A DNA stretch of 64,000 bases from Glutamicibacter nicotianae (GTDB lineage: Bacteria; Actinomycetota; Actinomycetes; Actinomycetales; Micrococcaceae), in assembly GCF_006539525.1 (NCBI RefSeq), contig NZ_BJNE01000009.1:62001-126000 (forward strand). Reading direction: 5' to 3'. Of this stretch, positions 1-64,000 are shown piece by piece. Under the pieces are notes generated by a model that had not been told where the DNA came from, did no database searches, and saw only the letters and a program-made list of their open reading frames with translations. Position numbers and translations under genes: made by a program. Position 1 is the first letter of the stretch, and each line of letters opens with the position of its first letter.

Positions 1-983
1 TTGTGGAACGGTGCCAGTGCAACGCCCTCGTTCTCCAGGGTGCCGACGTACGGGGTCGAGTCGAAGTTGCCCTCGGCGTCGGTGCGGATGACGTCCTCGA
101 CTGCGGTGTCCATGGTCTTGACCACCGAGGTCAGCATGACGTCCTTGTAGTCAGGAGCGGTCAGGAAGCCGTCGGAGTCGACCCAGACGAGCTTGGCGTC
201 CTTGCCGCTGTTGTTGGCCTCGACCACGGCAGCGCCAGCGCCCTTGCCCACTGGGCCGGCAACAGGCATGACCACGTCAGCGCCGGAAGCGATGAAGTTC
301 TTGGTGATCTGCTTGCCCTTGTCCTGCTTCTCGAAGTCGCCGGAGAAGGTGCCGTCCTGCTTGTCCTTGTTCCAGCCCAGGAGCTTGACGTCCTTTCCCT
401 TGTCCTCGTTGTACTTGTCAACGCCGTCGGCGAAGCCGTCCATGAAGATGGTCACGGTAGGGATCTTGATGCCGCCGAAGGTGGCAACGGTGCCGGTCTT
501 CGAGGCGGCAGCTGCGGCGTAGCCTGCCAGGTAGGCAGCCTGGGCCGTGTCGTAGATGATCGGCTTGACGTTCTCGATCGGCTTGTCGTACTGGAAGTCG
601 ACGATCGCGAAGTGCTTGTCCGGGTTGGCAGCGGCGGCCTCGGCGGTGGCATCGCCCAGCAGGAAGCCGATGGTGACGGTCAGGTCGCAGCCTGCGTTGA
701 CCATGCCGTTGAGGTTGGTCGCGAAGTCCGCGTTGGACTTGGATTCCGCGTCCTTGGTCTGGATACCCAGGTCCTTCTCGGCGTTCTTCAGGCCGCGGAA
801 GGAAGATTCGTTGAAGGACTGGTCGTCGAATCCGCCGGAGTCGGACACAATGCAGCCGACGTAGTCCGGGTACTGGCCAGCCGAGCTGCTCTCTTCCGGT
901 GCAGCGCCGCAGGCGCTCAAAGCTAATGCCGAGATGCCGAGCATGGCTGCCGCCACACCGGTCTTGCGCGATACGAAGCGCAT
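1..983 (-). CDS. BMP-family substrate-binding lipoprotein (3' end outside window)
   Basis: Periplasmic-type binding protein of the BMP/PnrA/Med family, which usually delivers nucleosides to an ABC importer. The start is ATG at 983, behind a GGAGGAAC ribosome site. A basic N-terminus and hydrophobic stretch lead to a lipobox ending LSAC at about residue 25, so the mature protein should be lipid-anchored outside the membrane. The body shows family hallmarks: an early SDSGGFDDQSFN segment, a GFLLGDATAEAA segment, and a later IASGADVVMPVAGPVGKG segment. The reading frame runs off the left edge, so the C-terminus is not seen. Substrate is not determinable here; nucleoside is inferred from the family. 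Confidence 0.9.
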   Translation of the reverse strand, partial: MRFVSRKTGVAAAMLGISALALSACGAAPEESSSAGQYPDYVGCIVSDSGGFDDQSFNESSFRGLKNAEKDLGIQTKDAESKSNADFATNLNGMVNAGCDLTVTIGFLLGDATAEAAAANPDKHFAIVDFQYDKPIENVKPIIYDTAQAAYLAGYAAAAASKTGTVATFGGIKIPTVTIFMDGFADGVDKYNEDKGKDVKLLGWNKDKQDGTFSGDFEKQDKGKQITKNFIASGADVVMPVAGPVGKGAGAAVVEANNSGKDAKLVWVDSDGFLTAPDYKDVMLTSVVKTMDTAVEDVIRTDAEGNFDSTPYVGTLENEGVALAPFH

Positions 984-1270
984 CTGTTCCTCCAAAGAAT
1001 CTTGCGAGATAATGCGGGAGGCAAGACACCTGACCCTCGTGCAAGGCTCCATTGCCTAGGCCTTACGCGAGCACACCAAAAGTCCTAGCGTTCCCATCGT
1101 TTCCATAGCCTATCGGAGATACGTCACAGGTAAAGACGAGAAAGATTACAAACAGATAACTTGCAGGCCACAAAACGGCAAGCGCTTAACGTCAATGCCC
1201 AAGTCACTGACCGAATTGTTAAAGTGTCAAAGAATTGTTAAAAATTTTTGGGTTTACTGTGGCCAACGCC

Positions 1271-2467
1271 CTATTTGGCGTTCGCCTCATGCACGGCCTG
1301 CAGGGCGGCAGCCACCATGATGCGCACTCCGACGCCGATGCACGATTCGTCCGGGATGTAGTCCCCGCGGTGCAGGTCGTAGGTCTTGCCACCCGGGGTG
1401 CGGGTTCCCAGCCGCAGCATCGCGCCGGAAACCTTCTGCGTCATCCAGGCGAAGTCCTCCCCGCCCATGGATTGCGGGGTCAGCTCGATCACGTCGGCGC
1501 CGAACTCGCGGCGCGCGGCATCCTCGATCAGCGCGGTCTGAGCCGGGGCGTTGACCACCGGCGGCACCCCGCGGGTGTGCTGCAGCTTGATCTCCACTCC
1601 GTAGGGTGCGGCGATCTGGCGTACCGCCGCATCCAGCAGCTCGCCGGCCTCGTACCAGACATCCCCATCCAGGCAGCGCATGGTCCCGGCCAGGTAGCCG
1701 GTGGCGGGAATCGCGTTGGGCACGCTGCCTGCATGGATCTGCCCCCAGACCACGGAAACCGCCGAGCGCACGTCGACCTTCCGGCCGAGCACCGCCGGCA
1801 CCTGGGTGGCGATCTGGCTCATGGCGAAGACGATGTCCTCGGTCAGGTGCGGTCGCGAGGTGTGCCCGCCGCGGCCATTGACCTCGATGCGGATGGTGTC
1901 GCTGGCCGAGGTGATCGCGCCGATGCGGGTGCCGATATGCCCGGCGTCGATCCGCGGGTCGCAGTGCAGCGCGAGGATCCGCGGCACGCCGTCGAGCAGG
2001 CCCTGCTCGATCACCGACAGCGCCCCGCCGGGAAGCTTCTCCTCGGCAGGCTGGAAGATCACCCGCACACGTCCGTTGAGCTGGCCGGCGGCATGAATCC
2101 TGCCCAGCGCCAGCGCCACGCCGAGCATCACGGTGGTGTGGATGTCGTGGCCGCAGGCGTGCGCCACGCCCTCGGTCATCGAGGCGTACTCCAGACTGGT
2201 TTCCTCCACCACCGGCAGCGCGTCGATATCAGCGCGGAACGCGATGCGGATGGGGCCTTCGCCGATGTCCACGAAGGCGCCGGTGTCGACCATCTTCTGC
2301 GGCGACAGGCCGGCGGCGCGCAATGCTTCGAGGATCCGCTCGGTAGTCTGGTGCTCCGCAAAAGACAGCTCCGGGTTGCGATGCAGCTCGCGGCGGAAGC
2401 CGATCAGCTGGTCGATGAGCGGCTCGGTGAAGCCGCTGACGGAAGCCAAATTGCCATTTTCATTCAC
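1271..2467 (-). CDS. M20-family amidohydrolase/peptidase
   Basis: Predicted cytosolic metal-dependent amidohydrolase of the M20D type, about 398 residues, a normal length. Visible motifs include HRNPELSF near the N-terminus, the metal-binding ACGHDIHTT motif, QPAEE, the HCDPRIDAG segment, the dimerisation-domain GRGGHTSRPH segment and the late GGEDFAW metal ligand. I chose GTG at 2467 because AAAGG lies six bases upstream; an in-frame GTG lies at 2476, and the open frame extends to 2536. It follows the choline operon on the same strand but a GC-rich hairpin intervenes, so co-transcription is doubtful. Members cleave N-acyl amino acids, hippurate or indole-acetyl conjugates; the substrate cannot be read from sequence. 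Confidence 0.88.
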   Translation of the reverse strand: MNENGNLASVSGFTEPLIDQLIGFRRELHRNPELSFAEHQTTERILEALRAAGLSPQKMVDTGAFVDIGEGPIRIAFRADIDALPVVEETSLEYASMTEGVAHACGHDIHTTVMLGVALALGRIHAAGQLNGRVRVIFQPAEEKLPGGALSVIEQGLLDGVPRILALHCDPRIDAGHIGTRIGAITSASDTIRIEVNGRGGHTSRPHLTEDIVFAMSQIATQVPAVLGRKVDVRSAVSVVWGQIHAGSVPNAIPATGYLAGTMRCLDGDVWYEAGELLDAAVRQIAAPYGVEIKLQHTRGVPPVVNAPAQTALIEDAARREFGADVIELTPQSMGGEDFAWMTQKVSGAMLRLGTRTPGGKTYDLHRGDYIPDESCIGVGVRIMVAAALQAVHEANAK

Positions 2468-2562
2468 GGTGGACACCTTTTGACGATACTCGGCACGGCG
2501 GCGGAAATGACAGTTTTGCGTAATGTTCACGCGCACCGCGCAACAGTCGCATGAAGCAGAAC

Positions 2563-2596
2563 GGCGGCGGGCCCCGGTTCTCCGGTGCCCGCCGCC
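2563..2596 (-). terminator. Hairpin after codA
   Basis: A perfect 10-base-pair GC stem (2563-2572 with 2587-2596) lies just past the codA stop. No U tract follows, so it may be a weak terminator or RNA end-stabiliser. Confidence 0.45.
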
Positions 2597-2612
2597 GCCC
2601 TGCGACAGGGCT

Positions 2613-4184
2613 CTAGTCCTGCTGGATCAGCTCGGCGCAACGCTCGCCGATCATCATCACCGTGATGTTCGGATTAACCGTCACCAGCTCCGGCATCACC
2701 GACGCATCAGCCACCCGCAGGCCGCTCACGCCCTTGACCCGCAGCTGCGGATCCAGCGGACTCATCGCATCATCTTCGGCGCCCATGCGCACCGAACCGG
2801 CTGGATGGTAGACGGTATTGTGGGTGCGGCGCAGGTAGTCGAAGATCTGGTCATCGGTTTGCACATCCTTGCCCGGGAACTGCTCCTCGCCGGCCCAATC
2901 AGCCATTGGGGACTGGGCGACGATCTCGCGTGCCTTGCGGATGCCGAAAGTCATCACCCTCGCGTCATGGCCTTCAGGGTCGGTGAAGTAGCGCGGATCG
3001 ACCTTCGGCTTGTCCCGGAAGTCGCAGCTGCGCAAGCGCACGGTGCCGCGCGACTTCGCATGGGTGACATTCGGGGTCAGACAGAAGGTATTCTCCCCGG
3101 TGGGGTAGCCCTGGCGCAGGGTGTGCATGTCGAAAGGCACCTGCCCGTAGTGCATCATCAGATCCGGGCGGTCCAGGCCTTCGCGGGTCGGGGTAAAGAT
3201 GCCGATCTCCCACCACTGGGTGGAGGATTCGACCATGGGCTTCTTCGCTTCCCACTGGATCACGCCCTCCGGGTGGTCCTGCAGGTGCTCGCCCACGCCC
3301 GGGGAGTCGACCAGCACCTGAACGCCGACCTCTTCCAGGTGCTCGGCCGGGCCGATACCCGAAAGCATCAGCAGCTTGGGCGAATCGATGGCGCCGGCCG
3401 AGACCACGACCTCGCGGGCCGCGTTCAGGGTCGAGGTGCGCCCGAAGGCTCCGTCCACCACGTCGACGCCAGTGCAGCGCTTGGACGCGTCGAAATTCAG
3501 CTTGCGCGCCTGCAGCCCGGTGAGCAGGAAGAAGTTCTCCCGGCCGGTAATCGGGTGGATGTAAGACACCGAGGAGGAGGAGCGTGTGCCATCTGGCAGG
3601 CGGTTGATCTGGAAGAAGTTCGCACCGTTGACCACGGTCTGGTCATTGTTGAACTTCGCGCGCGGGATGCCAGCTTGTTCGGCAGCATCCAGGATCGCCA
3701 CGCCGCAAGGGTCATTGGCCGGCACATTCATCAGCTTCACCGGTCCCGAATCGCCATGGTGCGGCGCCTGCGGGCCGGCATCCTCATTGGTTTCCAGCTT
3801 CTTGTACAGGCGGTAAGCCATCTGCGAGTTCCAGCCGGTGGCACCGAACTTGGACTCCCATTCGTCGATGTCCTCGCGCGGCGCCCAGAAAGCGATGCAG
3901 GAGTTGTGGCTGGAGCACCCGCCCATCACCTTGGCCCGCGCATGGCGCATGAACGAGTTGCCGTTCTCCTGCTCCTCGATCGGGTAGTCCCAGTCAAGGC
4001 CGGATTCGAGCAGTTCCATCCAGCGGTCAAGCTGCAGGACCTCATCATAGCCGCGGTCATCGGGACCGGCTTCCACCAGCGCCACCGTCACCGAGGGGTC
4101 TTCGCTCAGCCGGGAGGCTACCGCCGCGCCGGCGGAGCCGCCGCCGATAACGATGTAGTCGAAATCCTTCTTATGCATGCTCAC
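2613..4184 (-). CDS. codA: Choline oxidase
   Basis: FAD enzyme of the GMC family that oxidises choline through betaine aldehyde to glycine betaine with O2, releasing H2O2. The 523 residues resemble the well-studied Arthrobacter choline oxidase almost throughout. The dinucleotide-binding IGGGSAGAA sits at about residues 13-21. His93 in GGCSSHNS corresponds to the histidine that covalently holds FAD. The catalytic His in NTVYHPAGSVRMG and Asn in VTVNPNIT are both present. The GTG at 4184 has AAAGGG seven bases upstream; an in-frame ATG is two codons later. It starts 17 bases after betB. An oxidase rather than a dehydrogenase explains the tie to oxygen; a catalase gene lies 9 kb away. Confidence 0.96.
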   Translation of the reverse strand: MSMHKKDFDYIVIGGGSAGAAVASRLSEDPSVTVALVEAGPDDRGYDEVLQLDRWMELLESGLDWDYPIEEQENGNSFMRHARAKVMGGCSSHNSCIAFWAPREDIDEWESKFGATGWNSQMAYRLYKKLETNEDAGPQAPHHGDSGPVKLMNVPANDPCGVAILDAAEQAGIPRAKFNNDQTVVNGANFFQINRLPDGTRSSSSVSYIHPITGRENFFLLTGLQARKLNFDASKRCTGVDVVDGAFGRTSTLNAAREVVVSAGAIDSPKLLMLSGIGPAEHLEEVGVQVLVDSPGVGEHLQDHPEGVIQWEAKKPMVESSTQWWEIGIFTPTREGLDRPDLMMHYGQVPFDMHTLRQGYPTGENTFCLTPNVTHAKSRGTVRLRSCDFRDKPKVDPRYFTDPEGHDARVMTFGIRKAREIVAQSPMADWAGEEQFPGKDVQTDDQIFDYLRRTHNTVYHPAGSVRMGAEDDAMSPLDPQLRVKGVSGLRVADASVMPELVTVNPNITVMMIGERCAELIQQD

Positions 4185-4201
4185 GCTATGCCCTTTCTAG
4201 T

Positions 4202-5728
4202 TCAGCTTTGCTTCTGTGCGAACCAACCGGTAACCTGCGGGTTCAGATTCTGGTAGACGTGCTTGGCTTCCTGGTATTCGCCCAGGCCGGTCGGGCCCAG
4301 TTCGCGGCCCACCCCGGACTGGCCGAAGCCGCCCCATTCAGCCTGCGGCAGGTAGGGGTGGTAGTCGTTGATCCAGATGGTGCCGTGGCGCAGGCGCTTG
4401 GCCACGCGCGCGGCCTTTCCAGCATCCTGCGACCAGACAGCCCCAGCCAGGCCGTAGATGGTGTCATTGGCGATGGCCACCGCCTGATCCTCGGTTGAGA
4501 AGGTCTCCACGGTGATGGTCGGGCCAAAGGCCTCGTCCTGCGCCACCGACATCGAACCGGTGACCTGGTCGATAACCGTTGGCAGGTAGAAATGGCCGGA
4601 GCCCAGGCCGGCGCCGTCCTGTTCGGTGGCCCGGCGTCCGCCGCAGCGCACCCGCGCGCCCTCGGCGATGCCGGCCTGCACATAGGCGTCCACCTTTTCC
4701 AGATGGGCTGCCGAGATCAGCGCGCCGGTCTCCGCCTTCTGGTCGAAAGGCCCGCCCAGGGTAATCTGCTGCGCGCGGCGCACCAGCTCGTCGACGAACT
4801 TCTCGGCGATCGATTCGTGGATGACCAGGCGCGCGCCGGCGGAGCAGACCTGCCCGGAGTGCACGAACGCCCCATTGAGGGCATTATCCAGCGCAGCGTC
4901 GAAGTCCGCATCGGCGAAGACCACATTCGGGTTCTTGCCGCCCAGCTCCAAGGCCACCTTCTTCACCGTGCCAGCGGCAGCGGCGGCGACCTTGCGCCCG
5001 GTGACCAGGCCACCGGTAAAGGAGACTAGATCCACGTCCTTGTGCTCCGAGAGCACCGCGCCGGCCTGCGCGCCGGCGCCGGTGACCAGGTTGGCCACGC
5101 CAGCTGGCAGCCCAAGGTCCTTGAGGACCTCCATCATCAAGATCGCGGTGGACGGGGTCAATTCGGCCGGCTTGAGCACGAAGGAGCAGCCCGCGGCCAA
5201 AGCCGGAGCGATCTTCCATGCCGCCTGCAGCAATGGGTAGTTCCACGGGGTGATCATGGCGGCCACGCCCACCGGCTCGTAGTCGATCCGCGAGATGACA
5301 TTCGGGTCGTTGGCATCGACTACGCGGCCGGCTTCCTGTCCAGCCAGCTTTCCGAAGTAGCGGAAGCAGGCGATGATGTCGTCCATGTCCAGCTCGGATT
5401 CGACCAGGCGTTTGCCGGTGTCCAGGGTTTCGGCCAGCGCGAATTCGGCCTTGCGCGCCACCAGCTGCTCGGCGGCTTTCAGCAGGAAGTCCCCGCGCTG
5501 CGCGGCCGGCACGCTGGACCAGATGCCCGAATCGAACGAGCGGCGGGCAGCTTCGATGGCCTTGATCGAATCGGCTTCCCCTGCCTCGGAAACGGTGGCC
5601 ACCGCTTCCCCATTGGCCGGGCAGTTGATGGTGCGGGTTTCGCCGCTGGCCGCGGGCGTGAAAGCGCCGTCGATGAACAGCGTCGCGCCATGGTGCAGGA
5701 GCGGATTCTGGTTGCTCGGAGAACTCAT
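4202..5728 (-). CDS. betB: Betaine-aldehyde dehydrogenase
   Basis: NAD(P)-dependent aldehyde dehydrogenase, 508 residues, converting betaine aldehyde to glycine betaine. Seen: MITPWNYPLLQ cofactor-side motif, the FTGG segment, the catalytic glutamate in ELGGKNP and the nucleophilic cysteine in SGQVCSAG. Its ATG overlaps the stop of the upstream BCCT carrier gene (ATGA), so translation is probably coupled. Position between a choline carrier and choline oxidase makes the substrate assignment strong, although sequence alone would also allow another omega-amino or aromatic aldehyde. No BetI-like repressor is encoded next to the operon. Confidence 0.93.
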   Translation of the reverse strand: MSSPSNQNPLLHHGATLFIDGAFTPAASGETRTINCPANGEAVATVSEAGEADSIKAIEAARRSFDSGIWSSVPAAQRGDFLLKAAEQLVARKAEFALAETLDTGKRLVESELDMDDIIACFRYFGKLAGQEAGRVVDANDPNVISRIDYEPVGVAAMITPWNYPLLQAAWKIAPALAAGCSFVLKPAELTPSTAILMMEVLKDLGLPAGVANLVTGAGAQAGAVLSEHKDVDLVSFTGGLVTGRKVAAAAAGTVKKVALELGGKNPNVVFADADFDAALDNALNGAFVHSGQVCSAGARLVIHESIAEKFVDELVRRAQQITLGGPFDQKAETGALISAAHLEKVDAYVQAGIAEGARVRCGGRRATEQDGAGLGSGHFYLPTVIDQVTGSMSVAQDEAFGPTITVETFSTEDQAVAIANDTIYGLAGAVWSQDAGKAARVAKRLRHGTIWINDYHPYLPQAEWGGFGQSGVGRELGPTGLGEYQEAKHVYQNLNPQVTGWFAQKQS

Positions 5729-7869
5729 GCTTCCTCTTTCAGGGTTGTTTCGAAATCTGATTCCCAGTCGGTTTTGGACGCGCCGTCGGAATTGATCTGG
5801 CTGGGAGCCGCCGATTCGGTTTGCGCTTCCAGGAATTCAAGGTGGGCTTCATACTGGTCCAGCACATCGCAGATCAGCTGTTCCTTGGTGAGCCCCATCA
5901 GGTCGTAGCCGTGGCTGCCTTCCTGGGAGAAGACCTCCAGGCGGTAGTACACATCGGTGCCGGCCGAGACGCGGGCGTAGGTGGGCACCGGCAGCTGCAC
6001 CGGATAGATCTGGTACTTGAAGGGCCGTTCGGCGCCGTTTTCCACCACCAGGTCCAGCGAGTTCAGCTCTAGGTTGGCCACTTGCTCGATATCCAGCGCC
6101 ACCGTGGCGCCGCGGGCGGTGAATTCCTCGCTGACTTCCTGCAGGGCCGGCAATGCGACCTGCCCCAGGTAGCGCTTGGCCGAGCGGTGCCCAGGATAGG
6201 ACATGGCCCGGGACAGCCGCTGCTTCCAATTGCGCTTCTCGGCGCCCGATCCCATCCGGCTGGTGAGCACCTTGTGCATGTTGTTGCGGTAGCGATCGGC
6301 CAGCGCCGATTCCATGCGCAGGGATTTGAACAGCCCCAGCATGATCAGCAGCAGCACGAAGGAGAAGGGCAGGCCCATGACGACCGTGGCGCCCTGCAGG
6401 GTGGAGATCCCATCGACGAAGAGCATGCCCAAGGTCAGCAAGCCGGTGGCCAGCGACCAGAACAATCGCACCGGCTTGGAGCCGTCGGACTGCGGATCCT
6501 TCAGGTGCGAGGTGAAGTTGGCCATCACCAGGGCACCGGAGTCGGCGCTGGTCACGTAGAACAGCAATCCGGTGAAGGTGGCGATCGCCGCGGTGATCGG
6601 TGCGCCGGGCATCTGGTCCAGCAGCGAGTAGAAGGCCCGTTCCGGGGTGTTCATCGCGACCTCGCCAAAGGCTTGATTGCCCGAGCGGACGATCGCCAAC
6701 GCGCTGTTGCCGAAGATCGAGATCCACAGCAGGATGAAAGCGAAAGGCACCACCAGCACGCCGGTGACAAACTGGCGGATGGTGCGTCCACGGGAAATGC
6801 GGGCCAGGAACAAGCCGACAAACGGCGCCCAGGCGATCCACCAGGCCCAGAAGAACAGTGTCCAGCCGTTGAGCCACTCATCGGGGCGGTCGTAGGCGAA
6901 GGTGTCCAGCGCCATCGAAGGGAACATCGACAGGCTGTCGCCGATGTTGTTCACGATGCCGTCGAACAGGTAGGCGGTGGAGCCGGCAATCAGCACGAAG
7001 AGCATCAGCGCAACGCACAGCAGCACGTTGAGCTCGGAGAGCCGGCGGATGCCCTTTTCCACACCGGTGAGCACCGAGATGGTCGCCATCACCACGGCGG
7101 CAACGATCAGGATGATCTGCCAGGAGCGGTTTTCGGGAATGCCGAACATATAGTTCAGCCCGTAGTTCAGTTGCGCGACGCCGATGCCCAGCGAGGTGGC
7201 GATGCCGAAGATCGTGCCGAGCATCGCGGCGATGTCCACGCTGTGCCCCACCCAGCCTTCGGTGCGCTTGCCCAGGATCGGGTAGAGCGCCGAGCGGATG
7301 GACAGCGGCAGGTTGTGGCGGTAGGCGAAGTAGCCCAGGGCCAGTCCCACCAGCGCATACAGGCCCCAGCCGAGCAGGCCGTAGTGGAACAGCGTCCAGA
7401 CCAGCGCCTGGCGGGCCGCCTCGACGGTGGATCCCTCCATGGCCGGCGGAGCCAGGTATTGGGTGACCGGCTCGGCCACCGAGAAGAACATCAGGTCAAT
7501 GCCGATGCCGGCGGCGAAAAGCATTGCCGCCCAGGTGAAGATGTTGAAGGACGGGCGCGAATGATCCGGGCCCAGCCGGGTTTTGCCCACCTTCGAGATC
7601 GCGACGCCGATCACGAAGACGAGCACCGCGACGACCACCAGGGTGTAGTACCAGCCGAAGTTCCGGCCAATCCAGGTTACGGCGGCGCTGATGGCCAGGT
7701 TGGCGGAATCGCGGTCGATAATGGCCCACAGGGCGATGGCCAGCACCAGCAGCGCAGAGCCGTAGAAGACTGCCTTGTTGACCCGGGTCTTGCCCGGCGG
7801 CGGCAGCGAGCCCGGCGGCGCGGGCTTTGCGGATTCGGACGGTTCGGAACTGATCTTGGCCGTAGTCAT
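5725..7869 (-). CDS. BCCT-family choline/betaine transporter
   Basis: Sodium- or proton-coupled carrier for choline or betaine, about 714 residues in the cytoplasmic membrane. Roughly twelve hydrophobic segments occupy residues 35-530. The signature WTLFFWAWWIAWAPFVGLF, with its tryptophan cluster, is the BCCT family mark. After the membrane part there is a hydrophilic C-terminal tail of about 180 residues, longer than in the shortest BCCT carriers and like osmosensing or BetT-type tails. ATG at 7869 was chosen over the upstream open start because the protein then begins with a normal short N-terminus. First gene of the betaine operon; choline is the likely substrate given the two enzymes behind it. 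Confidence 0.93.
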   Translation of the reverse strand: MTTAKISSEPSESAKPAPPGSLPPPGKTRVNKAVFYGSALLVLAIALWAIIDRDSANLAISAAVTWIGRNFGWYYTLVVVAVLVFVIGVAISKVGKTRLGPDHSRPSFNIFTWAAMLFAAGIGIDLMFFSVAEPVTQYLAPPAMEGSTVEAARQALVWTLFHYGLLGWGLYALVGLALGYFAYRHNLPLSIRSALYPILGKRTEGWVGHSVDIAAMLGTIFGIATSLGIGVAQLNYGLNYMFGIPENRSWQIILIVAAVVMATISVLTGVEKGIRRLSELNVLLCVALMLFVLIAGSTAYLFDGIVNNIGDSLSMFPSMALDTFAYDRPDEWLNGWTLFFWAWWIAWAPFVGLFLARISRGRTIRQFVTGVLVVPFAFILLWISIFGNSALAIVRSGNQAFGEVAMNTPERAFYSLLDQMPGAPITAAIATFTGLLFYVTSADSGALVMANFTSHLKDPQSDGSKPVRLFWSLATGLLTLGMLFVDGISTLQGATVVMGLPFSFVLLLIMLGLFKSLRMESALADRYRNNMHKVLTSRMGSGAEKRNWKQRLSRAMSYPGHRSAKRYLGQVALPALQEVSEEFTARGATVALDIEQVANLELNSLDLVVENGAERPFKYQIYPVQLPVPTYARVSAGTDVYYRLEVFSQEGSHGYDLMGLTKEQLICDVLDQYEAHLEFLEAQTESAAPSQINSDGASKTDWESDFETTLKEEA

Positions 7870-8018
7870 GGCTACCAACCTATCAATGCCCGGCAAGGGC
7901 GCCAAAGCAGCGCAGGGCAAAACCCCACCTAGAGTGCCATATCTGCGCAGGTCAGAGGAAGTCCCAGCAAATACCGGGCAGTAACATCCCGTGCTCCCCC
8001 AGCAGGGGCGAAGCTGTG

Positions 8019-9134
8019 CTAGAGCACCTCGGTGGCGCCGTCGGCCTTGAGCTGCTCCACGGTCTGCTTGACCTTCTGCGCATGCTCCTTGGTGGTCACC
8101 AGCAACGCGTCGGCGGTATCCACCACGACTACGTCCTCGATGCCCACCAGCGCCACCACGCGCGGGCGGTCCGAATAGACGACGCCGGTCGCGCTGTCCG
8201 CGTACACGCGCACCGATTCGCCACCGAGGTTGATGATGCCTTGATCGGCACTGGCCTTGTTCAGCCGGCCGATCGCGGCGAAATCGCCCACGTCATCCCA
8301 GTTGAACACCCCTGGAATCACCGCGACGTCCCCGGCCGCGGCGGCCGGCTCGGCCACCGCATAGTCGATGGCGGTCTTGGGCAGATCGGCCCAGACCTCG
8401 CGCATCACTGCTTCACGCTGGTCGGTCTCCCACGCATCGGCGATCTTCATCAGCCCGGCATGCAGCGCAGGCTCGTTGGCTTCCAGGTGCTCGAGCATCA
8501 GGCTCACCGGTGCCACGAACATGCCGGCATTCCACAGGAACCCGCCGGAGGCCAGGTACTTGCGGGCGGTGTCCTCATCGGGCTTCTCCACGAACTGCAC
8601 CACCCCGCGCGCCGAGGGCGCGTTGGGCACCTGCAGCGGATCGCCGGTCTGGATGTAGCCGAAGCCGGTGGACGGGTGCGTCGGGTGGATGCCGATGGTC
8701 ACGATCTTGCCGGTGGCGGCGGTGTGGATCGCTTCGCTCAGCGCTGCCTGGAACACCTCGACCGGCTCGATGACCTGGTCCGCGGCGAAGGAGCCCATGA
8801 TGATGCTCGGGTCCCGGCGGTACAGGATGGCGGCAGCCAGGCCGATGGCGGCGGCCGAGTCGCGCGGCTCCGGCTCGAGCACCAGGTCCTCGTCGCAGAG
8901 CTCGGGCAGCTGGGAAACGACAGCTCCGCGGTGCGCACGCCCGGTGACCACCATGATGCGTTCGCCGGCCAGCGGGACCAGCCGGTCATAGGTGGCGCGG
9001 ATCAGCGTGGAGCCGGATCCGGTCAGATCGTGCAAAAACTTCGGAGCGGAGGCCCTGGACAGCGGCCACAATCGGGTGCCGACGCCGCCGGCGGGGATCA
9101 CGCCGTGGAATCGGGCTAATAGGTCTGCATTCAC
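8019..9134 (-). CDS. manC: Mannose-1-phosphate guanylyltransferase
   Basis: Nucleotidyltransferase making GDP-mannose from mannose-1-phosphate and GTP for cell-wall glycans, lipoglycans or glycosylation. It has 371 residues with the N-terminal signature GGVGTRLWPLSR at about 16-27, followed by the PKFL lysine motif, and the later VEKPDEDTA and FLWNAGMFV segments typical of this family. It lacks the C-terminal cupin of bifunctional enzymes, so it should be monofunctional. ATG at 9134. It stands alone, divergent from sdhCDAB. Confidence 0.93.
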   Translation of the reverse strand: MNADLLARFHGVIPAGGVGTRLWPLSRASAPKFLHDLTGSGSTLIRATYDRLVPLAGERIMVVTGRAHRGAVVSQLPELCDEDLVLEPEPRDSAAAIGLAAAILYRRDPSIIMGSFAADQVIEPVEVFQAALSEAIHTAATGKIVTIGIHPTHPSTGFGYIQTGDPLQVPNAPSARGVVQFVEKPDEDTARKYLASGGFLWNAGMFVAPVSLMLEHLEANEPALHAGLMKIADAWETDQREAVMREVWADLPKTAIDYAVAEPAAAAGDVAVIPGVFNWDDVGDFAAIGRLNKASADQGIINLGGESVRVYADSATGVVYSDRPRVVALVGIEDVVVVDTADALLVTTKEHAQKVKQTVEQLKADGATEVL

Positions 9135-9413
9135 GCATTCCAGACTAATTCATTCGGTGGATAATCCCGTCCATTGAAACCTGTGCAACAAATTAAATAC
9201 GAAACCCTCCCATGAGGTATTACGGGCGGAATATCGGCCTTTTAGCGCATAATTACCCCTTTTCGGTGAACATGCTCACAGGAACAAGACACGAAATAGA
9301 TCGGAGCTGGCTATGTGGTTTAGACTCGCACAAGGAACGCTCGCACAAGTGCGTCAAATCTCATTGTGTGCAATATACACATGCGCCGTTGCGAGCCTTG
9401 GAGGTTTAGTTCA

Positions 9414-9794
9414 GTGTCGAAGACTTCGTCAGGCACCCTATACCGCGGCCATGAAGGCATGTGGTCCTGGGTGGGACACCGAGTCACCGGTGTCGTTATT
9501 TTTCTCTATCTGCTGGTGCACGTGCTCGATACGGCAATGGTCCGTGTCGATGCCGGTGCATACGACGCAATCATTAGCACCTACCAGACTCCGTGGATGG
9601 CACTTGGTGAAACCGGTCTGGTTGCAGCAATCCTCTTCCACGCATTCAACGGCCTGCGCTTGATCCTGGTCGACTTCTGGAAGCAGGGCACCAAGTACCA
9701 GCGCCAGATGCTCTGGGGCGTCTTGATCCTCTGGGTCATCGTCTTCGCAGGCTTCGCTATCCGTCACCTGTCGATCGCATTTGGGAGCCACTAA
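9414..9794 (+). CDS. sdhC: Succinate dehydrogenase cytochrome b556 subunit
   Basis: Membrane anchor and heme/quinone-binding subunit of respiratory complex II, 126 residues with three hydrophobic helices. The N-terminal pattern LYRGHEGMWSWVGHR and the following LVHVLD carry the expected conserved histidines. I place the start at GTG 9414 because GGAGG lies nine bases upstream (9400-9404); the open frame extends to 9366 without a comparable ribosome site. First gene of a four-gene operon with sdhD three bases behind. Confidence 0.93.
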   Translation: MSKTSSGTLYRGHEGMWSWVGHRVTGVVIFLYLLVHVLDTAMVRVDAGAYDAIISTYQTPWMALGETGLVAAILFHAFNGLRLILVDFWKQGTKYQRQMLWGVLILWVIVFAGFAIRHLSIAFGSH

Positions 9795-9797
9795 GCC

Positions 9798-10241
9798 ATG
9801 AGCGTTTCTATTCCTGCTCCGCGCAGCCAGCGCATTGATCCAAAGTACAAGCGCGGACCGAAGTCCCGCGGCAGCTTCGAGATGCTGGCATGGCTGTTCA
9901 TGCGCCTGTCCGGCGTCGTGCTGATCATCCTGATCTTCGGCCACCTGTTCTCCAACCTGATGGTCGGCGAAGGCATCTCCGGCATCGGCTTCGGCTTCGT
10001 CGCCGGCAAGTGGGCCTCGCCGCTGTGGCAGTTCTGGGACCTGGCCATGCTGTGGCTGGCCATGCTGCACGGCACCAACGGCGTGCGCACCATCATCAAC
10101 GACTACGCAGAGAAGCACGCAACCCGTGCATGGCTCAAGGGCATCCTGTACGTCGCAACGATCTTCATCATCGTGCTTGGCTCCCTGGTGATCTTCACCT
10201 TCGATCCATGCGTCACCGGCAGCACCCTGCCGCAGTGCTAA
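9798..10241 (+). CDS. sdhD: Succinate dehydrogenase membrane anchor subunit
   Basis: Second membrane anchor of complex II, 147 residues, three predicted helices after a basic N-terminal segment. The FGHLFSNLM and LHGTNGVRTII segments carry the conserved histidine and arginine positions of actinobacterial SdhD. ATG at 9798 lies three bases past the sdhC stop, so the pair is translationally linked. Confidence 0.93.
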   Translation: MSVSIPAPRSQRIDPKYKRGPKSRGSFEMLAWLFMRLSGVVLIILIFGHLFSNLMVGEGISGIGFGFVAGKWASPLWQFWDLAMLWLAMLHGTNGVRTIINDYAEKHATRAWLKGILYVATIFIIVLGSLVIFTFDPCVTGSTLPQC

Positions 10242-10302
10242 GTGGAACTCCCCTAGTTCCAGCCAATAGCCACAAAGATTTTTAGAAAAGAGAGCATCAA
10301 GA

Positions 10303-12090
10303 ATGCAGGTACATAAGTACGACGTAGTCATCGTCGGTGCCGGTGGTGCAGGCATGCGTGCAGCGATCGAATCCGGTCAACGCGCACGCACCGCAGTGCT
10401 AACCAAGCTTTACCCAACCCGCTCGCACACCGGTGCGGCCCAGGGCGGCATGTGCGCAGCACTTGCCAACGTCGAGGAAGACAACTGGGAGTGGCACACC
10501 TTCGACACCATCAAGGGTGGCGACTACCTGGTTGACCAGGACGCAGCCGAGGTCATGGCGAAGGAAGCCATCGACGCCGTGCTGGACCTGGAGAAGATGG
10601 GCCTCCCATTCAACCGCACCCCAGAGGGCAAGATCGACCAGCGCCGCTTCGGCGGCCACACCCGCGATCATGGCAAGGCCGCCGTGCGCCGCGCCTGCTA
10701 CGCAGCTGACCGCACCGGCCACATGATCCTGCAGACCCTGTACCAAAACTGCGTCAAGCACAACGTCGAGTTCTACAACGAGTACTACGTGCTGGACCTG
10801 CTGCTGGTCGAGGAGGATGCCTACCGCGAGGACGGCACCGCCTACAAGCAGAAGCGCGTTGCCGGCGTCGTGTCCTACGACCTGGCTACCGGCGAACTGC
10901 ACGTCTTCCAGGCCAAGTCGGTCATCTTCGCCTCGGGCGGCGCCGGCAAGGTCTTCAAGACCACCTCGAACGCGCACACCCTGACCGGTGACGGCATGGG
11001 CATCGCCTTCCGCGCAGGCCTGCCGCTGGAGGACATGGAGTTCTTCCAGTTCCACCCAACGGGCCTGGCCGGCCTGGGCATCCTGCTCACCGAGGGCGCC
11101 CGCGGCGAAGGCGCGATCCTGCGCAACTCGGATGGCGAACGCTTCATGGAGCGCTACGCACCGACCATCAAGGACCTGGCCCCACGCGACATCGTCGCCC
11201 GCGCCATGGCCAACGAAGTGCGCGAAGGCCGCGGCTGCGGTCCGAACAAGGACTACGTGCTGCTGGATTTGACCCACCTGGAACCGGAGCACATCGAATC
11301 CAAGCTGCCGGACATCACCGAATTCGCCCGCACCTACCTGGGTGTGGAGCCATTCACCGATCCGGTTCCGGTCTACCCGACCGCGCACTACGCCATGGGC
11401 GGCGTGCCAACCAACATCAACACCGAAGTGCTGCAGGACAATGACACCGTCATTCCTGGCCTGTACGCTGCCGGCGAGGTCGCCTGCGTTTCGGTGCACG
11501 GCTCCAACCGCCTGGGCACCAACTCGCTGCTGGACATCAACGTGTTCGGCAAGCGCGCCGGCGTGGCAGCTGCCGAGTACTCCAAGACCGCCGACTTCGT
11601 CGAGCTGCCTCAGAACCCGGAAGCCTTCGTGTCCGCACAGCTTGAAGGCGTGCTGAACGGCACCGGCACCGAGCGTGTCGCCGAGCTGCGCTCGATCCTG
11701 CAGGAGACCATGGACGCCAACGTCCAGGTGTTCCGCGACGAGCGTTCGCTGAAGGAAGCGCGCGACGTGATCGAGGATCTGCGCCGCCGCTACAAGAACA
11801 TCAGCATCCAGGACAAGGGCAAGCGCTTCAACCTGGATCTGCTCGAAGCCGTCGAGCTGGGCTTCCTGCTCGACTTGGCCGAGGTCATCACCGTTGCCGC
11901 ATTGCACCGCAAGGAATCCCGCGGCGGCCACTACCGCGAGGACTACCCAGACCGCGACGATGAGAACTTCATGAAGCACTCGATGTCCTACCGCGACGCA
12001 GAAGCCGTCACCGAGGACATCAAGGGCATCCGCATGGAGACCAAGCCAGTGGTCTTTACCCGTTACCAGCCAATGGAGCGTAAGTACTAA
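10303..12090 (+). CDS. sdhA: Succinate dehydrogenase flavoprotein subunit
   Basis: Catalytic FAD subunit of complex II, 595 residues, a normal length; it oxidises succinate to fumarate. Seen: the GAGGAGMRA nucleotide fold at 12-20, the SHTGAAQGG motif whose His42 is expected to bind FAD covalently, the active-site FHPTGLAG and EGARGEGA motifs, and GSNRLGTNSLLD near the C-terminal third. A 61-base gap after sdhD contains AAAAGAG, a usable ribosome site. The stop overlaps the sdhB start (TAATG). Confidence 0.97.
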   Translation: MQVHKYDVVIVGAGGAGMRAAIESGQRARTAVLTKLYPTRSHTGAAQGGMCAALANVEEDNWEWHTFDTIKGGDYLVDQDAAEVMAKEAIDAVLDLEKMGLPFNRTPEGKIDQRRFGGHTRDHGKAAVRRACYAADRTGHMILQTLYQNCVKHNVEFYNEYYVLDLLLVEEDAYREDGTAYKQKRVAGVVSYDLATGELHVFQAKSVIFASGGAGKVFKTTSNAHTLTGDGMGIAFRAGLPLEDMEFFQFHPTGLAGLGILLTEGARGEGAILRNSDGERFMERYAPTIKDLAPRDIVARAMANEVREGRGCGPNKDYVLLDLTHLEPEHIESKLPDITEFARTYLGVEPFTDPVPVYPTAHYAMGGVPTNINTEVLQDNDTVIPGLYAAGEVACVSVHGSNRLGTNSLLDINVFGKRAGVAAAEYSKTADFVELPQNPEAFVSAQLEGVLNGTGTERVAELRSILQETMDANVQVFRDERSLKEARDVIEDLRRRYKNISIQDKGKRFNLDLLEAVELGFLLDLAEVITVAALHRKESRGGHYREDYPDRDDENFMKHSMSYRDAEAVTEDIKGIRMETKPVVFTRYQPMERKY

Positions 12091-12872
12091 TGAGCACCGA
12101 ACTGCCAGAACCACCGTCAAAGATCGAGCTGAAGCCAGGCGTCGGCGGCGGCGGAGAAGTTCCAAGCTTCGACATCACCCTGCGCGTTCGCCGCTACCTG
12201 CCAGAGGCTACCGCAGACGCATACTGGGAAGATTTCAAGCTGACCATGTACGGCACCGACCGCGTGCTGGACGCCCTGCACAAGGTCAAGTGGGACCACG
12301 ACGGCACCCTGTCCTTCCGCCGTTCCTGCGCCCACGGCGTGTGCGGTTCCGATGCCATGCGCATCAACGGCCGCAACCGCCTGGCCTGCAAGACCCTGCT
12401 CAAGGACCTGGACACCTCCAAGCCGATCACCGTTGAAGCCATCAAGGGCCTGCCCCTTGAAAAGGACCTCATCGTCGACATGGAACCGTTCTTCCAGTCC
12501 TACCGCGAGATCATGCCATTCCTGATCTCCAAGGGCCACGAGCCAACCAAGGAACGCTACCAGTCCGCCGAGGACCGCGAGCGCTTCGACGACACCACCA
12601 AGTGCATCCTGTGCGCTGCGTGCACCAGCTCGTGCCCGGTCTTCTGGACCGATGGCCAGTACTTCGGCCCGGCCGCGATCGTCAACGCGCACCGCTTCAT
12701 TTTCGACTCGCGCGATGATGCAGGCGACATGCGCCTGGAGATCCTGAACGACAAGGAAGGCGTGTGGCGCTGCCGCACCACCTTCAACTGCTCCGAAGCA
12801 TGCCCACGCGGCATCCAGGTGACCAAGGCCATCGCCGAGGTCAAGCAGGCAATCCTGGCACGCACCGTCTAA
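12090..12872 (+). CDS. sdhB: Succinate dehydrogenase iron-sulfur subunit
   Basis: Electron-transfer subunit of complex II, 260 residues. The N-terminal ferredoxin part holds the [2Fe-2S] cysteines in SCAHGVCGSDAM and the following ACKT. The C-terminal part holds CILCAACTSSCP for [4Fe-4S] and the CRTTFNCSEACPRGI region for [3Fe-4S]. Start overlaps the sdhA stop. A strong terminator follows at once, closing the operon. Confidence 0.97.
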   Translation: MSTELPEPPSKIELKPGVGGGGEVPSFDITLRVRRYLPEATADAYWEDFKLTMYGTDRVLDALHKVKWDHDGTLSFRRSCAHGVCGSDAMRINGRNRLACKTLLKDLDTSKPITVEAIKGLPLEKDLIVDMEPFFQSYREIMPFLISKGHEPTKERYQSAEDRERFDDTTKCILCAACTSSCPVFWTDGQYFGPAAIVNAHRFIFDSRDDAGDMRLEILNDKEGVWRCRTTFNCSEACPRGIQVTKAIAEVKQAILARTV

Positions 12873-12883
12873 GTGCCGGAATA

Positions 12884-12915
12884 GGCCCGAACCGCCCAGC
12901 GGTTCGGGCCTTTTT
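12884..12915 (+). terminator. Rho-independent terminator of sdhCDAB
   Basis: Perfect 12-base-pair stem (12884-12895 with 12899-12910), three-base loop and five T residues, eleven bases after the sdhB stop. Confidence 0.92.
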
Positions 12916-13001
12916 GCACCCCTTCAACTCCTGCGCGAGTCGTGGCATGATGGGCAGTACTCGCCCTTTTCCCAATGCACCACAACGCGCAGGAGCAAAA
13001 C

Positions 13002-14453
13002 ATGGCCAGTGAACCAACATCGACAACCCAGGCAGGCATCCCGGCAGCCAGCGACCGCAACTCGCTGACCGTGGGCCCCAACGGGCCGATCGTGCTGCAC
13101 GACCACCACCTGATCGAGACCCTGCAGCATTTCAACCGGATGAACGTGCCCGAACGCCGCCCGCATGCCAAGGGCGCCGGCGCCTTCGGCGAATTCGAAA
13201 CCACCGAGGACGTCTCGGCATATACCAAGGCCGCCCTGTTCCAGCCCGGAGTGAAAACCGAAACGCTGCTGCGCTTCTCCACCGTCGCTGGCGAGCTCGG
13301 CTCCCCCGACACCTGGCGCGATGTGCGCGGCTTCGCGCTGAAGTTCTACACCACCGAAGGCAATTTCGACATGGTCGGCAACAACACCCCGGTGTTCTTC
13401 GTGCGCGACCCGATGAAGTTCCCGCACTTCATCCGCTCGCAGAAGCGGCTGCCCGATTCCGGGCTGCGCGACGGCACCATGCAGTGGGACTTCTGGACGC
13501 AGAACCCCGAATCCGCCCACCAGGTCACCTACATCATGGGCCAGCGCGGCCTGCCCAAGACCTGGCGGGAGATGAACGGCTACGGCTCGCACACCTACAT
13601 GTGGGTCAACGCGGCCGGCGAGAAATTCTGGGTCAAGTACCACTTCCTGAACAAGCAGTCCGAGAAGTTCGAGACCATGCGCGGTGCGCAGGCCGAGGAG
13701 CTGGCCGGGGCCGACGCCGACTTCCACCGCCGCGATTTGTTCGAGGCGATCAAGGCCGGCAACTTCCCGCAATGGGACCTGTACGTGCAGGTCATGCCCT
13801 ACGAGGAGGCGAAGACCTACCGCTTCAACCCCTTCGACCTGACCAAGGTCTGGTCCAAGAAGGACTATCCGCGCATCAAGGTCGGCACCCTGACGCTGAA
13901 TAGGAACCCGGAGAACTTCTTCGCGCAGATCGAGCAGGCGGCCTTCTCGCCGGGGAACATGGTTCCGGGCATGGGGATGAGCCCGGACAAGATGCTGCTG
14001 GGCCGCAACTTCGCCTACGCGGACGCCCAGCGCTACCGCATCGGCACCAACTTCCAGCAGCTGCCGGTGAACAAGCCCAAGTGCCCGGTGCACTCGTACA
14101 ATTTCGAAGGGAACATGACCTACGAGCACACCGGCGATCGCAGCGTCTACGCGCCGAACTCCTTCGGTGACTCGTGGAGCGATGAAACCGGTCCGGCGGA
14201 GAATTCCTTCGAGTCCGACGGCGAGCTGGTCCGCGAGGCCTACACGCTGCGCAAGGACGACGGGGACTTCGTCCAGCCCGGCATCCTGGTCCGCGAGGTG
14301 ATGGACGATGCCCAGCGCGCCGAGCTGGTCGAAACCGTCACCGGGGCGCTGGACGGGGTCATCGAGCCGGTGCTGTCCAACGCGATCGAGTATTGGAAGA
14401 ACATCGACGCCGATACCGGAGCGAAGATCGAAGCGAACGTGCGCGCCAAATAG
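13002..14453 (+). CDS. katA: Monofunctional heme catalase
   Basis: Clade-3-size catalase, about 483 residues, breaking H2O2 into water and O2 in the cytosol. Motifs: the distal-histidine region [20 protein letters not shown] at about 50-69, the [10 protein letters not shown] segment with the distal asparagine, and the proximal heme tyrosine region [19 protein letters not shown] 13002 is preferred because AGGAG lies just upstream; the open frame begins at 12975. It stands alone between two terminators. Product H2O2 of the choline oxidase in the same window is one plausible source of need, but linkage is only proximity. Confidence 0.95.
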
Positions 14454-14464
14454 GTTCCCGCGAA

Positions 14465-14506
14465 CACAGCAGGTCCCCGCGAAATCCTTCGCGGGGACCT
14501 GCTGTG
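14465..14506. terminator. Long hairpin between convergent katA and dctA
   Basis: Perfect 19-base-pair inverted repeat (14465-14483 with 14488-14506) with a four-base loop, lying between two genes that end toward each other. U tracts are poor on both strands, but position and stem strength fit a shared bidirectional terminator. Confidence 0.7.
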
Positions 14507-14516
14507 CCCTTGGGTG

Positions 14517-15938
14517 CTAGCGTGCCACGCCGCTGAGCTCAGCCGCCGAGGCATCGACCGGGTTGTCCTGCGTGCCGTCGTCTTCCGCAACCACGTTCTC
14601 TTGCTTGTCCTCCGGGGAATCTTGCGACCCCTGCTGCGCAGGGACTTCTTCGCCGTTGAACACCTTGCGTACTCGTTCGATGTCAAGGGACTTGTCCCAC
14701 CAGGCGATGAACAAGGTGGCGACGGCATTGCCGCAGAAGTTCACCAGGGCGCGGCATTCGGACATGAACTTGTCAATGCCGAAGATCAGCATGATGCCGG
14801 CCGCCGGGATGGTTCCCAAGGTGCTCAAGGTTGCGGTCAGTGCGATGAAACCGCCGCCTGCGACGCCCGCCGCACCCTTGGAGGTCAGCAGCATGACTGC
14901 GAGCATGCCGATCTGCTGGCCCACGGTCAGGTCGGTATTCGTGGCCTGGGCGATGTACACGGCCGCGAGCGAGAGGTAGATGGCAGCACCGTCGAGGTTG
15001 AAGCTGTATCCGGTCGGCACCACCAGCCCCACGGTTTCCTTCTTCACCCCTGCATGCTCGAGCTTCTTCATCAGCCCGGGAAGCGCCGGCTCCGCCGTGG
15101 ACGTGCCCAGGATCAGCAGCAGCTCCTCACGGAAGTGCTTGAGCATCTTGAAGATGTTCAGCCCCAGGAACGCCATGATTCCGCCGAGGAAGAAGACCAC
15201 GAAAATGATCGAGGTGCCGTAGAACAGCAGGATCAGCCACCCCAAGCTGGAGAGCGTTTCCACCCCGTATTTGCCCACGGCGAAGGCCATGGCACCGAAG
15301 GCGCCCAGCGGTGCCGCCTTCATGATGAAATTCAGCACCTTGAAGATCACCGTGGTCAGCCGTTGCACCAGATCCAGCACCGGGCCGCCGATCTTGCCCA
15401 CGGCGTTGATCGCGATGCCGAACACGACCGCCATGAAAATGATCTGCAGGATGTCTCCTTCGACGAACGGAGACGCCACGGAGCCGGGAATAATGTGGGT
15501 CAGGAACTCCCACCATTGCTGGTTCTCGCCCCTGTCGATGAGTTCAGCTGCCTGGCCGGAGGTTTCGAGCTTGCTGGCGTCCGCGTTCACGCCATCGCCC
15601 AGACGGAAGATGTTGATCGCTACCAGGCCCAGCAGCATGGCGCAGATCGTGCCGATCTGGAAATAGCCCAGCGCCTTGAGCCCGGTGGCACCGACCTTTT
15701 TCAGGTCGGCAACGCTGGCGATGCCCCCGACGATGGTCAGGAAGACGATCGGCCCGATCAGCATTTTCATCGCTTCCACGAATGTGGTGCCGATCGGCTG
15801 CATGGACTGGCCGGTTTCCGGTGCCAGCCAGCCGAGGATGATGCCGGCGACAATGGCGACCAGGACCCAGAAGTACAGCTGCCGGTACAGTGGCCGGCGA
15901 GCCGGCTGGATGCTTTCGCTCTGCATGGTCTTGCCCAT
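14517..15938 (-). CDS. dctA: DctA-type C4-dicarboxylate carrier
   Basis: Dicarboxylate/amino acid:cation symporter (DAACS family), about 473 residues in the membrane, importing succinate, malate or related acids. Family marks: the GTSTAEPALPGLM serine-rich re-entrant loop, VVPTGYSFNLDGAAIY, and the late KFMSECRALVNFCGNAVAT segment. ATG 15938 has GTAGGA upstream; the longer open frame adds an unlikely basic leader. It lies behind the malate/tartrate-type dehydrogenase, so uptake of that enzyme's substrate is the likely job. The C-terminal 30 residues are acidic and poorly conserved. Confidence 0.92.
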   Translation of the reverse strand: MGKTMQSESIQPARRPLYRQLYFWVLVAIVAGIILGWLAPETGQSMQPIGTTFVEAMKMLIGPIVFLTIVGGIASVADLKKVGATGLKALGYFQIGTICAMLLGLVAINIFRLGDGVNADASKLETSGQAAELIDRGENQQWWEFLTHIIPGSVASPFVEGDILQIIFMAVVFGIAINAVGKIGGPVLDLVQRLTTVIFKVLNFIMKAAPLGAFGAMAFAVGKYGVETLSSLGWLILLFYGTSIIFVVFFLGGIMAFLGLNIFKMLKHFREELLLILGTSTAEPALPGLMKKLEHAGVKKETVGLVVPTGYSFNLDGAAIYLSLAAVYIAQATNTDLTVGQQIGMLAVMLLTSKGAAGVAGGGFIALTATLSTLGTIPAAGIMLIFGIDKFMSECRALVNFCGNAVATLFIAWWDKSLDIERVRKVFNGEEVPAQQGSQDSPEDKQENVVAEDDGTQDNPVDASAAELSGVAR

Positions 15939-16047
15939 GATTCCTACCTCAGTGTTGGAATAAGCCTTGCTCCGTGGATCTGCTCGTGCTCGGGAGCGGG
16001 GCTTGGAAAAATTCAGGGAGCCGCGATGCAATATTCGCGGCCTGGTG

Positions 16048-16069
16048 GCGCGCCCCGGAAGGGGCGCGC
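16048..16069 (-). terminator. GC hairpin between dehydrogenase and dctA
   Basis: A 9-base-pair GC stem (16048-16056 with 16061-16069) with a GGAA loop lies just past the dehydrogenase stop, with no U tract. It may trim or attenuate transcription into dctA. Confidence 0.4.
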
Positions 16070-16076
16070 GTTAGAC

Positions 16077-17174
16077 CTAGACAGCGGCCAGTGTGCTGCT
16101 CAGTGCTGCCACGATGGCGTCGGTGACGGTCTCGGTATCCGCAGTGCCGCCGATGTCGCGGGTCAGCTGCCCGGCCGCGGTGGCTGCTTCGATAGCCGCT
16201 TCGACCTGGCGGGCTTCGGCTTCCAGCCCGAAGTGCTCCAGCATCAGCGCGGCGCTGGCGATCGCGCCGATCGGATTGCAGATCCCCTGCCCGGCGATGT
16301 CCGGGGCAGTACCGTGCACCGGCTCGAACATGGACGGGAAGCGGCGTTCGGGGTTCAGGTTGGCGCTGGCGGCCAGCCCCAGGCTACCGGCCAGGGCGGA
16401 GCCCAGATCCGAGAGGATGTCGGCGTTCAGGTTCGAGGCGACAACCACGGACAGATCCTCGGGATTGAGGATGAACTTGGCGCTCATCGCGTCAACCAGC
16501 ACGCTTTCGGTGCGCACATCCGGGAATTCCTGCGCTACGCGCTCGAAGGTCTCGTCCCACAGCACCATGCCGTACTGCTGCGCATTGGACTTGGTGACCG
16601 AGGAGACCTTCTTCACCGTGCGGGTGCGGGCCAGCTCGAAGGCGAAGCGGATGATCCGCTCGCAGCCCTTTTCGCTGAACAGCGCCGTCTGCAGCGCGAT
16701 CTCATTGCCCGGCCCGCGCCCCGACAGGTTGCGCCCGCCCAGCCCGGCATATTCGCCTTCGCTGTTCTCGCGCACGACGATCCAGTCCAGCTCGGTGTCA
16801 TCGGCCTTGCGCAGCGGCGAGGTCACGCCGGGAAGGAACTTGACCGGGCGGATATTGGCCCACTGGTCGAAGTTCTGCGTAATGTTCAGGCGCAGGCCCC
16901 AGAGGCTGACGTGGTCTGGAACATTCTCCCAGCCTACGGCGCCGAAGTAGATCGAGTCGAAGCTCTTCAGCGCCTCCAGGCCGTCCGGGGCCATCATGAC
17001 CCCGTGCTTGGCATAGTACTCGCAGCCCCAGTCGAATTCGGTCCATTCGAAGGCGAACTTGCCATTGGATTGCGCGGCAACGGCTTCCAGCACCGTGCGG
17101 CCGGCGGCGACCACTTCCTTTCCGACACCGTCTGCGGGAATGGAAGCGATCTTGAATACTCGGGTCTGGCCCAT
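16077..17174 (-). CDS. Tartrate / D-malate dehydrogenase (decarboxylating)
   Basis: Member of the isocitrate/isopropylmalate dehydrogenase family of the TtuC/DmlA type, 365 residues, NAD-dependent, with Mg or Mn. Seen: IPADGVGKEV at the N-terminus, the GAVGWE segment, the substrate-binding SLWGLRLNITQNFDQWANIRP arginine region, VVRENSEGEYAG, SVTKSNAQQYG, VDAMSAKFI and the cofactor-side FEPVHGTAPDIAGQG. ATG 17174 follows an ideal AAGGAGG site. Placed between a LysR regulator and DctA, it probably opens a D-malate or tartrate catabolic route. Which acid it prefers cannot be told from sequence. Confidence 0.9.
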   Translation of the reverse strand: MGQTRVFKIASIPADGVGKEVVAAGRTVLEAVAAQSNGKFAFEWTEFDWGCEYYAKHGVMMAPDGLEALKSFDSIYFGAVGWENVPDHVSLWGLRLNITQNFDQWANIRPVKFLPGVTSPLRKADDTELDWIVVRENSEGEYAGLGGRNLSGRGPGNEIALQTALFSEKGCERIIRFAFELARTRTVKKVSSVTKSNAQQYGMVLWDETFERVAQEFPDVRTESVLVDAMSAKFILNPEDLSVVVASNLNADILSDLGSALAGSLGLAASANLNPERRFPSMFEPVHGTAPDIAGQGICNPIGAIASAALMLEHFGLEAEARQVEAAIEAATAAGQLTRDIGGTADTETVTDAIVAALSSTLAAV

Positions 17175-17286
17175 GGTTTCCTCCTTGGTCTAAGTGGTCC
17201 GCATCACGTGCGAACTTGGTATCAATTAGACCGGGCCCCTGGCATCGCGTCTAAGACCGAATATGCATACGCCGAATAGGGCCGTC

Positions 17287-18192
17287 CTATAGATGCTGGC
17301 CAGGTTGGGTTTCTGCATACTGCTGGGCGAGGCTCAAGAAGGATTGGGCTGCCGGGGTCAGGTTGTCCTGCCGGCTGATGATCGCCACATGCAGCTGCGT
17401 GACCGGTTCCAGACGAGCCACGCGCAGCCCGGAACGGCGCGCAATTGGTGCCCATGAAATCGGCAGGATGGCGTGCCCGACTCCTGCGAGCACCATCGGG
17501 AGAATCGAGGTGCGGTGGGCAACTTCGGCGACGATGCGCAGGTCCACGCCGCCGGCCACCAGGTCGTCCACCACTGAGCGCATGAGCGAGCCACGCTGCG
17601 AAACGATGATGCGTTCGCCGCCGAGGTCCCGGCTGTCCAGCGTTTCGCCCGGCCCGAAGCTGTCCGCCAGCGGACTGATGATCAGCATCAGCGGCTGGCG
17701 CTCCAGCTGCACCACGTCGACCCCGGGGGCGGCAATCGGCCGGTCCGCGCCGAGCAGGCCGATCTCGCTGCTCCCGGAGCGCACCGAGCTGACCACCTCG
17801 TCGACGGTGAAGGCGGCAGCAGTGCTGACGGAAATCTGCGGATGCAGCTGGGTGTACCGGGCAATCAGGGTGGTCAGCGGCTCGATGGCCGGCGACGGCA
17901 TGGCCGAAAGTTCCAGCCGCCCGCGGTGGATCCCCTTGAGCTCTGCCATGGCCGACCGCGCGGCATCCAGATCCCGAACCACCAGCCGAGCCGGGCCCAG
18001 CAGCTCCTTGCCCGCTTCGCTGAGCACGACGCGGCGGCCGACCCGGTGGAAGAGCGGCAATCCGATTTCCTGTTCGAGGCTCTTGATCGTCTGGGACAGC
18101 GAAGGCTGCGCGATGAGCAGGTGCTCGGCGGCGCGGCTGAACCCCTCGTGATCTGCTACTGCCAGGAAGTACTTCAACTGCCGGACGTCCAT
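17287..18192 (-). CDS. LysR-family regulator of the malate/tartrate genes
   Basis: 301-residue LysR-type activator: winged helix at residues 1-60 (MDVRQLKYFLAVADHEGFSR start, SQPSLSQ-like recognition helix) and a periplasmic-fold effector domain behind. I use ATG 18192 because GGAGAGG lies just upstream; earlier in-frame starts have no such site. It is co-directional with the dehydrogenase and dctA; the 112-base gap to the dehydrogenase is the likely control region. Effector unknown, probably the acid itself. Confidence 0.88.
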   Translation of the reverse strand: MDVRQLKYFLAVADHEGFSRAAEHLLIAQPSLSQTIKSLEQEIGLPLFHRVGRRVVLSEAGKELLGPARLVVRDLDAARSAMAELKGIHRGRLELSAMPSPAIEPLTTLIARYTQLHPQISVSTAAAFTVDEVVSSVRSGSSEIGLLGADRPIAAPGVDVVQLERQPLMLIISPLADSFGPGETLDSRDLGGERIIVSQRGSLMRSVVDDLVAGGVDLRIVAEVAHRTSILPMVLAGVGHAILPISWAPIARRSGLRVARLEPVTQLHVAIISRQDNLTPAAQSFLSLAQQYAETQPGQHL

Positions 18193-18288
18193 TTTCTGCC
18201 TCTCCTGCGCCATGGCTGCGTCGCGGCGCCTCCCACCATTATGTGAGCAGGAGCACCTGAATGCCGATTCGTGTGTCGTTGCGGGCAG

Positions 18289-18322
18289 AAAAATCCCGTG
18301 CTGCCTATCGGCAGCACGGGAT
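18289..18322 (-). terminator. Terminator of xth-trpS-2H phosphoesterase operon
   Basis: Perfect 13-base-pair stem (18293-18305 with 18310-18322), four-base loop and a short U tract on the minus strand, four bases past the stop of the last gene. Confidence 0.88.
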
Positions 18323-18325
18323 GCG

Positions 18326-18838
18326 CTAGGATCCGAGTTCGATGTCCTCGCTGAAGTTCCACTCCCCACCACGGGTATCAAACAGCTGGATGCGATCGGC
18401 GGTGAAGGACAGCCGCGTCCCGGCCAGCGCTGCCTGCGCGGCGTCCAATTGCTCCGCCGGCACGTTCTGCGCGATGGTCAGGTGCGGATGGTAGGCGAAG
18501 GCCGATTCGTGCCGCAGCGCGTCGCCCAGCAGCGCACGGTGCAGCGCCCAGCATTCATCGGCGCCGGTATCCAGCGGCAGGAACACGACGTCGCTGGCCG
18601 GCCGGAAGGTCTGCGCAGCACCGAGTTCGATGCCGAAGGGCTGCACCGCGGCGGCCACCCGGCGCACCTGGTCGGCGGCCTTCTCCCAGGAATTCAGGTA
18701 GGACCCGGACACCAGGGTGATATGCGGAGCGATCGGCGCGGTGGCCTCTCCCCCGTATTCCTCGCGCCACGCGCGCAGCGTCTCCCGGTGCGGCTGCGGC
18801 ACCGGGATCACTACGCCCAGGGTGTACTCGAAGACCAT
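18326..18838 (-). CDS. 2H phosphoesterase (LigT / 2'-5' RNA ligase superfamily)
   Basis: 170-residue cytosolic protein with the two His-x-Thr motifs that define the 2H superfamily: PHITLVSG near residue 38 and PHLTIAQN near residue 119. Such proteins hydrolyse or ligate 2',3'-cyclic or 2'-5' phosphoesters in RNA or small nucleotides. It begins eight bases behind trpS, so it is the last gene of that operon. Pairing with a tRNA synthetase and an endonuclease hints at RNA or nucleotide processing, but the substrate is unknown. Confidence 0.82.
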   Translation of the reverse strand: MVFEYTLGVVIPVPQPHRETLRAWREEYGGEATAPIAPHITLVSGSYLNSWEKAADQVRRVAAAVQPFGIELGAAQTFRPASDVVFLPLDTGADECWALHRALLGDALRHESAFAYHPHLTIAQNVPAEQLDAAQAALAGTRLSFTADRIQLFDTRGGEWNFSEDIELGS

Positions 18839-18846
18839 TGGCTCAG

Positions 18847-20710
<1,864 letters not shown>

Positions 20711-20775
20711 TCCACCTTACAAAACTATGTGCCCTATTACGCGCTGATCTGGCCTGCGCCGGAATCCACGCAACG

Positions 20776-20802
20776 AAAAGGGGCAACGCTTTCGCGTTGC
20801 CC
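20776..20802 (-). terminator. Rho-independent terminator
   Basis: Nine-base-pair stem (20781-20789 with 20794-20802), four-base loop, then CTTTT on the minus strand. It ends the small membrane protein gene whose stop is at 20810. Confidence 0.85.
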
Positions 20803-20809
20803 GGATCGG

Positions 20810-21307
20810 TTAGTCGATGATTTCGCCGTCCATCGGCTTGGCCGGCTTGATCATGTCCCGCGCATTCGCCGCGGTCATCTGGATCGTCTCCAGCGCCCGG
20901 TCGATCATGCCCTCGTAGTCCTCGCCCTTCGCCTCGCGTTGCTCGGCGATCACCCGGGCCTGCACCTGGACGATCTTGAACGAATGATCCAGCTTCATGT
21001 CGCGCTGGCTGGTGGATTCGTCGACGATCACCGAGCCGGACTGGGCGCGCGGGGTGGCCGCCGCGGTCGCTTCACGCAGCGAGCTGTTGAGCTTGTCGGC
21101 GCCGCGCTTGAGGCCGAACATCATGAATGCGGCCAGCAGCAGCCAACCGGCGGAGATGACCACGACAAACCAGCCGACGATCTCATTGGAGTTGGCGGCG
21201 AAGACCACTGCCACCAGAAGGACGATGACCATGACGGCCATTGCCAGAGTTGATGCGTTGAGGGTGACTTTCTTGCCCTGCTTCGCGCTGCTGCCTAGAG
21301 GTTCCAT
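20810..21307 (-). CDS. Uncharacterised two-helix membrane protein
   Basis: About 165 residues. Two adjacent hydrophobic helices at about 25-45 and 48-68 form a hairpin, followed by a polar tail of about 90 residues rich in alanine, glutamine and charged residues that should lie in the cytosol. No catalytic motif recognised. ATG 21307 has GGAGG only one base away, which is too close; a TTG at 21340 in frame is an alternative start. It carries its own terminator. Confidence 0.65.
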   Translation of the reverse strand: MEPLGSSAKQGKKVTLNASTLAMAVMVIVLLVAVVFAANSNEIVGWFVVVISAGWLLLAAFMMFGLKRGADKLNSSLREATAAATPRAQSGSVIVDESTSQRDMKLDHSFKIVQVQARVIAEQREAKGEDYEGMIDRALETIQMTAANARDMIKPAKPMDGEIID

Positions 21308-21376
21308 GCCTCCAATTCTCGCACCATCACCCCGCTTCAAGCCAATTTGAACCCTGCCCTTTCGCCCACAGCGTGG

Positions 21377-22174
21377 CTAGCCGAACAGGCTGTGCAGATC
21401 CTGCCCGGACAGGCTCGCGCGAATCAGCAGGTAGCCGGCGATGCCCACCACCCAGCCGAGGGTTTCCTGGGCGTAGACCGCGGCCTTGGCCCCCATCTTC
21501 TGCATCCAGGCTTCGATGCGCGGCCCGGCCAGCGCACGCGCGCCCACCAGCGCCAGGGCAGGCACGATCATCACCAGGCAGTAGCCGATGAGCGCGAGCA
21601 GCTGCACGCTGGTGCCCCAGCCGGCACCCTGCATCACCCCGACGGCCGCCAGGTAGGGAAGCATCGTGGGCAGTTCCAGCAGGCCAGCGACCAGCGCCAG
21701 TGCCACCAGCCCGGTGCGGGTATCCAGAGCGGTGCCCAGGCGTCCGCGCAGCCGCCGCGGCACCTGCTCGATAGCCTCCGTTGATTCTGGGGCGTGGGCT
21801 GCGGATCCCCCGCCGCTATGCACCCCGCCGCTATGCGCGGCGGCTTTCTTCCGCGCGCTGGCCGCCTTCTGCGCATCGGTGCGGTAGGTCAGCGCCCAGA
21901 TGATCATCAGCGCGCCAACCGCCATGCCCGCCAGCCGGAAGAACCGGTGTTCGAAGATGCTGGGGTCGATGAGCAGCAGCCCGCTGCGCAGCAGCACCCC
22001 GATGACCCAGTAGAAGCCGGCGATGACCATGAGGTAGGCCAGCACCTTGCCGATGGCCTCGCGGCGCCCGCGCAGCAGCAGCCACAGCGGGATGACCAGG
22101 GTGCCGATGCTGGTCGAGTCGATCAGCGCCAGGATGACCAGGGAAAGTTCGGGATTGCTCGTGATGATATCCAT
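21377..22174 (-). CDS. GAP (Sap/LysE-like) family membrane protein
   Basis: Approximately 265 residues with six hydrophobic segments split by a polar linker at about 105-145. The opening NPELSLVILALIDSTSIGTLVIP and the later LELPTMLPYLAAVG segment match the GAP/Sap-like family, whose best-known members help export glycolipids in mycobacteria. It is divergent from the histidine kinase gene at 22284, a possible regulatory target. Substrate unknown. Start at ATG 22174; the open frame upstream crosses the kinase promoter and is unlikely. Confidence 0.75.
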   Translation of the reverse strand: MDIITSNPELSLVILALIDSTSIGTLVIPLWLLLRGRREAIGKVLAYLMVIAGFYWVIGVLLRSGLLLIDPSIFEHRFFRLAGMAVGALMIIWALTYRTDAQKAASARKKAAAHSGGVHSGGGSAAHAPESTEAIEQVPRRLRGRLGTALDTRTGLVALALVAGLLELPTMLPYLAAVGVMQGAGWGTSVQLLALIGYCLVMIVPALALVGARALAGPRIEAWMQKMGAKAAVYAQETLGWVVGIAGYLLIRASLSGQDLHSLFG

Positions 22175-22283
22175 GGTTTCCACTCTTCCGTGCCTTGCCG
22201 CAATGCGGTATCGGCCAGTGGTCTGCACTTTCTCCTCCTTAAGGGGGATACCCGGCGGGCAGGGCGTCGGGGATGCTGGAAGC

Positions 22284-23438
22284 ATGAACTTCATTCGGCG
22301 GATAGGCAGCGGCGACAAGGAGCCCGAGGTCGTCGGCACCTATCTGGTGCTGACGGTGATCCTGCACCTGGCCGGGCTGTCCAACCCTCCGTGGGTCGCG
22401 ATCGGCGGCTACGAGTGGATTGTGCTGCTGCTGATCGGCCTGGCCGCCGTGCTGGTGCGCCGCCGGTTCCTGCTCGCCAGCACGCTGATCGTGCTGCTGT
22501 GCGGTGCCGGCCTGCTGGCGGTGGGCAGCATCGGCGGGTACTTCCTGCTCTTCGAGTGCGTCTTCGGCCTGTTCCTGCTCGGCTCTTCCAGGCTCCGGAC
22601 GGTGGCCTTCGCGCTGCTGTGCCTGGCCGCCATCGTGCTGGGCATCGCCACCTGGCTGGGCAGCGGTGATCCGCAACAGGTGGTGCTGAGCCTGTTCATG
22701 GCCGGCTTCATCCTGTTCACCCCGATGCTCTGGGCGCAGAATGTGCGCACGGCCAAGGACCTGGCCACCGCGGAGGCCCAGCGGGTGCAGGCGGTGCAGT
22801 CCGCGGCGGCGGCCCGCGAAGACCAGCTGGTGGCGGAACACGAGTTCTCGCGGGTCGAGGAGCGCACCGCCTTGGCCAGGGAGATGCATGACGTGCTGTC
22901 GGCCAGGTTCTCCTCGATCGCCCTGCTGTCCGGCGCGCTGCTGCCCTCGGCGCCGGAAACGGTGCGCGCCCCGCTGCAGAGCATCCGCGACGAGTCGGTG
23001 TCCGGGCTGGAAGACATGGCCGGCATGGTGCGGATGCTGCATTCTGGCGGGCCGGCGCTGCAGGCGCGGATCGAGGACCTGCCCGAGCTGGTCGCAGGGT
23101 TCGGCAGCCCGGTGCGCTGGGAGTACCGGGTGGCACGGCCGCAGCGCTTCTCCCCGGCGGTGCACACCGCCGCGCACCGCACGGTCGCCGAGCTGCTGGT
23201 CAACCATGCCAAGCATGCCCCGGGCACCGATCTGGAGCTGAGCGTCATCCAGGACCGGAATCTGTCCATCACCGCGCGCAACGCCATGGGGCATGATGCC
23301 GGATCGTCCCCGGGCGCCGGAACCGGGCTGGAGAACATCAAGACCCGCGTCGCCGCGCTGGGCGGGCACGTCGAGGTGCGCAACGGCGCGGATTTCGCGG
23401 TGCACGTCGAATTCCCTGAAACAACGGAGGAAGAATGA
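22284..23438 (+). CDS. NarL-type sensor histidine kinase
   Basis: 384 residues. Five or six hydrophobic segments fill residues 17-155 with almost no extracytoplasmic loop, so it probably senses the membrane or an intramembrane ligand. The HisKA_3-type box REMHDVLSARFSS, with phospho-accepting His, lies at about 202-214. The C-terminal ATPase is short, with GTGLENIKTRVAALGG as the G-box region. It overlaps the response regulator gene by four bases (ATGA). Signal unknown; architecture resembles DesK-like kinases. Confidence 0.85.
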   Translation: MNFIRRIGSGDKEPEVVGTYLVLTVILHLAGLSNPPWVAIGGYEWIVLLLIGLAAVLVRRRFLLASTLIVLLCGAGLLAVGSIGGYFLLFECVFGLFLLGSSRLRTVAFALLCLAAIVLGIATWLGSGDPQQVVLSLFMAGFILFTPMLWAQNVRTAKDLATAEAQRVQAVQSAAAAREDQLVAEHEFSRVEERTALAREMHDVLSARFSSIALLSGALLPSAPETVRAPLQSIRDESVSGLEDMAGMVRMLHSGGPALQARIEDLPELVAGFGSPVRWEYRVARPQRFSPAVHTAAHRTVAELLVNHAKHAPGTDLELSVIQDRNLSITARNAMGHDAGSSPGAGTGLENIKTRVAALGGHVEVRNGADFAVHVEFPETTEEE

Positions 23439-24091
23439 AAGTGCTGATCGTCGATGACCATGCCACCGTCCGCATGGGCATCCGGCTGGTGCTGCAGGCG
23501 GCCGATGACCTGGAGGTCGTCGGCGAGGCGGCGGACGGGCGCTCGGCCATTTCCATGGCCCGGGCCCTGTCCCCCGACGTGATCCTGATGGACCTGCGCA
23601 TGCCGGTGCTCGATGGCATCGAGGCCACCAAGGTGCTGCACGAGAAGTACCGGGTCGTGGTGCTCACGACCTTCGATGATGACGAATACCTGTTCGGCGC
23701 GCTGCAGGCCGGCGCGCACGGGTTCTTGCTCAAGAGCGCCGAGCCGCAGGCGATCATCCTGGGCGTGCGGGCCGCCGCGCGCGGCGAATCGGTGCTCGAT
23801 CCGCAGGTGACCGCCCGGATCCTGGCCCGGGCGCTGGCGGTGCCCGAGGCCGCGGCGCTGCCGGAGCTGACCGGCCGGGAACAAGAGGTGCTGCAGGGCA
23901 TCGGCGAGGGGCTGAGCAACCCGCAGCTGGCGCAGCGCCTGGGCATCGGGCAGAGCACCGTGAAGACGCATGTCTCCCAGGTGCTGGCCAAGCTCGGGGT
24001 GTCAACCAGGCTGCAGGCGGCGAGGATCGCCTACGGGGCTACCAGCTCACCAGGCAGAACGGGTGGTCCTGCGGATCCAGGTACACCCTGA
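23435..24091 (+). CDS. NarL/FixJ-type response regulator
   Basis: 218 residues: receiver domain at 1-120 with acidic DD at 7-8, phospho-acceptor Asp in VILMDLRMP (about 53) and Lys in FLLKSAE, then a LuxR-type helix-turn-helix (LTGREQEVLQGIGEGLSNPQLAQ onward) at about 148-210. Coupled to the kinase upstream. Its 3' end overlaps the convergent VOC gene by 53 bases, an unusually long overlap, so the last residues (SSPGRTGG tail) may be variable. Confidence 0.9.
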   Translation: MKVLIVDDHATVRMGIRLVLQAADDLEVVGEAADGRSAISMARALSPDVILMDLRMPVLDGIEATKVLHEKYRVVVLTTFDDDEYLFGALQAGAHGFLLKSAEPQAIILGVRAAARGESVLDPQVTARILARALAVPEAAALPELTGREQEVLQGIGEGLSNPQLAQRLGIGQSTVKTHVSQVLAKLGVSTRLQAARIAYGATSSPGRTGGPADPGTP

Positions 24092-24395
24092 AGGTCTTGG
24101 TGCCTTCGCCGGTGGCGCGGGCGCCCAGGTGCAGCACCTGCTCTTCGGCCAGGTCCAGGTCGGCGACCTTCACGTCGATATGCGCCTGCTGCGGGTGCAC
24201 ATGCCCCGGCCATTGCGGCGCCACATAGGGGCTGACCGCCTGGAAGGCGAGCGCAGGATGATCCGGGGCATCGCCAATGGAGACCCAGTCGGGCTCGTTG
24301 TCGATGCGCACCATTCCGAGGAGCTGTTCATAGAATCCGGCCAGTGCATCGGGGTCCTCGCAGTCGATGACCATGGCCTGCCATGTGCCAATCAT
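24039..24395 (-). CDS. VOC (glyoxalase/bleomycin-resistance fold) protein
   Basis: 118 residues, one VOC module pair: DCEDPDALAGFYEQLLGM at the N-terminus and the AHIDVKVADLDLAEEQVLHLGA repeat in the second half, closing with the DPQDHPFCLV metal-binding type end. Such proteins bind small ligands or act as lyases, dioxygenases or resistance proteins. Function unassigned. It converges on the response regulator gene. Confidence 0.8.
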   Translation of the reverse strand: MIGTWQAMVIDCEDPDALAGFYEQLLGMVRIDNEPDWVSIGDAPDHPALAFQAVSPYVAPQWPGHVHPQQAHIDVKVADLDLAEEQVLHLGARATGEGTKTFRVYLDPQDHPFCLVSW

Positions 24396-24427
24396 GTGGC
24401 CATTATCCGCGCAGCTTTGCTCCGCGT

Positions 24428-25327
24428 CTACCAGGACTCAGCCATTGCGCAGGTGCAGTGGTCGATCAGCGCCTGCACGCGGGCCGGGATCTGCACCCCC
24501 TTGGGCGTGATGGCCACCACCGCGTTCGGGTAGTTGGGCGCCTTCAGCTCGCGGAAGGCCAGCGGGCGGCCCTCGATGGAGACCTCGGCGTTGTTCGGGC
24601 GGCGCATGAGCAGCCCGTAGCCCAGGCCGCGGCCCACCATCGCGGCCACCAGGATCATCTGCGGGACCGAGGCGGTGATCTTCGGGACCAGGCCCTGGGA
24701 GGCGAAGAGCTGCATCTGGTGCTGGGTGCTCGGGTCGGACTCGTAGACGATCAGCGATTCGTCAACCAGGTCCGCCAGTTCCAGCGGGCGGTCGAGCTTG
24801 GCCAGCCGATGCTCGGGGTGCAGCACCACCTGCATCTCGGTCTGGTAGATCGGCTGCTTGTCCATGTCGGCGGGCAGCTGCAGGTCGTAGACGAAGGCGA
24901 CGTCGATCTCGCCCCCGCGCAGCGCCGGCAGCAGCTCGTCGTGGGTGCCCACGCGCACATCGAGCTTCACCTCGGGGTGGTCGAAGCCTTCCAAGGTGGC
25001 CGGGATCAGGTGCGGGGAGAGCGAGGCGAAGCAGCCGAAGCGCACCGGCCCGCGCAGCGCCCCCTCGGTTTGCGGAAATGTTGCGCGCAGCTCCCCGACC
25101 TCGGCAAGGATCTTGCGGGCCATCGCGGCGAAGTGCTGGCCGGAGGCGGTGAGCCGGATGCCATGGGCCTTGCGGCGCAGGCACAGGGTCTCCCCGGCGT
25201 GCTTCTCGATGGCGGTGATGGCCTGCGACAAGGCGGATTCCGAAATCTTCAATTCGCTGGCCGCCGATCCCAGGGTGTCGTGGACGGGCAATTCGGCCAT
25301 GATTTCCAGATGCCGCATCGAGTACAT
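24428..25327 (-). CDS. LysR-family regulator divergent from MFS carrier
   Basis: 299 residues with an N-terminal winged helix (SAASELKISESALSQAITAIEKH) and a type-2 periplasmic-fold effector domain. It is divergent from the MHS-type carrier at 25457 with 129 bases between, the usual layout for a LysR activator and its target. Effector unknown. Confidence 0.87.
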   Translation of the reverse strand: MYSMRHLEIMAELPVHDTLGSAASELKISESALSQAITAIEKHAGETLCLRRKAHGIRLTASGQHFAAMARKILAEVGELRATFPQTEGALRGPVRFGCFASLSPHLIPATLEGFDHPEVKLDVRVGTHDELLPALRGGEIDVAFVYDLQLPADMDKQPIYQTEMQVVLHPEHRLAKLDRPLELADLVDESLIVYESDPSTQHQMQLFASQGLVPKITASVPQMILVAAMVGRGLGYGLLMRRPNNAEVSIEGRPLAFRELKAPNYPNAVVAITPKGVQIPARVQALIDHCTCAMAESW

Positions 25328-25456
25328 AAGCCAGCCTTCAGAAGTTTTGCAGATATTTGAAGTTTACCTTACCTATGAGGGGTGCCACACTGGAGTGACC
25401 CAAAACTCACCAGCCAGTGATCGATGACTCGATCGCGGCTCGCAAGGGAAGCACAC

Positions 25457-26845
25457 ATGACTTCAACAGCACACGCCGGAAAGGCCACGCAGCGCCGCGT
25501 AGCATTCGCGACGGTCATCGGAACCACCGTTGAGTGGTACGACTTCTTCATCTACGCCACGGCGGCTGGCCTGGTCTTCAGCCAGCTGTTCTTCGAGCCT
25601 GCCGGCCAGGACATCGCGCTGCTGATCTCCTTCGCCTCGGTGGGCTTGTCCTTCCTCTTCCGTCCGCTCGGCGCGTTCTTGGCCGGGCACTTCGGCGACA
25701 AGATCGGCCGCCGCGCCATGCTGGTGCTCACCTTGGCCCTGATGGGTGCTTCCACCACGCTGATCGGCGTGCTGCCGACCTTCGAGACCGCAGGCCTGTG
25801 GGCACCGGTGCTGCTGTTGCTGCTGCGCATCCTGCAGGGCATCTCCGCCGGCGGCGAATGGGGCGGCGCGGTGCTGATGGCAGTGGAGCACGCTCCGGAG
25901 AACGGCCGCGGCCGTGCCGGTTCCTACCCGCAGGTCGGCGTGCCGCTGGGCATGCTGCTGGCCTCGGGCACCATGGCGCTGATGACCGGCGTGATCTCCC
26001 CCGGCGAGCAGTTCCTCGAATGGGGCTGGCGCATTCCGTTCCTGGTCTCGATCGTGCTGATCGCCGTGGGCTACTTCGTGCGCCGCTCGGTGGACGAGTC
26101 CCCGGTCTTCGAGGAGATCAACGAGCAGAAGGCGCAGACCGCTGTGCCGATCCTGGTGCTGTTCAAGAAGCATTGGCCGCTGGTCATCATCGCGGCCCTG
26201 GTCTTCGCCGGCAACAACGCCGCCGGCTACATGACCACCGGCGGCTTCTTCCAGGCCTACACCACCGATCCCGAGGGCCCGGTGGGCCTGGAGCGCACCG
26301 ACGTGCTGATCGCCGTGGCCTTCGGCGCCGCAGTCTGGCTGCTCATGACCCTGGTGGCCGGCTTCCTGGCCGACAAGATCGGGCGCAAGCGCACCTACCA
26401 GCTGGGCTTCATCATCCTCGCCGCCTCCCTGTTCCCGGTCTTCGCACTGGTGAACTCGGGCTCGCTGGCCCTGCTGTACGTGGCCTTCGGGCTGTTCTCC
26501 ATCGGCCTGGGCCTGACCTACGGCCCGCAGGCGGCCCTGTACTCCGAGCTGTTCCCGGCTTCGGTCCGCTTCTCCGGTGTCTCGATCTCCTACGCGATCG
26601 GCGCGATCGTCGGCGGCGCGTTCGCTCCGACCATCGCCCAGGCGCTGGTGCAGGCCACCGGCGGAACCACCGCGGTGGCCGTCTACCTGCTGGTCGTCGT
26701 CGCGCTTTCCTTCACCGCGGTCAGCATGATCCGCGACCGCTCGGGCATCGATCTGTCCTTCCGCAACCAGGCGGAGCAGGAAGTCGGCGCACTGGTCTTC
26801 GACAAGCGCCGCGCTGATGCGGTGAAGGCGACCCAGGACGCCTAG
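25457..26845 (+). CDS. MHS-type major facilitator carrier
   Basis: 462 residues, twelve membrane helices. The start GTTVEWYDFFIYATAAGLVF and the loop GHFGDKIGRRAMLV are typical of the metabolite:H+ symporter group (ShiA, ProP, KgtP relatives). The second-half loop GFLADKIGRKRTYQLG repeats the MFS loop motif. ATG 25457 has AAGGGAAG upstream. Substrate is likely an organic acid or osmolyte but cannot be read. Ends in a strong bidirectional terminator. Confidence 0.88.
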   Translation: MTSTAHAGKATQRRVAFATVIGTTVEWYDFFIYATAAGLVFSQLFFEPAGQDIALLISFASVGLSFLFRPLGAFLAGHFGDKIGRRAMLVLTLALMGASTTLIGVLPTFETAGLWAPVLLLLLRILQGISAGGEWGGAVLMAVEHAPENGRGRAGSYPQVGVPLGMLLASGTMALMTGVISPGEQFLEWGWRIPFLVSIVLIAVGYFVRRSVDESPVFEEINEQKAQTAVPILVLFKKHWPLVIIAALVFAGNNAAGYMTTGGFFQAYTTDPEGPVGLERTDVLIAVAFGAAVWLLMTLVAGFLADKIGRKRTYQLGFIILAASLFPVFALVNSGSLALLYVAFGLFSIGLGLTYGPQAALYSELFPASVRFSGVSISYAIGAIVGGAFAPTIAQALVQATGGTTAVAVYLLVVVALSFTAVSMIRDRSGIDLSFRNQAEQEVGALVFDKRRADAVKATQDA

Positions 26846-26856
26846 GCACTGCTGAG

Positions 26857-26892
26857 AAAAAGCCCGATGGTCCACGGCCATCGGGCTTTTTT
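26857..26892. terminator. Bidirectional terminator
   Basis: A 10-base-pair GC stem (26861-26870 with 26878-26887) flanked by A4 on the left and T5 on the right, so it reads as a terminator on both strands, serving the MFS gene and the convergent SHOCT gene. Confidence 0.92.
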
Positions 26893-26902
26893 CTGTTCGC
26901 GC

Positions 26903-27145
26903 CTATTTCAGCTTGGTGCGCAGCACCTCCAGGCGCTGGCGGTACTCGGTTTCGTCGATCTCGCCGCGGGCGTAGCGTTCGCGCAGCACCGATTCGGCAC
27001 CGGCCGCTGGCGTCAAATGCCGTCGGCGGGCAGTGAAGATGATCAGGCCGAGGAGCAGGATCCAGAAGATCGGGATCAGGATGAACCAGCCCGGGCCGTG
27101 CCCGTAATGCGCTGGCATGGCCGAGAGGATCAGTGCGGTAGTCAT
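26903..27145 (-). CDS. Small SHOCT-domain membrane protein
   Basis: 80 residues: one hydrophobic helix at about 17-36 and a C-terminal SHOCT motif (ESVLRERYARGEIDETEYRQRL), a short domain thought to mediate oligomerisation. ATG 27145 has a very good AAGGAG site six bases upstream, so it is probably made as a separate protein. Yet the same frame is open all the way from the response regulator upstream; see that entry. Confidence 0.75.
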   Translation of the reverse strand: MTTALILSAMPAHYGHGPGWFILIPIFWILLLGLIIFTARRRHLTPAAGAESVLRERYARGEIDETEYRQRLEVLRTKLK

Positions 27146-27967
27146 GATTGCTCCTTGCGTCGTTCGGGGCCTTGCTGCCCCATGACTCCACTCTCCCGCC
27201 CAGCGTGGGTTCGCGCGTCGGCCTGCGGAAGCCACTTGCCGTACTCCCTGCGCAGGCCCTGCGGCATACCGTCCTACTCCCTCGGGGTCCCCGGGGGTGA
27301 GCAGCCCGGATTCGTAGGCGAGGACCACCAGCGAGGTGCGATCGCGCACAGCCAGCTTGCCGATGATTCGCGAGACGTGGGTCTTGGCGGTGAGCGGGGT
27401 GATGAACAGCGCCGCGGCGATTTCCGCGTTGGTCTTGCCCAAGCCGATATGCACCAGCACCTCGCGCTCGCGCGCGGTCAGCTCCTGCAGCCGGTGGGCT
27501 TGGGGCAGCGTGGCCTGCGGGGTGCCGGAGGCGACCTGGGCCAGCAGCTTGCGTGTCACCGAGGGCGAAAGCAGCGAATCCCCGCCGGCCACCACGCGCA
27601 CCGCCTCGATCAGCTGCGCCGGTTCGGTGTCCTTGACCAGGAACCCGCTGGCGCCGGCCCGGATCGAATCGATGATGTAGTCATCGAGTTCGAAGGTGGT
27701 CAGCATGATCACCCGGGTGTCCTGCAGCGCAGGATCCGCGGTGATGGCGGCGGCCGCGGCGATCCCATCCCCGTGGGGCATGCGGATATCCATCAGCACG
27801 ATGTCCGGTTTTGCCTCGCGGGCAAGCTGCACCGCTTCGGTGCCGCTGCCGGCGGTGCCGAGCACCGCCATGTCCTCTTCTGCGGACAGCAGCGCGCTGA
27901 ATCCGGCGCGGATCAGCGACTGGTCATCGACAATGATCACGCCGATCTTTGTTGGCGGTTGGCTCAT
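26903..27967 (-). CDS. NarL-type response regulator, frame open into SHOCT protein
   Basis: Residues 1-120 are a receiver domain (IIVDDQSL, phospho-Asp in IVLMDIRMP, Lys in FLVKDTE). Residues 150-225 are a LuxR-type helix-turn-helix (LTAREREVLVHIGLGKTNAEIAA). A normal protein of this family would end near residue 230. Here no stop follows; a low-complexity linker of about 45 residues leads in frame into the SHOCT protein, giving 354 residues. A run of five C on the minus strand (27293-27297) precedes the linker. With one C fewer, the frame would meet TAG at 27276-27274 after a natural-looking tail. So either a true fusion exists or this is an indel. Overlaps its kinase gene by four bases. Confidence 0.7.
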   Translation of the reverse strand: MSQPPTKIGVIIVDDQSLIRAGFSALLSAEEDMAVLGTAGSGTEAVQLAREAKPDIVLMDIRMPHGDGIAAAAAITADPALQDTRVIMLTTFELDDYIIDSIRAGASGFLVKDTEPAQLIEAVRVVAGGDSLLSPSVTRKLLAQVASGTPQATLPQAHRLQELTAREREVLVHIGLGKTNAEIAAALFITPLTAKTHVSRIIGKLAVRDRTSLVVLAYESGLLTPGDPEGVGRYAAGPAQGVRQVASAGRRANPRWAGEWSHGAARPRTTQGAIMTTALILSAMPAHYGHGPGWFILIPIFWILLLGLIIFTARRRHLTPAAGAESVLRERYARGEIDETEYRQRLEVLRTKLK

Positions 27968-29082
27968 AGGGTCTCCTGGGGTGCGGGGATGCGCACAATG
28001 ATCGCGGTGCCGGGACGGGCAGCGCCGGGCAGGTTCGCCGGACCGAGGGAAACTGTCCCGCCCAGTTGCTGCACGCGTTCGCGCAGTCCGCGCAGGCCGT
28101 TGCCTTCCCCGGCGGCAGCCATGCCGATGCCGTCGTCGGCAATGGTTACTTCTGCTTGCGTATGATCCGCGGCGAAGGTGATGACTGCCCGGGTGGCGTG
28201 CGCGTGGCGGACAATATTGGTCAGCGACTCCTGCACCGCTCGGTAGATGGTGTTCTCCACGCGCTCATCCAGCCAGCCCGGCAGCAAATCCGGCGCTTCG
28301 TATTTCACCGACAGCTCGCCGGAGGATACGCCGGACACCAGTTCAGGCAGCTGCGCGATGCGCTGGCTGGGGATCCGCGGCGCATCGTGGCGCAGCACCG
28401 AGAGCACCTCGCGCACCTCGGCGAGCGCATGGGAGGAACCGGACTTGATGTTGCCCAAAGCCTCGATGAGCTGATCCGGGTCGGGGTCCTTCTGCGCCAG
28501 ATGCAAAGCCACCGAGGCCTGCACGTTGATCATGGACAGCGAGTGGGCCACCACGTCGTGGATGTCGCGGGCCAGCACCAGCCGTTCCTCGTCGCGTTCG
28601 TGCCGCTGGCGTTCGGCTTCGGCCTTGCGCCGGTCCTCGCGGCGGTTGCGCCCGGCCCTGGCGAGCTCGCCGATGAGCAGCAGCACCGCCAGCCAGGCCA
28701 GCAGCAGGTAGATCCGCTGTTCGGCATGCTGCGCGGCCAGCAGCCAGGCCCCAACACCGAATACGATAGCAGCACCCCACGCCCACCAGCGGGCGCCGGA
28801 CACCACAGCAATAACCAGGGCGGCCAGCAAGCTGAGCAGGAACGGTCCGAACGGGAACCCTGCGGCCAGGTAGGCCAGCGCGATGGCTGCGGCGCCGGCG
28901 GCCATGGGGCTCGGAGCCCGGCGGCGCAGCAGCAGCAAGGCCGGGCCGGCCAGCAGCAGCAGAAACGCCGCCGGCGGCAGGCTCCGGCCCTGGTGCGCGG
29001 CGACGGCGCCCGTGCCGGCGAGCTGGATCACCGCCACCGCGACGGGCAGGATGGCCAGCGGCGGGCGTCGACGGGTGCTCAT
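27964..29082 (-). CDS. NarL-type sensor histidine kinase
   Basis: About 372 residues. Several membrane helices in residues 10-145 with very short loops, then a basic coiled linker, the HisKA_3 box ARDIHDVVAHSLSMINVQA (phospho-His at about residue 190) and an ATPase domain with QESLTNIVRHAHAT and GNGLRGLRERVQQLGG. Start ATG 29082 is chosen; the open frame begins 36 bases earlier. Overlaps the response regulator gene by four bases, so the two form a coupled pair. Confidence 0.87.
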   Translation of the reverse strand: MSTRRRPPLAILPVAVAVIQLAGTGAVAAHQGRSLPPAAFLLLLAGPALLLLRRRAPSPMAAGAAAIALAYLAAGFPFGPFLLSLLAALVIAVVSGARWWAWGAAIVFGVGAWLLAAQHAEQRIYLLLAWLAVLLLIGELARAGRNRREDRRKAEAERQRHERDEERLVLARDIHDVVAHSLSMINVQASVALHLAQKDPDPDQLIEALGNIKSGSSHALAEVREVLSVLRHDAPRIPSQRIAQLPELVSGVSSGELSVKYEAPDLLPGWLDERVENTIYRAVQESLTNIVRHAHATRAVITFAADHTQAEVTIADDGIGMAAAGEGNGLRGLRERVQQLGGTVSLGPANLPGAARPGTAIIVRIPAPQETL

Positions 29083-29203
29083 GCACCGAGGATACTCCGG
29101 GCGCTGGCCTTGCGGCATCGGCCGGCGGGAGTAGCCGACTGCTCCACCGGGAGTATTCCAGCGATATCACCGAGTGCTGTTGCGCAGGATGCTGCAGGGA
29201 TCA

Positions 29204-29236
29204 AAAAACCGGCAGCCCGTCTGGGCTGCCGGTTTT
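29204..29236 (-). terminator. Rho-independent terminator of folD
   Basis: Perfect 14-base-pair stem (29205-29218 with 29223-29236), GTCT loop (plus strand), U-rich on the minus side, eight bases past the folD stop. Confidence 0.9.
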
Positions 29237-29243
29237 CTTGCGT

Positions 29244-30104
29244 CTACTTCGCGGCGTTGCGCTCCGCGGCTTCCACCACGTTGTTCAGCAGCATTGCGCG
29301 GGTCATCGGGCCCACGCCGCCCGGGTTCGGCGAAACCCAGCTGGCGGTCTCGTACAGCGCTGGATCGATATCGCCGGTGACCTTGCCGTCCACGCGGGAG
29401 ACGCCCACGTCCAGCAGGATCGCTCCGGGCTTGGCGGTCTTGATCATGTGGGCCGAACCGGCGGCGGCGATGACCACATCGGCCTGCGCCAGCAGCTCGT
29501 CCAGGTTGGTGGTGCCGGTGTGTGCCAGGGTCACGGTGGCGTTGATGCTGCGGCGGGTCAGCAGCAGGCCGACCGGGCGGCCGATGGTCACGCCGCGGCC
29601 GACTACCAGCACGTGCTTGCCGTTCAGGTCGATGTCGTGGCGGGCCAGCAGGTCCACGCAGCCCAGCGGGGTGCACGGCAGCGGGGAGGTCATCGGGCGG
29701 TTGACGTTGGCAACCAGGCGGCCGAGGTTCATCGGGTGCAGGCCGTCGGCATCCTTGGCCGGATCCATGGCTTCCAGGATCACGTCCTGGTCGATGTGCT
29801 TGGGCAGCGGCAGCTGGACAATGTAGCCGGTGCAGTCAGGGTTCTCGTTCAGCTCCTTGACCTTGGCCAGCAGCTCGTCCTGGGTGGTTTCCTCGGGCAG
29901 GTCCACGCGAATGGATTCGATGCCCACCTCGGCGCAGTCCTTGTGCTTGCCGCCGACGTACCAGGCCGAGCCAGGGTCATTGCCGACCAGGATGGTGCCC
30001 AGTCCGGTGGTGTGCCCGGCAGCCTTGAGCGCGGCAACGCGTTCGGCCAGTTCCTGCTTGATGGCGGCCGCGGTGGCCTTGCCGTCGAGAATGCGTGCGC
30101 TCAC
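29244..30104 (-). CDS. folD: Bifunctional methylene-THF dehydrogenase/cyclohydrolase
   Basis: Interconverts 5,10-methylene- and 10-formyl-tetrahydrofolate, about 286 residues. Seen: [13 protein letters not shown], containing the catalytic lysine of the Y-x3-K type motif, [16 protein letters not shown], the [11 protein letters not shown] loop, and the NADP-binding [13 protein letters not shown] segment. GTG 30104 has AAGGA upstream and gives the normal N-terminus; the open frame continues 30 codons further upstream without support. purU lies 3.3 kb away and uses the same folate pool. Confidence 0.95.
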
Positions 30105-30271
30105 GCGTATCCTTCCGTAGGTGCCCTGTTCAGGCGGATGGCATGCAAACCCAGGCGCGCGGCTCGCACGATTAGCTCCCTGGTGGTTACCCACCTAACG
30201 CCAGTCACGCCCTCCAGTGTAGCGAAAATGGCCTCGGGAATGACTTTGAAGTGTGCAGGGTTACCTTGATT

Positions 30272-31306
30272 GTGTACTCGACAATCGTGATCGGCGCAGG
30301 GCAAGCCGGGCTTGCCGCCGCCTACCATCTGGCCAAGCGCGGCATCGACTTCCTGGTGCTCGATGCGAACCCGGGCCCCGGCGGGGCCTGGCAGCATCGC
30401 TGGGATGCACTGACCCTGGGCACCGCGCACCATATCCACCCGTTGCCGGATTTCCCGCTTGAGGTGCAGGATTCAACGCGGCCGGCCTCCCAAGTGGTCT
30501 CCGAATACTATGCGGAATATGAGCGGCGCTTCGCGCTGCCGGTACGCCACGGCGCACCGGTGACCTCGGTGGAAAAAGACGGCGACGACTTCGTAGTGCA
30601 CGCCGATGCCGAGTACCGGGCACGGACGATTATCAACGCCACCGGAACCTGGAGCAACCCGTTCTGGCCGGTCTACCCCGGGCAGTTCGACGGCCCGCAG
30701 GTGCATACCAACGGCTTCCGCTCCGCGCAGCAGTTCGCCGGCCAGCGCGTCCTGGTGGTTGGCGCCGGAGCCAGTGCCACCCAGTTCATCGTGCAATTGC
30801 GTGCTGCCGGAGTGGATACCCTGTGGTCCACGCGCAGCGCCCCGGACTGGCGCGAAGAACCCACCGGCGCCGAATGGGGCTTGGAGGTGGAACGCCAGGT
30901 CAATGAGCGCACCAGCGCGGGGCTGCCGCCGAAGTCAGTGGTAGGTACCACCGGGCTGCTGCTCACCGAGACCATGCGCGCAGGGATCGCCTCCGGCGCG
31001 CTGGTCTCGCGCGGGAAGATCGACCATCTGGAACCCGATGCGGTGGTCTTCACCGACGGGTCGCGCGAGCAGATCGACTCGATCCTGTGGGCCACCGGTT
31101 TCCGCCATGCCCACCGGCATTTGCGCGACTTGAAGCTGCACACCGCGGCCGGCGGCATTCTGCTGGAGGACGGCGTGGCAGCGGTTGAAGTGCCCGGGCT
31201 GTTCTTCGTCGGCTATGGCGCGTCGGCTTCAACTTTGGGTGCTACCCGGGCCGGGAGGAAGGCCGCGCTGGCGGCCAGCAAATTCCTGTCCGCGGTGGCG
31301 GTATAG
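30272..31306 (+). CDS. Flavin-dependent monooxygenase-like oxidoreductase
   Basis: About 344 residues. An FAD-binding GAGQAGLAAAYHL motif opens the protein, a second GAGASATQF nucleotide motif for NADPH sits near residue 170, and an ATGFRHA motif near the C-terminal third, the pattern of FMO/Baeyer-Villiger relatives and of CzcO-like proteins. GTG 30272 puts the nucleotide fold at the usual place; GTG 30251 is an alternative. Single gene, substrate unknown. Confidence 0.8.
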   Translation: MYSTIVIGAGQAGLAAAYHLAKRGIDFLVLDANPGPGGAWQHRWDALTLGTAHHIHPLPDFPLEVQDSTRPASQVVSEYYAEYERRFALPVRHGAPVTSVEKDGDDFVVHADAEYRARTIINATGTWSNPFWPVYPGQFDGPQVHTNGFRSAQQFAGQRVLVVGAGASATQFIVQLRAAGVDTLWSTRSAPDWREEPTGAEWGLEVERQVNERTSAGLPPKSVVGTTGLLLTETMRAGIASGALVSRGKIDHLEPDAVVFTDGSREQIDSILWATGFRHAHRHLRDLKLHTAAGGILLEDGVAAVEVPGLFFVGYGASASTLGATRAGRKAALAASKFLSAVAV

Positions 31307-31315
31307 CCTGCAGAG

Positions 31316-33172
31316 TTACTTCTTGCTGACCTTGGTGACCACGGTGGTGTATCCGGGTTTCGAGGCCGTCACCCACACGCCTAAGGTCTTCCGGGCATCG
31401 GCTTTGACGACCTTGTAGTTCGGCTTGGTGGCCTTGGGGATGATCTTTCCAGAGCGCGTCCATTGGTAGGAGATCTTTACGTTTTTAATGTTGTAGCTGC
31501 CTGCCGTGGCTTTCAAGGTCTTGCCGGTGGATTTCTTGCCGTTGATCACCGGCTTCTTCATCACCTTGAGCTTGGCTGGTGCGATCTTCCCGGTCGCAGT
31601 GCTGGTCACGGTCTTGGTGGTGTAGTTGGTCTTGGCATAAGCCACCGAGACCGAGATCCGTTGGTTCAGATCTGCTGGTTTGAGCGTGTAGGTTTTTGCC
31701 GTTGCATCCTTGATCTTCTTGCCACCGCGCAGCCACTGGTACTTCGTGGACTGGGCGGCTGGAGCCGACGTAGCTGCCGTGGCGGTGAGTTTCGAACCGA
31801 CTTTTGCCGTTCCTGAGACCTTTGGCTTGGCAACCGTGATGGTTCCCTTGACGACTTTCACCGCGCTGCTGGTCGGCAGCCAGACCGATTCTCCATCCGC
31901 AGCATGCATTGTTACCCGTACAGAGATTTTGCGATTGGCGTAGGACTGAGGCGGGGTATAGGTTTTCGCTGTAGCCCGCGGAATCTCGAAACCGTCGACT
32001 AGCCACTGATAACGGCGTGCGAAGTCCGGGAAGTATGCGGAATCGAGGGAAGCGGTGAGCTTGTGTCCCACGATTTTGCTGCCGCTGATCGTTGGTTTGG
32101 CAATCGAGGCAACCGTAGCGGCGATTGGGGCACCATAGTTCATCGTGCCCTGCACCGAGGGGACCCATACTTCGCCGTTTTGACGAACTGCTTTCGTCTC
32201 GTAGCTCAGCGCGATGACTTTATTAGTGTCCTCGCGCACCAGCTGGTAGCTCTCCCCCACGGCGCCGGTAATCGGTTCGCCGTTGCGGGTCCACTGCAGG
32301 GCAGTGTATGGGTAGTTGGTCGTGGGTGCCAGCAAGGAATCGCCGACTACCGCCGCATCATGGCCCGCCAGCGACGGGTTCCTATTCAGTGAGATCCTGC
32401 CAAGCTGGACGGTATCGCGCACGCCAATGTGCCAGCTGGCTGCGTAGCTGACAGACTTCAGGTTCTCCTGTCCAGGGATCACCGCCTCGAAGTCGGTGAG
32501 TTCTGTCCTCAATCCCGCGTATCCGGCTTTATTCGCGGTGAATCCGGTGGGGCTGATCTGGCCCAGGATTCGTTCGCCGGTATATTCCCACGGCCTGAGC
32601 ACACGGCCATCCACCGTTATCACCGGTTCAATTTCCGCACTGGCACCGATCTTCAGTTCGATGAGCGGCTTGGTGTAGCTGGCGACATCCAATTTTTCCA
32701 GATTGGACAGGTCCTTGGCCCACCGGTAATCCGTTGAACTCGTGGCCAGCACTTCAAGCTCCTTCAGTCCCGAAAGCTGGCCTAGCCCCGCCAGTTGCAC
32801 CTGCTGCCCCTTGGGGAATGTCAGAGACAGGGATTCCAGCACTGGCAGCTGTGCCAATTCCGGGATGATTTCCTGTGGAGCATTGCTGATCCGGACCGAT
32901 TGCAACTGGGGATTAGCCGCCAGGACTTCCAGACCACCGAGCACTTGATCCTTCTGGGTGTCGATGCCGATCCACCGAATATCGCCCGTCATCGGCAGTT
33001 CCTGCAATGACGTCACATTCTTGCAGGATAATCCCACGACGACACTGGCGGTCTCATCCGTGTGTTCAAAGCAGTCTGCAGGACTGATAAAACCCTGCGC
33101 CGGAGGCACGAGCCCGGCGAAAACCAAGGCTGTTGCGCCCACTACCGAAGCAAAACGATGCAGCAACCCCAT
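31316..33172 (-). CDS. Secreted protein with LRR-like part and Ig-like repeats
   Basis: About 618 residues. A signal peptide (basic MGLLHR, hydrophobic core, cleavage near AQG) directs export. Residues about 60-180 show leucine-spaced segments (LPVLESLSL, LSGLKELEVL) like a degenerate leucine-rich repeat. The C-terminal half carries about four repeated modules of about 85 residues, each with a pattern like SGxxxVGxxLTA then YQWLRxGxxIxxATxxTY and a tyrosine/threonine-rich end. Such modules are common in surface proteins of this group. No sortase motif or C-terminal anchor seen. Start ATG 33172 chosen from the signal peptide; the open frame begins at 33241. Confidence 0.75.
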   Translation of the reverse strand: MGLLHRFASVVGATALVFAGLVPPAQGFISPADCFEHTDETASVVVGLSCKNVTSLQELPMTGDIRWIGIDTQKDQVLGGLEVLAANPQLQSVRISNAPQEIIPELAQLPVLESLSLTFPKGQQVQLAGLGQLSGLKELEVLATSSTDYRWAKDLSNLEKLDVASYTKPLIELKIGASAEIEPVITVDGRVLRPWEYTGERILGQISPTGFTANKAGYAGLRTELTDFEAVIPGQENLKSVSYAASWHIGVRDTVQLGRISLNRNPSLAGHDAAVVGDSLLAPTTNYPYTALQWTRNGEPITGAVGESYQLVREDTNKVIALSYETKAVRQNGEVWVPSVQGTMNYGAPIAATVASIAKPTISGSKIVGHKLTASLDSAYFPDFARRYQWLVDGFEIPRATAKTYTPPQSYANRKISVRVTMHAADGESVWLPTSSAVKVVKGTITVAKPKVSGTAKVGSKLTATAATSAPAAQSTKYQWLRGGKKIKDATAKTYTLKPADLNQRISVSVAYAKTNYTTKTVTSTATGKIAPAKLKVMKKPVINGKKSTGKTLKATAGSYNIKNVKISYQWTRSGKIIPKATKPNYKVVKADARKTLGVWVTASKPGYTTVVTKVSKK

Positions 33173-33384
33173 GTGTATCCCCAAGCGTGAAAATGCCAAA
33201 TTTATAGACATCATGCCATAGCTTTGCCAAGCACCTATCATCTATTCGTAAGATGCCATTGACGGCGCATCAAGCATGCCTCTGGGTGCGATTGCTGCTG
33301 GTGATTGTGTTTTCTCGATGCATGACTATGTAACTCCACCGCGACGAATGTGCACGCAGAGCGCCAGCCGGTTAATCTCAATGC

Positions 33385-34227
33385 ATGAACAATTTCATCG
33401 TCACCCTATCTTGCATCGACCGCCCTGGCATCGTCCACGCCATTTCCGGAGGTCTGCTGGGTGCCGGTTGCAATATCACCGAGTCCCAGCAGTTCCTCTC
33501 GCCGGAGACCGGCACCTTCTTCATGCGCATCGAGGTCGCCACCGAGCAGTCGCTAGCGCAGATCCGCGCGGGGCTCGCACCGATCCGCGACGACTTCCAC
33601 ATGGCGCTGCGCGTGGATGACGGCACCAAGCGCACCCGCACCATGCTCATGTGCTCCAAGGCCGGGCATGCGCTCAACGACCTGCTGTTCGCCCAGCGTG
33701 CGGGCACCTTGCCCATCGATGTGCCGGTGATCGTTTCCAACCACCTGGATCTGAAGCCGATGGCCGACTTCTACGGTGTGGAGTTCGTGCACCTGCCGGT
33801 GACCAAGGAGAACAAGTCGCAGGCCGAGGCCGAGCTGCTGTCCATCGCGGACAAGCACGACATCGAACTGGTGGTCCTCGCCCGCTACATGCAGATCCTC
33901 TCGGATTCGCTGTGCGAGCGCATGGAAGGCCGAGTCATCAACATCCACCACTCCTTCCTGCCGTCCTTCAAGGGCGCCAAGCCCTACCACCAGGCCTACG
34001 CGCGCGGCGTGAAGCTGATCGGCGCCACCGCGCACTACGTCACCGCGGACCTCGATGAGGGCCCGATCATTGACCAGGAAGTCACCCACGTCTCGCATAC
34101 CCGCACCGCCGAGCAGCTTGTTGAGCTGGGGCGCAGCGTGGAAGGCCGGACGCTGACCCGCGCCGTGCAGTGGCATGCCGAGCACCGGGTGATGCTTGAC
34201 GGCCAGCGCACCATCGTCTTCTCCTAA
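33385..34227 (+). CDS. purU: Formyltetrahydrofolate deformylase
   Basis: Hydrolyses 10-formyl-THF to formate and THF, balancing one-carbon pools. 280 residues: N-terminal ACT domain (VTLSCIDRPGIVHAISGGLL) and a formyltransferase-like catalytic domain with NIHHSFLPSFKGAKPYHQAY and TAHYVTADLDEGPIIDQ, containing the catalytic Asn/His/Asp set. ACT domains often bind methionine or glycine in this family. The gene behind starts two bases after its stop. Confidence 0.94.
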   Translation: MNNFIVTLSCIDRPGIVHAISGGLLGAGCNITESQQFLSPETGTFFMRIEVATEQSLAQIRAGLAPIRDDFHMALRVDDGTKRTRTMLMCSKAGHALNDLLFAQRAGTLPIDVPVIVSNHLDLKPMADFYGVEFVHLPVTKENKSQAEAELLSIADKHDIELVVLARYMQILSDSLCERMEGRVINIHHSFLPSFKGAKPYHQAYARGVKLIGATAHYVTADLDEGPIIDQEVTHVSHTRTAEQLVELGRSVEGRTLTRAVQWHAEHRVMLDGQRTIVFS

Positions 34228-34229
34228 GC

Positions 34230-34694
34230 ATGGATTACGCTGCACTGGCAGTCATCGCCTTGCTGATTGCCGCCTCGGCGGGCTGGCCATTGCTCAGGGC
34301 ATCTGGCAAGCGCCGCAAGGCGTTGAAGGCCCAGGCTATGCAGCTGCCCGACCACCATCGGCCGCGCTACCAAAAATCGTTGGCCTGGGATCCGCTATCT
34401 TTTCCGCTGGCCATAAGCAGCGGTTGTGCGCTGTGCCGAGATGCGGACACCGCACGCTCATTCTGGCGGGCGCAACCGGACAGTGCGCTAGGCTGTGCCC
34501 ACGACGTGCATCGGACGCAGGTTCTCACCAGCCTTGAGGGCCCTTTCGCACAGGTGGATTTCAACGCACCGGTACCGGCCAGCCAGCTGCTGCTCCTCGA
34601 GGCCGCGCGGGAACTGGGACTGTCCTTGCACGCCGACGAGGAGGACCGGGACTGGCAGCGTGCACTGGTGGCCGCGGCCCGCTCGCGGACTTGA
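34230..34694 (+). CDS. Uncharacterised protein behind purU
   Basis: 154 residues. An N-terminal hydrophobic helix (about 4-22) is followed by a basic segment and a soluble part with a CALC motif and a further Cys (about 65-90). It starts two bases past the purU stop, so it is co-translated. No family recognised. Confidence 0.6.
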   Translation: MDYAALAVIALLIAASAGWPLLRASGKRRKALKAQAMQLPDHHRPRYQKSLAWDPLSFPLAISSGCALCRDADTARSFWRAQPDSALGCAHDVHRTQVLTSLEGPFAQVDFNAPVPASQLLLLEAARELGLSLHADEEDRDWQRALVAAARSRT

Positions 34695-34747
34695 GATCTT
34701 CAGTAGTTAACTCGCCGTAGCAATGCTTGGCCATTACAGTAGGTGAA

Positions 34748-35266
34748 ATGACGCACATCATTACCATTGACGGCGCGACCCCGAAGGTCGGCCAGGACGT
34801 TTTCGTAGCCCCTACCGCCACCTTGAGCGGCGATGTCGAGCTGGCTGACCGTGCCAGCGCCTTCTACGGTGTTTCCGTGCGCGGCGATTCGGCGCCGATT
34901 CGCGTTGGCGAAGGCACCAACTTGCAGGACAACGTCGTGCTGCACGCCGATGAAGGTTTTCCTTGCACCCTGGGCGCGGGCATCTCGGTGGGCCACTCGG
35001 CAGTGGTGCACGGCGCCAGCGTGGGCGATGGCTGCCTGATCGGCATGAGCGCCACCGTCATGAACGGTGCCGTAATCGGTGAGCAGTCGCTGGTTGCCGC
35101 CGGTGCGCTGGTGCTGGAAGGCACGCAGGTTCCACCGCGTTCGCTGGTTGCCGGTGTCCCTGCCAAGGTCCGCCGCGAGCTGAGCGATGAGGAAGTCTCC
35201 GGCTTAAAGACCAATGCTGACCACTACCTCGTGCTGGCTGCCAAGCATCTGGAAGCCAACGCCTAG
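34748..35266 (+). CDS. Gamma-carbonic-anhydrase-like hexapeptide protein
   Basis: 172 residues of left-handed beta-helix repeats: VGQDVFVAPTATLSGDVEL, RVGEGTNLQDNVVLHADE, ISVGHSAVVHGASVGDGCLIGMSATVMNGAVIG. The QDN and HS..HG arrangement fits the zinc-histidine pattern of gamma-class carbonic anhydrases (YrdA/PaaY type), though catalysis is not assured. ATG 34748 has AGGTGA upstream. Confidence 0.85.
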   Translation: MTHIITIDGATPKVGQDVFVAPTATLSGDVELADRASAFYGVSVRGDSAPIRVGEGTNLQDNVVLHADEGFPCTLGAGISVGHSAVVHGASVGDGCLIGMSATVMNGAVIGEQSLVAAGALVLEGTQVPPRSLVAGVPAKVRRELSDEEVSGLKTNADHYLVLAAKHLEANA

Positions 35267-35277
35267 AGTTTTCAAGG

Positions 35278-35309
35278 AGCTTGTCAGTTTGTTTGTGTAA
35301 GCCCCTAGT
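35278..35309. repeat. Probable right terminal repeat of IS256 remnant
   Basis: The sequence around 35284-35303 (GTCAGTTTGTTTGTGTAAGC) has the look of an IS256-family end and lies 40 bases outside the transposase stop. No matching second end was found, because the other side is deleted. Confidence 0.45.
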
Positions 35310-35347
35310 CACATCCGTTATTCAGGGCTTCGTAACAATCAATTCAA

Positions 35348-36082
35348 TTAAGGCTCAATCCGCTCCGGGTAAGCCATCGCCAACTGCTGCAAGGCCTGCT
35401 TCCAGCCGCTCGTCCCAGCCCCATCCACCAGATGCGCTCCAGCACCGGCCCGCAGGGTCCGACCCTTCTTCTTCGCATCCTTGAACCGCTCTCTTGCCCG
35501 CTTGTCCTCGATATTGCAGATCGCCAACCACAGCATCTTCACCGCCGCCGCATCCGATGGGAAATGGCCTCGGGACTTGGTGGCCTTGCGCAGCTCACAG
35601 TTCATCGACTCAATCGCATTCGTCGTGTAAATGACCTTCCGCAACTCGGGCGGGAACTCCAAAAACGGGGTGAACCGCTCTCACGCGTTGCGCCAGGTGG
35701 CCACCGCCGATGGATACTTCCTGCCCAGCTCGGATGCCTCGAAATCATCCAACGCCTTGCCCGCGGATTCGATGCTCGGAGCGGTGTAAATCGTCTTCAA
35801 CTGCTTGCTGACCGCCTTGCGGTCACCGTAGGAGACAAACCGGTTCGCCGCCCGGATCAGGTGCACCACGCAGGTCTGCACGGTTGCCCGCGCCCAGGTC
35901 GCCTCGATCGCCTCGGGGAACCCGGTCAGTCCGTCGCAGCAGGCAATCAGCACGTCCTTGACCCCGCGGTTGGCCAATTGCGCGCAGACTTGCGCCCAGA
36001 ACTTCGCGCCCTCGTTCTCGGTGACCCAGATGCCCAGCGCGTGCTTGATGCCTTCCACGGTGACGCCGATCAGCATGGGCCA
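35348..36082 (-). pseudogene. IS256-family transposase, truncated and interrupted
   Basis: The C-terminal about 60 percent of an IS256/MULE-type transposase. The segment from IGVTVEGIKHALGIW through CDGLTGFPEAIEATW to VIYTTNAIESMNCELRK is recognisable. Two defects: the N-terminus with the first DDE aspartate is missing, and TGA at 35683-35681 replaces the tryptophan expected between RNA and ERFTPFLEFP, a one-base TGG-to-TGA change. Both halves are otherwise in frame, so decay is recent. It marks the left edge of an accessory patch. Confidence 0.9.
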
Positions 36083-36188
36083 CTGCCAAGTGCTCGAGCA
36101 GAACGTGCACTTTCAGGCTCCGCGGCGCCTAAGCAAGAATTCGTCGGCACTCTGCCGAGAAGCATAGACCCTCAACGGTCTTGATGAT

Positions 36189-36500
36189 TCAATCCGCGCC
36201 TTGCCGATGAGACTGCTTTGCAAGTGCCTTACGCAACCTCTCATTTTCAGATTCCAGCTCCAAGATGATGCCAATGCCCGCCAAATTCACGCCTCGATCA
36301 ATCAACTCTGAGATTTGCTGCAACCGAGCTAAATCCTTGGCTTGATACCTGCGCGTGCCACCGCTGGTACGTGACGGGGTGATCAAACCACGCAACTCAT
36401 ACAACCGCACTGTTTGCACACTCACTCCCACACTCTGGGCAGCGGTAGCAATCGAATGCGATCCAGCAACAGGAACGGATCGCGGCGAATTTTTTGTCAT
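36189..36500 (-). CDS. MerR-family regulator, HspR-like
   Basis: 103 residues: MerR-type winged helix with SIATAAQSVGVSVQTVRLYE at about 15-34 and GLITPSRTSGGTRRY wing, followed by the IDRGVNLAGIGIILELESEN helix typical of HspR. HspR represses heat-shock genes together with DnaK. It is divergent from an Hsp20 gene, so it very likely controls that gene and itself through the 128-base region between them. No metal-binding cysteines, so a metal sensor is unlikely. Confidence 0.85.
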   Translation of the reverse strand: MTKNSPRSVPVAGSHSIATAAQSVGVSVQTVRLYELRGLITPSRTSGGTRRYQAKDLARLQQISELIDRGVNLAGIGIILELESENERLRKALAKQSHRQGAD

Positions 36501-36518
36501 TTTTTACTTTCAATAGGC

Positions 36519-36576
36519 TTGCATGAACTCAGAATCCCATGCTATAAAATCTACATCGTTAGACATAGATCTAACG
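36519..36576 (+). promoter_or_regulatory. Hsp20 promoter and palindromic operator
   Basis: TTGCAT at 36519-36524 and TATAAA at 36543-36548 with 18 bases between form a plausible promoter toward the Hsp20 gene. Directly downstream is CGTTAGA-N6-TCTAACG (36557-36576), a perfect seven-base inverted repeat well placed for repressor binding. It differs from the classic HAIR motif, so binding by the MerR protein is inferred. Confidence 0.6.
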
Positions 36577-36628
36577 GAAAGTGAATTGCAGCATCGTAGA
36601 GAGTCACACCAGAAAGGAATGAGTTCAG

Positions 36629-37063
36629 ATGATGCAGACCGAGGTACTTCGCGATTTCGACCGCTTGGTACAGCGAGCTTTCAACACCCAGCTCAGCTCC
36701 GAACCTGTCCACCCAATGCCAATGGAGGCTTGGAAGGACGACACCGGATTTCACGCTGAGTTCGACCTGCCAGGGGTCGACGCCGAGCAGATCGACATGG
36801 CAGTGGAAAAGAACATCCTGACCATCCGCGCTGAACGCGCCAAACCAGGAGACCGCCAGCACATCGCCGGCTCGGAACGACTATGGGGCCATTTCACCCG
36901 GGAACTTATCCTTGGGGATCATTTGGACACTGAAAGTATCCAGGCCACCTACGTGGATGGCGTGCTACGTGTCGACATCGCTGTCGCCGAGAGTGCCAAA
37001 CCCCGCCGGATTCAGGTCGCGGTCGGCCAAGGCAAGAAGAACCCCAAGGAAATCACCGGTTAA
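36629..37063 (+). CDS. Hsp20/alpha-crystallin small heat-shock protein
   Basis: 144 residues: N-terminal arm, alpha-crystallin domain from about residue 35 (GFHAEFDLPGVDAEQIDMAV, LTIRAER) to about 125 (YVDGVLRVDIAVAE), and a short C-terminal tail with the KPRRIQV motif in place of the I-x-I anchor. ATP-independent holdase. AAAGGA lies upstream of tandem ATGs at 36629. Controlled probably by the adjacent HspR-like protein. Confidence 0.92.
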   Translation: MMQTEVLRDFDRLVQRAFNTQLSSEPVHPMPMEAWKDDTGFHAEFDLPGVDAEQIDMAVEKNILTIRAERAKPGDRQHIAGSERLWGHFTRELILGDHLDTESIQATYVDGVLRVDIAVAESAKPRRIQVAVGQGKKNPKEITG

Positions 37064-37106
37064 CCCAAGAAAGTCCCCTTGGAGGCCTGTGCGGAGATGA
37101 TGTGTC

Positions 37107-37367
37107 ATGTCTGCCCACATTGATTCGGAACTTGATCCGCTGGTCGCTGATGACGAGTTGCTTCTGGCCATATACGAGCTCGAGCTATCCACAGCTTCCC
37201 GTCAGCATCAGCCGCCTCGATCGCACCTTTGCACCTCGATCGAGGATGTTCCGCGGCCCAGTCAGCGGTGCCCGGAAGGAATCAACGAAGTACGAACAAT
37301 TCAACGTTCAGTGCGTCGGGCGGGTCCCGTCCGGGTGTATTCACGCTCGCCACCGAACAAGAGATGA
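37107..37367 (+). CDS. Small hypothetical protein
   Basis: 86 residues with an acidic N-terminal helix (SELDPLVADDELLLAIYELEL) and an arginine/proline-rich tail. GGAGA precedes the ATG by about ten bases. It may be co-transcribed with Hsp20. No family recognised; the tail may not be real coding. Confidence 0.35.
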   Translation: MSAHIDSELDPLVADDELLLAIYELELSTASRQHQPPRSHLCTSIEDVPRPSQRCPEGINEVRTIQRSVRRAGPVRVYSRSPPNKR

Positions 37368-37454
37368 CTCCCGGGGAAACTTTTAAGGAGTGGTTGATTC
37401 GGGGGTGCGTCCGGAACGCACCGGACGCACCCTGGCAACGAAAGGATCAGCACC

Positions 37455-37694
37455 ATGCGTGAATCATTGCTCAACGTCCACCTCAATGACGAGCAAATCG
37501 AAGTTCTCAATGCTGCGCTGTGCGCCTACCGAGACCATTTCAGCGAGCTTCTTGAGTTGAATGAAGAAGCAGAAGGACCGCAAGCTCGCGAGAACAACAA
37601 GTACTGGCAGAGCAAAGTCCACGCGATTCAAGAAATGATCGATCAAGTCAACGACTCACTGTATGGTTCCCAACCCCGGGAGGGGCCTCAATAA
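37455..37694 (+). CDS. Small acidic helical protein
   Basis: 79 residues, almost entirely predicted helix (LNDEQIEVLNAALCAYRDHF, WQSKVHAIQEMIDQVNDSL), acidic. A clear GAAAGGA ribosome site lies eight bases before the ATG. No family recognised; part of the Hsp20 patch. Confidence 0.6.
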   Translation: MRESLLNVHLNDEQIEVLNAALCAYRDHFSELLELNEEAEGPQARENNKYWQSKVHAIQEMIDQVNDSLYGSQPREGPQ

Positions 37695-37807
37695 CACCCA
37701 GACATTCCGCCACCGCACACTATTCACCTATCTGCCTGTTGATCGTCGACCTTCGAGTGTTGGAATAGGCGTTTCGAGGCTAGGTACCGTGTTTAGGAGA
37801 CTGATCG

Positions 37808-38238
37808 AATATAGTTCATCGAGCCGGCGGCCCGCTGCAGCGCGTGCTCCGCGATCCTGCGAATGTTCTCGCGGACCGTGGAGCACGCGCAAATGAATCA
37901 GCATGGTCAGTGCCCCTGCTGCGGCATCGGCCAAAGGCGTGTGCGCCGCGATGTCGGGGAGCGGTTGGGCGAGACTGAGTGGATTAATCCGCGTTTCCCA
38001 GCTCGCGGAGCGTTTCAAGGGTACGTTCGGTGCCGGCTATCCGATGTGCCCAGATCACGAGCCTGCTATCGGCCCTCATGTATCTCAGTCATGCTTCCCA
38101 TCGCGACCGGCTGGCGATGTGGCTCGATTCCCCGCGCTCGGTAAGCACCTTTTCCGCGCCAGCGGCACGCATCTTGGCTTCCTGCGGCGTTGGGGTCCCC
38201 TGGTGCCGGCTTACTCGCGCGTATCCGATAATTGCCAT
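37808..38238 (-). pseudogene. Serine recombinase, heavily frameshifted remnant
   Basis: Starting at ATG 38238 the minus strand reads AIIGYARVSRHQGTPTPQEA and AAGAEKVLTERG, the N-terminal catalytic part of a resolvase with its active Ser. It meets a stop after about 50 residues. In shifted frames the remains continue as SRLVIWAHRIAGTERTLETL (the LVIWxxDRLxR region) and as NPLSLAQPLPDIAAHTPLAD followed by AAAGALTMLIHLRVL, the dimer-helix region. Several indels and stops make it non-functional. Helix-turn-helix not found. Confidence 0.8.
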
Positions 38239-38619
38239 AGCAACAACGGGACTTGAGCCCTTCGACCTATTTTGGTTTTAGACGTGTGATGTCTCGACAT
38301 ATCGGTAACACAAGATGGATCGAGACATCGGTAACGATTACCCCTTCTCGGCCATGTTCTGGAACATCGCCTTCGCTTGCCGCAAGCTCATTACGGATAC
38401 TTCCGTTCAGGGAAGATTGGCAGAGTCGCGACGCCCCAATATTGAGCCAGCACCACACGCCAGAGGCTGTTCACATTCCCAGATCGAATCACATGAGAGA
38501 ACTCAGGTACCGCAATTTTTGGCTTGTGTGCGGACAGTCGAATGGTTCCTACTGTCCACGCGTGTGCAGGGAAACAGCGAAGCCGGAGGGCTTTTGCTGT
38601 GCACAAGTAGACAGGAAGG
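38239..38619. other. Non-coding stretch with IS481-like end motif
   Basis: No supported gene. At 38290-38335 two near-copies of GACATnnCGGTAAC lie 20 bases apart, resembling the ends of IS481-type elements. Otherwise only shadow frames were seen. Confidence 0.4.
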
Positions 38620-39036
38620 TTAACTTCGTGCCCCGGTTTCGTCGCGGTTAGATCGGCTGCGGGTAGGGTTTCCATCCAGCAGGCCGTGTTGATAGCGACC
38701 TGTAGCGCAGCTACGGCTTGGGCAACGGCCTGTCTCGCTTCTAGATAATCCGTGTTTCATGAGCCGGGGTGGGACGCCATTCGTCATGACCAGCAATGCA
38801 ACAGCCAGCACATCGAGAACTACGACCATCAGCAAGGAACCGTGTGCTGCCAACCACATCAATTCGGAATTCGGAAGCATCTGACCTGGATCCATGTTGG
38901 ACTCCGATTCCATGCGGCGAATGGCGGCACTGTCGGCAATCAGCCAAAGGACAAAGAAGGCCACCACGGTGACGTTCAAACCGACCATGGCCACCGCACC
39001 CGCGATGCTGAGTGTTTTCATTGGATTTTGCGACAT
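38620..39036 (-). CDS. Hypothetical two-helix membrane protein
   Basis: 138 residues from ATG 39036 with GGGAG seven bases upstream. Two hydrophobic helices at about 9-32 and 65-86 are joined by an acidic loop. The last 40 residues are arginine- and glycine-rich and unlike a normal tail, so the true 3' end may have been lost by rearrangement. No family recognised. Confidence 0.5.
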   Translation of the reverse strand: MSQNPMKTLSIAGAVAMVGLNVTVVAFFVLWLIADSAAIRRMESESNMDPGQMLPNSELMWLAAHGSLLMVVVLDVLAVALLVMTNGVPPRLMKHGLSRSETGRCPSRSCATGRYQHGLLDGNPTRSRSNRDETGARS

Positions 39037-39182
39037 GTTCAGCTCCCGGGAGGCAGTTGTCATTCTGGTTCCCCGTTCACGGTGTCCAGAGACCATCACT
39101 TTTGGAACCCAGTATTCCTTGCCTGACGTGTGCCACAGGCGGGAATCGCCTGAAATGTGAAAAAGGTTTGCCGCCGCATTGT

Positions 39183-39217
39183 GCACGCGGGCCTTCCTGA
39201 GCGGAAGGCCCGCGTGC
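39183..39217 (-). terminator. Terminator of metY-metB
   Basis: Perfect 15-base-pair GC stem (39183-39197 with 39203-39217), five-base loop, extendable with a bulge through CATTG/CAATG. It lies 13 bases past the metB stop. U tract is weak. Confidence 0.75.
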
Positions 39218-39229
39218 TGCAATGGCAGG

Positions 39230-40435
39230 TCAGGCGGTAGCCAAGCTGCGGTGCTGGATGCTGTCCGCGCCGGAAGCCTTCGCGGCCGCGGCCAGCCCGC
39301 GTTCCAGATCGGCAATCAGGTCCTCGGGCTCCTCGATGCCCACCGACAGGCGCACCAAGTTCGCTGGAATCTCCAGCGGTGTGCCGATCAGCGAAGCGTG
39401 GGTCATTTCGCGCGGATAGCAGACCAGGGATTCCACCCCGCCCAGGGACACCGAGAGCTGGAAGTACTCCATGGACTCGGCGAAGGCGCGGGCCGCGGGC
39501 TCGTCGGCCAGCTGCAGCGAGAGGATGCCGCCGAAGCCGCGCTGCTGGCGCTTGGCGAGCTCGTGGCCCGGATGGCTTTCCAGCCCGGGATAGTAGACGC
39601 GGGCGACCTCGGGACGGTCATCGAGCCAGCGGGCCAGGGTGGATGCGGTGGCGCAGTGGCGTTCCATGCGCAGGCCCAGGGTCTTCAGCCCGCGGGCGGC
39701 CAGGTAGGAATCCTGCGGACCGGAGACCGCTCCCCCGGCGAACTGCTGGTAGCCGACGGCTTCGGCCAGCGATTGGCCGCGGTGGAGGTAGTCTGCCACG
39801 ATGACCGCGCCGCCGAGAACGTCGGAGTGCCCCCCAATGTACTTGGTGGTCGAGTGCACCACCGCGTGCGCTCCGAAGTCCAGCGGCCGCTGCAGGTACG
39901 GGGTGGCAAAGGTGTTGTCCACGACCAGCAGGACGCCGTGCTCGGCTGCGATGGCGGCCCAGCCGGCCAGGTCGGCGATGCCCAGCAGCGGGTTGGACGG
40001 GGTCTCCACCCAGAGCAGCGCGGTGTTCGGGCGCAGCGCGGCGCGCACCGCATCCAGGTTGGTGATGTCCACCGCCGAGGAGCTGATCCCCCATTTGCCG
40101 TGCAGCTTCGAGATCAGCCGGTTGGTGCCGCCGTAGCCGTCGGCGCCCAGCACGATGTGGTCGCCCGGCTCAAGCACTGCACGCAGCAGCGCGTCTTCGG
40201 CCGCGATCCCCGAGGCGAAGGAGAAGCCGGCGGCGCCGCCTTCCAGCGCGGCGAGCTGGGATTCGAAGCCGTTGCGGGTCGGGTTGGAGCCGCGCGAGTA
40301 CTCGTGCCCGGCGCGCAGCACGTTGATGCCGTCCTGGATGAAGGTGCTGGTCTGGTAGATCGGCGGGACCACCGCGCCGGTGTGTGGGTCCTTGTGCTGG
40401 CCGGCGTGGACGGCCTGGGTGTTGAAGCCAGTCAT
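39230..40435 (-). CDS. metB: Cystathionine gamma-synthase / gamma-lyase family enzyme
   Basis: PLP enzyme of the Cys/Met metabolism family, 401 residues, probably joining cysteine to an activated homoserine to give cystathionine. Seen: [33 protein letters not shown], the [11 protein letters not shown] segment, [15 protein letters not shown] and the PLP-lysine in [16 protein letters not shown]. Its start overlaps the stop of metY by four bases. Gamma-lyase activity cannot be excluded from sequence; the operon with metY and the SAM riboswitch favour synthesis. Confidence 0.88.
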
Positions 40436-41748
40436 GCGAAGCTCACTTCCTTGGTTTCGTTTGGCGCGGACTGGGACAAGGCCAGAGCGTGATCCAGTGC
40501 CTGGGTAAGATCTGCGAGCAGGTCGGCGGGGTCTTCCAGCCCTACCGAGAGGCGCAGGGTGGAGGTGTTCAACCCCGCGTCGGCCAGCTGTTGTTCGGAG
40601 AGCCGGCAGTGCGTCATGGTGGCCGGGTGAGAGACCATGGTGCGGGTGTCCCCCACATTCGCGGCCAGGGAAATCAGCTTGAGCCCGTCGATCACCGGGG
40701 AAACCAGGGATGGGTGGGCCAGCTCGATGGCCAGCACGCAGCCGGTGCCCTTCGGCGCCAGCGTCCGGGCCAGCTCGTGACTGGGGTGCTCGGGCAGCGC
40801 GGGGTGGTGGATGGCGGCAATGCCCGGATACTCGGCCAGCGCGTCGATCAGCCTGGCGACGCTGCGCTGCACGTGGGCCGCGCGCACCGGCAGGGTCTCG
40901 ATGCCTGCCAGGATTCCCTGGGCGCTGGCCGGGGCCAGGGTCGGGCCCAGGTCGTGCAGGAACTTGGAGCGCACCAGCATCGCATAGGCGGCCGGTCCGT
41001 GGCGCTCAAGCAGCGAGGTGTTGTTCAGACGCACCCGCGGGGCGGCGATCTGTGGCCAGCGGGCGGCATCGGAGAAGTCGAATTTCCCCGAATCCACCAC
41101 TACCCCGCCGAGCACCGAGCCGTGCCCGGCCAATCCCTTGGTGGCCGAGTGCACCACGATGTCCGCACCGAGTTCCAGCGGGCGCACATTCAGTGGGGTG
41201 GCCAGGGTGTTGTCGACCACCACCGGGATGTTGCGCTCGTGCGCGATCGCCGCAATGGCCGGGATATCGGCCACGGTGCACAGCGGGTTGGAGACGGACT
41301 CCAGGAAGAACGCGCGGGTGTCTTCCTCGATGGCCGCATCCCAAGCCAAAGGATCGGCCTGGTCGACAAAGCTGATGCGGATGCCGAAATCGGCAAAGGT
41401 GTCGGTGAACAGGTCCACGGTGCCGCCGTACAGCGAGGAAGAAGCCACAATGTGCTTCGGCCCCTGGGTCAGCGCCAGCAAGGACAACGCCACCGCGGAC
41501 TGGCCGGTGGCGGTGGCCACCGCGTGGGCCCCGCCTTCCAGTGCTGCCACACGCTGTTCAAGGATCGAGACGGTGGGATTGCCAGTGCGCGAGTAGGTGA
41601 AGCCGGCCTGGCGCAGCGCGAACTTCTCGATCGCTTCGGCATGCGACTGGAATTGGTAGGCTGCGGAATTGTGCAGTGGCGGCAGCATCGGGCGGAAGTC
41701 TCCGCTCGGGCGGTATCCTGCGTGGACCGCGTCGGTTCCTTGGCTCAT
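40432..41748 (-). CDS. metY: O-acetylhomoserine sulfhydrylase-type enzyme
   Basis: PLP enzyme of the same fold class, 438 residues, likely making homocysteine directly from O-acetylhomoserine and sulfide. Seen: QGTDAVHAGYRPSGDFRPML, TYSRTGNPTVSILEQRVAALEGG, VVDNTLATPLNVRPLELGADIVVHSATKGLAGHG with the PLP lysine. ATG 41748 has an excellent GAGGAGG site. A SAM-I riboswitch lies 91 bases upstream, so expression should fall when SAM is plentiful. Confidence 0.88.
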   Translation of the reverse strand: MSQGTDAVHAGYRPSGDFRPMLPPLHNSAAYQFQSHAEAIEKFALRQAGFTYSRTGNPTVSILEQRVAALEGGAHAVATATGQSAVALSLLALTQGPKHIVASSSLYGGTVDLFTDTFADFGIRISFVDQADPLAWDAAIEEDTRAFFLESVSNPLCTVADIPAIAAIAHERNIPVVVDNTLATPLNVRPLELGADIVVHSATKGLAGHGSVLGGVVVDSGKFDFSDAARWPQIAAPRVRLNNTSLLERHGPAAYAMLVRSKFLHDLGPTLAPASAQGILAGIETLPVRAAHVQRSVARLIDALAEYPGIAAIHHPALPEHPSHELARTLAPKGTGCVLAIELAHPSLVSPVIDGLKLISLAANVGDTRTMVSHPATMTHCRLSEQQLADAGLNTSTLRLSVGLEDPADLLADLTQALDHALALSQSAPNETKEVSFA

Positions 41749-41838
41749 AGCTCCTCCTCGATTCTCTGCGAGGGAGTGCACCGATTAGGCATCGTGCGAA
41801 GGCACGAAGCACAGCGCGAAAACGCGTTCGGAACTGCT

Positions 41839-41923
41839 CCATCGTTCCTGGCATTAGCACCTTTCGGTTTCCCGATGGTTGCTGCGACGTCAACGAGCCA
41901 GATCTCTTAGTCGCTCTTGATGG
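41839..41923 (-). promoter_or_regulatory. SAM-I (S-box) riboswitch aptamer
   Basis: Read on the minus strand from 41923: P1 strand CCATC, then AAGAGCGACTAAGAGA (kink-turn side), the GCAGCAACC segment, a P3 hairpin, the invariant core GAAAGGTGCTAATGCC, and the closing GATGG at 41843-41839. These are the S-box hallmarks in order. Downstream, CTCCCTCG (minus strand) can pair with the metY ribosome site GAGGAGG, so control may be at translation. Feature type and position ahead of metY agree. Confidence 0.9.
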
Positions 41924-42158
41924 TTTGTTGTTCTTCCATGGTTGGCCATGGGCTGCGAGGGGTGCAAGCGCTATCGGGCGGCCGGCTTCATACAAGGCCG
42001 CCAAGCTTCATATGTCGTGCACTTGTCATGATGACGCGGTGGCTAGCGCCACTTTATGACGCACCAAAATGAGAAAAACCCCGAGACTTTCAAGGTTTTT
42101 CCGGAAATTTATGACGATGGAGCGGCACTCGATGACCGAGAGTTACGCTGTTGGCGGC

Positions 42159-43100
42159 TCAGCCGAGCACTTCCACCCCGAAGCTGGCCACCACTGCGCG
42201 GACTTCTTGCAGGTAGCGCTGAGCCTGGTCGGTGAGCGGGATCGCGGCGTGATCGATCCAGCCGATCTCGATGCGCTCGTCGATGTCCAGCGGGATGGCA
42301 ACGATGGATGGATCCAGCTCGTCGCTGATGATGCCGGTGGAGATCGTGTACCCGCCCAGGCCGATCATCAGGTTGAAGATGGTCGCACGGTCCGAGACCT
42401 GGATTTCCCGCTGGCTGGAGCGCGTGGAGAGCACTTCCTCGGCGAAGTAGAACGAGTTGTTCGCGCCCTGGTCGAAGGTCAGCCGGGGCAGGTCTTCGAG
42501 GTCTTCGAGGGTGACCTGGTCATGGGTGGCCAGCGGGTTGCTGCGCGATACGAAGATGTGCGGGTCGGCGAGGAACAGCGGGTGGAACACCAGGCGGGAT
42601 TCGCGCAGCAGCTTGTCGATGACTTTCCGGTTGAAGTCGTTGCGGTAGAGGATCCCGATATCGCTGCGCAGGGTTCGCACGTCCTCGATGATTTCCTCGG
42701 TACGCGTCTCGCGGAGCGAAAACTGGTACTCCTCGGCCCCGCTGGCCTGGACCATCCGGACAAAGGCATCCACCGCAAAGGAGTAGTGCTGGGTTGAGAC
42801 ACCCAGCAGTCGTCTTGCCGCCGGCCGGCCGAGGTAGCGGTGCTCCAGCAGTTCCACTTGCTCTAGGACCTGGCGGGCGTAGCCGAGGAATTCGGCGCCG
42901 TCGCTGGTCAGGGCAATGCCCCTGGCCGAGCGCATCAGCAAGGTGCGCCCCACCCGGGATTCGAGCTCCTTCATCGCCGCGGACATGCTGGGCTGGGCGA
43001 CGTAGAGCAGGTCGGCGGCAGCGGAGATGGACCCCTCGGCGGCGACCGCCACAAAGTAGCGCAGCTGCTGGAGCGTCAATCCATTCGAAACCTGAACCAT
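42159..43100 (-). CDS. LysR-family regulator of the methionine genes
   Basis: 313 residues: winged helix (LTLQQLRYFVAVAAEGSISAAADLLYVAQPSMSAAM) and an effector domain. It is divergent from the DUF1852-mesD-reductase operon with 122 bases between and is also near metY-metB. It probably senses a methionine-pathway metabolite or O-acetylhomoserine and activates the divergent operon. Not obviously MetR by sequence. Confidence 0.85.
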   Translation of the reverse strand: MVQVSNGLTLQQLRYFVAVAAEGSISAAADLLYVAQPSMSAAMKELESRVGRTLLMRSARGIALTSDGAEFLGYARQVLEQVELLEHRYLGRPAARRLLGVSTQHYSFAVDAFVRMVQASGAEEYQFSLRETRTEEIIEDVRTLRSDIGILYRNDFNRKVIDKLLRESRLVFHPLFLADPHIFVSRSNPLATHDQVTLEDLEDLPRLTFDQGANNSFYFAEEVLSTRSSQREIQVSDRATIFNLMIGLGGYTISTGIISDELDPSIVAIPLDIDERIEIGWIDHAAIPLTDQAQRYLQEVRAVVASFGVEVLG

Positions 43101-43125
43101 AGTTTGAGTCTATATGAATCCATAG
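43099..43125. promoter_or_regulatory. Candidate LysR operator array
   Basis: ATAG (43099-43102), seven bases, CTAT (43110-43113), eight bases, ATAG (43122-43125): alternating half sites forming overlapping inverted repeats of T-N-A type. The first overlaps the LysR start codon, as expected for autoregulation. Confidence 0.5.
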
Positions 43126-43222
43126 TTATATCGAGTTACCTGATATCGAGAATCGCCCTGCATGATTGACGCAACGACTTCTCCTCGGCCTGCCCAGGCC
43201 TCCCAAATACAGATTGGCCATC

Positions 43223-44215
43223 ATGGCAGACGCATTAAATTTCAGCATTAGCACCACCAGATTCGACGAGAATTACTCCCCTTCTGCGAATTCTCGCACC
43301 ACGACAAACTTCGCCAATTTGGCACGCGGAGAGCGCCGCGAAGAGAACCTTCGCAATGCCCTGACGATGATCAACCGCCGCTTCAATTCCCTGGCTCACT
43401 GGGACAATCCCCAAGGTGACCGCTATGAGCTGGAATTGGAAATCATTTCCGCAAATGTACATTTTTCTGCCAATAATGCCGATCAGGAATTTCCTCTTTT
43501 AGAAGTGCTTGAAACCACGATCGTGGATAAACTCACGGGCACCCGGTCCCAGGGCATGGTCGGCAATAATTTTTCTTCTTATGTCCGCGATTACGACTTC
43601 AGCGTGGTGCTTCCAGCTTCGTGCAATGACAGCGGAGCTCCGGTGCTCCCAGAAGATTTTGGCGATCTCCATGGGCAGCTCTTCCAGCATTTCTTGAACT
43701 CACAGGCGTACCGTGAGCGTTTTGCCCAGCTGCCGGTGGTCTGCATCAGCGTCTCGACTTCCAAGACCTATTTCCGCACCGGCAACAGCCATCCAGTGCT
43801 CGGTTTGGAATACCAGCAGGACGAAAATTCATTGACCGACGCGTACTTCGGAAAAATGGGCTTGAGCGTGCGCTACTTCATGCCGCAGGGTGCTGTTGCG
43901 CCACTGGCCTTCTACTTCCGCGGCGACCTGCTCAACGATTACACCAATCTGCAGCTGATCAGCCTGATCAGCACCATGGAGACATTCCAGAAGATCTACC
44001 GCCCGGAGATATACAACGCCAATTCGGCGGCACCGGCTGTGTACCACCCGAGCCTTGGCGCCGAAGATTTCTCCCCCACCCGCGTCTTCTATGACCGCGA
44101 AGAACGAACCCAATTGGGAAAGATCCAAGGCAAGTTCACCGAAGAGCATTTCATCATCCCAAATCGCCAACTGCTCGATCAGTGGTCTTCCTCCTACCCG
44201 ACTCCTGTCGCCTGA
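43223..44215 (+). CDS. mesX: DUF1852 protein required by MesD
   Basis: 330 residues of the DUF1852 family. The protein is soluble, with FSISTTRFDENYSPSANSRTTTNFANLARGERR at the start, a conserved arginine-rich patch, and YFRGDLLNDYTNLQLISLISTMETFQKIYRPEIYN in the C-terminal part. The family was shown genetically to be needed, together with oxygen, for the core methionine synthase MesD; it may supply the methyl group by an oxidative reaction, a mechanism not established. mesD starts 18 bases after its stop. ATG 43223 chosen; an earlier in-frame start at 43166 lacks a good ribosome site. Confidence 0.85.
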   Translation: MADALNFSISTTRFDENYSPSANSRTTTNFANLARGERREENLRNALTMINRRFNSLAHWDNPQGDRYELELEIISANVHFSANNADQEFPLLEVLETTIVDKLTGTRSQGMVGNNFSSYVRDYDFSVVLPASCNDSGAPVLPEDFGDLHGQLFQHFLNSQAYRERFAQLPVVCISVSTSKTYFRTGNSHPVLGLEYQQDENSLTDAYFGKMGLSVRYFMPQGAVAPLAFYFRGDLLNDYTNLQLISLISTMETFQKIYRPEIYNANSAAPAVYHPSLGAEDFSPTRVFYDREERTQLGKIQGKFTEEHFIIPNRQLLDQWSSSYPTPVA

Positions 44216-44233
44216 TATTCCGAAAGATAACTC

Positions 44234-45274
44234 ATGACTTCCCCGCTTATCCCCACGTCAATTGTCGGTAGCCTGCCCAAGCCGTCATGGCTTGCCGAGC
44301 CTGAAAAGCTTTGGTCCCCTTGGAAGCTTGAAGGCGAGCAATTGCGCGAAGGCAAGCAAGACGCCATGCGCGCTGCGGTCCTCGAACAGGCCCAGCGCGG
44401 CATCGACATCATTGCCGATGGTGAACAGTCCCGCCAGCACTTTGTCACCACCTTCATTGAGCACCTGAGCGGTGTCGACTTCGAGAAGCGCGAGACCGTG
44501 CGCATCCGCAACCGCTACGACGCCAGCGTACCCACCGTCGTCGGTGCCGTAGAGCGCGAAAAGCCGGTATTCGTTCAGGATGCAAAGTTCCTGCGCACGC
44601 TGACCGACCGCCAGATCAAGTGGACCCTTCCTGGTCCTATGACCATGGTCGACACCTTGTACGATGCGCACTACCGCAGCCGCGAGAAGCTGGCCTGGGA
44701 ATTCGCGACCATCCTGAACCAGGAAGCCCGCGAACTTGAAGCCGCCGGGGTGGATGTCATCCAGTTCGACGAGCCTGCCTTCAACGTCTTTTTTGATGAG
44801 GTCGCCGACTGGGGCATTGCTGCCTTGGAGCGTGCCTGCGAGGGGCTCAAAGCCGAGACCGTCGTCCACATCTGCTTTGGCTATGGCATCAAGGCTAACA
44901 ATGACTGGAAAGCCACTCTGGGCGCGCAGTGGCGCCACTACGAGAAGTCTTTCCCGCTATTGCAGGCTTCCTCCATCGATACCGTTTCGCTGGAGTCCCA
45001 CCATTCGAATGTCCCGCTTGAGGTTGTCGAATTGGTGCGCGGCAAACGAGTGATGCTCGGAGCTATCGATGTGGCCAATGACGCTGTGGAGACTCCCGAG
45101 GAAGTTGCGCAGACTCTGCGCAACGCACTCGAATTTGTCGATACCGACAAGCTGATTGCCAGCACCAACTGCGGCATGGCCCCGTTCCGCCGCGATGTGG
45201 CCCTGGCCAAGCTCAGTGCGCTCAGCGCAGGGGCTGGCATCCTGCGCGAGGAGCTTGTTGGTGCCCGCGTCTAA
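44234..45274 (+). CDS. mesD: Core methionine synthase, MesD type
   Basis: 346 residues corresponding to the catalytic C-terminal barrel of MetE alone. Zinc ligands are all present: His212 and Cys214 in VHICFGYG, Glu253 in SLESHHS and Cys312 in STNCGMAP. The folate-binding N-terminal half of MetE is absent, so it should not use methyl-THF. Paired with DUF1852, it fits the MesD family, which is reported to need neither methylfolate nor B12 but to need oxygen. The flavin reductase gene overlaps its end by 14 bases. Confidence 0.88.
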   Translation: MTSPLIPTSIVGSLPKPSWLAEPEKLWSPWKLEGEQLREGKQDAMRAAVLEQAQRGIDIIADGEQSRQHFVTTFIEHLSGVDFEKRETVRIRNRYDASVPTVVGAVEREKPVFVQDAKFLRTLTDRQIKWTLPGPMTMVDTLYDAHYRSREKLAWEFATILNQEARELEAAGVDVIQFDEPAFNVFFDEVADWGIAALERACEGLKAETVVHICFGYGIKANNDWKATLGAQWRHYEKSFPLLQASSIDTVSLESHHSNVPLEVVELVRGKRVMLGAIDVANDAVETPEEVAQTLRNALEFVDTDKLIASTNCGMAPFRRDVALAKLSALSAGAGILREELVGARV

Positions 45275-45809
45275 AGCGACAGAATCGGCGACATTATCGT
45301 TGCCCGCAGATGATTTCAAAGCGATCTTCCGCGGGCATCCCGGTGGCGTCAGCCTGATAACCGCCGATGCCGGCGACGGATCAGTTGCCCTCACGGCAAC
45401 ATCCGTGGCTTCGATCAGCGTTGATCCGCCATTGCTCGTCTTCTCGATTTCCGCGCTGTCCTCGGCGGCCAAAGTGCTCACCCGCGCAACTTCTCTTGTC
45501 GTTCACAGCTTGGATGCGCACGACATCGAGGTGGCTAAATTGGGGGCAACCAGTGGGATCGATCGCTTCGCGCAGAAGCAAACGTGGTCAAGGCTGGGCA
45601 CCGGCGAACCGGTATTTGATGGCGTCCGGGCCTGGGTTCGTTGCGCGGTCATCGAGCGGGTTCAAGCGGGCACCTCCACGGTCTTTGTGGCCCGAGCGCT
45701 TGAGTCGCACATTGAACGCGACAGCCAACCCGGCCAACCCAGCAACGGACTGGTCTACCACAACCGCGCCTGGCACCGCTTGGATGAAAACTCGCAGTTA
45801 AACAGTTGA
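45261..45809 (+). CDS. Flavin reductase-like FMN-binding protein
   Basis: 182 residues of the flavin reductase (split-barrel) fold: FRGHPGGVSLITADAGDGSVALTATSVASISVDPPLLVFSI opens it, followed by VHSLDAHDIEVAKLGA and a C-terminal NGLVYHNRAWHRL. GTG 45261 has GAGGAGC seven bases upstream and lies inside the mesD end. It likely supplies reduced flavin to the DUF1852/MesD reaction, which would explain the oxygen need. That role is inference from the operon. Confidence 0.85.
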   Translation: MPASKATESATLSLPADDFKAIFRGHPGGVSLITADAGDGSVALTATSVASISVDPPLLVFSISALSSAAKVLTRATSLVVHSLDAHDIEVAKLGATSGIDRFAQKQTWSRLGTGEPVFDGVRAWVRCAVIERVQAGTSTVFVARALESHIERDSQPGQPSNGLVYHNRAWHRLDENSQLNS

Positions 45810-45810
45810 A

Positions 45811-45850
45811 GCTGTTCGGCCGCTGCCCCTTGGGACAGCGGCCGAACAGC
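45811..45850 (+). terminator. Hairpin closing the mes operon
   Basis: Perfect 15-base-pair stem (45811-45825 with 45836-45850) directly after the reductase stop; no strong T tract. It may also serve the convergent zeta-toxin gene. Confidence 0.65.
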
Positions 45851-45885
45851 CTCAGATTACACTAGCGGTCTTGTGTCGCAGCGAG

Positions 45886-46326
45886 TTAGCGCTTGGCGGA
45901 CTTGTTCCCCTGGGATTCAAGTTCTTTCACCAATGAAGTTTTCAACCGATCCAGATTCCCAGTCTCTAGTTCGTGCTGGATGATCTTCTCTTTGAACATA
46001 TCCGGGTCGCAATGCACGTAACCAGGTACATTATTCAAACGTTCCCGCTGCACGGTTCCCTTGCCAGCTCCGGGCGGTCCAGCCATCACAATGGCTTTTC
46101 CCTCGTGGTTGATTTCACCGCGCTTGGCCGACTCGGCAACAACCTCTTGCATCCACTTCTTATGCAAAAGTTCCCGCTCCGACATGGCACGTGGGCGCGA
46201 TCCGATTTGAATAAAATACTGCTCTTGTTTGATCGTCGAGTATGCCCCGCGCGGGTTCATATCAGGATCTGCCAGCACCTGGCGCAGCGCCGCGTAATGT
46301 CGTTCTATTGATTCGTCGTTAGCCAA
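45886..46326 (-). CDS. Zeta-toxin-like kinase, short form
   Basis: 146 residues. The P-loop GPPGAGKGT at about 85-93 follows an N-terminal segment, and the YVHCDPDMFKEKII stretch matches the zeta-toxin substrate-binding aspartate region. Zeta toxins phosphorylate UDP-GlcNAc or related sugars. Full-length members continue for over 100 further residues with a second motif set; here the protein ends in a short basic tail (GNKSAKR), so it is probably truncated and may be inactive. Paired with the HTH gene upstream, 26 bases away. Confidence 0.72.
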   Translation of the reverse strand: MANDESIERHYAALRQVLADPDMNPRGAYSTIKQEQYFIQIGSRPRAMSERELLHKKWMQEVVAESAKRGEINHEGKAIVMAGPPGAGKGTVQRERLNNVPGYVHCDPDMFKEKIIQHELETGNLDRLKTSLVKELESQGNKSAKR

Positions 46327-46352
46327 CGATTCACCCTTCGGTTGCTCGCCGC

Positions 46353-46811
46353 CTAATCGGCCGTCTTCATCAACACTTCATCGTAAGTAGCGGCGTCGAT
46401 CAGCTCATGCCGCAACGCGTCGCCCACTTCTTCCCAAGTTCCATCCAGGCTCTCTTCGTACTCGCCATACTCGTTCGCCCAGGGGGTCGGCTTGTACGGC
46501 CACTCGACCAGCTGGCGCACCAGTTCCTCACGATCGATATACCCGGCCGCATACCGCTGGCACACCTCATAAGGGCTTGCAGCGTTGAACTCCCCAACCA
46601 CAGCCGGCACAGCCTGGGCACGCTGCAACGCCTTCGCCACCGCGGGCTGGGACATACCCAGCAGCGCCGCCATCTCACGCTGAGTCATCCCGCCAGCAGC
46701 AGCCTTCAAAGTACGCTTATAGTCCAGCGCATCAACCTCGACACGCTGCCGAGCTTTCAGCAGCTGCGCACGCATATCATCATGCTGCGGGCGTTCCATT
46801 AGCTGACTCAT
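46353..46811 (-). CDS. HTH protein, likely antitoxin partner of the zeta gene
   Basis: 152 residues. A helix-turn-helix at about 41-62 (MTQREMAALLGMSQPAVAKAL) is followed by an acidic C-terminal part ending EVGDALRHELIDAATYDEVLM, rich in Trp and Glu, which could bind the toxin. Position just ahead of a zeta-type gene in the same direction fits an autoregulated toxin-antitoxin operon. It is not a classic epsilon antitoxin, which is smaller. Confidence 0.65.
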   Translation of the reverse strand: MSQLMERPQHDDMRAQLLKARQRVEVDALDYKRTLKAAAGGMTQREMAALLGMSQPAVAKALQRAQAVPAVVGEFNAASPYEVCQRYAAGYIDREELVRQLVEWPYKPTPWANEYGEYEESLDGTWEEVGDALRHELIDAATYDEVLMKTAD

Positions 46812-46878
46812 AACAACCCCCTAAACTACGAAACAAACATTTCCTCACTTCAAAGATAACATTTGTTATCACAATGGA

Positions 46879-47049
46879 TCAAGGGTTATCAACCGTCAAT
46901 GAACGGTAAATGCTCACCGCGCTGACACCAAGAATCTTGCCGATCTGCGCATAGCCCTTTCCTTCTTCGCGCAGCTGCCGCGCCGTGTCGATGCAGCCTG
47001 CATCCACGACTCGCGGCCACACGCCAAGCCTGCCTTGTGAGAGTGCTTA
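46879..47049 (-). pseudogene. Resolvase C-terminal helix-turn-helix fragment
   Basis: The minus strand reads DAGCIDTARQLREEGKGYAQ then IGKILGVSAVSIYRSLTVDN and a stop, the DNA-binding end of a serine recombinase. An in-frame stop lies just upstream and the catalytic domain is gone. It marks an old recombination end inside a 355-base stretch that holds nothing else recognisable. Confidence 0.75.
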
Positions 47050-47167
47050 GCCCGATTCCCTAGGATCATTTTCTTGAACCCTCAAGACGTACGCCTCGGC
47101 AATCAACGCCACTCGACCTTAACCCATCTCAATTGGAGTTTCACAGGGGTTCTGCCATGATGTGGTC

Positions 47168-47848
47168 ATGAAGAAGAGCAGAAGGCTTTTGGTTGGCGTG
47201 ATTGCATCTACTGCCTTGGGACTCACATCATGTTCCTCTCCCGCAGTAAGTGTCGATACCCCTTCCACCCCCAAACCATCGCCCAGTTCCACTACTGATT
47301 GGGATGCTCTAAACCAGGAAGAGATCAACGATCCAGCACCACTAGCAAATTCCACTAAGGGTTTCTATGGGTACGAGGAAGTGACAATCAACGAAGTTTC
47401 CTACTCGGTCATTGATATCGATGAACAAGAAACGGTAAAGCTGGTACTTGACCCTTCGGGCAAGACAGATGGCACATACGGCCCTAGTCGCGGAGGCAGC
47501 TTCTACAAAATCGAAGTTGGCGTAGAAAACAAGACTGTTGATTCAAATCAAAACGAATTCGATCAGCCAGGACTATGGGAACTCTCCTCATCCCCAAGGT
47601 TTTGCCTTGAAACAAAAGAGAACGTTTTGGTAGCTTGCGTTGAAAAGTGGTCTTATCGGGTCGATGAACTATGGAACCAATCACAAAAGGTGCCGCCCGG
47701 CGGCAACCTCACAGCAGACTATTTTTTTGACGTTCCGTACGGACAAATCCCTGCGTATCTGACACTAATCCCCTATGGCCAAAAAACTCTCCTGAATCAC
47801 AAGGTTCCTCAGATGGCACCAATGGATCGAATCCGTCTAGCTGAATAG
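47168..47848 (+). CDS. Hypothetical lipoprotein
   Basis: 226 residues. Basic N-terminus, hydrophobic helix and lipobox LTSC (Cys at about 22), then a Ser/Pro/Thr-rich spacer and a globular beta-rich domain with the pair of cysteines in SPRFCLETKENVLVACVEKW, resembling DUF4352-like surface domains. A lipid-anchored extracytoplasmic protein of unknown role. ATG 47168 is used; a GTG two codons earlier is possible. Confidence 0.65.
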   Translation: MKKSRRLLVGVIASTALGLTSCSSPAVSVDTPSTPKPSPSSTTDWDALNQEEINDPAPLANSTKGFYGYEEVTINEVSYSVIDIDEQETVKLVLDPSGKTDGTYGPSRGGSFYKIEVGVENKTVDSNQNEFDQPGLWELSSSPRFCLETKENVLVACVEKWSYRVDELWNQSQKVPPGGNLTADYFFDVPYGQIPAYLTLIPYGQKTLLNHKVPQMAPMDRIRLAE

Positions 47849-48079
47849 ATTTTCCAGTCAGCATACGATGCACTCCTGAGACTGCAACTACGGCACCCGC
47901 CCCTCAGATCCAGAAAATTCCGTGAGCGCAACCTTTGCATTCCTCGACCACGGCCTAGCCAACAGTGCCAACAACCAGAAGCTCCATTTCCCTCATCCCA
48001 CCGACAACCGATGATCGCGGCCCCTGCCCGGCCTCTAATGCGTGAGACTAGAGCAAAGAAGCTAGTGCAATCTACCGTC

Positions 48080-48334
48080 CTACTCAGATGATCGCGCCGC
48101 CCGTCCAAAACACTCCAGAATGAGCTGCCGAGACTCCGGCCTCGTATTCAAATTCGTAGCACTGGGATGCGGGGCAGCATCCCAAAGCAAATCTGCGGCA
48201 AGCGGTACCTGCCGCTGCACAATTTCCCAACCCTTCCGGGAATGATCGCCCAAGGTGATCACCCGTTCAAGACCAACGAATAGCTGAAGCAGACTCGCAA
48301 CATCTAAAACACGATCCACAACCGCATTCGCCTA
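48080..48334 (-). pseudogene. C-terminal fragment resembling uracil-DNA glycosylase
   Basis: An open frame of about 84 codons with LERVITLGDHSRKGWEIVQR and WDAAPHPSATNLNTRPESRQ, close to the end pattern (LG...HPS) of the uracil-DNA glycosylase superfamily. A TAG precedes it at once and the catalytic N-terminal part is missing. The call is by pattern only. The rest of 47849-48450 holds no gene I can support. Confidence 0.4.
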
Positions 48335-48450
48335 AAAGTTTCCACATGTAATTTATCTCAGCTTTCCCAAGTACCTCAGTGAAATAATGGGAAAGTTTTC
48401 CAACATAGGCTTACATCGATCCAACAAGCGATTTAGGAGAAGATCAATAA

Positions 48451-49203
48451 ATGCAAAAAAACGATGAACCCGTAAGCAAGAAGCTCTATCTACTTATCCT
48501 TATCCTCCTCATTGCCGTCGCAGCTGCTACGGTTTTTTTCACGCCAATCTTGCCCCCAGATTTCCAAAGCGTTGTCGGCTCCACCGTCGGTTCAATTGTT
48601 GGTACAGCCCTCGCGTTCCTGGGGGCGGTATGGCTGTGGGTCAAGGAGCAGCGGAAACTAGCTGCCGACGAAGCCGAGCGTGACTCCAAGCTTCTAACCG
48701 AAGAGATAGAACGTAAAAGCAAAGACCAGATAAAACAGCATCAATCTCGCGACAAAGAACTGCTTAGAGAAGCTCACGCGACGGTTGGAAGCCTTATCGC
48801 TTTCAACTATCACGACACGCGTCTGGACCCCGCGAGCATAGCCCTACAAAAACGCCTGCTTCAAACAAAACTCACTCAAACTGCCGCTTTGATTCACGAC
48901 GACACATTACGCCAAGAGTGCAAATTCATTAACGACATCGCAGCATCCGATTCAGACCTAATCCAGTACCTCAGCATGGATGTCAGCAGTCGACTCTATA
49001 CGGCTCAAGGATGGTACGTTCGACTTATCTCTCTCCCAGAGCAGTCCCCCGTATCAGAGGCAAGACCACCCCACTACGCACGCCTCAAGAAGGCTGTAGA
49101 CGAGTGGTATGACTACCTTGACCAGCAGTATCAAGCTCAGATGGAGTGGGAAGAAGAGCAAAGGAAAAACCTTAAAAATACGAACGACTCCGAGGAAAAC
49201 TAG
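48451..49203 (+). CDS. Membrane-anchored coiled-coil protein of unknown function
   Basis: 250 residues. Two hydrophobic helices at about 11-30 and 40-63 form a hairpin, followed by a charged helical segment (EQRKLAADEAERDSKLL, EEIERKSKDQIKQHQS) likely to be a coiled coil, and a soluble alpha-helical domain ending in an acidic, Glu/Gln-rich tail. No enzymatic motif. AGGAGA lies before the ATG. It precedes a winged-helix/PLD-like gene in the same direction and sits in a defence-type neighbourhood, AT-richer than the chromosome to the left. Confidence 0.6.
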   Translation: MQKNDEPVSKKLYLLILILLIAVAAATVFFTPILPPDFQSVVGSTVGSIVGTALAFLGAVWLWVKEQRKLAADEAERDSKLLTEEIERKSKDQIKQHQSRDKELLREAHATVGSLIAFNYHDTRLDPASIALQKRLLQTKLTQTAALIHDDTLRQECKFINDIAASDSDLIQYLSMDVSSRLYTAQGWYVRLISLPEQSPVSEARPPHYARLKKAVDEWYDYLDQQYQAQMEWEEEQRKNLKNTNDSEEN

Positions 49204-49274
49204 TCCATTGTCGCTACGAGTATTCTCGAAATCTCAGGCGATCGAAGCGTCAACAGCTAACCAAGTGAGCGCCT

Positions 49275-50123
49275 ATGGTGCATTCTTTACTTATGGAGAT
49301 CGTAAGCAAACGCACCCATCAAGTACTGTCCTACATCGCCGCTCTAGATAGCCCCGATGTATTGATCCCCGTGGAATCTGTAAACGAGTACGGAGCCAAC
49401 CCCAACATTCACGTCGACAAAGGAGACTGGTGGGATACGGCAAACACACTCGCTGGCCTCGCTAGGAGGCAACGCGCTTTCGATCTCGGTTTTGGAATTC
49501 AGGAAAACTACTCCGACTTTCTTGCTCGTTTTGGTTGGATCGAAATCCAAGGCGGCTCCGTTGTTAGGATTACAGACCTAGGCAAAGCCCTCCTGCGGCA
49601 TCTAAACAAGCCAGTCATCGATACAACCTCTAATGACTTAGTGGAGGTAGTGACCGATCCAGACAACCCTTTTGCTTATGCCGACGCACTTGACGCAGTG
49701 ACCTCCGCGGAAAACTCCCTACTGGTCGACCCCTATCTAAGGCTCGATGAGCTGAGGGACATTGCAGACTTCCGAGTGATTACTCGTGTTCTCATCGGAC
49801 ACAAGCTGAAGCCCAAGGACTACACCCTTATGTCACACGGCCTCGCGGGACTTCTCAATGCCGGGAACGAAATCGAGATTCGAAAAAGTACGGCTTTACA
49901 CGATCGCTACCTGATACCGCCCGTTGGCAACGTGGTCATGCTCGGCTCATCCTTGAACGGAATTCAAAAGAATATTTGTACTTTTACGACCTTAGGCACT
50001 CGATCATCAGAGGCACTGCGCAGTTTGCACGAGGAAATCTGGAACGAAGCAGAAAGCATAGAGCCAACAGCTTCCCAACACCGTGGACCGGAGGAAGAAA
50101 CGGCGAAACCCACTGAGTCTTAG
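49275..50123 (+). CDS. Winged-helix protein with PLD-like C-terminal domain
   Basis: 282 residues. The N-terminal 110 residues look like a winged helix (DTANTLAGLARRQRAFDLGF, VRITDLGKALLRHLN). From about 130 the protein has a beta/alpha fold with DPYLRLDELRDIADFRVITR, and near 215 LHDRYLIPPVGNVVMLGSSL followed by NGIQKN. This HDR...GSSxN pattern matches PLD-like domains in which the HKD lysine is arginine. Some such domains bind or cut nucleic acid; activity here is uncertain. 71 bases after the coiled-coil gene. Start may be ATG 49275 or 49293. Confidence 0.6.
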   Translation: MVHSLLMEIVSKRTHQVLSYIAALDSPDVLIPVESVNEYGANPNIHVDKGDWWDTANTLAGLARRQRAFDLGFGIQENYSDFLARFGWIEIQGGSVVRITDLGKALLRHLNKPVIDTTSNDLVEVVTDPDNPFAYADALDAVTSAENSLLVDPYLRLDELRDIADFRVITRVLIGHKLKPKDYTLMSHGLAGLLNAGNEIEIRKSTALHDRYLIPPVGNVVMLGSSLNGIQKNICTFTTLGTRSSEALRSLHEEIWNEAESIEPTASQHRGPEEETAKPTES

Positions 50124-50422
50124 TGGAGCCATTGAAAACTTCCCAATAGGGCTATTTCACCTCTTACTGGGAAAAATGTTTCGGGAATCGCTTTCGGGAA
50201 ATCAGGATCATTGAAAACCGCCAATTTGAGCATTTGCTCACCAGGAGTTTTTTCGCATCCCGAAAACGGTCGTTTATGACACACCATGCCGATGTCTCCA
50301 CCGAAAATTCCTGAAGGTCAAAAACTCAACAGGTTTTTAAACGCAACTCGTCGCAAAACTCAGTGCCACAAACTATGCGTCGAAACAGTATCTATTCCAC
50401 GAGTATTGATACATTCGGACAC
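50124..50422. other. Gene-free stretch with transposon-end-like motif
   Basis: No gene seen. GAAAACCGCCAATTTGAGC at 50213-50231 matches 16 of 19 bases of the inner part of the Tni-type transposon end at 59127-59145. It may hold the site for the recombinase that follows. Confidence 0.4.
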
Positions 50423-51001
50423 ATGGGACACCTCCTCGGATACGCCAGAGTCTCCACCGGCGGCCAAGACGCACAACTCCAGCTCGATGCACTCACCAAA
50501 GCCGGCTGTTATCGCATCTTCACAGACACCGCTTCCGGCGCCCTCGAGTCACGCCCTGAACTCGATAAGCTGCTAGATCAGATACGGCCGGGCGACACTC
50601 TCGTGGTTTGGAGGCTCGATCGACTCGGTCGCTCCATTCGCCACCTGATCAATCACATGGACGCGCTGCAGCAGCGAGGGATCGAATTCAAATCCCTGCA
50701 GGAGAACATCGACACCAGCTCCTCCGGCGGACGGCTCGTGTTCAACATATTCGCATCCCTCGCCGAGTTCGAGCGCGACCTCATCCGCGAACGAACCAAC
50801 GCCGGACTCCAAGCCGCTCGAGCCCGCGGCCGCACCGGAGGGCGGCCTCCTGCCCTCTCCCCCGACAAGCTACGCACCGCGAAGAAACTTTATGAACAGC
50901 GAGACATGACAGTTGCACAGATTGGGGAGGTCTTGGGGGTCAGTCGCAGCACCCTCTACCGGGCATTAAGCAAGACCAAAATTTTTCCTATCTGTGATTG
51001 A
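50423..51001 (+). CDS. Serine recombinase (resolvase/invertase)
   Basis: 192 residues. Catalytic N-terminal domain with the nucleophile Ser11 in GYARVSTGGQ, the VVWRLDRLGRS segment, and the SLAEFERDLIRERT dimer helix; C-terminal helix-turn-helix (VAQIGEVLGVSRSTLYRAL). Small DNA-invertase/resolvase type. It lies immediately before the Gabija-like genes and may have brought them in. ATG 50423 sits at the usual start of the fold; a longer frame begins at 50363. Confidence 0.88.
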   Translation: MGHLLGYARVSTGGQDAQLQLDALTKAGCYRIFTDTASGALESRPELDKLLDQIRPGDTLVVWRLDRLGRSIRHLINHMDALQQRGIEFKSLQENIDTSSSGGRLVFNIFASLAEFERDLIRERTNAGLQAARARGRTGGRPPALSPDKLRTAKKLYEQRDMTVAQIGEVLGVSRSTLYRALSKTKIFPICD

Positions 51002-51138
51002 CGATAGTGTTACAAAAGCAAATGAGTTCCAACAGGTATTCTTTCCGCAAATATCGATGTTCAGGGCTTCCGAATCCTCACTCGGGTACACTCGGAAAAA
51101 TTTTATGGCTGGCCAAAATTTAGAAACTAGGGGATACC

Positions 51139-52848
51139 GTGCGTATTCATGAGATTTCGATAGAAAACTTTCGAGGCATCAAATGCTTCAAGTGGCGTCC
51201 AACTAGTTCATTTGCATCATTGATTGGTCCTGGTGATTCTGGAAAATCCACAGTACTGGATGCATTAGAGCTGGCTTTCTCCCCTCGATGGAGCCATGTC
51301 TTCACCGACAACGATTTTTATACTTGTAGCATTTCTGAAAGAGATTCTGTAGACGAAATAATCATTCAAGTAACAGTCGTTGATCCGCCGCAAGAATTAC
51401 TACGCATTGATTCGTTTATGGCCTACACTCGCGGCGTCGATTCAGAAAGTGGAGCGATCGTTGATGAGCCTGACTCTGAGTCCCCTGCCCTCACTGTGGA
51501 ACTTAGAGTGGACAGATCTCTAGAACCAGTTTGGCAAGTCGTTGCAGATCGTCAAGCTACTCCAGCTCCACTGCGTTCGTCCCATCGCGCGAGCTTTGGG
51601 GTAATCAGGATTGGTGGTGAAGCAAGAGCTGATTTGCGTTGGTCTCGAACTTCCGGGCTATTACGCATGACTAATGAAAACGATCAAAAGCCTGTCGGTC
51701 AAAAACTCGTGGAGGCCGCAAGAGCCGCAAAACAAGCAACAGCCTCGTCATTTGAAGAACTTATTGACGTAACTGATCAAGTTACAACCGTAGCCCGCTC
51801 ATTGCGTGCTATCCATGGTGTCACACCGCTAACGGCCGCACTCAATGCAGATACTCTTCAGATCAAGGAGGGATCCGTTTCGCTCCATCAGAATGATGTC
51901 CCTTTAGAGCGATACGGTCTTGGCTCCCGCCGGCTAACCAGTATTGCGGTGCAGCTAGTAAACGCTGTTCATGCGCGAGTTCTACTCATAGATGAGATCG
52001 AGTCGGGGCTGGAACCGCACCGAATCCGTCATCTATTACTTCAATTGAAGAAAAACCTAAACGAAAATCCATCTCTGACTCAGGTATTCGCAACCACTCA
52101 TTCTCCTGTTGTGCTTCGGGAACTACAGAGCACCGAGCTTGCGGTAATTCGTCGAAACACGACTGGAATGACTGAGGCAAATATACCGGGATCAGAAATG
52201 CAAGGTGTGCTGCGTAAAAATGCTGAAGCATTCCTAGCCCCGGCAGTACTAGTTTGCGAGGGAATCACGGAGCAAGGATTTACCAAGGGTGTATTGGCTC
52301 ACGCAGAAAGGAATGGATTCGAGTTCCTAGCTGAAGCAACTACGGCGGATGCTGGCGGCGAAAAAAAGGTTACCGAATACGCCAACGCATTTGCTCGACT
52401 CGGATACAAAACAGGAGCATTTTACGATCACGATACGGATTATGACTTCTCTTCAATGTCCGCAAGCGTCACTCAGATTAGGTGCGATGAAGGCCTTTCG
52501 CTTGAGAAACAGATCGCTAATTCACTTTCTGCCTTGGGACTAAAGCTCGCTCTTGAACACGGTGCTAGTAGCTTGACGCTAGACGGCGTAACTATGTCCC
52601 TGGAAGCTTTCGGGTGCCCTAGAAGAGTTTCCGAGTTGATATTCGCGGGTGAAGAAATCACTGATTTTGAACTCTCACAGGCCCGATCGGCATTAGGGCA
52701 GACTGCTTCAAAAAACAAGAACGCCGCTAATTGGTTTAAGTCTATGGATCGCGGTGAACGCCTCGCAGAAATCGCTATTCCAAACTGCGTAGGCGAACCG
52801 GCAGAACGAATTATCAACGCATTACGGGCATGGGCTTCCCATGAGTGA
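51139..52848 (+). CDS. gajA: GajA-like OLD-family ATPase/TOPRIM nuclease
   Basis: 569 residues. ABC-type ATPase: FRGIKCFKW at 11, Walker A GPGDSGKST at 30-38, signature-like GLGSRRLTSIAVQL, Walker B RVLLIDEIESGLEPH near 280, and the TTHSPVVLREL switch. TOPRIM: acidic Glu in VCEGITEQG near 373 and the Asp pair in FYDHDTDYDF near 430. This is the domain order of OLD-family nucleases. A UvrD-like helicase gene overlaps its end by eight bases, so it belongs to class 2 OLD, the GajA subunit of Gabija anti-phage systems. GTG start with AGGGGA upstream. Low GC compared with housekeeping genes. Confidence 0.86.
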   Translation: MRIHEISIENFRGIKCFKWRPTSSFASLIGPGDSGKSTVLDALELAFSPRWSHVFTDNDFYTCSISERDSVDEIIIQVTVVDPPQELLRIDSFMAYTRGVDSESGAIVDEPDSESPALTVELRVDRSLEPVWQVVADRQATPAPLRSSHRASFGVIRIGGEARADLRWSRTSGLLRMTNENDQKPVGQKLVEAARAAKQATASSFEELIDVTDQVTTVARSLRAIHGVTPLTAALNADTLQIKEGSVSLHQNDVPLERYGLGSRRLTSIAVQLVNAVHARVLLIDEIESGLEPHRIRHLLLQLKKNLNENPSLTQVFATTHSPVVLRELQSTELAVIRRNTTGMTEANIPGSEMQGVLRKNAEAFLAPAVLVCEGITEQGFTKGVLAHAERNGFEFLAEATTADAGGEKKVTEYANAFARLGYKTGAFYDHDTDYDFSSMSASVTQIRCDEGLSLEKQIANSLSALGLKLALEHGASSLTLDGVTMSLEAFGCPRRVSELIFAGEEITDFELSQARSALGQTASKNKNAANWFKSMDRGERLAEIAIPNCVGEPAERIINALRAWASHE

Positions 52849-54211
52849 AACACTCGATTTGTCCGTTCTCGGAACGGGATCAGTAATAGCTCCGGCTGGG
52901 CATGGCAAAACCTATTCGATAGGAAAGACAGCTCATGACCACCCAGAATTACGCATTCTGGCGCTAACTCATACGAATGCCGGCGTTGCCGCTCTCAAAC
53001 GCCACTCGCAAAACGGTTCACGATCGTTCCGCGTCGAGACAATTTCATCTTTTTGTCTGCGGATCGCCAGAGCATTTCCCGGTCGTGCCGGATGGGATGA
53101 GAGTACTTTCGATCTGTCGTTGATAGTTCCTGCAGCTCTCCGCGCTCTTTCTAGCCCTACGGTTCTATCTGTAGTGGCGTCAGGCTTTGACCTGATAATC
53201 GTGGATGAATACCAGGACTGTTCTCCGGGTCAAGCAGCAATCATTGATTCATTAGCAGTTCTTGTTCAAACCGTCATTGTTGGTGATCCTCTGCAAGCAA
53301 TTTACGACTTCGGCGCTGACGGAGCTATAAAGTGGACCGGGGAAACTTCAGTCTTCCCCCAGGTGGGGGAATTGACCACCCCCCATCGTTGGAGGGCAAC
53401 GAATCCCGCATTGGGTGAATGGCTTCGGGACACCAGGTCACGCTTGCTGACGGGACAGAATCCTGATGTAAAAGCCGTAGGATGCCCGGTGATCTTAGAT
53501 TGGAAAGCATCGGATGTCATGCAGCGAAAGCTTCATAAATATCTGACCCCCGGAGTTACCACAGCAATAATTACCCCCGACTCTCGCAATACTCATGCGC
53601 TATCTACGGTAGCCCGTTCATATGGGGGCCGCCTTCGAGTGGCCGAAGCTGCGGATTTTAATACTGTCCGACACGTTACGAAGAAAATCGACGATGCCAC
53701 CAACCGAGCCGAGATCCTAGTGATTCTCATTGACTTCCTTGCGTCAGTTCAGACAAGAATTAAGACTAGTGTCGTCAATACGCTACGAGGACATTTGATA
53801 TCCACCGGTACGGTAGGCCGCTCACGAAATGTAATAGTTACAACCGCAAATCAATATCTGATGGACGGCGAGCTCGCATCGGCACTAACGTTCGTCCAAA
53901 AACTTATCGAAGTGGGCGATGCAATCTACAGACCAGATTCTCAATCGTTGCTTGTACGGGCGATCGCAAGCCAAGTATCGGACCCTGATCGGAGCCTCGA
54001 AGAATGCGCCCAGAATCTAATTGATACGATGCATCACCGCACTTCTTGGGTTCCCAAAGGGAATATAGTTGGAACTACACTTCGTCTCAAGGGACTTGAA
54101 TTCGATCGAGTCGTGATAATGGATCCTATTTCCATCCATGATCAAAAGCATCTCTACGTAGCTTTAACACGGCCATCACGTGAATTAATACTAGTTTTTA
54201 ATGAAAATTAG
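52841..54211 (+). CDS. gajB: GajB-like UvrD/Rep helicase
   Basis: 456 residues, superfamily 1A helicase. Motifs in order: Walker A APAGHGKT at 17-24, TLTHTNAG-like motif Ia (LALTHTNAGVAALK), motif II IIVDEYQDCS near 120, motif III VGDPLQAIYDF near 147, a short 2A/2B region, motif V GTTLRLKGLEFDRVVIMD, and motif VI LYVALTRPSREL. It is shorter than UvrD (over 650), like GajB. In Gabija, GajB is thought to sense DNA ends and nucleotide depletion products and activate GajA nicking. Overlaps gajA by eight bases. Confidence 0.86.
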   Translation: MSETLDLSVLGTGSVIAPAGHGKTYSIGKTAHDHPELRILALTHTNAGVAALKRHSQNGSRSFRVETISSFCLRIARAFPGRAGWDESTFDLSLIVPAALRALSSPTVLSVVASGFDLIIVDEYQDCSPGQAAIIDSLAVLVQTVIVGDPLQAIYDFGADGAIKWTGETSVFPQVGELTTPHRWRATNPALGEWLRDTRSRLLTGQNPDVKAVGCPVILDWKASDVMQRKLHKYLTPGVTTAIITPDSRNTHALSTVARSYGGRLRVAEAADFNTVRHVTKKIDDATNRAEILVILIDFLASVQTRIKTSVVNTLRGHLISTGTVGRSRNVIVTTANQYLMDGELASALTFVQKLIEVGDAIYRPDSQSLLVRAIASQVSDPDRSLEECAQNLIDTMHHRTSWVPKGNIVGTTLRLKGLEFDRVVIMDPISIHDQKHLYVALTRPSRELILVFNEN

Positions 54212-54237
54212 ACCTTATTCGAACACGAATTCTCGCT

Positions 54238-54264
54238 ACCTATAGGTTGCAAGACGTCTCACCG
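54238..54264 (+). repeat. 27-base repeat, copy 1
   Basis: Core GGTTGCAAGACGTCTCACCG (54245-54264), identical at 62152-62171; the seven bases before it differ at two places. It contains the palindrome AGACGTCT. Confidence 0.85.
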
Positions 54265-54277
54265 CATGTCACTCCCC

Positions 54278-54307
54278 TGTGACTGTTGACGTTATTTGAC
54301 GGCTAAA
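54278..54307 (+). repeat. Left terminal inverted repeat
   Basis: TGTGACTGTTGACGTTATTT at 54278-54297, continuing GACGGC. A second copy of the inner motif, AGCTCCAAGTGGCGGTTTT, follows at 54313-54331, as expected for the serial transposase sites at Tn552-type ends. Confidence 0.7.
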
Positions 54308-54777
54308 TCGCAGCTCCAAGTGGCGGTTTTAGCCGGCCATAAGCGGGACTGTATATGTGAGCGCCGAGAAACGCGAGGGCACGGTCCAAAATCTCGAAGC
54401 TAAAGGCATCGACCGTGAGATGGAGAGCATTCGCGTCGAGGTGACGTCAGCTCAGGAAGCCTGCCATCAGGGCCGTCAAGGGCATCAGAAAGTCCAAAGT
54501 TCCTGAGGACCACACACCCCGCGGCCTTGGCGCTCAAATTCAATGACCTGGCTTGGACCAATAGTGATCTCGCCTGTCACCGTTCTAATTTCTTCGATAG
54601 GTCGCAATGCCGCACCTGACCGATGCCTCGAATCAGCCCTTACCGAAGACTATGAACTTTCAGCCTGCTGTTAAGGTGCATCGTGGTAAAAATCTAGGCA
54701 AGAAGTTACACTATTGAAGATAATAAAAATATTGAGCCCAGAACCAAAAGTTTAAACTACAAGCGTCGGGCATAACG
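54308..54777. other. Leader region of transposon cargo
   Basis: No supported gene. One small frame, GTG 54357 to 54506, could encode a charged 49-residue helical peptide but has no clear ribosome site. The last 100 bases before the secreted-protein gene are AT-rich and probably contain its promoter. Confidence 0.35.
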
Positions 54778-55437
54778 ATGAATTTTACTTTTGTAACATT
54801 ACCCCTTGCGTTGTCTTTGGTAGCTGTATTACCGGGGATGGCGCAGGCTGTTGAAATTCCTGTTAGCGACACCCATACGGTGCAGCAGTCTTCGGAATAT
54901 GCCCTTTCAACGAAAGATTTCTTCCCCGAGAAAACCCCTACGGAATCGAACTACATCGAAGCGGAATCGCCTGCCGATGCAGTAGCCAAGATGGATAAGA
55001 TGGACGAACTACGCAAAGCTGGATTCAATGTGGGTGCCATGGCAAAAGTGAATTATGGGCCTTGCAAGATCGTTGCCGCAGGTTTTCACACCAGAAAATC
55101 TGGGAACTATAGTACGGGTGGCTTCAAATCCACAACCTATTGCACCACGAAAGTCACTTCGATCAAGCATTCTTCACAGGCGCGATTTAAACGATTAGCC
55201 TGGTGGATCAAGGGTGGCCCGGATATTAGCCAGCCAGCCCAAAAGATAAAGGGCGATAAATATAACGGCACTTACTATCCTGTTGTCTTCACGCAGACAA
55301 ATCACGCACTGTCATGCAAATCTGCGAAAAAAACCACATGGTCAGGCCGTACTCTCGGATCTATTGTCTACAAAGGCAAGACTTACTATGCTGATGCCTA
55401 CGCTCCTGTACAGAAGGGGGTTCCATGCCGTCTCTAA
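54778..55437 (+). CDS. Secreted cysteine-containing protein, transposon cargo
   Basis: 219 residues. Signal peptide MNFTFVTLPLALSLVAVLPG followed by a MAQA cleavage site. The mature part has a propeptide-like acidic stretch (to about residue 85) and a basic, Lys/Thr/Tyr-rich domain with four cysteines (in YGPCK, TTYCTT, LSCKSA and VPCRL), enough for two disulfides. No enzyme family recognised. Its end overlaps the next gene by 13 bases, so the two are coupled. A secreted protein paired with a cytosolic one fits an effector-immunity idea, but nothing proves it. Confidence 0.68.
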   Translation: MNFTFVTLPLALSLVAVLPGMAQAVEIPVSDTHTVQQSSEYALSTKDFFPEKTPTESNYIEAESPADAVAKMDKMDELRKAGFNVGAMAKVNYGPCKIVAAGFHTRKSGNYSTGGFKSTTYCTTKVTSIKHSSQARFKRLAWWIKGGPDISQPAQKIKGDKYNGTYYPVVFTQTNHALSCKSAKKTTWSGRTLGSIVYKGKTYYADAYAPVQKGVPCRL

Positions 55438-55886
55438 GCAGTATCCTGACAAAAATCAAGATTCGCCTGGGCTCGAAATATTCAGAAGATCAGATGGTCT
55501 ACGTCGTCTATGGGAAACAACCCAGCCCATTTCCAGATCTTGAATACATAGAGCCAATAATTGCGATCGTGGCCAGTGAACGTGAATGCTTTGCGATTCA
55601 GGAAAAGTATCTAGACACTAAAGTCAGCTGGGAAGCTCGTAAGGTGCAGGGTGCCGAAAGCATAGACCTGGTAGATGGCTGCGTTTTGTATCTGACGCAT
55701 ACTACTTTGTCATCGTACGATGAGGACGCCGATGGGAATCCAATCTTCGGGATCATGGAGAATCCACAGCCCACGGCTCTATATTGCAGTCGGGGCGCCG
55801 CTGAACAGCAAGCACCGGATCAATACCTGCACATCGTTACCCTCGGTGAAATAAACCTTCGTGGCGTCGGAGAGCTTTTGGAATAA
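55425..55886 (+). CDS. Cytosolic partner of the secreted cargo protein
   Basis: 153 residues, acidic, no signal peptide or membrane helix. A mixed alpha/beta protein with QMVYVVYGKQPSPFPDLEYI and a DEDADGNPIFGIMENP loop. No family recognised. It starts inside the end of the secreted-protein gene (13-base overlap) and is followed by a strong terminator, so the two make one transcript. Confidence 0.68.
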   Translation: MPSLSSILTKIKIRLGSKYSEDQMVYVVYGKQPSPFPDLEYIEPIIAIVASERECFAIQEKYLDTKVSWEARKVQGAESIDLVDGCVLYLTHTTLSSYDEDADGNPIFGIMENPQPTALYCSRGAAEQQAPDQYLHIVTLGEINLRGVGELLE

Positions 55887-55930
55887 GTGTCCAGCACCCT
55901 ACGCCAATACCTGAAGTTGCCAGACATGAC

Positions 55931-55962
55931 GGGGCCGCACCTACCAGGTGCGGCCCCTCTTC
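55931..55962 (+). terminator. Rho-independent terminator of cargo operon
   Basis: Perfect 12-base-pair stem (55931-55942 with 55946-55957), three-base loop and TCTTC tail. Confidence 0.85.
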
Positions 55963-56025
55963 ATGTTGCTTGCCACGTTGCAGGAGATGGTATCGGTTTA
56001 GATGCCTGCTTGACCCTATCCGCGT

Positions 56026-56180
56026 TGTCTCAACAAACTAAAGATTATTGAGACACTCTCCTCAGCGCGGCCATGCCGTCTCAATATTCCGGAACGGCAA
56101 GGAGTCCAACCGTCTTATAAAGTCGTCCCAACGTAAAACGTCTTACCTGCTTGCCGTGCAGGGGTTTTTGAGCCACACTG
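56026..56180 (+). promoter_or_regulatory. Probable res site of the Tni resolvase
   Basis: TGTCTCAA-N14-TTGAGACA (56026-56055) is a perfect 30-base resolvase-type inverted repeat (subsite I). A second partial copy, CGTCTCAATATTCCGGAACG (56077-56096), follows before the resolvase start, the layout of a multi-subsite res region. Confidence 0.65.
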
Positions 56181-56185
56181 GGCAG

Positions 56186-56779
56186 GTGAGACATTTGGGA
56201 TACACGCGCGTGAGCACTTTGAGCCAAGACGCGGCCTTGCAGCTCGATGCCCTGGTTGCTTCAGGGGTGCAGAAGCGCGACGTGTTCGCCGACGTGACTT
56301 CCGGCAGCCGCAGCGCGATCGAGCGGCCCGGAATGAAGAATCTGCTGGACTATGCCGAAGCCGGCGACACCGTCGTGGTGTGGCGGGTTGACCGGCTGGG
56401 CCGCTCCCTGATCGATGTCTTGAATACCGTGAACCTTTTGCGGGAGCGCGGGATTAATGTCCGCTCCATTTCCGATGGCATCGACCCGGCCACCTCGACC
56501 GGTCGGATGATGCTGAACATGCTTGCCTCGTTGGCCGAATACGAGCGCGAATTGATCGTGGAACGAGTCAACGCCGGCATTGCCGCCGCCCGGCAATCCG
56601 GAACCCGTTTCGGCCGGCCGGCCTCTGACCCGGCAGTGATTGCCGACAAGCTCGCGATCGCCAAAGATGCCCGCGCCAGGGGACGCACCGCCGAAGACGC
56701 AGCACGCCTGGTTGGCTGGAGCCGCGCAACGTTCTACCGCCACTTGGGCCAAGAGCCCGCCTCTTCCAAGAGCTTGTGA
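56186..56779 (+). CDS. tniR: Transposon resolvase (serine recombinase)
   Basis: 197 residues. Nucleophile Ser10 in GYTRVSTLSQ, VVWRVDRLGRSLIDVL, the SLAEYERELIVERVNAGI dimer helix, and a C-terminal helix-turn-helix (AEDAARLVGWSRATFYRHL). GTG 56186 is the natural start; the longer frame begins at 56048. It resolves cointegrates formed by the TniA/TniB pathway. The transposase gene starts seven bases downstream. Confidence 0.88.
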   Translation: MRHLGYTRVSTLSQDAALQLDALVASGVQKRDVFADVTSGSRSAIERPGMKNLLDYAEAGDTVVVWRVDRLGRSLIDVLNTVNLLRERGINVRSISDGIDPATSTGRMMLNMLASLAEYERELIVERVNAGIAAARQSGTRFGRPASDPAVIADKLAIAKDARARGRTAEDAARLVGWSRATFYRHLGQEPASSKSL

Positions 56780-56785
56780 TCGGCC

Positions 56786-58294
56786 ATGTCCCGGCGAAGC
56801 GAAACGCGCAGGGACGCACCGCTGGGGCGAGACCAGAATGACAGCAGTACCGAGAAAGCAGGAACTCCTCGTGACTACCTGGCTAAGGCAACAGCACGTT
56901 GGGAAATGCTGCGGCAACACGTCGAAGACGGAGTGCCGCTGACGGTTCTGGCAGGGGAACACCATATCGGCCTGAGGACACTGCAACGATGGCACCAGAG
57001 CTTCAAGCTCCACGGGAAGCCTGGTCTGGAACCGGTGGCACCTGGCAAACGTGGACGCCGGATGCCCAGCGAATTCGTGAACCTGGTCGAAGGCCTCGCC
57101 TTAGCTAAACCGCCCAGGACCACGGCAGCCATCCACGAACAAGTCAACAAGGTAGCGCTCCACCAAGGGTGGGCACCGGTTTCCTACTCCACCATCCGCT
57201 CGATTGTCGGCGAGATAGATCCGGGGATGATGACGCTGGCGCAGCAAGGTACGGCGGCGTACCGAGATAAATATGAACTGGTCTGGCGCCGCCGCGCCGA
57301 ACGCCCGAACGCGGTGTGGCAGGCCGATCATACCGAGCTCGACATCCTGGTTTTTGACGCTAGCCACCAGCCGGTCCGCCCGTGGCTCACCACGATCATG
57401 GATGATTACTCGCGAGCCCTCTGCGGGTACATGATCTTCACCGGCGCCCCCTCATCCTTGAATACGGCATTGGTGTTGCGTGAGGCGATCTGGCCCAAAA
57501 AGACAGCTTATTGGCCGATGTGCGGAATCCCTGATGTGCTCTATGTAGACCACGGAACCGATTTCACGAGCCACCACTTAGCGCAGGCCGCCAGAGACCT
57601 GCACTTCGAAATCATTTTCTCCACGGTGGCCCGGCCGCAGGGCAGAGGAAAGATTGAGCGATTCTTCGGCACCCTCAATACCGAGCTCTTAGCCCGGTTG
57701 CCTGGCTACCTGCACAGCGTGCCCAATCCTAAGCCGGGGCTGTCCATCGGTGAACTGGACACGGCGCTAGAAGAGTTCATTGGGCAGAACTATCACCAGC
57801 GTGAGCATCAAGAGATCAAGGAAACGCCTCAAAAAGCGTGGCAGGGCAACGGCTGGTTACCGCGTCTGCCTGAAACCATCGATGAACTGAACCTGCTGCT
57901 GCTCACGGTCGCCAAACCAAGAATCGTCCACCGCGATGGCGTGCACTTCCAAGGCCTACGCTACATTTCCCCGTTGCTGGCCGCCTACGTCGGAGAATCC
58001 GTCATTCTTCGCTACGACCCTCGGGACGTTGCCGAGATCCAGGTCTTTCACCGGGGCCAGCACATCTGCAAAGCCGTGGATCCCACGCATGAACGAGCCA
58101 CCGTGACGTTCAAGGACATCCAGAAGGCACGCTCCGCACGCAAGCGTCAGTTGCGCGGACAAATCAAAGAACGAATAGCCACCGTCGCAGAATTTCTACC
58201 GGCCGGACAACCACCAACGGAGCCAACCCAACCTGATCCGGCGGCCCACCCAACTAAGAAAACGAAGTTGCGCACCTACGCAGAGGACGAATAA
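56786..58294 (+). CDS. tniA: TniA-type DDE transposase
   Basis: 502 residues of the Mu/TnsB/TniA group. N-terminal helix-turn-helix (LTVLAGEHHIGLRTLQRWHQ), catalytic DDE: first Asp in WQADHTELD, second in YVDHGTDF, Glu in RGKIERFFGTLN, then a Mu-C-terminal beta-barrel and a proline-rich end. The order with TniB behind (start overlaps the stop, TAATG) is that of Tn552 and Tn402 families. Exact start uncertain (no good ribosome site near 56786). Confidence 0.92.
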   Translation: MSRRSETRRDAPLGRDQNDSSTEKAGTPRDYLAKATARWEMLRQHVEDGVPLTVLAGEHHIGLRTLQRWHQSFKLHGKPGLEPVAPGKRGRRMPSEFVNLVEGLALAKPPRTTAAIHEQVNKVALHQGWAPVSYSTIRSIVGEIDPGMMTLAQQGTAAYRDKYELVWRRRAERPNAVWQADHTELDILVFDASHQPVRPWLTTIMDDYSRALCGYMIFTGAPSSLNTALVLREAIWPKKTAYWPMCGIPDVLYVDHGTDFTSHHLAQAARDLHFEIIFSTVARPQGRGKIERFFGTLNTELLARLPGYLHSVPNPKPGLSIGELDTALEEFIGQNYHQREHQEIKETPQKAWQGNGWLPRLPETIDELNLLLLTVAKPRIVHRDGVHFQGLRYISPLLAAYVGESVILRYDPRDVAEIQVFHRGQHICKAVDPTHERATVTFKDIQKARSARKRQLRGQIKERIATVAEFLPAGQPPTEPTQPDPAAHPTKKTKLRTYAEDE

Positions 58295-59106
58295 TGGCAC
58301 CCTCAACATTTATCGCAACAAAGGAGCACCGCCGCTTCACTGAGTTCGCCAATGCGGTGCGCAGGCAGCGGACCATCGGGATCTGCTACGGACAAGCTGG
58401 AATCGGCAAAACCCTCTCGGCTAAACGCTATGCCAACTGGAGCCCGAAAGCCGCGGCGTTAGTAGAGGAATGGGGTCGCCGGGAGGACAGCGACCTCCAA
58501 ATCTATAAGGATCTAGCCGAAACGCGAACCGTCTTCTTCACCCCAGGGGTTCTGACAACTCCTAAGCAAATCAAAGAAGAGCTCTCACTGATCACTAATC
58601 GGACCTCGATCTGCATTCACCAACATCTTGATACCCTAGGCGTCACGAACGGTCCGATGAATCAAGACAAGCATGTGGAGCTGATCATCGTCGACGAGTC
58701 GGAACGACTCAACGCCACTGCCTTGGAAGTGCTGCGAGATAGGTATGACAGGAACAATATCGCTCTGATGCTGATTGGGATGCCCGGCATAGAAAAGCAG
58801 TTCAGCCGATATCCTCAGCTCTATAGCCGTGTCGGCTTCGCCCACGAATACCGTCCGCTTGCGCAGGATGAACTGCATTTCGTCCTGCAACGAAAGTGGC
58901 GTGCCCTCGGCAAAACCATGGATTTGGAGGACTTCACCGATACGCAAGCTGTCGCGGCGATCGCGCGCATCACGCGCGGTAATTTCCGGCTGATTGATCG
59001 GCTCTTCACACAGATGCAGCGGGTCCTGAAGATCAATGAGCTGGACACTATTACCGATGACGTTGTTGAAGCTGCGCGTTCCACGCTCGTTATCGGAATC
59101 AGTTGA
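58294..59106 (+). CDS. tniB: TniB-type AAA ATPase
   Basis: 270 residues. Walker A YGQAGIGKTLSAKRYA at about 33-48, Walker B ELIIVDESERL near 130, sensor-like LIGMPGIEKQF. It is a MuB/TnsC-like target-DNA regulator for TniA. No TniQ homologue follows; the element ends 50 bases later. Confidence 0.9.
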   Translation: MAPSTFIATKEHRRFTEFANAVRRQRTIGICYGQAGIGKTLSAKRYANWSPKAAALVEEWGRREDSDLQIYKDLAETRTVFFTPGVLTTPKQIKEELSLITNRTSICIHQHLDTLGVTNGPMNQDKHVELIIVDESERLNATALEVLRDRYDRNNIALMLIGMPGIEKQFSRYPQLYSRVGFAHEYRPLAQDELHFVLQRKWRALGKTMDLEDFTDTQAVAAIARITRGNFRLIDRLFTQMQRVLKINELDTITDDVVEAARSTLVIGIS

Positions 59107-59126
59107 ACCGCCATGAGTATCTGCGC

Positions 59127-59156
59127 GAAAACCGCCAAATCAAGCTAACAGTCACA
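59127..59156 (-). repeat. Right terminal inverted repeat
   Basis: On the minus strand from 59156: TGTGACTGTTAGCTTGATTT then GGCGGTTTTC. Its outer ten bases equal the left end and equal the end at 63046. Confidence 0.78.
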
Positions 59157-59280
59157 CATCAAGGACGGGTGGAGCGCCGACGAATTGAAGAGGTTGGGCC
59201 TGGACCATAAGGCGACACGTCGCCGCCAGACAGCAAAAAAGCCCGTCGAAACCGAGCCATCAGACGACGGAGACGCATAG
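59157..59280 (+). pseudogene. 3' remnant of a gene cut by the transposon
   Basis: Right outside the transposon end a frame reads KDGWSADELKRLGLDHKATR and continues through a charged tail (KKPVETEPSDDGDA) to TAG at 59278-59280. It looks like the last 40 residues of a real protein, the 5' part having been removed. No family recognised, and the left flank does not hold its other half. Confidence 0.5.
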
Positions 59281-59325
59281 CGTCCGCTCCATTGCACCGA
59301 GGCGCGCAGCGGCTACCTGCGTGAC

Positions 59326-59403
59326 GTTGCCCCGCGCCCACATGGGCACGGCAAAAGATCAATCCTCCGGTCTTTTCCCGCACACATGTGGACGCGGGGA
59401 CCC
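59326..59403. repeat. Large imperfect inverted repeat
   Basis: Arms of about 35 bases (59326-59360 with 59369-59403) match at roughly 26 positions around an eight-base centre, sharing CCCCGCG, CCACATG and AAAAGA blocks. Function unknown. Confidence 0.6.
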
Positions 59404-60021
59404 AATCCACCACCCGCACACAACGCCCGGGTTACGACGGCAAGAAAAGCCAACTTCAGGTACCGGGCGATGTGCGCGGCTTCCTTCAGTCGTTGAGGCT
59501 CATTATCCATCCAAGACTTCGCAGTATATGTACCGTCCTTATTCGGTGGGTACAGCGGTGTTCACCCATCTGACCGCCTGTCAACTATCGGAACCACACC
59601 GTGAACTCGATCGGCATTCCAAAGTCTGCTGCTACTACGCGCACATGGAAAAATATCCGTATACCGCAACCGCTCCCCCGTCTTCTCGGTTCAATTCCCT
59701 GCAGCCGGTGCTTCCCTTCTTCTGGGCGCAGGAGTGACCAGCGGTGCTTCTCCGGGCCTTCCCCTCCAGCGAGATCGTCGCGGTCTCCTGGCCCACGCCC
59801 AAACCCGGATGTCGGAGAATGCGGGAATATCCGCTGTTGAGGGCTGAGCGCCCCAGGGGGATCCCGTCATAACGAAGGTGCTGGTTCGCGGCTTCCATCA
59901 GTCACGAACCAACACCCTCTAGCTACCAAACGGCAGTAATGCCTCCTCCCTTACGCCATACCGGGCTCGGAAGCACGGTCAGGCACGAAATCAGGGGCCG
60001 GGAAACTATCGATTGCGACAG
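59404..60021. other. No gene supported
   Basis: Only short overlapping frames without ribosome sites or family likeness. It is probably decayed DNA between the transposon and the permease. Confidence 0.5.
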
Positions 60022-61464
60022 CTAGCCGCGAAGCACGGCCGCTTCAACAGACCTCGCGTAGTCGCCCTTCCCTGCCGGTTTCACGAAGAGCAGCGTGAAC
60101 ACCCAATGTGCTGCGCCGGCGACAACAACAGAAGGCAGGCTCGCCGTCAAGAAATCGAAAGGAGGATGCGTCTCGTATGTGATCGGGTTCAGAAGGGAGA
60201 GATACGTGGCAACCCCCAGCGCCAACGCCAGGAACGCCCACCAATTCACGCCTCCCCAGAACCAGTATGCCGAGTCGCGTGAACTGGAGTAGATCGCTCG
60301 AACCGAGACAAACTGCTTTCGGAGAAAGTAGTAGTCAACAATCTGTACCCCACAAATTGGGGCGAGAATCAGACCAACGAAGGCATTGATCGTGCCGATT
60401 CGGTCGAACAGGAGATCCGGCATCAAGGCAACGATAAACCCGACAGGAATAAGCGAGAGCGCCAGCACGGCCGCCCAGGGCAATTCCTTGTTGAGTCCAG
60501 TCGCCTGCCGAACACCGAGCGACATGCTGTAGGCCCCAATCATCACGGTCGAGATATTGGCGCAGACGATAAAGATGAGAATCGGTACCCCCACCGCCAC
60601 GCCGCTGAGCTCGATGATGTATGAAGTGGGATCTCCCCCCGAATCGGGAAAGACCAAGGCAGCAAAAAGCCCGATGATCGAGATCAGGGAAAGCGGCAAG
60701 CACAACCCCAGCAGAACGGGATTCATCGCCTTGCGGGATGACGAAAGATTCTGCGTAATGCCACCGACATAGGGCCACCATGACAACGACACGGCGATCA
60801 ACATTTCCGCCCCTATGGTCAGGTTCCCGAGCTTGGAATCAACAGGAGCCAAGGCCGGTGCCGAAACAACGGAATCCCAACCAATGGTCGACACCAGGTT
60901 ATAGAGAATCCAGAATGCCATGACGACAACAACTGCAGCGATCCAAAAGCCGACCCTGGTCATACGGGAAGGCCCCTTCCGAAGAACCCACCAAATGAAG
61001 AGAAGACCCAGCAGTGCGGAAACGACCATGATGACATGACGGGCCGATTCAGGCGCCAAACCCGTGCTGATCAAGAGTTCGGCGGTAGCCCTTCCCATGA
61101 AAATAAGCAGCACGCTGTTCCAACCCACCAGAATGAATCCGGCGATGATCACGACCACCCACGGACCAAACTGCCCCAGAGCCGGTTTGACCGACATGAT
61201 CGACTCGACACCATAACGGGTGGAAATGGGTATCAAAGCCAAGAAAATGACGAGAATGCCTATGAGGCCCCCCGCGATCATCGTAAGCATGCCGGGTATG
61301 GCCGGAAGATAGACAGCTACAAATCCCCCGAGGAGAAAGCACCAGGTGGCCACCGCTGTGGATGCCGAAAGACCAACTGTTGCAAGCTTCGTCCAATTTC
61401 GCTGTCCGGGTGCTGTCGGCTTCGCAGCTTCAGCCTCGTTACCGGCTTCCATTCGTTGACTCAT
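60022..61464 (-). CDS. NCS1-family nucleobase/cation permease
   Basis: About 480 residues with twelve membrane helices. The N-terminal half shows WTKLATVGLSASTAVATWCF and ALIPISTRYGVESIMSVKPALG, and the second half shows AICGVQIVDYYFLR-like APICGVQIVDYYFLRKQF near the end, a hallmark of NCS1 carriers for cytosine, uracil, hydantoin or related compounds. Translation begins about where a 49-residue membrane peptide gene ends, suggesting coupling. The substrate is unclear; no catabolic genes are adjacent. Start ATG 61464 (a GTG lies two codons earlier). Confidence 0.85.
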   Translation of the reverse strand: MSQRMEAGNEAEAAKPTAPGQRNWTKLATVGLSASTAVATWCFLLGGFVAVYLPAIPGMLTMIAGGLIGILVIFLALIPISTRYGVESIMSVKPALGQFGPWVVVIIAGFILVGWNSVLLIFMGRATAELLISTGLAPESARHVIMVVSALLGLLFIWWVLRKGPSRMTRVGFWIAAVVVVMAFWILYNLVSTIGWDSVVSAPALAPVDSKLGNLTIGAEMLIAVSLSWWPYVGGITQNLSSSRKAMNPVLLGLCLPLSLISIIGLFAALVFPDSGGDPTSYIIELSGVAVGVPILIFIVCANISTVMIGAYSMSLGVRQATGLNKELPWAAVLALSLIPVGFIVALMPDLLFDRIGTINAFVGLILAPICGVQIVDYYFLRKQFVSVRAIYSSSRDSAYWFWGGVNWWAFLALALGVATYLSLLNPITYETHPPFDFLTASLPSVVVAGAAHWVFTLLFVKPAGKGDYARSVEAAVLRG

Positions 61465-61466
61465 AC

Positions 61467-61616
61467 TCACATCACCACGTATGCGGCGATCAACATGATC
61501 GCAGGAATAAGCGCGGTAAAAACAAGCAGCGTCACGAGCTCTGCCCCGCCGAACGGACCAACCTCGGCTGCGTGTTGCTCAATAACCACCAATAGGTCTT
61601 CATGTGGATCGTGCAT
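61467..61616 (-). CDS. 49-residue membrane peptide coupled to the permease
   Basis: Starting MHDPHEDLLVVIEQHAAEVG, it then has one long hydrophobic helix (LVTLLVFTALIPAIMLIAAY) and ends VVM at a TGA that lies three bases before the permease ATG. Small helical partners of this kind occur beside several carriers. It is below usual gene-calling limits. Supported by clean topology and by its stop/start contact; ribosome site weak. Confidence 0.5.
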   Translation of the reverse strand: MHDPHEDLLVVIEQHAAEVGPFGGAELVTLLVFTALIPAIMLIAAYVVM

Positions 61617-62144
61617 TCTCGAACCCCTCACTCCATTGTGATTCCATCCAGAATTTCCAGACGTACATTTGGTACCCGGTTCAGTTCCCACTGGCCGAAT
61701 CACCCCTCGCTCCTGTCAACACTTGAAGCGGCGAATCGCACATTTCGTTCACGTTTATCCGCGACGCCCTCTTCTATGACAGAAACTTGACTCAGCTCAT
61801 AGTAGGGTTCCGTCAAGCGAGACCAAACTATACAAATATATGAACTTTCGTATTTTTTCGGACTGATGACGCATAGCTCTCAGTCGACGAAACCCGATAT
61901 CGGGACACAGCACATGCCGTGCAGATTCCCAGATCCCCTTCGACTAAACCGCGCCTGGCAGCCGACCTGCAGAGGTCCTCGGACGCACTGCGCGGGCACC
62001 CCTGTTTCCAGAACCCCTCGGCACCATCAGACATTCACAGGGGTATCCGCCATCCAGAGGCCGGCTACGCCTGGGGCTAACCGCCCAGATGGGTCAACTG
62101 ACTACTACTTTCCACGCTACCCGAAGTCATGTTTGAGTCTCACA
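61617..62144. other. Intergenic, no gene seen
   Basis: Divergent region between the permease genes and the third recombinase. AT-rich parts at 61800-61860 may hold promoters. No coding frame has support. Confidence 0.45.
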
Positions 62145-62171
62145 ACCCATGGGTTGCAAGACGTCTCACCG
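62145..62171 (+). repeat. 27-base repeat, copy 2
   Basis: Same core GGTTGCAAGACGTCTCACCG as at 54245-54264, here 127 bases upstream of a recombinase start. Likely part of its recombination region. Confidence 0.85.
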
Positions 62172-62221
62172 AGCGCCGCTCCCCCAGCTGAAAATCCTTG
62201 AAAACTCAACGGTTCTAAATT

Positions 62222-62280
62222 CTCGCAACTATGTGTCACAACCAATGTCGTAGAATCATATTGACACTATTAGTTGCGAG
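62222..62280 (+). promoter_or_regulatory. Inverted-repeat site before recombinase
   Basis: CTCGCAACTA (62222-62231) and TAGTTGCGAG (62271-62280) are perfect ten-base arms, with inner TGTCA/TGACA arms. It fits a res subsite pair or an autoregulatory operator for the recombinase at 62298. Confidence 0.6.
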
Positions 62281-62297
62281 ACACTTTCAAGGGTTCC

Positions 62298-62879
62298 ATG
62301 ACCAAGCTGATCGGATACGCTCGCGTATCCACCAAAGCCCAAGACGCCGACCGGCAAATCCAAGACCTATTGGCGGCTGGCATCCGGCGCGATGACCTCT
62401 ACACCGACCATGGACTCTCCGGGGCGCTGGCCAAACGTCCTGGACTCGATAAAGCCCTCGAAGCACTCTACCCAGACGACACCCTGGTGATTACTACCCT
62501 GGACCGGCTCGGACGCTCCACCCAGAAAATGCTCGAACTCGCCCAAGAACTGCGCGAACGGAATATCGGACTGCGAGTGCTAAACCTCGGCGGCGGCGAT
62601 GTAGATACCAAGACACCCATGGGAGCCATGGTCTTCACTGTCATGGCAGCACTCGCGCAAATGGAGCTGGAGATCAAACGTGAACGCATCAACGACTCTG
62701 TGACCAAACGCCGCACCGCCGGAGGGGACCTCGGCGGTCGCCGACCTACCTTCACCGAATCCCAGATCCGAACCGCAGCCAAGCTCATCCAGGCAGGCGA
62801 TCCAGCCACCCAAGTCGCCAAAGATATGGGAATGTCCCGAGCGACCCTCTACCGCAGAATTAAAGAGTTAGACCACTAA
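62298..62879 (+). CDS. Serine recombinase (resolvase)
   Basis: 193 residues. Nucleophile Ser10 in GYARVSTKAQ, LVITTLDRLGRSTQKML, the ALAQMELEIKRERIND dimer helix, and a helix-turn-helix at the end (TQVAKDMGMSRATLYRRI). AAGGG precedes ATG 62298. It differs clearly from the two other intact recombinases in the window, so they were acquired separately. Confidence 0.88.
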   Translation: MTKLIGYARVSTKAQDADRQIQDLLAAGIRRDDLYTDHGLSGALAKRPGLDKALEALYPDDTLVITTLDRLGRSTQKMLELAQELRERNIGLRVLNLGGGDVDTKTPMGAMVFTVMAALAQMELEIKRERINDSVTKRRTAGGDLGGRRPTFTESQIRTAAKLIQAGDPATQVAKDMGMSRATLYRRIKELDH

Positions 62880-62956
62880 ACATCCCAAAAACCTTCCGTG
62901 CCCCTTCAAGCCCGGTCGACTTTCGGTACCAGGTTTTGGGAATCCAAGAACATTGA

Positions 62957-62995
62957 AAAAGCGCACTTCGAACTGATGCTCGGAATGCGCTTTTC
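62957..62995 (+). terminator. Hairpin after recombinase
   Basis: AAAAGCGCA (62957-62965) pairs with TGCGCTTTT (62986-62994); arms extend with a few mismatches. U-rich end; likely terminator. Confidence 0.6.
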
Positions 62996-63045
62996 AGGTT
63001 CTCAGAAACGATCATTTTTGAAATGATCAGTAAAACCCGGCGACA

Positions 63046-63078
63046 TGTGACTGTTAGCTTCGAATGGCGGCTTTTCAC
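63046..63078 (+). repeat. Second transposon end of the same type
   Basis: TGTGACTGTTAGCTTCGAAT followed by GGCGGCTTTTC. It matches the right end at 59156 (read inward) at about 25 of 30 positions and points into the DNA that holds the metal ATPase, so a second Tni-type element probably begins here and continues beyond the window. Confidence 0.68.
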
Positions 63079-63127
63079 ACCAAGAATTGACGTATCGATC
63101 GGTACTCATGACATTGATTTCTGGAAC

Positions 63128-63172
63128 TGATGGCGGTGCACTCTTCCACATAGGAACAGTGCACCGCCATCA
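63128..63172 (-). terminator. Terminator of the P-type ATPase gene
   Basis: Perfect 15-base-pair stem (63128-63142 with 63158-63172) with a 15-base loop, 18 bases past the ATPase stop on the minus strand. Confidence 0.75.
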
Positions 63173-63190
63173 ACAGCTTTAACGATAGCT

Positions 63191-64000
63191 TTAGGCCAAA
63201 ACGGTATCGGGTTGTCGGGACAGTTGTGCTCGGTGAACACGAGCCGCGCGTAAACCGTTAGCAATCACCACGACCTCGGCTACCTCATGAACGAGCACTA
63301 CGGCTGCTAATCCCAGCACACCGGTAATTGCCAGCGGTAGCAGAACGATGATGATTGCTAAGGACAAAATGATGTTCTGATTCATGATGGTTCGGCCCCG
63401 TCGAGCATGTGACAAAGCCTGCGGGATCAACCTCAGATCATGACCGGTAAAAGCAACATCAGCCGATTCTATGGCCGCATCAGCACCGGTTGCTCCCATC
63501 GCAATACCTACCGTGGCAGTAGCCAGAGCGGGGGCATCGTTGATTCCATCACCAATCATCCCTGTTGGAACCTGCTGCACCGACGCAGCGACTTCACGGG
63601 CTTTATCTTCAGGACGCAGCTCGGCATGAACGGTGTCGATGCCTGCGATAGCAGCCAACGCGTGGGCAGTACGCGCGTTGTCACCGGTCAGCATGAGCAC
63701 GTCGATTCCCTGATCACGCAGGTGGCGAACCGCTTCAGGTGCTTCGGGGCGCAGTTCATCGCGCACACCGATCACACCAATGACTTGCCCTGCACGGGTC
63801 ACCATCACACAGGTTTGCCCCGATGCTTCCATGCTTTCCACGGCAGGTGTGAGTGTTCCCGGGGTGATCCAGCGAGGGCTACCCACCGCGACTGGCTCAC
63901 CGTTGAGTACACCAGTAATGCCGTGTCCGGGTTCTTCAGCAACCTCGGTTGCTTCAGGGGTCGAGGATACCGCTGAGCTAATGGCCCTAGCCAAGGGGTG
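63191..64000 (-). CDS. Heavy-metal P1B-type ATPase (5' part outside window)
   Basis: The last about 269 residues of a metal-exporting ATPase. Visible from the edge: the HPLARAI motif with the P1B-specific HP, a nucleotide-binding GHGITG segment, MLTGDNARTAHALA, and MIGDGINDAPALATA in the hinge. The final helices carry MNQNIILSLAIIIVL and HEVAEVVVIANGLRAAR, whose HEVAE pattern fits Zn/Cd/Co/Pb exporters more than copper exporters. It lies inside a probable second transposon. Reading frame continues past 64000. Confidence 0.88.
   Translation of the reverse strand, partial: HPLARAISSAVSSTPEATEVAEEPGHGITGVLNGEPVAVGSPRWITPGTLTPAVESMEASGQTCVMVTRAGQVIGVIGVRDELRPEAPEAVRHLRDQGIDVLMLTGDNARTAHALAAIAGIDTVHAELRPEDKAREVAASVQQVPTGMIGDGINDAPALATATVGIAMGATGADAAIESADVAFTGHDLRLIPQALSHARRGRTIMNQNIILSLAIIIVLLPLAITGVLGLAAVVLVHEVAEVVVIANGLRAARVHRAQLSRQPDTVLA

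Follow-up and report, generated by a model that had tools for sequence, protein, structure and literature searches.

Two overlapping genes of Glutamicibacter nicotianae, located within a window of 64,000 nucleotides (the whole stretch of DNA that was analysed), raise the question of whether they constitute a Gabija defence system or an OLD-type nuclease and a UvrD-like helicase that were brought together on their own. The first gene, gajA (51139 to 52848, forward strand, GTG start), encodes a class 2 OLD-type nuclease of 569 amino acids with an ABC ATPase domain, a TOPRIM domain and a C-terminal helical region. The second, gajB (52841 to 54211, forward strand, ATG start), encodes a compact UvrD-like helicase of superfamily 1A, 456 amino acids long. 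Both reading frames are intact. The two genes share exactly the eight bases reported in the original prediction (52841 to 52848, forward strand, ATGAGTGA), an overlap that is likely to couple their translation.

Identity of the gene pair

The best PADLOC matches of both proteins run along their full length: GajA to model PDLC04168 (506 bits, residues 2 to 568, E = 3.5e-152) and GajB to model PDLC04173 (350 bits, residues 6 to 454, E = 4.5e-105), E-values that set chance aside. The original prediction had named the pair GajA and GajB and placed it in the class 2 OLD and UvrD families, and the PADLOC result agrees with it. More general models were less sensitive: GajA matched the Pfam domains AAA_21 and AAA_15 above cut-off and OLD-like_TOPRIM at 20.2 bits, under its cut-off of 23.2 bits; a genome search with OLD-like_TOPRIM (E up to 1e-5) did not recover the GajA of the window; GajB matched UvrD-helicase above cut-off (60.7 bits); and no NCBIfam model scored above cut-off for either protein. 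When each single sequence was searched against the PDB with phmmer, the B. cereus proteins came up only at E = 0.16 (GajA) and 0.21 (GajB), so the pair represents a distant branch. In gene content and profile it belongs to Gabija, by descent it likely does so as well, and the reading of the two genes as a two-gene Gabija defence system is held with high confidence.

AlphaFold models, built from the window sequence and relatives from genome contigs, have a pLDDT of 89.8 for GajA and 91.3 for GajB. In Foldseek comparisons with the PDB, the class 1 OLD of Thermus scotoductus (TsOLD, 6P74; 6e-17), the top fold match to GajA, and the OLD protein of Retron-Eco8 (2e-16) ranked above the best Gabija GajA (3e-16), and Rep/UvrD helicases (4e-16) ranked above Gabija GajB (9e-12). 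TM-scores to the Gabija chains listed are modest (0.39 to 0.51 for GajA, by query or target, and 0.30 to 0.38 for GajB), so that they support the fold class, not close kinship. The predicted folds fit those of OLD nucleases and of SF1A helicases.

The presence of the Eco8 OLD among the top fold matches, together with weak matches to AriA, Old and AbiLi models (64 to 79 bits), might suggest another OLD-fold defence: a class 1 OLD, an effector of the Retron-Eco8 type, or PARIS, which consists of the ATPase AriA and a separate TOPRIM protein, AriB. Any such identity is extremely improbable, because those scores lie far under that of GajA and the helicase partner is conserved. A class 1 OLD, expected to be a lone gene without a C-terminal helical domain, was rejected in view of the helicase partner and the helical region; Retron-Eco8 (a class 3 OLD), which would come with a reverse transcriptase and an ncRNA next to it, was rejected because the neighbouring open reading frames that were scanned contain no reverse transcriptase; and PARIS was rejected because the TOPRIM domain is in the same chain as the ATPase and the AriA model scored 79 bits against 506 bits for GajA.

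Catalytic residues and domain spacing

The Gabija system of B. cereus VD045 (8SM3, 8JQB, 8U7I) likewise combines an OLD-type ATPase-TOPRIM protein and a UvrD-like helicase of similar lengths. When GajA was aligned to the B. cereus chains through a family profile of 17 relatives, E374 and E378 of the TOPRIM motif E374-G-x-x-E378 (52258 to 52272, forward strand) corresponded to E379 and E383, and the DxD motif D430-x-D432 (52426 to 52434, forward strand) to D432 and D434, all of them active-site residues of B. cereus GajA (PMC10781630, PMC10822852). The original prediction of an OLD-type ATPase with TOPRIM acids was confirmed, its glutamate near 373 being E374 and its aspartate pair near 430 being D430 and D432, and no TOPRIM acid is lacking in the profile alignment. 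The set is completed by G407, equated with the known TOPRIM glycine by position only, by E456, which falls early in the C-terminal helical region (52504 to 52506, forward strand; within a helix at residues 455 to 462 of the model), and by K534, a candidate catalytic lysine in the sequence W-F-K (52738 to 52740, forward strand). All seven residues are invariant in 59 of 59 aligned GajA sequences, as are G30 and K36 of Walker A, D285 and E286 of Walker B, and H321 of the H-loop.

The class 2 OLD proteins of Burkholderia pseudomallei and Xanthomonas resemble the GajA of the window in their tandem helicase and in the invariant glutamate and lysine of their C-terminal helical region (PMC6755086); the corresponding region is predicted here from helices between residues 455 and 567 of the model. 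By their position in this region, E456 and K534 may be the counterparts of E508 and K562 of the B. pseudomallei protein (BpOLD; PMC6755086), although the span between glutamate and lysine is longer (78 residues, compared with 54 in BpOLD). The interval from the DxD motif to the next acid, E456, differs more widely: it is 24 residues in the window and 23 to 31 in its branch (median 28, n = 59), but 79 in B. cereus GajA (D434 to D513; PMC10822852), 51 in BpOLD (PMC6755086) and 47 in TsOLD (PMC7049728). An interval of 23 to 31 residues gives little space to the Insert-3 helix, which lies between TOPRIM alpha3 and beta4 in a region of variable sequence in class 2 (PMC6755086); this helix marks the two solved class 2 TOPRIM domains, and it is the pairing with a helicase that names the class. 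By this spacing the 59 branch sequences lack the Insert-3 feature, and residues 430 to 443 form no helix in the GajA model. The short segment past the DxD motif and its lack of a helix could also be taken as signs of a degenerate, non-functional copy; this is very unlikely, given the intact frames, the retention of the catalytic residues and the high confidence of the models.

GajB possesses motifs I (AGHGKT), II (DEYQDC), III (GDPLQ), V (LKGLE) and VI (YVALTR), whose core residues do not vary across 60 sequences. It is, as originally described, a short UvrD-like helicase with these five motifs (456 amino acids, compared with 493 to 499 in solved GajB chains). Motifs I and II are 99 residues apart in the window and 99 to 110 across 60 sequences of the branch, whereas the distance is 127 to 190 residues in seven other helicase partners of OLD proteins in the phylum (L157, L165, L169 to L172 and L175). 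In the sister proteins L010 and L011 it is 113 and 177 residues, so the short interval is not common to all kin. This interval houses the 1B subdomain, through which in B. cereus GajB contacts GajA as well as other GajB subunits (PMC10781630). With less space for that subdomain, GajA and GajB may dock differently from their B. cereus counterparts, a prediction drawn from motif spacing. A literature search that covered few subscription papers turned up no account of a short-1B branch of GajB.

Relatives, ancestry and carriage

When genome contigs were searched with a profile of 17 proteins, at least 464 stretches were found to encode a relative, of which the best 80 were kept. Among those 80, identity to GajA is at most 39%, over residues 2 to 432 (shorter pieces can be more similar), and the branch is present, judging by record titles, in genomes of many phyla. 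Only distant members of the PDLC04168/PDLC04173 branch, to which the pair belongs, were found. GajB adjoins GajA in 104 of 108 related loci (L010 to L117), all of which were fetched through GajA; 102 were paired by the distance rule of the script, and the other two have a split gajA (L014) or a long open reading frame start (L056). Two of the four unpaired loci stop at a contig edge (L093 and L117) and two have no GajB (L085 and L091); some gajB genes among the relatives are split or truncated. Where both starts could be refined (48 pairs, among L029 to L108), the genes overlap in 47, most commonly by eight nucleotides (19 of 48). The pair is essentially an ordinary example of Gabija, from a branch that is divergent, well populated and already covered by PADLOC.

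Within the genus, GajA was found in one of 18 genomes, that of the window itself (E up to 1e-10), and within the phylum PDLC04168 was matched in three of 396 genomes, the same one included (E up to 1e-30). The sporadic presence within the genus favours the Gabija reading. No literature linking Gabija and Glutamicibacter was found.

A tree of 41 proteins was built from 20 of the 59 aligned branch sequences, L010, L011 and 19 of 30 OLD loci (L156 to L185), after 11 of the latter with open reading frames shorter than 500 amino acids had been dropped. The window and 19 branch members group together (100/99), with the helicase-paired L010 and L011 as their sisters (100/99). The tree does not firmly connect this clade to other Gabija branches, and because long branches meet, the deep forks are unreliable.

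This uncertainty bears on the possibility that a class 1-like OLD protein joined up with a compact UvrD-like helicase in a separate event to give an independently assembled system with Gabija-like action. Such an origin would account for the four changes of helicase label that the tree requires, the short intervals in both proteins, the Foldseek preference for TsOLD and Eco8 OLD, and the higher scores, against the branch profile, of four helicase-less OLD proteins of the phylum (134, 98, 81 and 80 bits) than of the seven helicase-paired ones (18 to 56 bits), of which the three that were scanned, L157, L171 and L172, are GajA by PADLOC. It is nevertheless unlikely. A single helicase-paired clade was not rejected by the AU test (p = 0.112), L010 and L011 score well against branch profile A1 (210 and 104 bits, both having been fetched with the branch's own model), a helicase profile run against the PDB preferred GajB (61 bits) to PcrA (51 bits), and the predicted C-terminal helical region with its lysine is a mark of class 2.

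Relatives of GajA were found on 311 of 72,556 plasmid records, 197 of the 311 being predicted conjugative. In 253 of the 311, at least 80% of GajA is covered in one place, always at less than 60% identity; the best-ranked match shares 35.1% identity with it across 99% of its length. No relative turned up in 50,697 phage records. In viral contigs, a search with the single GajA protein found nothing and one with the GajA alignment found nine loci. The contrast between plasmid and phage records might indicate a system for mobile-element maintenance or for exclusion of plasmids, with competing plasmids, not phages, as the main targets. However, carriage on plasmids is usual for defence genes, and some relatives are on contigs of megabase size (for example, 8.2 Mb for L036 and 3.6 Mb for L088). 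Gabija has, moreover, been tested as an anti-phage system (PMC10781630, PMC12407980), and a Gabija defence system in the anti-phage sense is the preferred reading, plasmids being rather improbable as main targets.

Neighbouring mobile elements and proposed action

A serine recombinase gene (50363 to 51001) lies 137 bases upstream of gajA, and the G+C content around gajAB is low (0.475 to 0.513 in 1-kb windows from 51000 to 53999, compared with 0.58 to 0.69 from 40000 to 43499). Both observations had been made in the original prediction; its proposal that recombinase and Gabija genes arrived as a unit fared less well. In the 108 related loci, a BLAST search (E up to 1e-4) with the three serine recombinases of the window found no homologue in the 3 kb that precede gajA; upstream sequence of more than 3 kb is present at 92 of the loci, and a search from three queries can miss divergent recombinases. 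The nearest upstream homologue found is 3.3 kb away, in L074. Six further genomes of the genus (G001, G002, G004, G006, G012 and G014) contain relatives of the recombinase DNA (72 to 82% identity), and no GajA match was found in any of them. The recombinase is probably not part of the Gabija system, and joint transfer of the two was rejected as a rule because no homologue was found near gajA in these relatives. The designation of the genome as Arthrobacter-like finds an echo in the plasmid records, where near-matches to the DNA from 50200 to 62900 come only from Arthrobacter (five records) and Glutamicibacter (four records).

On the other side, a mobile transposon of 4,879 bases (54278 to 59156) begins 66 nucleotides past the gajB stop codon. 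It has inverted ends, TGTGACTGTT, and carries a serine resolvase, a DDE transposase (102 bits to an IS481 model, under cut-off) and a TnsC-like ATPase (25 bits). Gabija was rejected as cargo of this element because gajAB lies beyond the left end of the element, of which a 99.7% identical copy occurs in another genome of the genus, G001, where no GajA match was found. The 47 bases preceding the left end resemble (81%) a sequence immediately upstream of the serine recombinase at 62274, and neither copy of the transposon showed a target duplication. Targeting of res sites, as in Tn5053/Tn402 elements, is a lead to follow. In Pseudomonas aeruginosa PA14, too, Gabija pairs a nuclease with a helicase and sits in mobile or variable DNA, on PAPI-1 (PMC12407980).

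In the proposed mechanism, GajA would be a TOPRIM nuclease regulated by ATP, GajB would be an SF1A helicase co-produced with it from the overlapping genes, and the two would act as a joint machine that cuts or blocks invading DNA; complex formation, which in canonical Gabija gives a 4:4 ring, and nucleotide sensing would be as in the Gabija systems already studied. The Gabija of PA14 is described, in a preprint, as blocking the circularisation of linear phage DNA that is not acted on by RecBCD (PMC12407980). By analogy, the target here may be linear phage DNA with ends on which the host end-repair machine does not act. That machine is RecBCD in P. aeruginosa (PMC12407980) but would be AdnAB in this host, because the genome has an AdnAB-like pair and no match to recC. 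The pair consists of two overlapping genes for proteins with UvrD and PDDEXK_1 domains, the second of which matches chain B of 6PPU, an entry titled as an AdnAB complex, at 600 bits over residues 13 to 1109; the recC model search gave no matches in the host and found the E. coli control. If the RecBCD rule carries over, AdnAB would protect the DNA of the cell itself. Most likely, the system serves to attack the DNA of phages, possibly at the ends of the molecule. PMC12407980 is also among the literature that mentions both Gabija and AdnAB. A bolder proposal joins several of these points: that an OLD protein and a helicase were assembled separately into the immune machine of this branch, with a shortened-1B helicase that docks unlike the B. 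cereus ring, and that in such hosts it polices DNA ends left unoccupied by AdnAB, not RecBCD. As a whole, this proposal is unlikely.

Although Gabija is common, the solved GajA/GajB complexes in the papers cited are those of B. cereus. A branch that keeps the catalytic residues despite altered spacing lends itself to probing what is indispensable in the published assembly, and its host is suited to asking whether the rule of RecBCD absence extends to AdnAB. The locus attaches a modest structural question to an otherwise ordinary Gabija pair.

Probable left edge of the variable region and nearby genes

As far as about 45,790-45,900, the DNA to the left of an HTH gene and a P-loop gene (45886-46811, - strand; the latter presumably zeta-like) is common to genomes of the genus and sits at the same location, and DNA resembling 45886-46811 is found again in several genomes of the genus at other sites. 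Judged from these sequence comparisons, the variable region therefore probably starts at about 45,790-45,900. Further right, a 282-aa protein (49275-50123) weakly matches a candidate defence family of PADLOC, PDC-S05 (23.8 bits), and contains an H-x-R-Y...G-S-S stretch resembling half a phospholipase D site. The adjoining gene (48451-49203) encodes a protein of 250 aa that has hydrophobic stretches near its N-terminus and ends in a charged tail; Pfam, NCBIfam and PADLOC scans gave no clear family for it.

The transposon to the right of gajB

The transposon at 54278-59156 (4,879 bases) has inverted ends TGTGACTGTT and encodes a serine resolvase (at 56048), a DDE transposase (at 56786) and a TnsC-like ATPase (at 58294). 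A copy 99.7% identical is present in another genome of the genus, G001, and three loci (L146-L148) match its right-hand 3.0-3.2 kb at 90-94%. No target duplication was seen. Its left end abuts one copy (54231-54277) of a 47-base direct repeat; the other copy (62138-62184, 81% identical) lies upstream of a serine recombinase at 62274. The repeat is possibly a res site, and targeting of such a site by the transposon is possible.

A lone OLD gene and the AdnAB-like pair of the host

At locus L156 of genome G302, an OLD gene without a helicase gene is followed by a serine recombinase; its product scored highest of the lone OLD proteins (134 bits) against the profile of relatives of the window's GajA. 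The recC model had no matches in the G. nicotianae genome of the window, which encodes on contig 3 an AdnAB-like helicase-nuclease pair (locus L186, 898-7424).
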